Shown here in pieces: positions 1 through 40,889 of a DNA stretch of 40,889 nucleotides (position 1 is its first letter; each line of letters opens with the position of its first letter). Position numbers and translations under genes: made by a program. Source of the DNA: Rhodoferax sp. (GTDB lineage Bacteria > Pseudomonadota > Gammaproteobacteria > Burkholderiales > Burkholderiaceae_C); NCBI RefSeq assembly GCF_023701345.1, contig NZ_JAMPXE010000014.1, positions 1 through 40,889 of the forward strand. Direction: 5' to 3'. A model generated the notes under the pieces. The model saw only the letters and a list, made by a program, of their open reading frames with translations. It had not been told where the DNA came from and made no database searches.

Positions 1-1
1 G

Positions 2-718
2 CGGACTGTGCTGGGCATTGACGTAGAAAATGGTCAGCGCACATGGGAAGTTTATTTCCGCCAACTGGTCGAAGCGGCTGAGGCCGTTGGCATCCTCGTC
101 ATGCGCAGCGGCATCGTTGGCAACAACACGCACCGCCCTCTGGACGTGGCTGAGTTCCGGGGTTTTGCCGTCAGCCATCCGCTAGCCCCCCTCGTCTTCA
201 TCAACAGCGCCGACGCCCCGGCAGCACGGCTATTCACCCTGATACACGAACTGGCCCATATTTGGGTGGGCAGCAGCGGCATATCCAACGCCAGTCCTGG
301 CAACGCCCGGCGGGAAGAAGTTTTCTGCAATGCCGTGGCCGGTGAGTTTCTGGCACCCCATGACGTGTTCATCCCCCTGTGGACTGCAAGCACCGACAGC
401 CTGCCCGAGCGTGTGGCCGAACTGGCCCAGCGCTTTCACGTCAGCCGCCTTGTCATCATGCGGCGTGCATTTGATTTGGACCTGGTGGATCACGCCACTT
501 ACCTGCAGCACTACCAAGCCGAACTGGCCGCCTTTCGTAACAAGCCGGGCGGCGGTGGCAACTTTTACCGCAATGCCAACGCCAAAAATAGCAAGCGCTT
601 TGCCCGCGCAGTGCTGGCCGAGGCCTTGAGTGGCCGTTTGCTGCTGCGGGATGCCGGACGCCTTCTGGGTGTTCAACCAGGCAAGCTGAAAGTGCTCGCA
701 GGAGTGTTGGAACAGTGA
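2..718 (+). CDS. ImmA/IrrE family metallo-endopeptidase, 5'-truncated by window edge
   Basis: This is the C-terminal part of a zinc metallopeptidase of the ImmA/IrrE (COG2856) family. These enzymes usually cleave a repressor or act as the regulatory half of a stress or toxin-antitoxin module. The zinc motif HELAH lies at residues 80-84 counted from the GTG at base 8. A downstream acidic stretch around residues 103-113 (RREEVFCNAVAGEF) would supply the third ligand. The frame stays open to base 2, and family members often carry an N-terminal XRE-type HTH, so the true start is probably outside the window and the GTG at 8 is internal. The stop overlaps the next gene's GTG start by four bases (GTGA), which indicates translational coupling with the DUF4411 gene. 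The family call is firm. Its target is unknown. Confidence 0.88.
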   Translation, partial: RTVLGIDVENGQRTWEVYFRQLVEAAEAVGILVMRSGIVGNNTHRPLDVAEFRGFAVSHPLAPLVFINSADAPAARLFTLIHELAHIWVGSSGISNASPGNARREEVFCNAVAGEFLAPHDVFIPLWTASTDSLPERVAELAQRFHVSRLVIMRRAFDLDLVDHATYLQHYQAELAAFRNKPGGGGNFYRNANAKNSKRFARAVLAEALSGRLLLRDAGRLLGVQPGKLKVLAGVLEQ

Positions 719-1212
719 TCTACCTGCTGGACGCCAACACGCTGATTGAAGCCAAAAACCGCTACTACCAGATGAGCATTTGCCCCGGCTACTGGGACTG
801 GCTGCACAAAGCCAATCAAGCGGGTGAAGTGAACAGCATCCGTAGCGTGCGCGATGAACTGCAGCGTGGTAATGACGCGCTAGCCGAATGGGCCAAAGGC
901 CAAGCCCCCTTGTTCCTGGATGAATCCGACCAAGCCACGCAGACCGCTTTTGCCCAAGTGGCCCAGTACGTGGCCAGCAATGCTTTGTTAATGAAAACTG
1001 GCGCAATTGAAGAATTTCTGGGCGGCGCTGACCCGTGGTTGATCGCCAAGGCCATGACAATCAACGCCACGGTCGTGACGCATGAGCAACTGAACTTGGC
1101 TATCCGCCGTAAATTCCTGATTCCCAATGTTTGCCAGCACTTTGGCGTGCGGTTTGTGGATACGTTTGAGTTGCTGAATGCGCTGGAGGCGCGGTTTGTG
1201 CTGGAAGGATGA
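715..1212 (+). CDS. DUF4411 family PIN-like protein (putative toxin ribonuclease)
   Basis: A 165-residue protein that begins with the hydrophobic strand and aspartate typical of PIN-domain nucleases (MIYLLDANTLIEAK, Asp6). Further candidate catalytic acids are Glu48 in VRDEL and Asp106 in GGADPWLIA, followed by a THEQ segment. This arrangement matches the DUF4411 family, which is PIN-like and often lies next to COG2856/ImmA-type genes. The GTG start overlaps the stop of the peptidase gene, so the two are probably co-translated. By inference the pair is a toxin-antitoxin-like module: a PIN nuclease as effector and the HTH/peptidase protein as regulator. RNase activity and target are not shown by the sequence. 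Confidence 0.85.
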   Translation: MIYLLDANTLIEAKNRYYQMSICPGYWDWLHKANQAGEVNSIRSVRDELQRGNDALAEWAKGQAPLFLDESDQATQTAFAQVAQYVASNALLMKTGAIEEFLGGADPWLIAKAMTINATVVTHEQLNLAIRRKFLIPNVCQHFGVRFVDTFELLNALEARFVLEG

Positions 1213-1443
1213 GAACGGTCTAAACCGGTCACCCAATGTCTGGGAAGGCCGTGGTCCCCGGCGATCAAACTGTGTCGGCATCGGAAGGGCGCCGCTCGTC
1301 ACATCGCGTCACAGTGCGTTCCACGAAAATAGGGATTAAAGCCAAGTCGCCCGATTCTCTTGAAGGTGATTTTCCGCGATCCCCTGGCTGGCAATGCATA
1401 TATCCCGCTGCAGCTATGCCGGAGTACAGTGTTGATCTCAATA

Positions 1444-1450
1444 AAGGAGG
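1444..1450 (+). promoter_or_regulatory. Strong ribosome binding site deciding the gajA start
   Basis: AAGGAGG lies four bases upstream of the GTG at 1455. It fixes the start of gajA there rather than at an in-frame start 219 bases further upstream at 1236. The 242-base gap between the DUF4411 stop and this site otherwise shows no gene. It is richer in A and T than the preceding genes and may hold the promoter of the Gabija operon. Confidence 0.8.
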
Positions 1451-1454
1451 AGAC

Positions 1455-3164
1455 GTGAAAATAAGAAGAATCAATATCCAAAATTTCAGGGGCGTAAGGC
1501 GTCTGGAATGGAATCTTCCTGATCAGCAGATTTTCTGCCTGATTGGAAAAGGTGACTCTGCAAAAACGACAATCCTTGATGCCATCCGGTGTGTCTTCAA
1601 TCCTCAATGGAACCTCGCATTCAACGACTCGGATTTTCATCTTTGCAAAACCGACGATCCGATCAAGATTGAGATCGTCATCGGTGATCTGCCTGATGAA
1701 TTCTGTTCAGAGCAAAAATACGGTGCGCATCTGCGTGGTTTGGACAAGACCACATCCACGCTTCATGACGAGCCGGAGGATCACGATGAAATCGTGCTCA
1801 GCGCCCATCTCAGCGTGGCAAAGAACTTGGAACCGAAATGGAAGATCGTCACAGCCAGGAATCCTGATGGTGTGGACTTCAAGGCTGCAGACCGGGCGAA
1901 GGTCAATGTTGGCCTGATTGGATCCTACAGCGAGAAACAACTGACCTGGGCGGCCGGAACTGCCCTCGCCAAGATCACGGAATCGGAAAACCTAAGCGAG
2001 TCGCTCGTTGATGCCACACGCGCTGCACGAAACTCGCTCGATGGGCAGCGAGCCGCTGCCTTGAAGAACTTCGATGCGGCAGCGGCCAAGTCGGAGGTGG
2101 TAGCGAAGAAGCTCGGGATTCCGGTTGATGACTCTTTCAAGGTCAATCTCGATCTCGGCTCCATCAGTATCAGAATGGGCGGACTGACGTTGCACGATGG
2201 TGATATGCCGCTTCGGCAGCTTGGGCTTGGATCACGAAGGATGCTTCTCTGTGGCATCCAGAAAGAAAATCTCGAAGAGCGACATATCACTCTCTTCGAC
2301 GAACTGGAACTGGGACTCGAGCCCCACCGGATCGCGCGGCTGATCAAGCACATCAAAGATGACGCAACGGGGCAGTATTTCCTGACGACCCATTCTCCGT
2401 CCGTTTTGCGAGAGTTGACAGTTACCCAACTCCACGTCGTACACAAGTCAGCCGGTGACGTGGAGGTGGTGGCCACCGCAGGCAAGGACCTGGAAGGGCT
2501 CAACATTCAAGGTCACGTTCGTTCCAGTGCGGAAGCCTTCCTGTCCATGAAGGTGGTTGTCTGCGAAGGCGCAACAGAAGTGGGCTTCCTGCGTGGCCTG
2601 GACAATTATTGGGTAGCGTCCGGCCTGAATCCACTGTCCTACGTGGGCACTGTATTGCTGGATGCTCATGGCGCCAGCAAGGTCAAAAGTCTCGCGACTG
2701 GATTCAAAGCGCTGCACTACGACGTATGTGCAGTGGCAGATGGCGATGCGCCAGCGCAGTTCTCGCCGAAGGACGCGGAAGACTTGACCAAGCAGGCGAT
2801 CGAGGTGTTCATCTGGTCCGATCAATTGGCTCTCGAGCAGCGGGCGATGTTCGACCTGCCGTGGGCCAGTGTCCTTGCGAGCGTCAAGTTAGCACAGGAA
2901 CTGGGGCTGTCTGTCCATGACAACGTGCGCTCAAAACTAAACGTCGTGCTCGATCCGGACATCATGAAGTGGCCCGATTCACCCGAGCTGCGCAAAGCGG
3001 TCGGCGACGCAGCGAAAGCCAACTCTTCGCCGTGGTTCAAATCCATCTCAGATGCGCAAAGCTGGTTTGACACGATAGCGCCTGCCTTCGATGATCCGAA
3101 TTTCAAGCAGCGCGAGTTGGCCACCAAGTTGAATCGACTCCGCGCTTGGGTGGACCATGGATGA
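1455..3164 (+). CDS. gajA: Gabija-type anti-phage protein GajA (OLD-family ATPase with TOPRIM nuclease)
   Basis: A 569-residue OLD-family nuclease, close in length to characterised GajA (about 578 residues). GajA is a nicking DNA endonuclease held in check by nucleotides, and it acts with the GajB helicase against phage. The N-terminus (KIRRINIQNFRGVRRLEW) is typical of RecF/OLD ATPases. A Walker A-like loop (GKGDSAKTT, residues 31-39) has Ala where Gly is usual. A signature-like LRQLGLGSRRM lies near 253-263, Walker B ITLFDE at 278-283 and the switch TTHSP at 311-315. The C-terminal TOPRIM domain shows VVVCEGATE (Glu371) and ADGDAP (Asp429, Asp431). The gene overlaps gajB by eight bases. Gabija is the best reading. 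Another class 2 OLD/UvrD pair cannot be excluded without a search. GC content is lower than in the neighbouring chromosomal genes. Confidence 0.87.
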   Translation: MKIRRINIQNFRGVRRLEWNLPDQQIFCLIGKGDSAKTTILDAIRCVFNPQWNLAFNDSDFHLCKTDDPIKIEIVIGDLPDEFCSEQKYGAHLRGLDKTTSTLHDEPEDHDEIVLSAHLSVAKNLEPKWKIVTARNPDGVDFKAADRAKVNVGLIGSYSEKQLTWAAGTALAKITESENLSESLVDATRAARNSLDGQRAAALKNFDAAAAKSEVVAKKLGIPVDDSFKVNLDLGSISIRMGGLTLHDGDMPLRQLGLGSRRMLLCGIQKENLEERHITLFDELELGLEPHRIARLIKHIKDDATGQYFLTTHSPSVLRELTVTQLHVVHKSAGDVEVVATAGKDLEGLNIQGHVRSSAEAFLSMKVVVCEGATEVGFLRGLDNYWVASGLNPLSYVGTVLLDAHGASKVKSLATGFKALHYDVCAVADGDAPAQFSPKDAEDLTKQAIEVFIWSDQLALEQRAMFDLPWASVLASVKLAQELGLSVHDNVRSKLNVVLDPDIMKWPDSPELRKAVGDAAKANSSPWFKSISDAQSWFDTIAPAFDDPNFKQRELATKLNRLRAWVDHG

Positions 3165-4587
3165 GGATTTGCCCAAAAAGCTCGCAGAGTTTGACGGCAA
3201 AGGCTACGTAATTGCGCCTGCCGGATACGGTAAGACGCATCTCATCGCAATGGCCGTCAAGGCCTCGTCGCAACGCCAGTTGATCCTGACACACACCTAT
3301 GCTGGCGTCAACGCGATCAAAAAGAAGATGCAGGTACTGGCTGTTCCCGCGTCGCGCTACCAGATCGACACCATCGCAAGCTGGGCGTTGCGACTGTGCC
3401 TCTATTTCCCCAAGACCTCTAACTGGAAGAAGGAATACCCAAACAGCAAAGAATGGGGGAAGCTCTACGAGGCGTGCACTGCCATGCTCGACAGACCCTT
3501 TGCTAAACGCTTTGTCAAAAGTTCTTACTCGGGCATCTATGTAGATGAGTACCAGGACTGCTCGACTCAGCAGCACACGCTGGTCGAGGCGGTGACGAAA
3601 CTGTTGCCTTGTCGTCTCCTGGGTGATCCCATGCAGGCAATCTTCGACTTTGCAGACCAACCAGTTAATTGGGAACAGCATGTCTATCCCCACTATCAGT
3701 TGCTGGGTGAGCTGAAAACGCCGTGGCGATGGCGCTTGGCCGGTGCTACCGAACTTGGGGACTGGCTCGATGATGCGAGAAAACGGTTGCGTGCCGGGGA
3801 AAAAATTTCGCTCGCTACGCCACTGCCCAAGGGTGTTCGAAGGGTTGCTGTTGATCTGACGGACTTCACCAACCCAGGGCGTCTCAATTTTTTCTATGAG
3901 TTCCTGGACCATGAAGAGACGGTGATTGCCATTCACTCAGGCGATCCGAAATCCAAGAACAAGACCCACAAGCTTGCGCAGTCGCTCGGCGGCAAGTTTT
4001 CCAGTATCGAAGAGGTCGAAGGAAAGGATTTGTTTAGCTTCATCAAAAAACTCGAAGCTTCCAAGACGGTCAAGCAGAAGCTGTGCCTGGCGATCGAATT
4101 CGCCAAGAAATGCTGCAACGCGGTGGATGGAATCTTGAGTGCTGCCACCAAGCGCGGGGAGCATGCGAAGGCCACGAAGGTAACCAAGTATCCCAAAATA
4201 CTGGAGGTCGCTAATCACTACCTAGCAGACCCTTCGAGTCCGAATTTAGCGCGCTTGGTGACTGCTATCCAGACCAACCCGGAAACGTCAACGTATCGGC
4301 GCGACTTGGTGAACAGATTTATGAAAGTCCTGCGGACGCATGAGGAAAATGAAGGACTGAGTCTGTTGGAAAGCGCGCAGCGTTACCAGCGTGACTTCCG
4401 TCATTCCGGGCGGCCTATCCGTCACAACAAGCTCATCGGAACGACTTTGCTGGTCAAGGGTCTTGAGTATCACCACGCGATCATTCTGGAGGCGGAAGCC
4501 ATGTCGCCCAAGGAGCTGTATGTCGCGCTGACTCGTGGAGCCAAGACCATCACGATAGTGAGCCTAGAAAACACCATTCCAACCTGA
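3157..4587 (+). CDS. gajB: Gabija-type protein GajB (UvrD/PcrA-like superfamily 1 helicase)
   Basis: A 476-residue UvrD-like helicase that would partner GajA; known GajB is about 494 residues. Superfamily 1 motifs appear in order: Walker A APAGYGKT (20-27), Walker B VDEYQD (129-134), motif III GDPMQAIF (156-163), a motif IV-like PWRWR (189-193), motif V VKGLEY (433-438) and motif VI YVALTR (455-460). It is much shorter than full UvrD or Rep, so accessory subdomains are reduced, as in other GajB proteins. The ATG start at 3157 overlaps the gajA stop by eight bases, so translation is coupled and stoichiometry is probably controlled. Family knowledge suggests GajB senses DNA ends or ATP depletion and triggers GajA; nothing here tests that. 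Confidence 0.87.
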   Translation: MDEDLPKKLAEFDGKGYVIAPAGYGKTHLIAMAVKASSQRQLILTHTYAGVNAIKKKMQVLAVPASRYQIDTIASWALRLCLYFPKTSNWKKEYPNSKEWGKLYEACTAMLDRPFAKRFVKSSYSGIYVDEYQDCSTQQHTLVEAVTKLLPCRLLGDPMQAIFDFADQPVNWEQHVYPHYQLLGELKTPWRWRLAGATELGDWLDDARKRLRAGEKISLATPLPKGVRRVAVDLTDFTNPGRLNFFYEFLDHEETVIAIHSGDPKSKNKTHKLAQSLGGKFSSIEEVEGKDLFSFIKKLEASKTVKQKLCLAIEFAKKCCNAVDGILSAATKRGEHAKATKVTKYPKILEVANHYLADPSSPNLARLVTAIQTNPETSTYRRDLVNRFMKVLRTHEENEGLSLLESAQRYQRDFRHSGRPIRHNKLIGTTLLVKGLEYHHAIILEAEAMSPKELYVALTRGAKTITIVSLENTIPT

Positions 4588-4781
4588 CTCATGAAGCTCT
4601 TGCGTTTTTTGCCGAGAGACGCACTTCAAGCCAATGATGGCCACCAGAGGTCGATAATCCGGCACACTTCAGGCATGACTGAAAACATCCGACTCGAAGT
4701 TCCCGACGTCTTGGTGCAACACTCGGTACTGCTGAATATCGGGTTTTTATACAGCCTCGTTAGCCCTCAAGAAAGGTTGCC
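4588..4781. other. Intergenic gap between gajB and the 297-residue gene
   Basis: These 194 bases hold no convincing gene. An open frame from an ATG at 4591 codes for 66 residues, but it looks unlike any family I know and runs into the next start. A purine-rich AAGAAAGG at about 4769-4776 probably serves as the ribosome binding site for the ATG at 4782. The gap is long enough for a separate promoter, so the downstream gene need not be part of the Gabija operon. Confidence 0.5.
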
Positions 4782-5675
4782 ATGCGCGTAGTCAATATCG
4801 CTCAGTTTGAGAACTCGGTTGTCATCCACTTCGATACCGATGACACGCGCATCAATGCGTACACCTTAGCATCAACGCTAGTCGCTCTCGCCGACGCAGC
4901 GAAAGCCGCAAATACAACGTTGAATGTCGGCTGCGAAATAGAGATCGTCGTCGAGGCGCTGGGGCCCGGTAGTTTCCGCGCGCTCATCCGCGCACTGTAT
5001 TCAAGCTCTCGTAACCTCTTCGCGAATCAGATCGTTATGGGTCTTGTGCTTGGGGTCCTGGGTAACTACATTTATGAACGTACGCTGGCAGTCGATGACA
5101 AGGTCACGGTTGAAGTCAAGACTGACGAAGTAATAATCCAAAAGGGCAATGATCGAGTCGTAGTCCCGAGAAACGTTTACGACGCGACAAGACGGGTTGA
5201 GAAGAATCCACAATTCGTCAAGGCTATGACTCGCACGTTCGAGGCCGTGGCGGCTGACGAGAAGGTCAAATCTTTTGGACTCGTCGAGAAAATGGATTCG
5301 CCTGCTCCAGCGATCCCAATACCCCGTTCCACGCTCATCTCCCTTGCCACACAAACGCCAGAAGACCCAGATTGTCGAGTCATCACTGAGCAAGCCGAGC
5401 TCCAGATCGTGAAGGCAATTCTCAAGAAGTCCAACCGTCGGTGGGAGTTCGTTTGGAGGGGAATCACGATATCAGCGCCGGTAGTGCATGATCGTTTCTA
5501 TGTGGATTTCTTTGCCCACGAAATCACCATTGCGCCGGGCGACACGCTTGAAGTCACACTTGCCATTAAGCAGGCTAAAGACCCTGACACAGGCATCTAC
5601 ACGAACGTTGGGTACGAGGTGGTTGAGGTTCATGGTCATGTTCCCCGCGTCAGGCAAATGCCACTCACCGGATGA
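4782..5675 (+). CDS. Unrecognised 297-residue protein with one hydrophobic segment, in a defence island
   Basis: I do not recognise this family. The N-terminal 80 residues look like an alpha/beta domain (for example VVIHFDTDD, and IEIVVEALGPGSFRALIRAL at about 52-71). A single hydrophobic, probably membrane-spanning stretch follows at about residues 83-100 (IVMGLVLGVLGNYIY). A charged linker with VTVEVKTDEVIIQ comes next, then a C-terminal half rich in predicted beta strands (about 190-297). The start at 4782 is supported by an upstream purine-rich site. It lies between a Gabija pair and a Type III restriction system and has similarly lowered GC. That makes it a candidate defence or abortive-infection effector by association only. 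It could equally be unrelated cargo. Confidence 0.75.
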   Translation: MRVVNIAQFENSVVIHFDTDDTRINAYTLASTLVALADAAKAANTTLNVGCEIEIVVEALGPGSFRALIRALYSSSRNLFANQIVMGLVLGVLGNYIYERTLAVDDKVTVEVKTDEVIIQKGNDRVVVPRNVYDATRRVEKNPQFVKAMTRTFEAVAADEKVKSFGLVEKMDSPAPAIPIPRSTLISLATQTPEDPDCRVITEQAELQIVKAILKKSNRRWEFVWRGITISAPVVHDRFYVDFFAHEITIAPGDTLEVTLAIKQAKDPDTGIYTNVGYEVVEVHGHVPRVRQMPLTG

Positions 5676-5778
5676 CCGCTAATGTGCAGCGGGTATTCGG
5701 CCACACGTTAACTATTTGTAATTGGCTGTTTCAGCCATTGAGTAACCTCCAAGAGCATACTTACTGACCGTCAGTCAA

Positions 5779-6201
5779 TCAGTCAGTGTCCCGAGCGTCT
5801 GGCCCATCAGTGCTTGCATGGACCTTGGCGAAAGCCAAAATCACCTCGCGGATGATCTTGCGTTGAGAGGCTGGCAGCTTGAGGAAAGCATCGAAAGTTT
5901 CCCGCTCCAGGTAGTCCACGCCTTCGTCCCAGCGCTGCTTGTGTTGCTGGATGGAGTTGCGTACTACCTCGCCAAAGCGCAGTACCTGTGGCTCCACCTT
6001 CAGCCATTCGGCAAGAACCTGCAATTTTTCTTGTGTTGGAATAGAACGACTGTTAAGCCAACCCCAGGCAGCTTGATTGCTGATGGAGCGCCCGTACCAA
6101 CGTAAATTGAACTCGTGCTCTATCACGGACGGACTGGCTAAATACCCGGCCTTGATCATGGCATCGCGTAGCCGATTGCTGAATTCGATCTTTTCATTCA
6201 T
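5779..6201 (-). CDS. HTH (XRE/lambda-repressor-like) regulator divergent from mod
   Basis: A 140-residue protein whose first 75 residues fit a lambda-repressor-like helix-turn-helix: RLRDAMIKAGY, then SISNQAAWGWLNSRSIPTQEKLQVLAEWLKV, where the recognition helix should lie in the SNQAAWGWLN stretch. The C-terminal part is charged and helical (residues 80-130) and may dimerise. The gene is divergent from mod, separated by about 100 A+T-rich bases that carry two matching palindromes. It therefore probably represses or times expression of the modification gene and of itself, in the way of restriction-modification controller proteins. Family membership is reasonably sure. The regulatory role is inferred from position. 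Confidence 0.75.
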   Translation of the reverse strand: MNEKIEFSNRLRDAMIKAGYLASPSVIEHEFNLRWYGRSISNQAAWGWLNSRSIPTQEKLQVLAEWLKVEPQVLRFGEVVRNSIQQHKQRWDEGVDYLERETFDAFLKLPASQRKIIREVILAFAKVHASTDGPDARDTD

Positions 6202-6228
6202 CCGCCCGAAGCTATTGAATGCTTGAGA

Positions 6229-6301
6229 AATAAATCAATTTTCAGTTGATAATCATTTAAACAATTACTTGATTTTGTTATCAACTGTCTGTTGATTTAT
6301 T
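6229..6301. promoter_or_regulatory. Paired operator-like palindromes between the HTH regulator and mod
   Basis: Two 17-bp sites share the pattern ATCAA-N7-TTGAT, at 6234-6250 and 6280-6296, with centres 46 bp apart. The outer flanks also mirror each other: AATAAATCAA at 6229-6238 with TTGATTTATT at 6292-6301, and CAGTTGATAA at 6243-6252 with TTATCAACTG at 6278-6287. The whole region is thus a large nested inverted repeat. It fills most of the divergent intergenic gap and ends two bases before the mod ATG. These are the expected positions for repressor or controller binding at both divergent promoters. Binding by the adjacent HTH protein is inferred. Confidence 0.7.
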
Positions 6302-6303
6302 CA

Positions 6304-8418
6304 ATGCCCAAATCTCTGCTCGAACAACTCCCCGAAATCGTGGCCAATGGCCGCAAAGAAGCCGAAAAAATCCTGGAAGGCATTGAGAGCCGCCACCGCG
6401 TGTCGCTGCAAACACGTGAGGTGGTGCTACCCGCCAAGGACTCTGCGGCGCAGGACTGGGTGACGGCGCAAAACCGGCAGGCACAACAGGCCAGCCACGA
6501 CGACGCCTGGACCAACCGCCTGATTTACGGCGACAACTTGCTGGCCATGGCGGCGCTGCTGGCGGGCGATGACAACACGCCCAGCTTGCGCGGCAAGGTG
6601 GACCTGATCTACATCGACCCCCCGTTTGACAGCAAGGCGGACTACCGCACCAAGGTCAACTTACCCGGCGTGGAGCTGGAGCAAAAACCCACCGTCATTG
6701 AGCAGTTCGCCTATTCCGACACCTGGAGCGACGGCACTGCCTCGTATCTCGCCATGATCACGCCCAGGCTGATTTTGATGCGCGAGTTGCTGGCGGACAC
6801 TGGCTCGATTTACGTGCATTTGGATTGGCATGTGGGGCATTACGTAAAAGTGGCGATGGACGAGGTGTTTGGAAAAGAAAATTTTCTAAACGAAATCGTT
6901 TGGCAAAGAACTGGAGCACACAACGACGCGGGAAAGTTCGGGGTTGTCCACGATGTGTTAATGCTTTATCGAAAAGGTAGCACGCACATTTTTGAGCCCG
7001 TATATGTGCCCCTTTCCGACGAACATCAAAGTACACGTTTCAACCAAACAGATGTGCTGAACGGAAAACGCTTCTTCGCTGGACCCATTACCGCCCCCGG
7101 CTCCGGACCACCCAGGGCTTTTCGTGGCGTAGAAATAACACCTCCTCAAGGTCGACACTGGAGCTATTCACAAGAAAACATCGACGTGCTGGAAGCTGAC
7201 AACAAAATCTATTACTCCAGCACCGGCACTCCGTATTTGAAGCAATACATGGACGACTATCTTGAACAGGGTCGTCGCGTGCAATCCGTCTGGGTTGATT
7301 TGCTTCCTGCAAAAACTGGCGCTGAAATTCTCGACTACGCCACCCAAAAACCGGAAAAATTACTCGACCGAATCATCCGTGCCTCATGCTCCGAAGGAGG
7401 CCTCGTCGCAGATTTCAACGGCGGTTCAGGCACCACTGCGGCCGTCGCCGAAAAACTAGGCCGCCGCTGGATCACCACCGACCTCGGCAAGCCCGCCTGC
7501 ATGATCATGCGCAAGCGGCTGATTGACCAGGACGCCAAACCCTTTCTCTACCAGGCCATCGGCGACTATCAGGTGGAGGCGGCCAAGGCCATGTTGGGGC
7601 GGGACTTCCGTATTGGTGACCTGTCGCAAATCGTGCTTTCGCTCTACGGCGCGCTGCCATTGCCACCCGACGTGAATCCGCAGCGCAACCTGGGGCAGAT
7701 TGCGGGCATGGCTTTTGGCGCTGGCAAGAGCAGCAAAACGCTGGTGCTGGCCGATTCGCCCAACAAGCTCACTGGCGCAGCCACCCTTAAGAAGGCGATT
7801 GCTCAGCGCGATAACCTGATGGGCGGCTGGGACCGGGTGGTGGTGCTGGGCTGGAACTTTGAGCCCTCGATTGGCGAAACCATCACCGCGCTGAACGACA
7901 GTCGGCTTGAGGTACTGGTGATCCCTCCTGACCTGATGGACCGGCTGAAGAAAAAAGGCGGCATCGACAAGCTGCGCGGGCAAGTGAGGTTCTCTTCGCT
8001 GCAATACCTGACGATTCACCCGATTGAACGCAGCCCTTCGACAGGCTCAGGGCGAACGGAATCATCGGGCGAAAGGCAGGAAACGTTGACCGTCAAGCTC
8101 AAGAACTACGTGCTGCTGTCACCCGAAGCCATCAACCTCGACGACGCCAACCGCGTCAAACTGCAGGCCGTCATCAACCAGGAGCCGCTGGCGCTGATCG
8201 AATACTGGGCGGTGGACCCGGACTACGACGGCCGGGTGTTCCGCTCGGTCTGGCAAGACTACCGGGGCAACACCGCCAATGATGAAGATGCGCTGCGCGT
8301 GGTGACGCAGGCCGTGGTGACGGTCGCGCACAAGGTCGGCCCGCGCAAGGTGTGCGTTCGCGTGGTTGATGTGTTTGGGTTTGAGGCCGAAGTGGTTGTG
8401 ATGGTGGGGGTGGTGTGA
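6304..8418 (+). CDS. mod: Type III-like DNA adenine methyltransferase (Mod subunit)
   Basis: A 704-residue site-specific DNA methyltransferase of the beta class. Motif IV, DPPF (residues 105-108, in [10 protein letters not shown]), precedes the AdoMet-binding motif FNGGSGTT (371-378); this order is usual for Type III Mod proteins. DPPF in place of DPPY is a common variant in N6-adenine enzymes. The target-recognition region should lie between the two motifs. It coincides with a fall from about 70% GC to about 40% between 6860 and 7400. Residues about 575-592 are a Ser/Gly/Arg-rich insert encoded by a dispersed repeat. The ATG at 6304 is preferred over an upstream TTG at 6292, which lies inside the palindrome; neither has a clear ribosome binding site. 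Res is encoded downstream, beyond higBA. Confidence 0.88.
8034..8059. repeat. Dispersed short repeat inserted in frame in mod
   Basis: The sequence begins CCCTTCGACAGGCTCAGG and continues with GCGAACGG. This is a widespread short repeat of proteobacterial genomes, well known because its reverse strand reads as FALSLSKG in one frame. Here it adds a short low-complexity segment to Mod ([14 protein letters not shown]) without breaking the frame. Recognition is from memory of the motif. Copy number in this genome cannot be judged from one copy. Confidence 0.7.
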
Positions 8419-8437
8419 GGTGTTGACCGGAGTGGCT

Positions 8438-8740
8438 TCAAGCCGCAACCAGTTCCCGCACTGCCTGCAGACTGTCTTTAAGTGTCTCCTGCGCCACTTT
8501 CAAATCATAAGCAGTCTGCAAGTTCAGCCAGTACTGCGGCGACTGCCCCAGCGCACGACCCAGGCGCAACGCCAGTTCGGCAGTGACAGGGCGGTCACCT
8601 CTGAGCAGGTGCGAAACGCGCATGGGCGATACGCCGATGACCTCGGCAAAAGCAGTTTGAGTCAGTCCCATATCTTCCAGTGTTTCGCGCAGGAATTCGC
8701 CGGGATGGATGGCGGGCATGCCGTTGACAGGGGTTTTCAT
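8438..8740 (-). CDS. higA: HigA family addiction-module antitoxin
   Basis: A 100-residue XRE-type antitoxin. It has the HigA-typical start IHPGEFLRETLEDMGLTQTAFAEVIGVS, the HTH at about 26-48 (TQTAFAEVIGVSPMRVSHLLRG), and the conserved WLNLQTAYDL around residues 75-84. It would bind and neutralise the HigB toxin encoded 12 bases upstream and repress the shared promoter. The gene is convergent with mod, with only 19 bases between their stops. Toxin-first order is normal for higBA. Confidence 0.93.
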   Translation of the reverse strand: MKTPVNGMPAIHPGEFLRETLEDMGLTQTAFAEVIGVSPMRVSHLLRGDRPVTAELALRLGRALGQSPQYWLNLQTAYDLKVAQETLKDSLQAVRELVAA

Positions 8741-8752
8741 GGTGCTATTTCC

Positions 8753-9034
8753 TCAGTGGTAATCAATGATTTCAACGTCTGTGGCGTTGCCGCGCTCAAA
8801 CCGGAAACACACACGCCAACGGTCATTGATGCGGATGCTCCATTTGCCTGCCAGATCACCCGACAAGGACTCCAGTCGGTTGGATGGCGGCTGGCGCATG
8901 TCTTCAAGCTGCGTTGCGGCGTCAAGCTGTGTCAGTCGCATGACGGCGCGGCGCAAGATGTCAGGAGGCAGACGACGCGACTTGCCCGTGACAAAGAGTC
9001 GCTCGGTTTCCGGGTTGGCAAAGTTTTCAATCAC
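8753..9034 (-). CDS. higB: HigB/RelE-type mRNA interferase toxin
   Basis: A 93-residue toxin of the HigB branch of the RelE superfamily, which cleaves mRNA on the ribosome. Family features are the start IENFANPETERLF, the RLESLSGDLAGKWSIRINDRWRVCFRF core (residues about 54-80) and the C-terminal DVEIIDYH. The start was placed at the GTG at 9034 because the upstream residues in this frame lie inside a promoter and palindrome and fall outside the family length. The -10 box is so close that the mRNA may have no leader. It forms an operon with higA and is divergent from res. Confidence 0.92.
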   Translation of the reverse strand: MIENFANPETERLFVTGKSRRLPPDILRRAVMRLTQLDAATQLEDMRQPPSNRLESLSGDLAGKWSIRINDRWRVCFRFERGNATDVEIIDYH

Positions 9035-9040
9035 GACCAA

Positions 9041-9069
9041 ATTATAAACAATTTGTTTATCAGCCAACA
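9041..9069 (-). promoter_or_regulatory. higBA promoter with embedded 17-bp operator
   Basis: On the minus strand a TTGTTG -35 and a TATAAT -10 (9046-9041) are separated by 18 bases. A perfect palindrome with 8-bp arms and one central base, ATAAACAATTTGTTTAT, covers 9044-9060. It fills most of the spacer and overlaps the -10 box. Autorepression by HigA or the HigBA complex is the expected use. The predicted transcription start falls at or within a base or two of the higB GTG. The site also lies 27 bases upstream of the res start and could affect that gene. Confidence 0.72.
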
Positions 9070-9086
9070 AATTCAGGGGCAACAAT

Positions 9087-12050
9087 ATGCTTGAAAAAGA
9101 CAACCAACTCGCACTCTCCATGGGCCTGACCGCCAAGACCAATCAATTGTGTTTGGGCCTGGAGTCAGGTGCCGCCGACATTCTGGAACTGGTGACACCC
9201 ACCACGGCCGAGCTGTTGCTGTGGTGGTTTGGCGACGACATGGTGCTGGCGCGCAGCGGCCTGAACTTTCACACGGGCCAAAAGCAGGCGATTTTGAATG
9301 CTATCGTGGCGCATGAGGTGTTGGGCAAAGATCATGAAAACTGGACGCTTCTTGACCTCTACAAAAAGGTTGCCCCGGATGCGTTGTTGGCTGGCACGCG
9401 CCTGAATGAGGTGGCACAGGCCAAACATGGGCACCCAAAATACTGCTTCAAGATGGCCACCGGCACCGGCAAGACCTGGGTGTTGCAGGCGCTGATGATC
9501 TGGCAACTGCTCAACAAAACGGCGGCGCTGGCTGAGGGGATGGACGATGCACGCTTTACCCGCCAGTTCATGGTGGTGGCGCCGGGCTTGATCGTTTACG
9601 AGCGCCTGCTGGATGCGTTTTGCGGCAAGCAGATCGAGAGCGAAAGCGGCAATGGCGCGCGCGACTTTGCCACGTCGGACATTGCCAAATTTGTCGATCT
9701 TTTCATCCCCGACGTGCATCGGGATGTGGTGTTTGCCTTTGTGCGCGGCAACGTCTGCGGTAAGACCGAGATCGGCCTGAAAGCCACCGGCAACGGCATG
9801 ATTGCCATCACCAACTGGCATCTTTTGAATGAGGGTGACGTCGCCGAAGACGTTGAAGAAATCGAAGCCCTGGGCGCACCACTGGACCCGCAGCAAATCA
9901 TCGAAGCCGTTTTGCCGCTGACGCCCGGACGCGCCACCGGCAACAGCCTGGACGTGCTGGACCGCCGTTATGCACGCGGCAATGTGCTGGAGTTTTTGGC
10001 GGATTTGCCTGAGTTGATGGTATTCAACGATGAGGCCCACCACATCCATGAGTTCAAGCGTGAGGGTGAAAGCACCGAGGTGGAGTGGCAAAAAAGCCTG
10101 TCAAGAATTGCCGAAACCAAGGGGCGGCGCTTTGTGCAGGTTGACTTTTCCGCCACGCCCTACAACGACGTGGGTGCTGGCAGAAACAAGCGCAAACTGT
10201 ACTTTCCGCACATCATCACGGACTTTGACCTGAAAAGCGCGATGCGTGCCGGCCTGGTGAAGTCGTTGGTGCTGGACCGCCGCAAGGAAATCGGCGCGCT
10301 CCCTTTGGAGTTCAAGGCCGAGCGTGATGAGCAGGGCAACCCGGTCTTGAGCGAAGGCCAGCGCGTGATGCTGCGCGCCGGATTGAAAAAGCTGCGCAAG
10401 CTGGAAACTGACTTTGCCGGGCTTGACCCTACGCGTCACCCGAAGATGCTGGTGGTGTGCGAAGACACCACGGTGTCGCCGCTGGTGGCGGGGTTCCTGC
10501 AAGATCAGGAGGGGCTCAATGCTGACGAGGTGATGACCATTGACTCCGGCAAAAAGGCCGAGCTGGGCGAGAAGGATTGGGTGCCGGTGCGCCAGCGTCT
10601 GTTCAGTATTGATCACCATGCCACGCCCCGCGTGATCGTGAGCGTGCTGATGCTGCGCGAGGGCTTTGACGTGAACAACATTTGCGTGATCGTGCCCTTG
10701 CGCAGTTCGCAAGCGCAGATTCTGCTGGAACAAACCATTGGTCGGGGCCTGCGCCTGATGTGGCGTGACGACGAATACACCGACCTGAAACGCGAAAACC
10801 GCGAACGCATCAACGCGGGACAGGAGCCCGGCAGCTTGCTGGATGTGTTGTCGATTGTTGAGCACCCGGCCTTTCAGTCGTTTTATGACGAATTGATTGC
10901 CGAAGGTCTGGCGGGCACCACGGGCGACGACATGGATGACACCAGTGCGACCGGTGACGTGATCGCCGCCGAGTTGCGCGAAGGTTTTGAGGCGTTTGAT
11001 TTTGGCATTCCGTTCATCTTGCAAGAGGCCGATGAAGTGCGTGACCACCATGCGCTGGATGTGTGCTCCTTGCCTGCATTTATCGCCATGAGCGTTGCGC
11101 AATTGACTGGCTTGCTTGGCAAGGGCGACACCTTTATTTCACAAGACCTGCAAAGCGCAACGCTGTTCGGCGACTACCGTGTGGACGGTGCCGTGATGAA
11201 CGTGGGTGGCTATAACGAGTATTTGAGCCGCCTGACCCGTCGCATCAGTCAGGCGCTCAGTGAACCGATGCCAAAGGGCAACAAAATAGCGACACACCTG
11301 GCCAAACCGTATCTGCAAGTCAATACCGCAGAACTCACCGGTTGGCTGGATGACTACATCTGGACGCAACTGTTTGACCAAGCCTTTAACCCGCTGGAGG
11401 GTGAAAACTGGCGCGTGTTGTTATTGCAGCCCGTGGTGGATCACATCACCAAAGTGTTCGCTGTCGCGCTGCTTGAAAACGAGCAAAAACACAGCACCGG
11501 GCAAACCGAGGTCCATTTGCGGCATTTGTCAGAAGTACCCAAATTGATGATGCGCGAATGCCATTCTGTGGCGGTGTCCAAATGCATTTACACCCGCTTG
11601 GCCTGGCCCGCCCGCAACGGCGGGCTGGAGAAAGCATTGATCTATTGGGCGCAAGCAGATACGCAAGTGGAGGCGTTCTGCAAGCTCAGTGAAAACCGCC
11701 ACACCTTTACGCGCTTGCGCTATGTGAAGGATGACGGCCTGCCTGCGTTTTACTCGCCTGACTTTCTGGTGCGAACGGCTGACGCGGTCTATCTGGTGGA
11801 AACCAAGGCACAAGCGCAGGCCATTCACCCCAATGTGCAGCGCAAGCTCAAAGCCGCGCTGGCCTGGTGTGATCGTATCAATGGTTTGCCCGTGGCGCAA
11901 CGCGGCAGCGCGCCATGGCATTACGTGCTGCTGGCCGAAAACGTGGTGCATGAATGGCAGGGCAAAGGCGCACGCCTGGCTGAATTGCTGCATTACGCCC
12001 GACTGCGGCCGCTGGCAGAGGCCTCGCTGCAATCAAGCCTGGCGTTCTAG
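9087..12050 (+). CDS. res: Type III-like restriction enzyme, Res subunit (helicase plus nuclease)
   Basis: A 987-residue superfamily 2 helicase-nuclease. Walker A is MATGTGKT at 123-130. The DEAH-type Walker B (VFNDEAHHIHE) lies near 311-321, a motif III-like DFSAT near residue 353, and a motif VI-like LEQTIGRGLRLMW near 548. The C-terminal PD-(D/E)XK-like nuclease is seen as YSPDFLVRTADAVYLVETKA at about 887-906. Res would translocate on DNA after Mod recognises unmethylated sites, and cleave. The ATG at 9087 has a good ribosome site (CAGGGG, 9074-9079). Mod and Res are separated by the inverted higBA pair, so res probably needs its own promoter rather than read-through from mod. Confidence 0.9.
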   Translation: MLEKDNQLALSMGLTAKTNQLCLGLESGAADILELVTPTTAELLLWWFGDDMVLARSGLNFHTGQKQAILNAIVAHEVLGKDHENWTLLDLYKKVAPDALLAGTRLNEVAQAKHGHPKYCFKMATGTGKTWVLQALMIWQLLNKTAALAEGMDDARFTRQFMVVAPGLIVYERLLDAFCGKQIESESGNGARDFATSDIAKFVDLFIPDVHRDVVFAFVRGNVCGKTEIGLKATGNGMIAITNWHLLNEGDVAEDVEEIEALGAPLDPQQIIEAVLPLTPGRATGNSLDVLDRRYARGNVLEFLADLPELMVFNDEAHHIHEFKREGESTEVEWQKSLSRIAETKGRRFVQVDFSATPYNDVGAGRNKRKLYFPHIITDFDLKSAMRAGLVKSLVLDRRKEIGALPLEFKAERDEQGNPVLSEGQRVMLRAGLKKLRKLETDFAGLDPTRHPKMLVVCEDTTVSPLVAGFLQDQEGLNADEVMTIDSGKKAELGEKDWVPVRQRLFSIDHHATPRVIVSVLMLREGFDVNNICVIVPLRSSQAQILLEQTIGRGLRLMWRDDEYTDLKRENRERINAGQEPGSLLDVLSIVEHPAFQSFYDELIAEGLAGTTGDDMDDTSATGDVIAAELREGFEAFDFGIPFILQEADEVRDHHALDVCSLPAFIAMSVAQLTGLLGKGDTFISQDLQSATLFGDYRVDGAVMNVGGYNEYLSRLTRRISQALSEPMPKGNKIATHLAKPYLQVNTAELTGWLDDYIWTQLFDQAFNPLEGENWRVLLLQPVVDHITKVFAVALLENEQKHSTGQTEVHLRHLSEVPKLMMRECHSVAVSKCIYTRLAWPARNGGLEKALIYWAQADTQVEAFCKLSENRHTFTRLRYVKDDGLPAFYSPDFLVRTADAVYLVETKAQAQAIHPNVQRKLKAALAWCDRINGLPVAQRGSAPWHYVLLAENVVHEWQGKGARLAELLHYARLRPLAEASLQSSLAF

Positions 12051-12110
12051 CGGAGTGCCATCCAGGGCAGAAAACTTCAGATCGTCGGGCGAATGAAAAA
12101 TGGCGTGTGT

Positions 12111-12758
12111 TTACCGCGCCCGTTCCGCCAAAAACATCTCGATGCGGCGGTTTCTGGCGCGGCCGGCTTCGGAGTAGTTGTCGGCGATGGGCTCGTAGGA
12201 GCCGCGGCCGTCAATCTGGATGCGTTGTCCGCTCACGCCGCGGGACACCAGGTAGTTGCGTGCGCTGGCAGCACGGTTGACCGACAACGGGTTGTTGATG
12301 GCGTCCGAGCCGGTGCTGTCGGTGTGGCCCACGATGCGGATCTCGGTGTTGGGCTGGTTGGCCAGGCCTTGCGCAAACTGGTCCAGGATGGGGCGCAGAT
12401 TGGGCTTGATGACCGCGCTGTTGACGTCAAATGAAATGTCGCTTGGGATGTTGAGCTTGAGCTGGTTGTCGGCGGTCTGCGTCACATCGACGCCGGTACC
12501 GGCGGTGGCTCGCTCCATGGCGGCCTTTTTCTGCGCCATCTGGTTGGACCAGATATAGCCGCCCAGCGCCCCGACACCGGCGCCAATGGCTGCCGACTTG
12601 GAGCTGTCGCCAATGGCGGCGCCCGCCAGTGCGCCAACACCAGCGCCAATGGCGGAACTGCGTTGGGCGTCCGACATGTTGGCGCAGCCACCGAGCAGAA
12701 CAAGGGTGGCGCTCAAGGCGGCAAGCACCGGGCGATTGCGTGTGATCAGATTTTTCAT
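12111..12758 (-). CDS. OmpA-family lipoprotein with glycine-zipper segment (YiaD-like)
   Basis: A 215-residue outer-membrane lipoprotein. The signal peptide ends in the lipobox LLGGC with lipidated Cys25. Residues about 35-70 are a glycine-zipper repeat (AIGAGVGALAGAAIG, then a second AIGAGVGALGG). The C-terminal domain (about 105-212) is OmpA-like: VGHTDSTGSDAINNPLSVNRA, then GRGSYEPIADN and GRARNRRIEMFL, the peptidoglycan-binding pattern. It tethers the outer membrane to peptidoglycan or supports envelope integrity. The 141 bases upstream (12759-12899) hold no gene, only a short hairpin at 12863-12878. Confidence 0.93.
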   Translation of the reverse strand: MKNLITRNRPVLAALSATLVLLGGCANMSDAQRSSAIGAGVGALAGAAIGDSSKSAAIGAGVGALGGYIWSNQMAQKKAAMERATAGTGVDVTQTADNQLKLNIPSDISFDVNSAVIKPNLRPILDQFAQGLANQPNTEIRIVGHTDSTGSDAINNPLSVNRAASARNYLVSRGVSGQRIQIDGRGSYEPIADNYSEAGRARNRRIEMFLAERAR

Positions 12759-12899
12759 GGTTGTTCCTTCAGGGTTGTGGGTAAATGTAATTTATACCAG
12801 CCAGGGCCCTGTGTGTTGTGTGCGTCAGCACACATGTGCATCAAAATGTAACGACGAATTGAGAATCCGCATGGATTCCAGGGTCTGTGCCGGGGGCCT

Positions 12900-13967
12900 T
12901 CAGGCCGTTGCGGTGGTTGTTTGGTCCACTTTGTCTGCCTCCGAGGTAAACGCATCGGCATAAAACTCGTCTTCCGGCAAACCGGCTGCCAGGTAGTCGG
13001 CACGCGCCGAGTCCACCACAATCGGCGCGCCGCAGGCATACACCTGGTAGCCGCTCAAGTCCGGCAGGTCTTGCAGCACGGCGCGGTGCACAAAGCCGGT
13101 GCGCCCGTGCCAGTTGTCCTCGGGCAGGGCCGCTGATACCACCGGCACATAACGCAGTTCGGGCATCTCGGCCAATTTGGTTTTGACCCAGTCATCCATG
13201 TACAGGTCGGCCGGACGGCGGCCACCCCAGTACAGCGTGACCGGGCGCTTGATGCCTTTGAACTGGAGGTGCTCGATGATCGCCTTGACGGGGGCAAAGC
13301 CGGTGCCCGAAGCCAGCAGCAAGATGGGTTTGGCGCTGTCTTCGCGCAGGTAAAAGCTGCCAAACGGGCCTTCAATGCGCAAGATGTCGCGCTCTTTCAT
13401 GGTGGCAAAGACATGGTCGGTAAATTTGCCGCCCGGCATGTGGCGTATGTGCAGTTCCAGCCCCTGGCTGATCAGGTGTGGTGCGCTGGCCATGGAATAG
13501 CTTCGGCGCGCGCCGCCCTGCAGCAAAAACTCGATGTACTGGCCGGCGTGGTAGGCAAAGACCTCGTTGGCCGGCATTTGCAGCAGCAGGCGGAACACGT
13601 CGTGTGATTTTTTCTCCAGCAGCTTGACGCGCACGGGCATTTTCTTGATGGCAAAAGCGCCTTCCAGCGTGACCTGGCGCGATTCCAGCACCACGTCGCT
13701 CATGGGGCTGGCGCAGCAGGTCAGCACGAAACCCTGGGCCTCTTCGGCTTCGCTGAGTGCCTTGCTCTGGTGCGCGCCGTGGCTGACGCTGCCACTGAGT
13801 TTTTTGCATTTGCACGAGCCGCAAGCGCCATCCTTGCAGCCATAGGGCAGGTTGATGCCCTGCGCAATACCGGCTGCCAGAATGGTTTCACCGGCTGCCA
13901 CGTCAAATTCGCGGCCGCTGGGTTCGATGGTGATGTGAAAAGCACTTGGGCTCGCGCTGCCGGTCAT
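12900..13967 (-). CDS. 2Fe-2S ferredoxin-type flavoreductase (CDP-6-deoxy-delta-3,4-glucoseen reductase-like)
   Basis: A 355-residue one-component reductase. The N-terminal plant-type ferredoxin domain has Cys44, Cys49 and Cys52 (CKDGACGSCKC) and Cys84 or 85. An FAD-binding domain follows with RSYSMAS, and then an NAD(P)-binding domain with LLASGTGFAPVKA. It passes electrons from NAD(P)H through flavin to the cluster and on to a partner. The architecture is shared by AscD/RfbI sugar reductases and oxygenase reductases. Homologues in Comamonadaceae are commonly annotated as glucoseen reductase, but no deoxysugar genes lie nearby, so the substrate is unknown. It is divergent from the SDR-like gene across 43 bases. 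Confidence 0.85.
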   Translation of the reverse strand: MTGSASPSAFHITIEPSGREFDVAAGETILAAGIAQGINLPYGCKDGACGSCKCKKLSGSVSHGAHQSKALSEAEEAQGFVLTCCASPMSDVVLESRQVTLEGAFAIKKMPVRVKLLEKKSHDVFRLLLQMPANEVFAYHAGQYIEFLLQGGARRSYSMASAPHLISQGLELHIRHMPGGKFTDHVFATMKERDILRIEGPFGSFYLREDSAKPILLLASGTGFAPVKAIIEHLQFKGIKRPVTLYWGGRRPADLYMDDWVKTKLAEMPELRYVPVVSAALPEDNWHGRTGFVHRAVLQDLPDLSGYQVYACGAPIVVDSARADYLAAGLPEDEFYADAFTSEADKVDQTTTATA

Positions 13968-14010
13968 ATTCTGGTTATCCTCAAAGCTTCAAATTTAAAA
14001 GGAGTCGATT

Positions 14011-14973
14011 TTGCCTGCATTGCGAAGCCCTCATGCGCTCCTGTACGCCACCCGTCCCGGCGCCTTGCCAGCGCGCTTTCGGCGTGAGCGTGTGTTGCTG
14101 GTCGGCTGCGGTGATGTCGGTCTGCGCGTGGCCCGCCAACTGGACGCACGGGTGCGCTTGCTGGCGCTCACTTCACAGGCCGCGCGCGTGGCCGAATTGC
14201 GTGCGCTGGGCATCACGCCACTGGTCGGTAATCTGGACAAGCCGGACAGCCTCAAGCGCTTGAGCGGCCTGGCCACGCGGGTGGTGCACCTGGCGCCGCC
14301 GCCGGGTAGCGGTGGCCAGGACCCGCGCACCCAGGCACTGTTGCAGGTGTTGCGACGGCGCTCGTCCGTGCAAAGCCTGGTGTATGGCTCCACCAGCGGT
14401 GTTTATGGCGATTGCCAGGGTGAGGTGGTCACCGAGGGCCGGGCGCTCAACGCCGCCACCGCCAGGGCGCAGCGGCGCATCGATGCCGAGCGCCGCGTGC
14501 GCCACTTTGGCCGCGCCGCTGCGGTGCCCGTCAACATCCTGCGCATACCGGGCATCTACGCGCCCGACCGCGAGGGCGGTACCCCGCGCGAGCGGCTGCA
14601 GAAGGGCACGCCGGTGCTGCAAGCCAGTGACGATGTGTTCACCAACCACATCCACGCCGATGACCTGGCGCGCGCTTGCATCGCCGCCCTGTGGCGCGGC
14701 CGGCCCGGGCGGGTGTACAACGTCAATGACGATACCTGTCTGAAAATGGGCGACTACTTTGACATGGCCGCTGACCTGTACGGTCTGCCACACCCGCCCC
14801 GGGTGCCGCGCGACACGGCCCAGGCGCAATTGCCGCTGATGTTGCTGAGCTTCATGAGCGAGTCCCGCCGCATGGACAACACCCGGCTCAAGACCGAGCT
14901 GCGGGTGGCATTGCGCTATGCCACGGTGGCGCAAGGCTTGCGGACAGGTGTTACTGCCCCGTTTGCATCGTGA
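14011..14973 (+). CDS. NAD-binding SDR-like (YeeZ-type) epimerase/dehydratase family protein
   Basis: A 320-residue extended-SDR-like protein. A Rossmann motif VGCGDVGLRVA lies at 31-41. STSGVYG near 129-135 supplies the tyrosine of the SDR active site, but the usual Lys four residues later is absent. ILRIPGIYAPDR and DDVFTNHIHADDLA are conserved SDR elements. The start is a TTG at 14011 with AAGGAG seven bases upstream; no better ATG exists in this frame. It resembles E. coli YeeZ-type proteins of unknown substrate. The 3' end overlaps the convergent CAP lipoprotein gene by 23 bases. Confidence 0.83.
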   Translation: MPALRSPHALLYATRPGALPARFRRERVLLVGCGDVGLRVARQLDARVRLLALTSQAARVAELRALGITPLVGNLDKPDSLKRLSGLATRVVHLAPPPGSGGQDPRTQALLQVLRRRSSVQSLVYGSTSGVYGDCQGEVVTEGRALNAATARAQRRIDAERRVRHFGRAAAVPVNILRIPGIYAPDREGGTPRERLQKGTPVLQASDDVFTNHIHADDLARACIAALWRGRPGRVYNVNDDTCLKMGDYFDMAADLYGLPHPPRVPRDTAQAQLPLMLLSFMSESRRMDNTRLKTELRVALRYATVAQGLRTGVTAPFAS

Positions 14974-16000
14974 AAGTAATTTGGGGAAAAGCCGTCAGGC
15001 CAACCTTGCCGTTCAGGGTGACCTGGTAGCTTGTGTTGGGTAGCAATGCCTGGGTGGGAATCACAAAGACTTCGTTGGGGGTGATGTAGGGCTCCCCATC
15101 AATGGGGTCTTCGTTGGGGTCATTGTCGTTGTTCAGTACCGTGAACGGCACGGCCATGCCGTTCAGGGTGATGCTGCTGCTGGCTGTGTTTACGCTGAGT
15201 ACCTGTGGTGCATCCACCTTGAGGTAAATGGGTGGGCCCACGGGCGGGCTGGCGGTGGTCATCGCTGGAAACGGGTTGGGGCTCTCATCGGCAGGCACAA
15301 ACTCAGGAGGAACATTGGTGCTGCCCTGGCAGGGATAGGTGACCACCTTGCCGGTGCCCAGCGTGATGCGTCTGCTGATATTTTCATAACCGTTGAGTGA
15401 GCCAAAGCGGTATTCCTCGCGCCATGTCGTGGCATTGATCATGGTCGTTTTCATGTAAGCGCCAAAGCCCACATCTGCGCCTTCATACATGGCGCCGGAC
15501 AAGTGGTACACCGTGTTGAGCAGGCTGCGCATGGAGTTGGCGCCGCGCTCTTGCATGGTAGGAAAGTTTGGCGGGTAGCTGTACTCCCACACGGTCGCTG
15601 CCAATATTTCAGCCAGTGCCTTGTAGTTGTAACCCTGATAAGCGGCGCGATCCCACGGATAGACGCCGGTAAAGCCGGGATCGCCGGGTGTTTCCAAATG
15701 GCTAAGTACCGAGTCGCCCGTTACGATTGACCGGTCAACGAGGTATTTTGAGTGGCTCAGGGCGGCTGCATCAAGCTTGGCGTTTCGCGTCAATTTGACG
15801 AGCGGGTTGGCGCCATCAAAGCCGCATAAGCTGCGTGCTTCGCTCAATACATTCCAGGCCCCCTGTTCAGCCAGACCTGGCACATAGCTGGCTGGCACAA
15901 CCGTCGTGGAGTCGTCGCCCCCGCCGCAAGCCACCAGACTCAGCGAGAGGATTAATGATAAGGAAAAAGAACTTGGATTTGTCATCGCGTTTAAACCCAT
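14951..16000 (-). CDS. CAP-domain (SCP-like) lipoprotein
   Basis: An exported lipoprotein of about 350 residues. A hydrophobic stretch ends in LSLVAC followed by GGGDDS, a lipobox and an outer-membrane-type +2 Gly. The CAP-like domain covers roughly residues 45-200 from this start, with SHSKYLVDRS, then SHLETPGD, then YPWDRAAYQGYNYKALAEILA, the metal-pocket region of secreted CAP proteins. The C-terminal 100 residues (about 250-345) look like an Ig-like beta domain with a DNDPNEDPIDG acidic loop. Starts at 16051, 16000 and 15985 are all possible and none has a clear ribosome site. The longest would add Lys residues before the hydrophobic core. Function is unknown. Confidence 0.75.
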   Translation of the reverse strand: MGLNAMTNPSSFSLSLILSLSLVACGGGDDSTTVVPASYVPGLAEQGAWNVLSEARSLCGFDGANPLVKLTRNAKLDAAALSHSKYLVDRSIVTGDSVLSHLETPGDPGFTGVYPWDRAAYQGYNYKALAEILAATVWEYSYPPNFPTMQERGANSMRSLLNTVYHLSGAMYEGADVGFGAYMKTTMINATTWREEYRFGSLNGYENISRRITLGTGKVVTYPCQGSTNVPPEFVPADESPNPFPAMTTASPPVGPPIYLKVDAPQVLSVNTASSSITLNGMAVPFTVLNNDNDPNEDPIDGEPYITPNEVFVIPTQALLPNTSYQVTLNGKVGLTAFPQITFTMQTGQ

Positions 16001-16074
16001 GAAGGTCTTTGGCAAAGGATAAGCTTTCCAGGCAGGGCAGAATAGGGCCATTCACACTTTATGACATGTGCGCC

Positions 16075-16884
16075 ATGACAATTATCTCCACGCCAGCACC
16101 TGGCGATGCCGAAGCCCTTGCGGAAACCCTTCAGTCCGCCGACTTCGACGAACTCGACACCATCCTGGACGACCTGCGCACGCGCTTTGACGAAACCCCG
16201 CAGTGGGAATTTTGCGAAGGTTTCATGGCGGCCCTGGTGTGCTGCCGCCGCGTGATCAGCCCGGCCGAGTATTTTTCGGTGCTGCTGGACCTGGAGGACG
16301 ACAGCGAAACGCCATTGTTTGCCGATGAAGCCCAGTTCAAGCGCTTTTTCGACCTGTGGATGCGGCGCTGGAACGAGGTGGCCACCGCGCTCAATGCCGA
16401 TGTGGAATCGCTCGACGACGAGCGCGCCTACCAGCCCGAAGTGATGGACCTGCGCGGCGCCATTGCCGCCCTGCCCGAGGCGCAACGCGCCGACATGGGC
16501 GATGCGCCGATTCCCTCATTTGGCCAGATCTGGGCCATTGGCTTCATGTACGCGGTGGAAAGCTGGCCCGATGAATGGGCGCCGCCGCGTGACAAGGAAG
16601 CCGCCAAGGTGCTTGATGCCGCGCTCGAATGCATCGTGGCCGTGACCGAGGACGACACCGATACTCCTACCGTGGCCGCCTTCGAGGAAGACGGCGAACC
16701 CACCATCAGCGAGCAGCGGCTCAATGACTTTGCTGATGCCATGTGGGCGGTGTACGACCTGCGTGAGCTGTGGCGCCACATCGGCCCGCGTGTCGAAACC
16801 GTGCACGCTGATCCCAAGGTGGGCCGTAACGACCCCTGTCCCTGCGGCAGCGGCAAGAAATACAAGAAGTGCTGCGGCGCTTAA
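16075..16884 (+). CDS. UPF0149/YecA family protein with C-terminal SEC-C zinc motif
   Basis: A 269-residue acidic protein. The first 190 residues match the UPF0149/YecA fold ([14 protein letters not shown], and [16 protein letters not shown] near 150-165). The last 20 residues are a SEC-C motif, [18 protein letters not shown], which binds zinc as in SecA and YecA. SEC-C proteins associate with ribosomes or the Sec system, so a chaperone or translocation-related role is possible. In-frame ATGs at 16009 and 16066 are alternatives; 16075 was chosen because the residues before it do not look like the family. It is convergent with the NTF2-like gene. Confidence 0.85.
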
Positions 16885-16894
16885 TAAGCTTGCG

Positions 16895-17383
16895 TCAAGG
16901 GTGCTTGGCCAGGTAATTGGCCAGCGCGGCGTGGGTTTGCACACGCATCTGTCTGCGGAAATACGGTGCCCAGCCCAGCACCCAGCCGCCCATTCCCAAT
17001 GCCTGGCGTGACCAGCGCCAGAAGTCAAAGTGGTCGGTGTGGCTGGCAATCAGGCCTTGCGAGGTGAACGTAAAGTCGGCCTCGATGATGTTGTGCACCA
17101 GCCGGTTTGACACGCTGAAGCGGTAATGCGCTTCCCAGTGCACGTGGCCGCTGCGGTCGTCAGCGCGCACGTCCCTGAATTCAAGCTGCCAGTCGGCGCG
17201 GTTTTTGGCCAGTGTGGCGGCGCACAGCATGTGCCACATGCCACTGATGTCGCGCTGCCCCTTGAGCGAAAACGCCGGGTCGTCAAAAGTGGCATCTTCT
17301 GCATAACAAGCGGCCATGGCATCGGCATCCAGCGCGGCAAAGGCGGTGTAGAAGCGGGTCAGGGTCTGGGTGTTGGGATGCAT
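16895..17383 (-). CDS. NTF2-like (SnoaL-type) protein
   Basis: A 162-residue protein with the cone-fold pattern of nuclear transport factor 2-like proteins: TRFYTAFAALDADAMAACYAEDATFDDPAF at the N-terminus, then GMWHML, WEAHYRF and the C-terminal DHFDFWRWSRQALG. Members include small isomerases, hydrolases and limonene epoxide hydrolase-like enzymes. The conserved acidic and histidine residues are present, but no substrate can be assigned. It lies downstream of the MarR gene in the same direction with a 33-base gap, so it may be co-transcribed with the regulator. Confidence 0.85.
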   Translation of the reverse strand: MHPNTQTLTRFYTAFAALDADAMAACYAEDATFDDPAFSLKGQRDISGMWHMLCAATLAKNRADWQLEFRDVRADDRSGHVHWEAHYRFSVSNRLVHNIIEADFTFTSQGLIASHTDHFDFWRWSRQALGMGGWVLGWAPYFRRQMRVQTHAALANYLAKHP

Positions 17384-17416
17384 TGATGCTTTCGCTGATG
17401 GTCGGGCGATTTTGCG

Positions 17417-17926
17417 TCAAACCGGAGTCATGCCGCCGCTAAATTCCTGGGCACTGACCGTATCGACCGGCATCTGGCTCGGGTCCGGGCTCTTGTTGAG
17501 CAAAAGATGGAGCAAGTGCATGAATTCGGCTTGCTGCGCTGGCGACAGCGGCGCCAGGATGAGTTGTTGTGTTTTTTCCATGCGCGGAATGGTATCCAGC
17601 AAAAGCTGTTCACCCGCAGGCGTGAGTGACAGCAGGCGCACGCGCCGATCGCTTGGCGAGGCGTTGCGCGTCAGCAGGCCGCGCGCTTCCAGCCGGTCCA
17701 CCACGCCCGCGGTGGTGGAAGTGTCGAGCGCGATGTTGCGCGCCAGCGTGCGCTGGTCGAATCCCGGATGGTTGTGAACCATCTGCAGAGTGGCGTATTG
17801 CACCGGGGTGATGCCCAATTCGCCAATTTCATGGGTGAAGATGGCGACGGCCGCCTGGTGCAGGCGACGAATGGCGTGACCGGGCTGGGATTCAAGACTG
17901 ATTTTTTTCAAAGCTGTTGTTTTCAT
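17417..17926 (-). CDS. MarR family transcriptional regulator of the gentisate genes
   Basis: A 169-residue winged-helix regulator. ITPVQYATLQMVHNHPG is the classic MarR helix. TLARNIALDTSTTAGVVDRLEARGLL (about 60-85) holds the recognition helix, and RNASPSDRRVRLLSLTPAG is the wing. It is divergent from the 3-hydroxybenzoate hydroxylase gene. A palindrome lies in the shared promoter region at 18001-18014. The likely role is repression relieved by 3-hydroxybenzoate, gentisate or a related aromatic acid; the ligand is inferred from the neighbours. Confidence 0.9.
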   Translation of the reverse strand: MKTTALKKISLESQPGHAIRRLHQAAVAIFTHEIGELGITPVQYATLQMVHNHPGFDQRTLARNIALDTSTTAGVVDRLEARGLLTRNASPSDRRVRLLSLTPAGEQLLLDTIPRMEKTQQLILAPLSPAQQAEFMHLLHLLLNKSPDPSQMPVDTVSAQEFSGGMTPV

Positions 17927-17988
17927 TGGAAGATTTTAGGAAGACCTGGAGCTAGGGTTTTCACCTAGATTAAAAAACCAAGTTGATA

Positions 17989-18014
17989 ACTATACTAATC
18001 ATCAGTGTACTGAT
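17989..18014. promoter_or_regulatory. Divergent promoter and MarR operator of the gentisate cluster
   Basis: The palindrome ATCAGT-GT-ACTGAT is at 18001-18014. On the plus strand a good -10 box TATACT (17991-17996) would start transcription at about 18002, inside the palindrome. On the minus strand TATAGT (17994-17989) could serve the MarR gene. A single bound dimer would then block both directions. The flanks are strongly A+T-rich compared with the genes on either side. Confidence 0.62.
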
Positions 18015-18057
18015 TAAATTTGTTTTTCTACTCTTATTTTTTGATGGAGATCAACAC

Positions 18058-19260
18058 ATGAGCGACAAGCAGGAAAATTTGCCGGTTCTGGTGGCTGGTG
18101 GTGGCATTGGCGGTCTGGCGGCTGCGCTGGCCCTGGTGCGCCAGGGGTTTCGGGTGCAAGTGTTCGAGCAGGCGCCCGAGATTGGCGAGATCGGTGCCGG
18201 CATCCAGCTCGGCCCCAATGCGTTCCACGCTTTTGACGCGCTTGGTGTGGGTGACAAGACCCGCAGCCGCTCGGTGTTCACCGACTACATGGTGATGCAC
18301 GATGCGATCGATGCCTATCAGGTCGGCAAGATCGAAACCGGTGAGGCTTTTCGCAAGCGCTTTGGCAACCCCTACGCCGTGATCCACCGTGTGGACATCC
18401 ACAAGTCGCTGCTCGAAGGCGCCGTCGAAACCGGCAAGGTTGAATTCTTTACCAACACCCGCATCGAGAAGGTTGAGCAGGATGCCGACAGCGTGACCCT
18501 GACCGACCAGAACGGCAAGCAGTGGAAGGGTGTGGTCGTGATCGGTGCCGACGGTGGCAAGTCGGTGGTGCGCAAACAGTACGTGAACGACCCGCCGCGC
18601 GTCACCGGCCATGTGGTTTACCGCGCCGTGGTCGACAAGGCCGAATTCCCGAAAGACCTGCAGTGGAATGCTGCCAGCCTGTGGGCCGGCCCGAACTGTC
18701 ATCTGGTGCACTATCCGCTGCGTGGTGGCGAGCAGTACAACATCGTCGTGACCTTCCATAGCCGCGAGAAGGAAGAATGGGGCGTCACCGATGGCAGCAA
18801 GGAAGAAGTGGAAAGCTACTTCCAGGGCATCTGCCCGCAGGCGCGCCAGCTGATCGAATTGCCCAAGACCTGGAAGCGCTGGGCCACCGCCGACCGCGAG
18901 CCGATCGCGCAGTGGAGCTTTGGCCGTGCCACGATCCTCGGCGACGCCGCCCACCCGACCACCCAGTACATGGCGCAAGGCGCCTGCATGGCGCTCGAAG
19001 ACGCCGTCACCTTGGGCGAAGCGTTGCGCGTGACTGGCAACGACTGGGTCAAGGCGCTTGACCTGTACCAGCGTTCGCGCATCACCCGCACCGGCCGCAT
19101 CGTGCTGTCGGGGCGGGAAATGGGCCGCCTCTACCACGCCAAGGGCGTCGAGCGGCAGATCCGCAACTCGCTGTGGAAAGGGCGCACGCAAGAGCGTTTC
19201 TACGACGCGATCGAATGGCTGTACGGCTGGAACGTGACCAATTGCCTGGTGAAAGAGTAA
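18058..19260 (+). CDS. nagX: 3-hydroxybenzoate 6-monooxygenase (FAD-dependent)
   Basis: A 400-residue flavoprotein of the p-hydroxybenzoate hydroxylase superfamily that uses NAD(P)H and O2 to convert 3-hydroxybenzoate to gentisate. Motifs: the dinucleotide-binding GGGIGGLAAA (14-23), the DG motif VVVIGADGGKSVVR (about 156-169) and the GD motif ATILGDAAHPTTQYMAQGACMALEDA (near residue 300). The ATG at 18058 follows GGAGA; an in-frame start at 17983 would add a hydrophobic leader and is rejected. Salicylate hydroxylase-like enzymes share this fold. The substrate is inferred from the immediately downstream gentisate genes. Confidence 0.88.
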   Translation: MSDKQENLPVLVAGGGIGGLAAALALVRQGFRVQVFEQAPEIGEIGAGIQLGPNAFHAFDALGVGDKTRSRSVFTDYMVMHDAIDAYQVGKIETGEAFRKRFGNPYAVIHRVDIHKSLLEGAVETGKVEFFTNTRIEKVEQDADSVTLTDQNGKQWKGVVVIGADGGKSVVRKQYVNDPPRVTGHVVYRAVVDKAEFPKDLQWNAASLWAGPNCHLVHYPLRGGEQYNIVVTFHSREKEEWGVTDGSKEEVESYFQGICPQARQLIELPKTWKRWATADREPIAQWSFGRATILGDAAHPTTQYMAQGACMALEDAVTLGEALRVTGNDWVKALDLYQRSRITRTGRIVLSGREMGRLYHAKGVERQIRNSLWKGRTQERFYDAIEWLYGWNVTNCLVKE

Positions 19261-19330
19261 CCCCTTTTCCGGCTGACGCCGCTCTTGGCACAACCACCAC
19301 TGCACATCGCTTTATACATAGGAAAACACC

Positions 19331-20386
19331 ATGCAAGACCAAGACCGTTTTGACACCCTGGGCCGCCTCGAAGACCTGCCGCAGGATTACCGCGACGAAC
19401 TCAGCAGCAAGAACCTGGTGCCGCTGTGGCCCAGCCTGCGCGCCGTGCTGCCACCCGGCACGCCCGCACGAAAAACCCAGCCCACTTACTGGCCTTATGC
19501 CGCGATCAAACCCTTGCTGCTCAAGGCGGGCGAGTTGACCCCGATCGAAAAAGCCGAGCGCCGCGTGCTGGTGCTGGCCAACCCCGGCCACGGCCTGGAA
19601 AAAATGCAGGCCAGCGCGGCCATGTACCTGGGCATGCAACTGCTGTTGCCCGGTGAACTGGCGCCGCCGCATCGGCACACGCCCAACGCGGTTCGCATGG
19701 TGGTCGAAGGCGAGGGCGCCTGGACCCTGGTGAATGGCGAAAAATGCCCGATGCAGCGCGGCGACCTGATCCTGACCCCCACCGGCCTGTGGCACGAGCA
19801 CGGCCACGACGGCGAGCAACCGGTGATCTGGCTCGACGTGCTGGACTTGCCCCTGGTCTATTACATGGAGGCCTCCTACCATGTTGAAGGCCCAAGCCAG
19901 GCCGTGAAAGCCGGCGAGGGCGTCAAGTCGTACGCACGCGGTGGTCTGCGCCCGAGTCCGGTGTTCGAGCGCTCGAACCAGGCCTACCCGATGCTGCGTT
20001 ACCCCTGGGAAGATGCGCGCGCCGCGCTGCTGGAGATGGCCTCGGACGCGTTTGCTGCCGAGGCGGTTCAGATCACGTATATGCAACCCGAAACCGGCGC
20101 GGACGCGCAAAACATCCTGGGCTTTTACGCCCTGATGCTGCGCCCGGGCCAGACGCTGAGCCTGCCCGCCCGTTCGCCAGCCCAGGTCTTCCATGTGATC
20201 GAAGGCCAGGTGAAAGCCAGCATCGTGGACAGCAGCTTCACCCTGTCGGAAGCCGACACCTGCTGCGCCCCCGGCTACGAAAAAGTGACGCTGAGCAACT
20301 TGTCGGCCGTGCAATCCGCGTTTGTTTTCATTGCCGACGAATCGCCCCTGCACCGCAAGCTCGGTGTCTATGAAAATCGCGGCTAA
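19331..20386 (+). CDS. nagI: Gentisate 1,2-dioxygenase
   Basis: A 351-residue bicupin ring-cleavage enzyme that opens gentisate to maleylpyruvate using Fe(II) and O2. The iron-binding cupin motif is PPHRHTPNAVRMVVEGEG (His114, His116). The second half of the site is TPTGLWHEHGHDG (His155, His157, His159). The second cupin repeat lies at about 270-340 (PAQVFHVIEGQVKASI). AGGAAAA precedes the ATG. It is the second gene of the operon, 70 bases after the hydroxylase gene. Confidence 0.95.
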   Translation: MQDQDRFDTLGRLEDLPQDYRDELSSKNLVPLWPSLRAVLPPGTPARKTQPTYWPYAAIKPLLLKAGELTPIEKAERRVLVLANPGHGLEKMQASAAMYLGMQLLLPGELAPPHRHTPNAVRMVVEGEGAWTLVNGEKCPMQRGDLILTPTGLWHEHGHDGEQPVIWLDVLDLPLVYYMEASYHVEGPSQAVKAGEGVKSYARGGLRPSPVFERSNQAYPMLRYPWEDARAALLEMASDAFAAEAVQITYMQPETGADAQNILGFYALMLRPGQTLSLPARSPAQVFHVIEGQVKASIVDSSFTLSEADTCCAPGYEKVTLSNLSAVQSAFVFIADESPLHRKLGVYENRG

Positions 20387-20432
20387 ACGCCAACTCAGTT
20401 ACTCCTCACTTACTTTTTTGACAGACAACACC

Positions 20433-21134
20433 ATGACCCAATACCTCTGGAACCCGCCCGCCGTTCAATCCCTGCCCGTTCGTGGCAAGAACGAGCGTTT
20501 GCCGATCAACCGGCTGTTTTTTGTCGGCCGCAACTACCACGCCCACGCGGTGGAAATGGGCCGCCCGGTTGACAAGACGGTCGAGCGCCCGTTCTACTTC
20601 ACCAAGTCCCGCGATACCCTGGTGGACAGCGGCGCCACCGTGGCTTACCCGCCCGAGACCAAGAACTACCATTTCGAGATGGAAATGGTGGTGGTGATCG
20701 GCAAGCCGGGCTTTCGCGTCAAGGCCGAAGATGCGCATGAGCTCATTTATGGCTACGCCACCGGCCTCGACATGACGCGCCGCGACCTGCAACTGGTGGC
20801 GCGCGACAAGGGCCGTCCCTGGGATCTGGGCAAGGACGTCGAGCAGTCGTCGGTCTGCTCCGAAGTGGTGCCGATGGCTGGTGTCATCATCGACAAGGGC
20901 GAAATCGCGCTTGAGGTAAATGGCGAAACCAAGCAGAAGTCCGATGTCGACAAACTGATCTGGAATGTGCGTGAAATCATTGCCGACCTGTCGCTGTTCT
21001 ACCACCTGCAACCCGGTGACCTGATTTACACCGGCACCCCCGAAGGCGTGGGCGCAGTCGTGGTGGGCGACAAGATCACCGGCCATGTGGCCGGCGTTGG
21101 CGAAGTGGCCCTGACCGTTGGCCCGGCAGAGTAA
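20433..21134 (+). CDS. nagK: Fumarylpyruvate hydrolase (FAH family)
   Basis: A 233-residue fumarylacetoacetate hydrolase-family enzyme that splits fumarylpyruvate into fumarate and pyruvate, the last step of the gentisate pathway. FVGRNYHAHAVEMG, RPFYFTKSRDTLVDSG and the metal-binding FEMEMVVVIG (acidic ligands) are present, as are YGYATGLDMTRRDLQ and YTGTPEGVGAVVVGD. The ATG at 20433 gives the standard family length; the frame extends upstream into nagI, but that stretch is unrelated. No strong ribosome site is seen. Confidence 0.93.
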   Translation: MTQYLWNPPAVQSLPVRGKNERLPINRLFFVGRNYHAHAVEMGRPVDKTVERPFYFTKSRDTLVDSGATVAYPPETKNYHFEMEMVVVIGKPGFRVKAEDAHELIYGYATGLDMTRRDLQLVARDKGRPWDLGKDVEQSSVCSEVVPMAGVIIDKGEIALEVNGETKQKSDVDKLIWNVREIIADLSLFYHLQPGDLIYTGTPEGVGAVVVGDKITGHVAGVGEVALTVGPAE

Positions 21135-21144
21135 ATTCCCGGCC

Positions 21145-21783
21145 ATGAAGCTCTACAACTTTTTCCGTAGCGGGACTTCGCACCGCTTGCGCATTGCCCT
21201 GAACCTCAAAGGTTTGCAGACTGAGTACGTGGCGGTGGACCTGCGCACCGAGCAGCACCTCAAGGACGAGTTCAAGGCGGTCAATCCGCAAATGCTGGTG
21301 CCGGCGCTGGCCGTCGACGGCAAGGTGCTGATCCAGTCGCCGGCCATCATCGAGTGGCTCGAAGAAACCCATCCGACGCCGGCGCTGCTGCCGACCGATG
21401 CCGATGACCGCGCCCATGTGCGGGCGCTGGCGGCGCTGGTGGGTTGCGACATCCATCCCGTCAACAACCGCCGCATTCTGGAATACCTGCGCAAAACCCT
21501 GAGTGCGGACGAAGCGGCGGTCAACGCCTGGTGTGCCACCTGGATCACGGCCGGCTTTGACGCCTATGAAGCCCTGCTGGCTGCGGACACAAAGCGTGGC
21601 AGTTTCAGTTTTGGCAATACGCCGACGATTGCCGACGTGTACCTGATCCCGCAGGTGGAGAGCGCACGCCGTTTCAAGGTGGACCTGAGCCGCTGGCCCC
21701 GCATCAGCGCGGTGGACGCGGCTTGTGCCGAACTGGATGCGTTCAAAAATGCGGCACCGCTGGTGCAGCCGGACGCGGGTTGA
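21145..21783 (+). CDS. nagL: Maleylpyruvate isomerase (zeta-class glutathione S-transferase)
   Basis: A 212-residue zeta-class GST that isomerises maleylpyruvate to fumarylpyruvate with glutathione. The diagnostic N-terminus is LYNFFRSGTSHRLRIALNLKG, with the SGTSHR stretch in place of the usual SSCS glutathione-activating motif. Further features are VNPQMLVPAL and QSPAIIEWLEETHP in the GSH site, and GCDIHPVNNRRILEYL in the C-terminal helical domain. It starts 10 bases after the nagK stop. The enzyme sits between the dioxygenase and hydrolase steps in the pathway. Confidence 0.93.
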   Translation: MKLYNFFRSGTSHRLRIALNLKGLQTEYVAVDLRTEQHLKDEFKAVNPQMLVPALAVDGKVLIQSPAIIEWLEETHPTPALLPTDADDRAHVRALAALVGCDIHPVNNRRILEYLRKTLSADEAAVNAWCATWITAGFDAYEALLAADTKRGSFSFGNTPTIADVYLIPQVESARRFKVDLSRWPRISAVDAACAELDAFKNAAPLVQPDAG

Positions 21784-21858
21784 TTGGTATCCATTTTTTT
21801 TTATAACCATGGACCTGTTGACCGCGTGCCACGGGTCCGAAAACATCAGGAGTCTTTC

Positions 21859-22833
21859 ATGAAATTTGTTAAATCCTTGCACATTCTGGCTGCTGCGGTA
21901 GTCCTCACAACGACAGCCTTTGGCGTCAGCGCGCAGGCCCTGAAGCTCGGCCACATCACGCCGCCCACCCACGTCTGGCACCAGGTGTCGGAAAAAATCG
22001 CCACCGACCTGGACAAGGCCTCGGGCGGCAAAATGAAGATGGCTGTCAGCCCGCTGCAAAAGCTCGGCAACGAAGCCCAGATGATCAATTTGATGCAGGC
22101 TGGCGCGCAGCAGTTTGGCGTCTTTACCGTGGGTGGCCTGTCCAACCGCGAAGAATCCCTGCTGGGCTGGTCACTGCCCTATGTGTTCAAGGATGTGGCA
22201 CACGCCACCCGCGCCGCCGCTACCCCGGCTGCCCAGGAAATGCTCAAGCGCCTGGATCAGCATGGGCTGGTCGGTCTGGGCTACACCTTTGCCGGCATGC
22301 GCCATGTGTTGTCCCTGCAGCCGGTCACGTCTGCCAAAGACCTGGCCAACAAAAAGGTGCGTTCCTTCCCGAGCCCGATCTACAACGACTGGTGGACCGC
22401 CAACGGTGCGGCACCAACCGCGATGCCCCTGTCTGAAGTGGCGCCTTCCCTGACGACCAAGCTGCTCGACGCGGTCGACGTGGACCTGGACGCGCTGGTG
22501 GGCCTGAAGTTTCACCAGCAGGCACCCAACCTGACCCTGACCAACCACATGGCTTTCCCGGCCGTGATTGTGGTGTCCAAAAAATGGTGGGCAACCCGCA
22601 GCGATGCCGACCGTGCCATGATCACCAAGGTGGTCAAGGATGCCGAAAAGTGGGGTTACCAGACCGCCATTGACGCGGATGTGAACAACCTCAAGAAGGC
22701 GACGGCCGACGGCGCTAAGGTCATCCCGTTCGACATCAAGTCGTTCCAGGCCGTGGGTGGCACGGTGCGTGACAAGTACACCGCCAAGAATCCTTTGATT
22801 GCCGACTTTTACAAGCAAGCCAAAGACCTGTAA
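21859..22833 (+). CDS. TRAP transporter substrate-binding protein (DctP family)
   Basis: A 324-residue periplasmic binding protein with a cleaved-type signal peptide (MKFVKSLHILAAAVVLTTTAFGVSAQA). The DctP features are LKLGHITPPTHVWHQVSEKIATDL, the EAQMINLMQAGAQQFGV region, and NKKVRSFPSPIYNDWWTANGAAPTAMPLSEV, which includes the conserved ligand-contacting Arg. CAGGAG precedes the ATG. It sits directly after the gentisate pathway genes, and its permease genes follow. It probably binds 3-hydroxybenzoate, gentisate or a related aromatic acid; the ligand is inferred. Confidence 0.92.
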   Translation: MKFVKSLHILAAAVVLTTTAFGVSAQALKLGHITPPTHVWHQVSEKIATDLDKASGGKMKMAVSPLQKLGNEAQMINLMQAGAQQFGVFTVGGLSNREESLLGWSLPYVFKDVAHATRAAATPAAQEMLKRLDQHGLVGLGYTFAGMRHVLSLQPVTSAKDLANKKVRSFPSPIYNDWWTANGAAPTAMPLSEVAPSLTTKLLDAVDVDLDALVGLKFHQQAPNLTLTNHMAFPAVIVVSKKWWATRSDADRAMITKVVKDAEKWGYQTAIDADVNNLKKATADGAKVIPFDIKSFQAVGGTVRDKYTAKNPLIADFYKQAKDL

Positions 22834-22898
22834 TGAGCAGAGCGGGGAGCGAACGCAGTTTTCTTTCCGCTTGTCGTCCCCCCTGAAGGAGCACTGGC

Positions 22899-23396
22899 AT
22901 GTACCAGACCATTCAAAAAATTGACCAATCCCTGGCCCGGGCCGAGCAGGTGCTGGTCATCGCCCTGACTGCGGGTATTGCCGGCATCATGATGACGCAG
23001 GTGGTGATGCGCTATTTTTTCAGCGCCCCGATTTTCTGGGCCGAGGAAATCTCGGTGCAGCTGCTGGTGTTTGTGACCTTGTTCGGCCTGTCTTTGCTGG
23101 TGCAGCGCGTGCAACTGGTCACCATCGATTTCCTGCCCCGTGCCTTGTCCGACCGTGCGCGCCATGCCCTGCTGGCCGTTCTGGGTCTTGTGATGCTGGT
23201 CTTGCTGGTGTTCCTGGCCAAGCTCGGCTGGGAATGGGTCAACCGTGCCGATGTCCGTCTGGAACTGGGGGCCACCACACAACTGCCGCGCTGGTACAAC
23301 TTCTCGGCCCTGCCGCTGGCTTTTGCCATCATGGCTTTCCACCAATTTGCCGCCATCCTGCGCGATCTGCGCGCCTTGTTCGGAGTTGCCAAGTGA
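22899..23396 (+). CDS. TRAP transporter small permease (DctQ family)
   Basis: A 165-residue membrane protein with four predicted helices at about 21-40, 53-72, 92-112 and 135-155. The DctQ signature region is FFSAPIFWAEEISVQLLVFVTLFGLSLLVQR. AAGGAG lies upstream of the ATG. Its stop overlaps the GTG start of the large permease (GTGA), so the two membrane subunits are translationally coupled. It bridges the binding protein and the large subunit. Confidence 0.92.
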   Translation: MYQTIQKIDQSLARAEQVLVIALTAGIAGIMMTQVVMRYFFSAPIFWAEEISVQLLVFVTLFGLSLLVQRVQLVTIDFLPRALSDRARHALLAVLGLVMLVLLVFLAKLGWEWVNRADVRLELGATTQLPRWYNFSALPLAFAIMAFHQFAAILRDLRALFGVAK

Positions 23397-24670
23397 TCAC
23401 CCTGATTGTCTTTTTTGGCCTGCTGTTCGCCGGTCTGCCGATTGTGGGCACCATCCTGGTCGGCGCGCTGACCTTCATGCTGACCAACGATTTGTCGGTG
23501 CTCTATGACTCGATTCCGATCCAGTTCTATGGCGCGCTGGAAATCAACAGCCTGCTGGCCATTCCGCTGTTTCTGCTGGTCGGCGAAATCATGAACAAGG
23601 CGGGTCTGACCCAGCGCCTGATCGCGGTGGCCGAGGTGCTGGTGGGCAGCATGAAGGGCGGCCTGGCTTATGCCAATTTGTTCACCAATGCCATGGCGGC
23701 GTCCATTCTGGGTTCGGCCGTGGCGCAGATCGGTGTCATGAGCAAGGTGATGATTCCGGCCATGGAACGCATGGGTTACAACCGCGCGTTTTCGGGCGCG
23801 GTCACGGTGTCGGCCGGCTTGCTGGGCCCGATCATTCCGCCGTCGATGCTGATGATCATTTACGGCGTGGTGGCGGTTCAGCCCATTGCCCCGCTGTTCA
23901 TTGCTGGCATTGTGCCGGGCATGCTGATTGTGGTGGCTTTGGCGCTGGTGATCTTTGCCCATAATTTTTTCGGTCCGGGTTTGCCGGCAGGCACCCGCAG
24001 CGGCCGCTCGGCATCCGTCAAGGTGCTGCTCGAAGGCCTGGTGCCCGCCGTCATTCCGGTGGTGGTGATCGCCGGCATCATGCTGGGGGTCATGACACCG
24101 ACTGAATCAGGTGCGGTGGCCTCCATCATCTCGCTGGTGCTGGGTTTTGTTTACCGCGAGATCAGGGTGCGTGATCTGGGCAAGATCCTGCTGGACGTCG
24201 CCACCAACACCGCCACCATTACCGGCTTGATCGCCGCCGCTTCGGTGCTGAGCTGGGTGCTGGCCTTTCAGGGCGTGCCCGATCTGGTGGTGGCCTACAT
24301 GCAGGGGCTGACCGATTCGCCTTTTGTCTTCCTGTTGCTGGTGATCGTCATGATGCTGATTCTGGGCATGTTCCTGGAAAGCATCAGCGTGCTGATCGTG
24401 ACGGTGCCGCTGCTGATGCCGGTGGTGACCACGCTCGGGATCGACCCGATCCACTTTGGCGTGGTGTGCACGCTGGCCACCGTGATTGGCCTGGTGACGC
24501 CGCCGGTGGGGCCGGGCCTGTACATCGCGATGGTGCAGGCTGACATTCGCATGGGTGCGCTGTTCAAGGCCACCATTCCCTTCCTGGCCGCGGTGATGCT
24601 GGTACTGGTGCTGATTGCCGCCGTGCCCGCGCTGTCAACCTGGCTGCCCGCATTGGTGTCATCAAAATGA
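23393..24670 (+). CDS. TRAP transporter large permease (DctM family)
   Basis: A 425-residue polytopic membrane protein that forms the Na+-coupled transport channel. Typical DctM stretches: LLAIPLFLLVGEIMNKAG, LGSAVAQIGVMSKVMIPAM, GAVTVSAGLLGPIIPPS and GLVTPPVGPGLYIAM. The GTG at 23393 overlaps the small-subunit stop; the much longer open frame from 23234 is not membrane-like before this point and is rejected. It completes a three-gene TRAP system likely to import the substrate of the gentisate pathway. Confidence 0.93.
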   Translation: MITLIVFFGLLFAGLPIVGTILVGALTFMLTNDLSVLYDSIPIQFYGALEINSLLAIPLFLLVGEIMNKAGLTQRLIAVAEVLVGSMKGGLAYANLFTNAMAASILGSAVAQIGVMSKVMIPAMERMGYNRAFSGAVTVSAGLLGPIIPPSMLMIIYGVVAVQPIAPLFIAGIVPGMLIVVALALVIFAHNFFGPGLPAGTRSGRSASVKVLLEGLVPAVIPVVVIAGIMLGVMTPTESGAVASIISLVLGFVYREIRVRDLGKILLDVATNTATITGLIAAASVLSWVLAFQGVPDLVVAYMQGLTDSPFVFLLLVIVMMLILGMFLESISVLIVTVPLLMPVVTTLGIDPIHFGVVCTLATVIGLVTPPVGPGLYIAMVQADIRMGALFKATIPFLAAVMLVLVLIAAVPALSTWLPALVSSK

Positions 24671-24727
24671 CCCCGCATCCTGACCACTTTTCCGGGCGCA
24701 TTGTCCCGACCCCTAGGAGCTACCAAA

Positions 24728-25276
24728 ATGGCTAATCCATCGTCTTCCACGGCTCATAGTGAGCCCATCCAGGACTTCTCGCACTGCCATGACGGCATCG
24801 TGAGCAAACTTGAGATGTTGGGCGAGTTGCCCGATCTGCTGGCGCCGGCAGCCCGTGCGCGCAACATTGCCGAGAATGCCGTGGCATTTTTTCAGGTGGC
24901 GATTTTCGAACATCACCAGGACGAAGAGCGCGAACTGTTTCCCGCCGTGTTGGCCAGTGCCGAACCTGGCGAAGAAATGGCACAGGTCAAGGCCATGGTC
25001 AAGCGCCTGACAGACGAGCATCGGGAACTGGAGGGCTTGTGGAAACAGCTTGAATCCGGGCTGAAAAAATTGGCCAAAGGACAGGCCAGTGACATCAATG
25101 TGGCCGAAATCCAGCGGCTGGTGACGCAATACAAGGCCCACGCAAGCTACGAGGAAACAGAGTTCCTGCCGCTGTCGCAAACCATTCTGGGGCGCAATGC
25201 CAACCACATGTCCGCGCTGGGTTTGTCGCTGCACATGCGACATACGCCGGTCAATGTCAACGCCACCTACATTTGA
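24728..25276 (+). CDS. Hemerythrin HHE domain protein
   Basis: A 182-residue cytoplasmic protein with a diiron four-helix hemerythrin-like pattern: FSHCHDGIVSKLE (about 16-28), FEHHQDEERELFP (about 61-73), DEHRELEGLWKQLE (about 98-111) and YKAHASYEETEFLPL (about 137-151). These provide the His and Glu/Asp ligands for two irons. Roles in the family include oxygen or nitric oxide binding and iron-sulfur repair. AGGAG precedes the ATG. It lies 57 bases after the TRAP genes in the same direction and may be co-expressed with two oxygen-consuming enzymes, but the link is unproven. Confidence 0.9.
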   Translation: MANPSSSTAHSEPIQDFSHCHDGIVSKLEMLGELPDLLAPAARARNIAENAVAFFQVAIFEHHQDEERELFPAVLASAEPGEEMAQVKAMVKRLTDEHRELEGLWKQLESGLKKLAKGQASDINVAEIQRLVTQYKAHASYEETEFLPLSQTILGRNANHMSALGLSLHMRHTPVNVNATYI

Positions 25277-25303
25277 GGTCGGCTGACTTCACTGAGGCAG
25301 CGT

Positions 25304-25900
25304 TCAGTGGAAGAGCAGCATGCCCGCCAGTGTCCACATGGTCAGTGCAATCAGCGCGTCCAGCACGCGCCAGGCCAGCACTGTTTCAAACAGCGGGGCC
25401 AGAAAACGGGCGCCAAAGCCCAGTGCGGCAAACCAGCACAGGCTGGCGCTGGCGGCGCCGGCGCCAAAGACCCAGCGCCCCGGGTCGGGCCGCTGGTTGG
25501 CAATGGCGCCCAGCAGCACCACGGTGTCCAGGTACACATGCGGGTTCAAAAAGGTAAAGGCAAAACAGGCCGCCATGGCCGTCGCCAGTGTGGCCCCTTC
25601 GCCATGGTTTAAATGCATGGGTTTGCCTTGCCAGGCGCGCCGCGCTGCCAGCACACCATAAGCCGCCAAAAACAGGGCGCCACCAAAACGCGTGAGGCTC
25701 ATCAGGAAGGCGTTGTCGCGTATCAGCAGGCCGGCGCCAGCAATGCCCGCCAGGATCAGCAGCGCGTCTGACAGCGCACAAAAGAGCACCAGTGGCAGCA
25801 CATGCTGGCGCAGGATGCCCTGGCGCAGCACATAGGCGTTTTGCGAGCCGATGGCCACGATCAGTGCCAGTCCGGTGGCAAAACCTTCGACAAAATCCAT
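25304..25900 (-). CDS. LysE/ArgO family amino-acid exporter
   Basis: A 198-residue inner-membrane protein with about six helices. Family features: GFATGLALIVAIGSQNAYVLRQGI at the N-terminus and FAFTFLNPHVYLDTVVLLGAI in the middle (the NPHVYLD motif). Members export basic amino acids such as arginine or lysine. The ATG at 25900 is chosen because the upstream 57 residues of the open frame are not membrane-like. The stop forms part of a short hairpin (CACTGA 25290-25295 with TCAGTG 25304-25309). No LysG-type regulator lies next to it. Confidence 0.9.
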   Translation of the reverse strand: MDFVEGFATGLALIVAIGSQNAYVLRQGILRQHVLPLVLFCALSDALLILAGIAGAGLLIRDNAFLMSLTRFGGALFLAAYGVLAARRAWQGKPMHLNHGEGATLATAMAACFAFTFLNPHVYLDTVVLLGAIANQRPDPGRWVFGAGAASASLCWFAALGFGARFLAPLFETVLAWRVLDALIALTMWTLAGMLLFH

Positions 25901-25979
25901 GCTCAAGTCAAGTGCAGGCGCACGGTCAAGACGCGGCCCGGCAAGCTCTCGGATGATGTCACTTCCAGCAGCCAGCCGT

Positions 25980-26465
25980 TCACGCCGGGGTTTCCGTCTG
26001 GATGAGTTCCGCCAACCTGGCCAGGGCGTGGTGCACCGTGGCCTGGCGTACCGCTGCGCGGTCGCCGGCAAAGTGCTGTACTTCGCTGGTCACGCCGGTG
26101 GGCGTGGCCCAGGCCAGCCACACGGTGCCTACCGGTTTCGCGGCGCTGCCACCGGCGGGGCCGGCCACGCCGGTCACGGCAACGGCCACCTGGGCGCGCG
26201 AATGCGCGAGTGCGCCGGCAGCCATGGCGCGCACCACGGGTTCACTCACCGCGCCATGCGCATCAATCAGCGCGGCATCGACGCCCAGCAACTCGCATTT
26301 GGCTGCGTTGGAATAGCTGACAAAACCACGCTCGAACCAGTTGCTTGAACCCGCCATCTCGGTGCAGGTGGCCGCTATCAGGCCGCCGGTGCAGCTCTCG
26401 GCAGTCGCCATCAACCAGCCGTTTGTTAAAAGTAAACGCGCCAGCAGTGCGCAACTGTCCGGCAT
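25980..26465 (-). CDS. pncC: Nicotinamide-nucleotide amidohydrolase (CinA C-terminal type)
   Basis: A 161-residue enzyme that deamidates NMN to nicotinate mononucleotide in pyridine nucleotide salvage. It consists only of the CinA C-terminal domain, as in E. coli PncC. Motifs: MATAESCTGGLIAATCTEMAGSS, the catalytic region with Ser and Thr, then FVSYSNAAKCELLGV and VAVTGVAGPAGGSAAKPVGTVW. The ATG at 26465 lies just after the upstream gene's stop; an upstream in-frame start inside that gene is rejected. Confidence 0.92.
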   Translation of the reverse strand: MPDSCALLARLLLTNGWLMATAESCTGGLIAATCTEMAGSSNWFERGFVSYSNAAKCELLGVDAALIDAHGAVSEPVVRAMAAGALAHSRAQVAVAVTGVAGPAGGSAAKPVGTVWLAWATPTGVTSEVQHFAGDRAAVRQATVHHALARLAELIQTETPA

Positions 26466-26472
26466 CAACAGC

Positions 26473-27180
26473 CTATTTCTGAATGGGGGACAGGGTAGCC
26501 TCTTCAACCAGCACCTTGTAGCTGTAGCCGGCACCAAAGTCCTTGTCGTTGCGCACCACGCCCGAAACCGTCACCAGGTCGCCGACCTTGGCTGGCGCAG
26601 CGGTAGTGACCAGAACGTCGTTGTTGGCTGGCGTGCCGGAGCCGTCACGCAGGTGAATCCAGTTCTTGCCCATGATGCCGGCGTTGTACTTCACCACCTG
26701 ACCGTTGACCTTGACCGGCTTGTCCTTGAGTTGAACCGCTTTGCTGATGATATCGGCGACCGTGTAGGCATTGGAGCCGCTGGCCTTGGCGACCTTGATC
26801 GGTGCGCTGTCTGCCACTTTGGCCATCGCCATTTTCGAGCCGAGTGTGCCCTGGCCTGCGGCAGCGCCGCCCAGACTGCCAAAAACGATGCTTGGGAACG
26901 TTTTCTTCAGCGTCTTGCTCTCAAAATTGTTCATGACTACGGGGTTCTCAATCGTCACCATGGCGCCTTTTTTAACCGCTGCGGTGCTCACTGCGGCCCA
27001 GGTTTCACCATCCTTGGTCTTCAGTCGCAAGTAGGTATAGATTTCAACGTCCTTGACCTCCAGTACTTCGCCACTGACCACGCCCGAAACAGGCGGTTTG
27101 GCGGCAGGGGGTTGAGCCGCCCAGGCACTGCTGGTGAAAGAGGCGGCGGCAATCAAACTGATGGCGAATAATTGTTTCAT
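26473..27180 (-). CDS. Exported OB-fold-like protein (NrfJ-related), function unknown
   Basis: A 235-residue protein with a signal peptide (MKQLFAISLIAAASFTSSAWA). Two segments resemble OB-fold or NrfJ-like modules: SGEVLEVKDVEIYTYLRLKTKDGETWAAV (about 36-64), and KPVKVNGQVVKYNAGIMGKNWIHLRDGSG followed by LVTVSGVV (about 153-208). The middle (MNNFESKTLKKTFPSIVFGSLGG) matches a pattern seen in exported proteins near c-type cytochromes. No heme motif is present. It precedes pncC by seven bases. The function is not known. Confidence 0.72.
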   Translation of the reverse strand: MKQLFAISLIAAASFTSSAWAAQPPAAKPPVSGVVSGEVLEVKDVEIYTYLRLKTKDGETWAAVSTAAVKKGAMVTIENPVVMNNFESKTLKKTFPSIVFGSLGGAAAGQGTLGSKMAMAKVADSAPIKVAKASGSNAYTVADIISKAVQLKDKPVKVNGQVVKYNAGIMGKNWIHLRDGSGTPANNDVLVTTAAPAKVGDLVTVSGVVRNDKDFGAGYSYKVLVEEATLSPIQK

Positions 27181-27300
27181 GGCGGTTCGTAGGCTTCGTT
27201 AAAAGGTTAAAGCATAGCAGCCCGGGAGGCAAGTCAAGTTAAGTTAAGTCAATGAGCAGGCGCGTGCCTGGTCTCATGGCGCAGGGATTCGCTGCAAGAT

Positions 27301-27888
27301 TTACCATGACCGCCACAGCGCAATCACCAGCAGGGTGCAAAAAGCGGCTACCAGGTCGTCGAGCATGATGCCCCAGCCGGCTTTGCGCCAGGCGGCCGGG
27401 TCGGTGGCGGGATTGACATGGTGGTAAAGCTGGTCGGCCCAGGCCACCGGACCGGGCTTGACGGCATCAAAAAAGCGGAACAGCGCAAACGCAGCCAGCT
27501 GGCCCCAGAAACCGGTCGGGCTGACCAGCCACAGCACCAGCCAGAAGGCGGCAATTTCGTCCCAGACGATGTTGCCGGGGTCAAGCGTGCGCAGGTGTCT
27601 GGCGGTGACCGTGCAGACCCACCAGCCCACCAAAATACTGACGGCAATGAGCCCGCCCCATTGCACCTCGGTGAGGCGGTCTTGCAACAGCACATACAGT
27701 GCCCAGGCCCACAGCGTGCCCATGGTGCCGGGGGCTATTGCGCTGAGCCCGGAGCCAAAGCCCAGCGCCATGACATGGGCCGGGTGCGCCATCATGAAGC
27801 GGCCGGTCGGCGCCACCGGGCCCGGGGCACTGGCTGTCTGGGGGGGGGCGGATGGCATGGGGGTAAGAGCAGGCGCTTGATCAGACAT
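27301..27888 (-). CDS. pgpA: Phosphatidylglycerophosphatase A
   Basis: A 195-residue membrane phosphatase that removes phosphate from phosphatidylglycerophosphate in phospholipid synthesis. Motifs: FGSGLSAIAPGTMGTLWAW, LDPGNIVWDEIAAFWLVLW (conserved acidic pair), LFRFFDAVKPGPVAWAD and the C-terminal GIMLDDLVAA. The first 30 residues are a Pro/Ala-rich extension not found in all PgpA proteins. It contains a run of nine C on the coding strand. It starts 32 bases after the thiL stop, the usual thiL-pgpA linkage. Confidence 0.94.
   Translation of the reverse strand: MSDQAPALTPMPSAPPQTASAPGPVAPTGRFMMAHPAHVMALGFGSGLSAIAPGTMGTLWAWALYVLLQDRLTEVQWGGLIAVSILVGWWVCTVTARHLRTLDPGNIVWDEIAAFWLVLWLVSPTGFWGQLAAFALFRFFDAVKPGPVAWADQLYHHVNPATDPAAWRKAGWGIMLDDLVAAFCTLLVIALWRSW
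27840..27848 (-). repeat. Nine-base C homopolymer in the 5' part of pgpA
   Basis: Nine G on the plus strand, nine C on the coding strand, falling in the Pro-rich leader of pgpA at about codons 14-17. A slip of one base would shift the frame. ATG codons at positions 32-33, just before the conserved domain, could allow re-initiation. Confidence 0.6.
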
Positions 27889-27920
27889 GGCCGGATTATC
27901 GAGGCAGCGCCTGAATAGTT

Positions 27921-28922
27921 TCAGGCAAAGTGGTCGAACGAGGCGTAGTGGTTGGGCAGCACCCGGCCCTGCGCGTCCAGCAGCCGCAGGCCCGGGTTGG
28001 CGTCGATCTGGCCGACGCAACGCACCGGAGTCTGGCTGGCTTGCGCGGCAGCGGCCACGGCGGCGCGCTGGCTGGGGGCGGCGGTAAACAGGAGTTCGTA
28101 GTCGTCACCGCCTGCCAGTGCCAGGGTGCGCCATTGCGCCAGCGATAAATTGATGCCGTCGTGATGGCCAGAATGCGCTGAGTCCGCGTAACAAGCGATG
28201 CTTTGTAGCAGCGTATCGACCTGCACGGTCGCCCCCATCTGCGAGCTTTCCAGGATATGCCCCAGGTCGCCCATCAGGCCATCGCTGAGATCAATGGCTG
28301 CGCTGGCGACACCGCGCAAGGCCAGTCCCAGCGCCACGCGCGGGTTGGGGCGTTCCAGCCGCTCGCGTGCCGCCAGCAGCACGGGCGCAGGCACGGTCAA
28401 TTTGCCTTGCAGTACATTCAGCGCCAGCCGGGCATCGCCCAGCGTGCCGCTCACATAGAGGTCGTCACCAGCCCTGGCGCCACCGCGCAGCAGGGCCTGT
28501 GAGCGGCCATTGACGACCGGCACCTCGCCAAATACCGTGATGCAGATGTTGAGTGGTCCGGCGGTGGTGTCGCCGCCAACGAGTTCGCAGCCATGGGCAT
28601 CGGCCAGCTCAAAAAGCCCCCGGGCAAAGTCCGCCAGCCAGGGCTCGTTCGCGTCGGGCAGCGCCAGCGCCAGGGTAAACGCCAGCGGTTTGGCGCCACA
28701 GGCGGCGAGGTCGCTGAGGTTGACCGCCAGCGACTTGTGACCCAGGCTGTGCGGGTTCACGTCAGCAAAAAAGTGGCGCCCCTGCACCAGCATGTCGCAG
28801 GAAATAGCCAACTGGGTGTCGGGCGCTGGCTGCAGCAATGCGCAGTCGTCGCCAATGCCCAACGCCGCGCCGCGGCGCACCGGGCGCTTGAAATAGCGCG
28901 CGATCAGATCGAACTCACCCAT
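27921..28922 (-). CDS. thiL: Thiamine-monophosphate kinase
   Basis: A 333-residue kinase that makes thiamine diphosphate from thiamine monophosphate and ATP. Family motifs are intact: MGEFDLIARYF at the start, GIGDDCALLQP (about 21-31), SCDMLVQGRHFF, the Asn/Asp-rich KSLAVNLSDLAACGAKP, VGGDTTAGPLNICIT, and AIDLSDGLMGDLGHI near 215. The gene overlaps the upstream COG4389 gene by eight bases and leads into pgpA. Confidence 0.95.
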   Translation of the reverse strand: MGEFDLIARYFKRPVRRGAALGIGDDCALLQPAPDTQLAISCDMLVQGRHFFADVNPHSLGHKSLAVNLSDLAACGAKPLAFTLALALPDANEPWLADFARGLFELADAHGCELVGGDTTAGPLNICITVFGEVPVVNGRSQALLRGGARAGDDLYVSGTLGDARLALNVLQGKLTVPAPVLLAARERLERPNPRVALGLALRGVASAAIDLSDGLMGDLGHILESSQMGATVQVDTLLQSIACYADSAHSGHHDGINLSLAQWRTLALAGGDDYELLFTAAPSQRAAVAAAAQASQTPVRCVGQIDANPGLRLLDAQGRVLPNHYASFDHFA

Positions 28923-30963
28923 GTGTTACGTCTTTCGACTGCTTTGGCGGGCTGGCGGGCCAGAAAAAGCTGCCCAGGCGGGTGCGAATCCGGTGGCGAA
29001 TGGCCTGGTAGATGCGGCGGCGATCGACTCCGCTGACGTTATGCGCCCTGAGTGCCAGCAGGAAGGCAAAATAAAAACTCACGCCCACATTGAGCGCGCC
29101 GGTGATGGCAATCCCGGCCACACACCACCAGAACGGACTGCTGTGAAAGATGTCAGGGCCCAGGCTGGCGGCGGCCGCAGCAATCTGGCCGGTGGACAGC
29201 GTGACGTGGCGCACCTCCAGCCCGAGGCCAAAAAAAGACGCAAAGGCGGGCACCAGCCCCAGCATCAGCCCGAGCGACACATTGGCCGCCAGTCCCGAAA
29301 TGTTGTGACGCATGAACGTGGCCCAGCGTTCAGCCCTGACGCGACCCAGTGCGGCGGTGATTTTGGGGTTGTAGCGAATGGCCGAGTCCAGCCGGTGCAG
29401 CACAAACCAGTTCTCGGTCCAGCCCGCAATGATGCTCGAAGCAAACAACAGCACGCCAGTCAGGGCGGCAAACAGGGTGGTGGGACCCAGCAGGGTCAGG
29501 TCGTTCAGCACGTGTTTGGCAACGGTGGCGTCGATCATGGGGGTGCCAAAGGCCAGCCACAGCCCGGTGCTGATCAGCAGCACCGCTGGCGCCACCAGCG
29601 CCAGATTGCCAAAGATGGCGGCCACCTGTGAGCGCACCAGATGCGCCACTTCATCGACAAAACTTTCCACGGCGCCCGGCGCCCCCAGCTCCTTGAGCTT
29701 GGCGGCCATGGCGGGGGCGGTCATGGCGGGTTGTTTGGTGGCCACGGTCCAGTGCATCAACTGGATCAGCACAAAACTCAGCGCGTAGTTGAGACCGGCG
29801 TAAAAGCCGCCCCAAAAGGCGGACAGGCTCATCGAAAGGATCACAAACTTCATCAGCGTGGTGACCGACATGACGGCGCCGCCGCCCGCGGCATCACGCA
29901 GCATCTGCATGTATTCGGCCCGGGTGCGGGTGATGTAGTGCTCGCCGGTCTCGGAACTGCGCTCGGCCACTTTGGCGGCCAGCATCGATGAATTGGCGGC
30001 AATCAGTGCCCGCACGCTGCGTCGCTCCTGCCCCACCAGCACCAGATGGGCGAACAACTGTGCTGTGTGACGATGGGGGTGTTCCGACATCAGGCAATCG
30101 AGCAGGGTGCGCACGCGCAGCACCCGGCTGCGCAACTGGCGCAGTTGAAACACCAGATTGACGGAGATGCCGTTGCTGTCAAGGTGGGTGTAGACCGAGG
30201 CCGCCGCCTGGCGGCAAGCTTCCAGGCGGTTCAGGACCTGCTGCAAGGCAGCCTGTCTGGCGGCTGAAGGGTGCTCTGGGTCAATCAGGAAAGCAGCTTG
30301 TAGCGCGATCACGTCGCTGTCGAGTGCATGGAAAGGGGCGGTCTCAAGCGCGGGTGTGCTCATGCGCAGGCGCAGCTCGGGTGAAAAACCGGTGGCACGG
30401 ATTTGTCCGGTACAAAAGGTCAGGGCTTCGAGCAGCGTGGCTTGCCATGGTGTGACCCGGCTTGGTCCGATTTGTGGCACCCAGGCGCAGATGCCGTCGG
30501 TCATTTGCGCACAGTCTGCTTGCAGCAACTCTGCCAGCCGGGTCAATGTGGCATCCTCCAGCGCATTGAGCCAGCGCGCATCGAATGACTGGCACAACAC
30601 CAGTGAAAACAGGCTGGCGGCATCGGTCGTTTCAGGCGTGCCGGGCAGCCATTTGAGCCGCAGTCGTTCGGTCAGTTCACTGGTAAAGGCGCTGCGTGAG
30701 GAAAAGCCGTAGTCTGCCAGCAATGAGGTTGCGTCCACTGTGCCCAGCAACTTCAGCCACCAGGCCTGCAGCCTGGCGCGTGCCTCGGGGCGCTGTTGCA
30801 GGGTGTCGAGCAGCAAGTTCACGCGTGCTACGGCGTGCGGCACCGAGTCATGTCTGCCGCGCACCCAGCCCAGCAGTTGAATCAACCAGAGGTGGCGCTG
30901 CGCCAGATCGGCTTCGGCGTCGAGGGCATCCAGTAGCTCGGCAAGATCGGGCCTGGCCGTCAT
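28915..30963 (-). CDS. COG4389 membrane protein (family named site-specific recombinase, Gcr type)
   Basis: A 682-residue protein of the family labelled SpecificRecomb/Gcr after a gonococcal protein. Roughly the first 350 residues are helical and soluble. The rest has several hydrophobic segments (for example MKFVILSMSLSAFWGGFYAG, ALVAPAVLLISTGLWLAFG, TTLFAALTGVLLFASSIIAGW, and two more near the C-terminus), plus NWFVLHRLDSAI. No Ser or Tyr recombinase catalytic motif is visible, so the recombinase name is doubtful and a membrane role is more plausible. The ATG at 30963 was chosen because it lies four bases after the apaG stop; the frame extends upstream into apaG. Confidence 0.85.
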   Translation of the reverse strand: MTARPDLAELLDALDAEADLAQRHLWLIQLLGWVRGRHDSVPHAVARVNLLLDTLQQRPEARARLQAWWLKLLGTVDATSLLADYGFSSRSAFTSELTERLRLKWLPGTPETTDAASLFSLVLCQSFDARWLNALEDATLTRLAELLQADCAQMTDGICAWVPQIGPSRVTPWQATLLEALTFCTGQIRATGFSPELRLRMSTPALETAPFHALDSDVIALQAAFLIDPEHPSAARQAALQQVLNRLEACRQAAASVYTHLDSNGISVNLVFQLRQLRSRVLRVRTLLDCLMSEHPHRHTAQLFAHLVLVGQERRSVRALIAANSSMLAAKVAERSSETGEHYITRTRAEYMQMLRDAAGGGAVMSVTTLMKFVILSMSLSAFWGGFYAGLNYALSFVLIQLMHWTVATKQPAMTAPAMAAKLKELGAPGAVESFVDEVAHLVRSQVAAIFGNLALVAPAVLLISTGLWLAFGTPMIDATVAKHVLNDLTLLGPTTLFAALTGVLLFASSIIAGWTENWFVLHRLDSAIRYNPKITAALGRVRAERWATFMRHNISGLAANVSLGLMLGLVPAFASFFGLGLEVRHVTLSTGQIAAAAASLGPDIFHSSPFWWCVAGIAITGALNVGVSFYFAFLLALRAHNVSGVDRRRIYQAIRHRIRTRLGSFFWPASPPKQSKDVTHG

Positions 30964-30967
30964 CGGC

Positions 30968-31369
30968 TTAATGCAGGGTGCGCGTGCCACCGCTTTCGCT
31001 CAGGGCATCGAGCACAAACATGGGGACATCCACATCAAATTTTTCACCATCTTCAGCCACGCAAAAAAAGCTGCCGTGCATGGTGCCGGTGGGTGTGCGC
31101 AGGCGTGTACCACTGGTGTACTCAAACGTTTCTCCGGGTTGCAACAGTGGCTGGTGCCCCACTACGCCCAGTCCTTTGATCTTTTCGTGGTGACCCTGGG
31201 CGTCGTTGACGTTCCAGGTGCGGGAAATCAACTGGGCCGTGATGTTGCCGGTGTTGCGGATGGTGATGGTGTAGGCGAAAAAGTACTGTCCTTGCACCGG
31301 CGCAGACTGGTCAGCCAGGTAGCGCGGTTTGACCTGGACCTGAAATTGGTAGAGTGGGGTGGTGGCCAT
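30968..31369 (-). CDS. apaG: ApaG family protein
   Basis: A 133-residue single-domain protein with the ApaG beta-sandwich pattern: FQVQVKPRYLADQSAPVQGQYFFAYTITIRNTG, LISRTWNVNDAQG, the GVVGHQPLLQPGETFEYTSG stretch and TPTGTMHGSF. ApaG is conserved in proteobacteria, is linked to divalent cation and Ap4A phenotypes, and has no settled reaction. The ATG at 31369 is one base after the upstream stop. Confidence 0.95.
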   Translation of the reverse strand: MATTPLYQFQVQVKPRYLADQSAPVQGQYFFAYTITIRNTGNITAQLISRTWNVNDAQGHHEKIKGLGVVGHQPLLQPGETFEYTSGTRLRTPTGTMHGSFFCVAEDGEKFDVDVPMFVLDALSESGGTRTLH

Positions 31370-31370
31370 G

Positions 31371-31844
31371 TTAGCGGGATTTGATGGTGGCAAGAGGGGG
31401 CAATTCAAGCTCGACCGAGGCCGGCTCCTGCATGCCGGGCGCCAGCGTTGCCCCGCGCGCTGTCACGGATTGCAGCAGCAGATCATCAGACAGCCTGTCG
31501 CCCACTTTGTAAGGCTTGGCGGGTTCACCGTCGATGGCGATCAGGGCGCTGCCAAAACCGCGGCCTTTGGCCCCGGCGATGACACCGAGCAGCTTGTATT
31601 GGCTCGTGGCGTTGACTGCAGGTGCTGCCGGACCCCCGTTGTCAGGGGTGGCGCTGGCCCCCAGCAATTGGGCGATCCGGCCAGTGTCAACGGGGCGTTG
31701 GCTGAATGCATCGTCGTTGGCGCGTGGCGTGCTGATGGGTTCAGACCAGCGCAGACCCCAATAAACGACGCTGGCCGCGGCCAGAGCGGCCAATGCAAAT
31801 GTGCTCAGGCGTGCAGGCCAAAGGGTTCGATCAAGCGTTGTCAT
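31371..31844 (-). CDS. GspC-like inner-membrane protein (type II secretion C subunit N-terminal region)
   Basis: A 157-residue protein with one N-terminal membrane helix (about 15-32, [18 protein letters not shown]). A periplasmic homology region like that of GspC follows: [52 protein letters not shown] (about 84-135). This is the piece that contacts the GspD secretin. The C-terminal PDZ or coiled-coil domain of full GspC is absent. No other gsp genes lie in the window. It overlaps moaC by 14 bases and runs into apaG. It may serve a type II system encoded elsewhere. Confidence 0.82.
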
Positions 31845-32343
31845 GGGATGAGGTTGTTGGATTGATGAAGCTGCCAGATTTACCACCATGCTTTTCCAGC
31901 AGTTTGATGTCGGTCATGACCATGCCGCGATCCACCGCCTTGCACATGTCATAGATGGTCAGCAGGGCGACCGAGACGGCGGTGAGCGCTTCCATTTCGA
32001 CACCGGTGGGGCCCACCGTTTCTACCGTGGCTTTGCAAAGCACGCTGCTGGTGGCGGACTGGCTGGCGTGCAGGACCTTGAATTCAATCGCCACCCGGGT
32101 CAGTGCCAGCGGGTGGCACAGGGGGATCAGATCACTGGTTTTTTTGGCCGCCATGATGCCGGCAATGCGGGCAATGCCCAGCACATCACCTTTTTTGGCG
32201 GTGCCAGCTTCGATGATGGCCAGCGTGCCGGGCAGCATGTCAATGCGGCCACCGGCGATGCCAATGCGGTGACTGGCGGCTTTGGCTGCCACATCAACCA
32301 TGTGGGCTTGGCCCTGGTCGTCAAAATGGGTGAGGGTGCTCAT
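31831..32343 (-). CDS. moaC: Cyclic pyranopterin monophosphate synthase MoaC
   Basis: A 170-residue molybdopterin biosynthesis enzyme that converts the MoaA product to cyclic pyranopterin monophosphate. Conserved elements: [35 protein letters not shown] (with catalytic Lys and His), [33 protein letters not shown], and the C-terminal [10 protein letters not shown] with the active-site Lys. It is the first gene of the leftward run and divergent from the M48 protease across 124 bases. No other moa genes are close. Confidence 0.96.
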
Positions 32344-32467
32344 GACAAAAATAAGGATGAGGTGGACTAAAGTAAGCGGGACGTCTTGACCGAACCTTTA
32401 CACACAACTGGCATCATACGGTGATCGTCAGATTTATTCTTTTGCAGGTGTTCAAAATATATCGCTC

Positions 32468-34078
32468 ATGTTGATTGATCCATTCAAGCAAAAAAAACGG
32501 GTAAGCCCTATTTTAAAGAAGCGCGTTACGCTCTTTTTGGTGGCAATTGGCCTGGCACTGCCTGTGGCCCTGAACGCGCAGGGCCAAGGGGCCAACGCGT
32601 TGCCGCTGCTCGGTGACGGCAGCGACATGAGCGCCAGCGCCGAGCGCCGGCTGGGTGACCGCATCGCGCGCGAGCTTTACCGCGACCCTGATTTTATTGA
32701 CGACCCGGTGCTGACCGATTATGTGCAGGGCATCTGGCAGCCGCTGCTGAACGCAGCCCGTGCCCGCGGCGATTTAACCCCCGAGCTCGATGAACGTTTC
32801 GCCTGGCGCATTGTTTTGGGGCGCGACCGCAGCGTCAACGCGTTTGCCTTGCCGGGCGGCTATTTCGGTCTGCATCTGGGCCTGCTTTCCGTCGTGAGCA
32901 GTCGCGATGAGCTGGCTTCGGTACTGGGTCACGAGTTGAGCCATGTCACCCAACGCCATATTTCACGCCTGATTTCCAGGAGCAACCAGCAAACGCCCTG
33001 GATGATCGGCGCCATGATTCTGGGCGCGCTGGCGGCCAGCAAAAATCCTGAGGCTGGCAATGCGCTGATTGTTGGCGGGCAAGCCCTGTCAGCGCAAGGC
33101 CAGCTCAATTTTTCGCGCGACATGGAACGCGAAGCGGACCGCATCGGTTTTGGCGTGATGACCCAGGCCGGGTTTGAGGCACTGGGGTTTGTCAGCATGT
33201 TCGACAAGCTGCAGCAGGCGGCCCGGCTCAATGACAGCGGTGCCTACCCCTACCTGCGCAGCCATCCGCTGACCACCGAACGCATCGCCGACATGCAGTC
33301 GCGTCTGCCGCTGGGCGCGCCGCACGGGGCAGATGCGGTCCCTGGCATGGCCCACGCCCTGCTGACGGCACGCGCCCGGGTGCTGTCCAACCCCGGTGCC
33401 GATGCCTTGCGCGGCTGGCTGGCTCAGGCCGATGATGCGGGCCTGTCGGGTCAGGCCGCTGCGCAACAGGCGGGCACCTTGTATGGCGCGGCCATGGCTG
33501 CCAGCCGCATGCGTGATGCGGCGCAGGCGCGCCGGCAGTTGACGCGGCTGCAGAAAGTGGTGCTGGCTGATCCCGAGGCGGTGCGGCAGGTGCGCTGGCT
33601 GGGTCTTGAAATTGAACTGGCAGCACCCGATCGGTCGCGCCAGCAGCTGCTGGCCCTGGGCGCCGAGATCGGGCTGGATCCTGCCCAACCGGCGCCGGCG
33701 GCTGCGTTACGCCGCCCCGATCTGGTGCTGCAAACCCAGCTTGCCATGCAGGGCGGACAAGCCCGGTTGCTGGACCAGGTGGCGCAAAACCTGCAGGCTT
33801 GGCTGCTCAGGCAGCCGCAAGATGCATTGGCCTGGCAGTCGCTGGCCAGTATTTACGCAGCGCAAAATCAAACTTTGCGCGCCTTGCGCGCCGAGGCCGA
33901 GGCGCAGGTCGCACAATTGGACTATGCGGGGGCATTGAACCGGCTGAAAGCGGCGCAGGACCGGCAGCGTGCACCGGGTGCCTCGAATTCTTCAGCCGAG
34001 CATATCGATGCGTCGATCATCGACACGCGTCGGCGCCAGATCGAGGTCTTGCTGAAAGAACAGGCGCAGGAACCCTGA
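32468..34078 (+). CDS. Periplasmic M48 metalloprotease with TPR-like tail (BepA/YfgC-like)
   Basis: A 536-residue exported zinc protease. A long n-region with KKR residues precedes the signal hydrophobic core (about 21-37) ending near ALNAQG. The zinc site is HELSH (155-159) with the third ligand Glu222 in EREADRIG. The substrate-groove stretch is NAFALPGGYFGLHLGL. The C-terminal 230 residues are Ala/Gln-rich helical repeats of TPR type. E. coli BepA (about 487 residues) promotes LptD assembly and degrades misfolded outer-membrane proteins; a similar envelope role is likely here. The gene is transcribed alone. Confidence 0.9.
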   Translation: MLIDPFKQKKRVSPILKKRVTLFLVAIGLALPVALNAQGQGANALPLLGDGSDMSASAERRLGDRIARELYRDPDFIDDPVLTDYVQGIWQPLLNAARARGDLTPELDERFAWRIVLGRDRSVNAFALPGGYFGLHLGLLSVVSSRDELASVLGHELSHVTQRHISRLISRSNQQTPWMIGAMILGALAASKNPEAGNALIVGGQALSAQGQLNFSRDMEREADRIGFGVMTQAGFEALGFVSMFDKLQQAARLNDSGAYPYLRSHPLTTERIADMQSRLPLGAPHGADAVPGMAHALLTARARVLSNPGADALRGWLAQADDAGLSGQAAAQQAGTLYGAAMAASRMRDAAQARRQLTRLQKVVLADPEAVRQVRWLGLEIELAAPDRSRQQLLALGAEIGLDPAQPAPAAALRRPDLVLQTQLAMQGGQARLLDQVAQNLQAWLLRQPQDALAWQSLASIYAAQNQTLRALRAEAEAQVAQLDYAGALNRLKAAQDRQRAPGASNSSAEHIDASIIDTRRRQIEVLLKEQAQEP

Positions 34079-34082
34079 GACC

Positions 34083-34424
34083 TTATTTCCGGCCGAAGGC
34101 TGCGTCAATCACCAGCCCCAGTGCGGAGTAGATCAGTGAGCCCCACAGCGCGGCGTAGAAGTCGCGCACATGAAAACCTTCCAGGATGCCGGCAGCAGAC
34201 CAGAACATCAGGGCGTTGATGACAAACAAAAACAAGCCCAGCGTGACCACGGTCACGGGCAGGGTCAGCAGCACCAGCACCGGGCGCAACACCATGTTGA
34301 AGAGCCCGATGACAAAGGCGGCGATCAGCGCGGCGCCCAGGCTGCTGACCACGACACCGCTGTAAAGATAGGCCACGCAGAGCAGGGCGGCGGCACTGAG
34401 CAGCCATTTCAAAATAAGTTTCAT
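34083..34424 (-). CDS. Small four-helix membrane protein (phage-holin-4-like family)
   Basis: A 113-residue hydrophobic protein with four predicted helices: about 4-20, 30-48, 55-76 and 92-108. NMVLRPVLVLLTLPVTVVTLGLFLFVINALMFW is typical of the so-called mycobacterial four-TMS phage holin family. The name reflects sequence similarity. In chromosomal settings these are conserved membrane proteins of unknown role, and no phage genes are nearby. It is convergent with the M48 protease, four bases apart. Confidence 0.87.
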   Translation of the reverse strand: MKLILKWLLSAAALLCVAYLYSGVVVSSLGAALIAAFVIGLFNMVLRPVLVLLTLPVTVVTLGLFLFVINALMFWSAAGILEGFHVRDFYAALWGSLIYSALGLVIDAAFGRK

Positions 34425-34482
34425 GGGCTGGAGCTTAGCACCTTGCCGGGCCAATGCGCAGCGGCGCTATGATGCCCTCCCC

Positions 34483-34908
34483 ATGACCGGCATCCACATC
34501 ACCGACATTGAATCCGCCATCAATTTCTGGCGCAGCAAGGCGCCCAGCGTTGAAGGTGCCGCATTGCCCCCATCGACGCGGGCGCTGGCCGAAGTCTATG
34601 CCGTGATGGCTTTCGAGCGGCGCCATGAAATTGACGAGGCGGCCTTGCCCGAAGCGGCCTGGCAGGCCTGGCTGACCTGGTATGAGAGCACGCCCGACAC
34701 ACCCTGCATTGCCATTTGCTCAACCAGTCAGGGGGATGAAGTTTGCAAGGGCTGCGGCCGCACCTTTGCCGAGGTGCAATGCTGGACCGAGATGCGGCCG
34801 GTACAAAAACGCGCCAGCTGGCGCCGCATTACACAGGAGGGCACGTCCTGGCGGTTTAATAAATACGCTGAACGTGCCGCTGAAAAGAAAACGGTGCCCG
34901 GCAGTTAG
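34483..34908 (+). CDS. DUF3717-DUF1289 fusion protein
   Basis: A 141-residue cytoplasmic protein joining two small domains. Residues 1-68 (IHITDIESAINFWRSKAPS, then LAEVYAVMAFERRHEID) match DUF3717 of beta-proteobacteria. Residues about 73-120 match DUF1289, with four Cys in CIAICSTSQGDEVCKGCGRT, a likely zinc or Fe-S site, and then the EMRPVQKRASWRRI tail. The function of both is unknown. The gene's stop overlaps the end of hutG on the opposite strand by four bases. Confidence 0.83.
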   Translation: MTGIHITDIESAINFWRSKAPSVEGAALPPSTRALAEVYAVMAFERRHEIDEAALPEAAWQAWLTWYESTPDTPCIAICSTSQGDEVCKGCGRTFAEVQCWTEMRPVQKRASWRRITQEGTSWRFNKYAERAAEKKTVPGS

Positions 34909-35846
34909 GTGGTGCGGCTGCGCGCGATGCGCGCTGCCAGCCGCGCCGCCACCCGGGCGGTGAGGCCGTCGCGGTCGAGCGAGGGGTTCAGTTCGGCGAT
35001 GTCGGCGGCGACCACGCGGCCCGAGCCAAGCACCTGGTCGATCAGTCGCTCCACCTGCGCGAGCGGCACGCCCAGCGGCGCAGGGGCCGACACCCCCGGC
35101 GCTTGCGCCCCGGGCAGCACATCCAGACACACCGTAAGGTAGACCGCATCGCTGCGCGCGAGGTCGATGGCCAGCGCCTGCTGCGCGTCGCGCAGACCGT
35201 TGGCATCTTGCAGGCTGTCGTCGAGCCAGTAGCGCACCCCCATGGCGTGCGCGCGGTCAAACAGGGCCTGGGTGTTGGCAAAGCGGCTGATGCCGAAGAC
35301 GCGGTAGTTGAAGGCCTGGCCGCGCTCGGTGCACCAGTCGTGCATCTGGTGAAACGGCGTGCCCGAATTGGCCTGGGCGGCCACGCGCAGGTCGAAGTGC
35401 GCGTCGAGGTTGACCACCAGCAGGCGGCTGGCGTCGGGGTGGGCCTTCACGATGCCCTGGAACGTGCCCCAGGCCATTTCGTGACCACCGCCGAGCCCCA
35501 GCGGCAGGCTGTCGCGCGCCATCGCCCCGGCCACGCGCTCGCCCAGTTGCGTCTGGGCGGCTTCGAGTGCGTTGCCTTCACAAGTCACATCGCCCGCGTC
35601 CCACAGCGCGGGTTCGCCCAGCACCGACAGGTTCGCCAGCGCACCGCGCAGCGCCTGTGGGCCGAGGGCGGCACCGGTGCGTCCGGCGTTGCGGCGCACG
35701 CCTTCGTCCACGGCAAAGCCGATCAGCGTGACGCCACCTCGGCTGTCGGCGGCGGCAGGCCGCACATGCTGGTGCCAGCGGGTGCTGACGCCGGTTTCTT
35801 CGGCGTCGACACGGCCGCGCCATTCAAAGGGTGTGTTCGGATTCAT
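34905..35846 (-). CDS. hutG: Formimidoylglutamase (arginase family), HutG
   Basis: A 313-residue ureohydrolase-family enzyme, here the last step of histidine degradation (N-formimino-glutamate to glutamate). Mn-binding motifs: GGGHE (His122), NLDAHFD (Asp148, His150, Asp152), and CLDVLPG with Asp242. Position 240, usually the fifth metal-binding Asp in arginases, reads Cys. [11 protein letters not shown] follows. Its ATG overlaps the hutI stop by four bases. The family could also include guanidinobutyrase-like enzymes, but the hut operon decides the call. Confidence 0.92.
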
Positions 35847-37060
35847 GTGCGCTCCAGTCCCGCCGCGACGACGCGGCGGCAGGGGTTTCGGCCAAACCAG
35901 TAGGCCAGTTCGTTCGGGTGCTCCAGCTCCCAGGCCACGAAGTCGGCGTGCTGGCCGGCGGCGAGCTGGCCGCGGTCGTGCAGGCCCAGCGCCCGCGCGG
36001 CGTGCAGCGTGATGCCCTGCACCGCTTCCAGCGGCGTGAGTCGGAACAGCGTGCAGGCCATGCTGGCCATGAGCAGCAGCGACAGGCCCGGCGAGGTGCC
36101 GGGGTTGTGGTCGGTGGACACGGCCATCGGCACGCCGGCCGCGCGCAGCGCCGCGATGGGTGGCAGCTTCGTTTCACGCAGGAAGTAATACGCACCGGGC
36201 AGCAGCACGGCCACCGTGCCGGCGGCCTTCATGGCCGCGATGCCGTCGTCGCTCAGGTGTTCGAGGTGGTCGCACGAGAGCGCGCCGTATGAGGCCGCGA
36301 GCGCGGCGCCGCCCTGGTCGGACAGCTGTTCGGCGTGCAGCTTGACGGGCAGGCCCAGGGCTTTTGCCGCTTCAAAGACGCGGCGCGTTTGTGCGGGGCT
36401 GAAGCCGATGTCCTCGCAGAAGGCATCGACCGCGTCCACCAGCCCCTGCGCGTGCAGTTCGGGCAGCCAGGCGCAGACGGCGGCGATGTAGTCGTCGGGT
36501 CGGCCGTCGAATTCGGGCGGCAGGGCGTGGGCGCCGAGGAAGGTGGTTTTGACGTCCAGGCGTTGCTCGGTGCCGAGCCGGCGCGCCACGCGCAGGCAGC
36601 GCGCTTCGGCCTCCAGCGAGAGGCCGTAGCCCGACTTGATCTCCAGCGTGGTCACGCCTTCGGCCATGAGGCAGCGGGCGCGCTGCGTGGCGCTGGCCAG
36701 CAGCGCGTCTTCGCTGGCGGCGCGGGTGGCCGCGACGCTGGAGCGGATGCCGCCACCGGCGCGCGCGATGGCTTCGTAGCTCGCGCCCTGCAGGCGCTGC
36801 TCGAACTCAGCAGCGCGCTGGCCGCCGTAGACCAGGTGGGTGTGGCAGTCCACCAGGCCGGGCGTGAGCAGGGCGCCGCCGAGGTCCACCTCGTGAGCGG
36901 GCCGGGCGTGTGAAGGCAGGGCGCGGTTCGGGCCGATCCAGGTGATCTGGTCGCCGGTGGTGAGCAAGGCGCCGTCCTCGATCAGGCCCCAGCCGTCGGC
37001 CCCTTGGGCGGGGTCGAGCGTGGCGAGGCGGGTGTTGCGCCAGAGGGTGGTGGTGTTCAT
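35843..37060 (-). CDS. hutI: Imidazolonepropionase HutI
   Basis: A 405-residue zinc or iron amidohydrolase that opens imidazolonepropionate to formimino-glutamate. Metal ligands: DCHTH (His73, His75), [24 protein letters not shown] and [27 protein letters not shown] and GAHALPPEF are typical of HutI. The ATG overlaps the end of hutD by four bases. The longer open frame to 37093 lies inside hutD and is rejected. Confidence 0.95.
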
Positions 37061-37653
37061 GCGGAGATGGTTTTGGGTAGGTGGTGCAGCCACCAGCCGG
37101 CGGGCTCCGGTGTGGCTGAGGCGGGGGTGTCGGGTTGGAAGCGCCAGTCGCCCGGCGGCGCTGCGTCGAACCAGAGCAGGCTGAAGGCGAGCAGAGGACG
37201 CTCATCGGCGCCGTGACACCAGCGGCCGGCCACGCGTGCGAACAGGCCGGCCTGGGCACCGGCGGGCGGGCGCCAGGCTTTGCCGGTCGACACGGCGGCC
37301 ATGCCGCCCGCGCCGCCGAGAACCATGAGGTTGAGGTCGCGCACCGGGCCGCCGATCAGGCGGCAGCCGGGCGCGGCGGTGCCGTCGAAGGCCAGCGGCG
37401 CATCGCCGGGGTACTGCGTCAGCGAGCGGTCGGCGAAGTCCAGCGCCACGCCGTCGCCCGAGAGCAGCGTGAACCAGCGCCGCACGCCGGGGAAGGCCGA
37501 GAACGGGCCGTCGGCGGCGATGTCGGCCACGCTGATGCGCAGCCGCCAGTCCAGCGGGCTGGGCCAGGTCAGCAGCTCGCGCGTGACGCCGCCGCCATTG
37601 CGCCACGGCGTGGCCGGGGTGTTGTCGAGGGTGATGACGCGCATGGTGGTCAT
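37057..37653 (-). CDS. hutD: HutD family cupin protein
   Basis: A 198-residue cupin of the HutD family. It has the usual start ([23 protein letters not shown]) and the [34 protein letters not shown] core. HutD occurs in many hut operons and is thought to tune histidine use rather than catalyse a step. Two starts are possible (37653 and 37644). It starts seven bases after the hutH stop and overlaps hutI. Confidence 0.92.
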
Positions 37654-37660
37654 GGCGCGT

Positions 37661-39202
37661 TCAGCTGGCCCAGATGGCAGCGAAGAGGTCCTGCTGACCG
37701 ACGCCGGCTTCGCCTTGCAGAACGAGCTGCAGCGCGGCTTCGATGTCGGGCGCGAACAGCCGGTCCTTGTCGTAGAACGGCACCTGGGCACGCAGCGTGG
37801 CGTGGGCCTGCGTCAGGCGCGGCGAGGTGGTGAGCGGGCGGTGGAAGTCCACGCCTTGGGCGGCGGCCAGCCACTCGATGCCGAGGATGGTGGCGGTGTT
37901 GTCGGCCATCTCGGCCAGGCGGCGCCCGGCGTAGGTGGCCATGCTCACGTGGTCTTCCTGGTTGGCGCTGGTGGGCAGGCTGTCGACGCTGGCCGGGTGC
38001 GCGTGCGACTTGTTTTCCGAGGCCAGCGCGGCGGCGGTGACGTGGGCGATCATGAAGCCGCTGTTGAGGCCCGGGTTGTCCACCAGGAAAGGCGGCAGGC
38101 CCGAGAGCGTGCTGTCGATCAGCAGCGCGATGCGGCGCTCGGAAATGGCGCCGATCTCGGCGATGGCCAACGCCAGCGTGTCGGCGGCGAAGGCCACCGG
38201 CTCGGCGTGGAAGTTGCCGCCCGAGAGCACCTCGCCGGTGTCCACGAACACCAGCGGGTTGTCGGTGACGGCGTTGGCTTCGGTGAGCAGCGTGCGCGCG
38301 GCGTTGACGATGAGGTCGCGGCAGGCGCCCATGACCTGCGGCTGGCAGCGCAGGCTGTAGGGGTCCTGCACGCGCTCGTCGTCCACCACGTGCGAGAGGC
38401 GGATCTGGCTGCCCGCGAGCAACGCGCGCGTGGCGGCGGCCACGGCGATCTGGCCGGGCTGGCCACGCACCGCGTGGATGCGCGGGTCGAACGGCGCGTC
38501 GCTGCCCTTGGCCGCGTCCACACACAGCGCGCCGGTCACGGTGCCGGCTTCGAGCAGGCGCTCGGCCATGAACAGGCCGTGCAACGCGAGCGCGGTGGAG
38601 ACCTGGGTGCCGTTGATCAGCGCCAGGCCTTCCTTGGCGGCGAGCGTGAGCGGGGCGATGCCGGCGGCTTTCAGCGCGGCGGCGGCGGGCAACCATTCGC
38701 CGTTCATGCGCACCTCGCCTTCGCCCATCAGGGCCAGCGTCATGTGCGACAACGGCGCGAGGTCGCCCGAGGCGCCGACCGAGCCCTTGACCGGAATGCG
38801 CGGTGTGATGCCGGCGTTGAGCAGGGCGAGCAGGGTGTCAATGACGACCGGGCGCACGCCCGAGTAGCCGCGCGCCAGGCTGGCGGCCTTCATCAACACC
38901 ACCAGGCGCACGGTGGCGTCGCTCATGGGCTCGCCGGTGCCGACCGAGTGCGACAGGATCAGGTTGCGCTGCAGCAGCTCCAGCTGGTCGTCGGGGATGC
39001 GTGTCTTGGCGAGTTTGCCGAAGCCGGTGTTGATGCCGTAGGCGGCATCGCCTTTCGCCACGATGGCGTGGATCGCCGCGGCCGAGGCCGCTATTGGCGC
39101 CTGGGCTTCGCCGCCGAGTTCCACGCGCACGGCCTGCTGCCAGACGGTGCGCAGCTCGGCCAGGCTCATCTGGCCGGGATGCAGGGTGAGGGTGTGGGTC
39201 AT
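37661..39202 (-). CDS. hutH: Histidine ammonia-lyase HutH
   Basis: A 513-residue lyase that removes ammonia from histidine to give urocanate. The MIO cofactor forms from Ala-Ser-Gly at 144-146 ([14 protein letters not shown]). The catalytic loop [10 protein letters not shown] lies at 55-64. [15 protein letters not shown] near 415 and [10 protein letters not shown] near 305 complete the active site. It is second in the operon, 28 bases after hutU. Confidence 0.96.
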
Positions 39203-39230
39203 GATGCGAGTGTCTCACTCAGGGGCCGGG

Positions 39231-40889
<1,659 letters not shown>

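Follow-up and report, generated by a model that had tools for sequence, protein, structure and literature searches.

The window, meaning the whole stretch of DNA analysed here, is 40,889 bp long. Profile scans, PADLOC and NCBIfam models identified within positions 1-12050 an ImmA-like gene with a DUF4411 partner, Gabija, a PDC-S42 protein, a type III-like restriction-modification (R-M) system and a HigBA toxin-antitoxin pair (Table 1). All modules that a first-pass annotation had named in this segment were recovered by the PADLOC run and family profiles, but its count of five separate units did not survive, since HigBA sits inside the R-M operon, and an extra 140-aa gene belongs with the R-M system.

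Table 1. Coordinates of the genes and sites in the left part of the window
Feature	Position	Strand	Evidence or remark
ImmA/IrrE-like metallopeptidase (Peptidase_M78), C-terminal 238 aa	2..718	+	E 2.5e-16; truncated by contig start
DUF4411 protein, partner of ImmA-like gene	715..1212	+	PF14367 E 4.7e-50
GajA, OLD-family ATPase/TOPRIM nuclease	1455..3164	+	PADLOC PDLC04168 653 bits
GajB, UvrD-like helicase	3157..4587	+	PADLOC PDLC04173 536 bits
PDC-S42 / LAPAL-family protein, defence candidate	4782..5675	+	PADLOC PDC-S42 E 1.8e-19; NCBIfam NF053583 175 bits, curated cut-off 60
X, 140-aa helix-turn-helix protein, divergent from mod	5779..6201	-	AlphaFold pLDDT 84.5; conserved beside mod
X-mod divergent intergenic region, putative promoters/operators	6202..6291		Intergenic analysis
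mod, beta-class DNA methyltransferase, type III-like	6292..8418	+	N6_N4_Mtase E 3e-35; MTase_III 247 bits
mod-res slot, 668 bp, occupied by antisense HigBA	8419..9086		Locus comparison
higA antitoxin	8438..8740	-	TIGR02607 94 bits, cut-off 47.7
higB toxin, RelE-like	8753..9034	-	PF05015 62 bits, cut-off 27; GTG start 9034 inferred
Palindrome TAAACAATTTGTTTA, proposed HigA operator	9045..9059		Only copy in window; 10 bp from higB, 27 bp from res
res, helicase-nuclease subunit	9087..12050	+	REase_III 96 bits; GTGKT, DEAH, C-terminal PD-ExK
Right island junction, next to ompA	12051..12110		Comparison of congener sites

In the ImmA/IrrE-type pair, in which an Xre-M78 protein lies beside an effector, the M78 part is present and the Xre part has been lost at the contig end; one full-length relative (L150:6183-7322) has both, being a 379-aa protein with an N-terminal HTH_3 domain, so the window's copy would miss about 141 aa at the contig edge. 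The DUF4411 protein, which we take to be PIN-like, was also found near the R-M locus in G058 (L071), with a remnant in G013 (L072). Gabija has the known arrangement of gajA (ATPase plus TOPRIM) adjoining gajB, both near full-length matches that overlap by 8 bp; the gajA reading frame opens at 1236, and the GajA profile starts at a GTG near 1455, the likely start. The next product, earlier described as an unknown membrane protein, has one hydrophobic stretch, read by eye, and is assignable to PDC-S42/LAPAL, scoring above the curated NF053583 cut-off. It is rare, with matches at E ≤0.001 in 7 of 250 family genomes (its own included), four of them above the cut-off. A phage origin, suggested by its NCBIfam name and a PHROG match, was rejected: a single-query search for close relatives returned none in viral contigs, and tblastn gave no match in phages or plasmids.

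The R-M locus appears, from its gene content, to be a three-gene type III-like system of X (divergent), mod and res. The beta-class mod (likely start 6304, MPKSLLEQ) lies upstream of res, in the window separated from it by an insert, and Res carries SF2 helicase motifs and a C-terminal PD-ExK motif, with PD at residues 891-892, E905 and K907 invariant in 14 aligned homologues. Its family matches are weak: Res matched five NCBIfam models, each with a score under the cut-off, and at E ≤0.001 its profile matched a single solved sequence, EcoP15I Res (4zcf_C, E 2.7e-4). The system shares the order mod then res with EcoP15I-type type III R-M but is distant from it and has the extra gene X and the slot. 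X is kept with R-M systems of the window's type in many beta- and gammaproteobacterial loci. Its modelled fold is lambda-repressor-like, and the resemblance includes the R-M controllers C.AhdI (TMt 0.81) and C.Csp231I, with Foldseek E never below 1e-3. As with C-proteins, a lambda-repressor-like helix-turn-helix is thus encoded within the R-M locus, and we propose that X may be an R-M controller. Operators for X in the form of palindromic C-boxes found no support in the window's X-mod region, where inverted repeats did not go beyond shuffles (p 0.95); over 53 loci, such repeats exceeded shuffles on average, with p<0.05 in 11. The first-pass annotation had missed the reading frame of X at 5779-6201 (minus strand) and had made no comment on the position of HigBA between mod and res.

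HigBA lies antisense within the R-M operon, precisely in the interval that separates the mod stop codon from the res start codon, with its promoter end facing res. The toxin gene comes first, the toxin is RelE-like, and a helix-turn-helix antitoxin comes second, as in type II HigBA systems. The closest solved relatives are 6f8s_B for HigB (E 8.5e-26) and 6f8s_A/6f8h for HigA (E 1.1e-19 to the 6f8s chain), the window's pair matching two chains of one complex. We take PDB 6f8s to be GraTA of Pseudomonas putida, presumably a free-standing pair, whereas the window's pair is nested in an R-M operon.

As one part of an account that also covers the slot and the proposed wiring, and which we regard as likely overall, positions 1-12050 make up most of an anti-phage defence island of ~12.9 kb (12-13 kb) between puuD and an ompA-like gene. 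The ompA-reductase flank was nearly full length in six congeners. In G003 the site is empty, with the end of puuD (presumably a urate hydroxylase-like gene) ~0.1 kb from ompA, matching the prediction of an empty site in relatives with flanks joined near 12050. To the left of ompA lay a gene that we take to be DUF1810-like in G042:C275, PIN and X-mod-res in a second G042 contig (C51), PIN and HigBA in G053, HigBA plus a scar of res in G048, a pair of other genes in G040, and, in G021, pieces of HigBA with no puuD in sight. The same gene order in all close relatives, which would have spoken against an island, was not seen among the six congeners. GC content was 0.558 in 1-12050 and 0.617 in 12111-35000, and GC3 was 0.59-0.72 in ten island genes and 0.76-0.81 in three genes of the flank. 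In the same assembly, contig C112 carries puuD ~320 bp from its end, with a second HigA-like gene between puuD and that end, suggesting that the left border adjoins this puuD. An island is supported by the empty or alternative congener sites, the contig end carrying puuD and the HigA-like gene, and the lower GC and GC3. The defence island that had been proposed is borne out by the PADLOC systems and by the grouping of several defence modules where congeners have nothing or something else. Because the window is a whole contig (C152), its left edge is the assembly edge, and the island's left end is unassembled. ARAGORN found no tRNA in the window, in agreement with the earlier remark that none marks an end there.

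To place the HigBA insertion in context, we compared loci picked by Res similarity (the best 80 of 536 in one search, 20 of 25 genomes in another). The 116 Res loci comprised 10 duplicates and 106 others; seven of the 106 had no visible mod (L095, L105, L131, L133, L146, L171, L172), and the remaining 99 distinct loci have res and at least part of mod. The 99 also leave out L078-L080, which have fragments of Res, and the loci added later from G513 and G514 (L224, L225). Among the 99 (best 80 of 536 plus the genome set), the mod-res gap was below 60 bp in 61, exactly -4 in 53, all ATGA, GTGA or TTGA, and an insert of at least 60 bp was present in 38, a proportion that is not a population frequency because the loci were picked by Res similarity. 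In the 20-genome set alone, mod was visible in 18 of 20 loci and the slot was occupied in 9 of the 18. Among named strains of the compared loci, Rhodoferax bucti GSA243-2 (L145) and Polaromonas sp. CG9_12 (L097) have a filled slot, and Limnohabitans sp. 15K (L094) an empty one. The match to mod covered at least 75% of the gene in 32 of the 38 occupied loci; in the other six it was shorter, near contig ends (L041, L113), partial (L071, L077, L117), or restricted to the first residues (L100), so that the insert replaces mod in L100.

The 38 inserts of this same set held HigBA (19), a phosphoribosyltransferase-like gene with a 69-aa partner (8, one a remnant), ParE/ParD-like modules (PF15781/PF11903; 4), and other contents (7): DUF5397 with a VapD/Cas2-like gene in one locus, dynamin-like genes in two (one also with HigA and phosphoribosyltransferase remnants), HigA with a remnant of the 69-aa gene in one, an unknown sense reading frame in one, and no recognisable gene in two. 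For the phosphoribosyltransferase-like gene and its partner, Pfam gave one match, below cut-off, and PADLOC none. Modules were antisense to mod-res in 34 of 34 loci, namely 25 with HigA, HigBA or ParE/ParD, L134, and the eight with the phosphoribosyltransferase pair, and in the toxin-antitoxin-like modules found, the first gene was always beside res. Remnants of older modules lay on the mod side under a newer module in L103, L147, L174 and L073; in L147 and L073, HigA persists without a HigB match.

On a res tree of the 99 of 106 loci with Res of at least 900 aa (a different 99 from those of the slot count), the window was sister, with SH-aLRT 100, to the empty-slot G042:C51, which has the 4-nt overlap, and slot occupancy underwent 32-34 state changes. 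A single clade of slot HigBAs failed the AU test (p-AU 3.5e-6), and a single ancient HigBA insertion was accordingly rejected. Between the window and G513, slot bins were 95-99% identical and inner flanking bins 78-96%. A general cassette-wide identity peak was rejected, being present only for this pair; across 198 same-cassette pairs, cassette identity averaged 0.057 below that of res, and the largest excess was 0.04. Within the account that we regard as likely overall, the mod/res junction is a recurrent cassette slot, with modules often gained or exchanged.

A TAAACN5GTTTA-type palindrome precedes res in all 19 HigBA slots, exact and once per locus in 18 and as a one-base variant in the other. 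Its distance from res was 24-30 bp in 14 of the 19 and 4, 4, 12, 18 and 146 bp in the other five (res starts picked mechanically), with 146 bp in L117 and 4 bp in L182/L183; seven 27-nt spacers between palindrome and res had a mean identity of 43% (26-70%). The same palindrome lies before higB in the slot-free L191, L192 and L196, and in L190; in the slot-free L195 and L200, where the match to HigB lacks the N-terminus, the stretch searched contained none. Found in slot and slot-free copies alike, the palindrome is a candidate autoregulatory operator. The slot yielded neither a recognisable terminator nor a sigma-70 promoter for res, and both were rejected: the sigma-70 scan gave nothing promoter-like between higB and res, with surrounding counts at chance, and by eye there was a good -10 for higB and none for res. 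The fold at the mod-slot edge was unremarkable (z -1.15). A gain of Shine-Dalgarno sites in occupied loci was likewise rejected, the proportions running in the wrong direction (18/38 occupied versus 51/61 empty); by class, a Shine-Dalgarno-like tetramer preceded res in 13/19 HigBA, 1/7 phosphoribosyltransferase and 1/4 ParE/ParD loci.

In the commonest arrangement of this R-M family, the 4-base mod/res overlap, res would be translationally coupled to mod. Since the slot replaces this overlap, expression of res must pass or start at the HigA operator, and HigA occupancy probably also tunes res, a control that we infer from sequence. HigB, as a type II toxin, could arrest the cell once the antitoxin falls, for example upon phage takeover; HigBA could protect the R-M locus from being lost; and antisense transcription involving higBA and mod-res would be another likely coupling. 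Restriction and toxin-antitoxin defence may in these ways be wired together.

The most serious rival, quite plausible although we stop short of favouring it, regards the toxin-antitoxin modules as mere passengers at a junction harmless for insertion, where the terminator or promoter of sense modules would disturb res, with addiction as the sole link. The operator is intrinsic to the HigBA clade and present in slot-free copies, and its position close to res could therefore be incidental; the absence of a recognised res promoter in the sigma-70 scan, the unrelated cargo families, one sense dynamin-like gene included, and the decay and overlaying of modules in four loci point the same way. Harder to reconcile with passengers are the repeated hits on one exact junction in many lineages and the near-constant operator-res distance in 14 of 19 slots despite differing spacers. 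The X-mod junction, at most 400 bp in all 53 loci analysed, also argues against them, as a weak control because the loci had been selected with that 400-bp limit.

Direct control of res by HigA seems possible but rather unlikely. HigA bound 27 bp upstream would repress initiation or block read-through from mod, and antitoxin loss would free HigB and raise Res. This would suit the palindrome found at a near-constant distance in every HigBA slot and the two loci that keep HigA without a HigB match, and the controller C.Kpn2I, which acts as a roadblock, is a precedent in an R-M system (PMC6237814), but the scan shows no res promoter at the operator, and the L117 and L182/L183 distances depart widely from 27 bp. 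We entertain still more tentatively an extension of the wiring proposal in which the junction is a docking slot: an incoming antisense module would swap the res-mod coupling for an autoregulated operator of its own, placing Res under its antitoxin, phage-depleted antitoxin would free toxin and restriction together, and modules would be exchanged as counter-adapted phages arise. Doubtful to a greater degree is an antisense wiring, in which mod-res read-through would silence higBA mRNA while R-M is active and higBA transcripts would enter mod at its 3' end; type II antitoxins have no need of such wiring, although the uniform orientation in 34 of 34 loci would agree with it and antisense RNAs regulate EcoRI and Eco29kI R-M genes (PMC3874152). 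An ordinary island of five independent systems side by side is very improbable, being contradicted for the HigBA/R-M pair by the recurrence of HigBA at the usual 4-nt-overlap junction in 19 of 99 loci (best 80 of 536 plus the genome set), and it stands for the other modules, Gabija, ImmA-DUF4411 and PDC-S42, which are stand-alone neighbours.

Toxin-antitoxin pairs within type I R-M loci are known. The RptR-DarTG2 island of enteropathogenic E. coli likewise has a toxin-antitoxin pair inside an R-M locus, there between hsdS and hsdR, and a small helical DNA-binding regulator, and its authors regard the insertion site as a potential recombination hotspot (PMC12255303). It differs in being type I rather than type III and in having a single toxin-antitoxin family alongside a further gene pair; RptR is 79 aa and the first reading frame of its island, whereas X is 140 aa, lambda-repressor-like and divergent; and rotating antisense modules, found in the window's R-M family, are not described in the portions of that report used here (PMC12255303). 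The anticodon nucleases PrrC and RloC also arrest growth, and their genes are inserted in R-M loci or linked to them, 8 of 72 RloC genes mapping to a type I or III locus, but they are single nuclease genes, as opposed to the two-gene modules of the slot (PMC2610378).

Defence modules tend to be tallied as adjacent units; here one kind lies inside another, at one junction, and at least four unrelated toxin-antitoxin-like forms do so, with constant orientation in every locus seen. Closely related R-M systems with and without an insert provide natural replicates for antitoxin control of restriction. The slot can also guide searches for new toxin-antitoxin pairs, the phosphoribosyltransferase-like gene with its 69-aa partner being an example.

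The type III-like restriction-modification (R-M) genes of the window are parted by a HigBA toxin-antitoxin (TA) pair, and the junction between mod and res, hereafter the slot, was recurrently occupied by such modules. Res loci were collected from a scan of genome contigs (the best 80 of 536), a family search (20), and the window, its relatives and plasmids (16); 10 of these 116 were duplicates, and 99 distinct loci showed at least part of mod. The gap from the mod stop to the res start was <60 bp in 61 of the 99 loci (empty), with an overlap of exactly four bases in 53, and an insert of at least 60 bp was present in 38 (occupied), in 32 of which the match covered at least 75% of mod. Occupied and empty loci were alike in the C-terminal residues of Mod and the N-terminal residues of Res, which places the inserts exactly at the junction. 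The exceptions were L100, where mod was reduced to its first residues and followed by a dynamin-like gene, and L077, in which the 3' end of mod was altered.

HigBA made up 19 of the 38 inserts, a phosphoribosyltransferase-like gene with a 69-aa partner eight (L041, L069, L072, L074, L093, L169, L176, and L180; one a remnant), and a ParE/ParD-like pair four. The others comprised a DUF5397 gene with a Cas2/VapD-like gene (L134; the VapD name is our assumption), sense dynamin-like genes (L100 and L073), HigA without a HigB match (L147, also within L073), a sense ORF of unrecognised kind (L148), and two inserts without a recognisable gene (L112 and L152). All 34 TA-like inserts, namely 25 with HigA, HigBA or ParE/ParD, L134, and the eight phosphoribosyltransferase pairs as candidates, were antisense to mod and res, with the first gene of the module on the res side. 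Some slots were layered, with remnants of the phosphoribosyltransferase pair lying mod-side under HigBA (L103), HigA (L147 and L073) or ParE/ParD (L174). The phosphoribosyltransferase-like gene (weak PF00156) overlaps its partner and PADLOC gave no match; the pair behaves like an unrecognised two-gene module, with short sense ORFs beside it in L069 and L169. Sense genes for dynamin-like GTPases were located in or near the slot in L073 (PF00350), L100, and L172.

Coordinates of the features discussed
Feature	Sequence	Positions	Strand
GajA	window	1455-1700 (part with the P-loop)	
X, 140-aa helix-turn-helix ORF	window	5779-6201	-
mod	window	6292-8418	+
Slot	window	8419-9086	
higA	window	8438-8740	antisense to mod and res
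higB	window	8753-9034	antisense to mod and res
res	window	9087-12050	+
puuD	contig C112, same assembly	324-1544	
Phosphoribosyltransferase-like gene and partner	L093	9174-9957	
Abutting X and Res ends beside HigBA	L079 (G008:C87)	9575-10659	
mod-res homologue with downstream genes	L081, Sphingomonas insulae plasmid NZ_CP048419.1	10933-18919	

The slot contents changed repeatedly along the res tree (99 rows, quick search, SH-aLRT only), on which the HigBA label required 14 changes (starred branches force at least 11), the full set of states 32-34, and occupied versus empty 21, gains and losses not being separated. The Res of the window was sister to an empty-slot Res of G042, a metagenome-assembled genome (MAG), with a support of 100. 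A tree of HigB and HigA from 48 pairs (21 in slots, 27 others) needed six changes, three of them forced. A single clade of slot HigBA pairs was rejected (p-AU 3.5e-6). Between the window and genome G513, the seven 100-bp bins at 8401-9100 were 95-99% identical and the inner flanking bins 78-96%, a sequence pattern as expected if the cassette alone had been exchanged; the largest cassette identity excess among 198 other pairs compared was 0.04.

HigBA was kept in G513, where the mod match begins only at residue 347, and in G514, which carries an acyltransferase between X and the slot and no mod match. A HigB search independent of the choice of Res covered 148 genomes, ten of which hold a member of the clade seen on the HigB and HigA tree: in the slot in G000, G058, G513, and G514, next to X and a mod remnant in G021, and elsewhere in G007, G028, G049, G038, and G081. 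No mod or res match occurred in the 12-17 kb around the HigB of G007, G028, and G049; the view for G038 and G081 spanned only ~1.5 kb on each side. In L079, the C-terminal parts of X and Res abut next to HigBA, so this locus is a deletion scar in which the R-M core was lost and the TA pair retained. A second, different HigBA lay left of X and in the same direction in L069, L070, L072, L073, and L043 (G008), directly downstream of X in L069, L070, and L073, and the region left of X is a second place for TA genes beside the R-M system.

One palindrome, TAAACN5GTTTA, was found between higB and res in all 19 HigBA slots (one variant base in L117). The exact palindrome was unique in 18 of these 19 loci of 6-41 kb, and in the window it was the only match when up to two mismatches were allowed (chance mean 0.24). 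Because it is kept before higB both in slots and at the same position in slot-free members of the HigBA clade (L191, L192, and L196; likewise L190), the palindrome is most likely the HigA operator, a prediction from sequence. No copy was found in L195 or L200, where the HigB match is missing its N-terminal end, and it was absent from the more distant HigBAs (L197-L199 and L201-L215). The distance from the palindrome to the res start, with the start codon picked mechanically, was 24-30 bp in 14 of the 19 loci; in seven it was precisely 27 bp, and the mean identity among the spacers of these seven was 43%. The four ParD-like modules shared a palindromic element, ACAATTGT, 5' of the first gene on the res side.

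Beyond what was observed (the genes present, how they are nested and oriented, the recurrence and exchange of modules, and the palindrome), the protein families suggest how the locus may operate. Mod would methylate and Res would cleave unmodified DNA; HigB would cut mRNA unless held by HigA, which would also repress higBA. HigA may in addition affect res, through promoter overlap or as a roadblock, the latter being described for the R-M controller C.Kpn2I (PMC6237814). Because a sigma-70-type scan of the slot region recognised no res promoter, we regard direct control of res by HigA as rather doubtful. Alternatively, higBA and res could be coupled by antisense transcripts, which are known for EcoRI and Eco29kI (PMC3874152).

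Type III motifs are present in both Mod and Res. The Res nuclease residues PD...E.K were invariant across 14 aligned homologues (52-92% identical to the first), and EcoP15I Res was the only solved sequence matched by the alignment profile at E <=0.001. X, overlooked in the first-pass annotation, had no Pfam, PADLOC or NCBIfam match at E <=0.001, and its sole PHROG match was weak, to a repressor (E 9.6e-4). In 53 loci it lay divergent from mod and no more than 400 bp away; tblastn did not find it in alphaproteobacterial, actinobacterial and patescibacterial loci, or in some further proteobacterial loci whose flanks were ample (L126, L129, L132, and L134). The AlphaFold model (32-row alignment) was all-helical with a pLDDT of 84.5, and its best PDB matches, all at Foldseek E >=1e-3, were mostly lambda-repressor-like DNA-binding domains, including the R-M controllers C.AhdI and C.Csp231I; we read X as a putative controller of the R-M genes. 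Repeats in the X-mod promoter, which would back this reading, reached p<0.05 in 11 of the 53 loci, the window not among them. In the plasmid homologue L081, mod-res is followed by genes for an AAA ATPase, a restriction endonuclease, a PD-(D/E)XK nuclease and a UvrD-helicase in one run.

For type I R-M, a TA pair within the locus, at a likely recombination hotspot, is documented by RptR-DarTG2 (PMC12255303), with PrrC and RloC as older cases (PMC2610378). TA modules between type III mod and res appeared in none of the titles and abstract starts listed, a set that leaves the subscription literature largely uncovered, and this absence of earlier reports is weak evidence. The third gene found 5' of mod in some type III systems is a helicase-like ATPase (PMC8259958), unlike the helix-turn-helix protein X.

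ORFs were read over window 1-16000, and ten proteins were compared with the Pfam, PADLOC and NCBIfam models. These comparisons recovered all five modules that the first-pass annotation had listed for the defence island at 1-12050; its unknown membrane protein does belong to an uncharacterised family, but one already named (PDC-S42; NF053583), and no paper was found under PDC-S42 or BPTD_3080. GajA and GajB gave near full-length matches to the PADLOC Gabija models, and HigA and HigB each matched their own family, with the two chains of PDB 6f8s as best solved relatives. The P-loop of GajA reads GKGDSAKTT, with A in place of what we take to be the usual G before K.

An empty site in relatives, proposed earlier as support for an island, was indeed present in G003, where the end of puuD (a name we assume) lies ~0.1 kb from the ompA-like gene on the right side. 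Of the 59 other genomes searched, six congeners gave an almost complete match to the ompA-reductase region, at 82-85% identity. Left of ompA were puuD, a PIN gene and HigBA in G053; puuD, HigBA and a res scar in G048; puuD and two other genes in G040; and HigBA fragments in G021, with no puuD within the 17 kb seen. The MAG G042 holds two versions of the site: contig C51 (L067) runs from the puuD end through a PIN gene, X, mod and res to a partial ompA, and C275 (L066), without R-M genes, has puuD and then a gene that we take to be DUF1810-like. This would fit a population whose strains differ at the site, or a mixed bin.

The assembly of the window (3.42 Mb, 224 contigs, the window being all of C152) has a HigA-like gene between puuD and the end of C112. 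Loci L147 and L150 have a similar gene and, starting 84-95 bp away from it, a gene of 344-379 aa that matches the ImmA of the window in its later part; the 379-aa copy has an Xre + M78 architecture. If the strain shares the layout of L147 and L150, a gap of ~0.5 kb would separate C112 from the window and the island would measure ~12.9 kb; C112 and the first 2 kb of the window have no 15-mer in common. The GC and GC3 of the island were below those of the flank. Within the flank, GC was 0.71-0.73 at 35001-39000, presumably histidine-degradation-like genes, versus 0.617 at 12111-35000.
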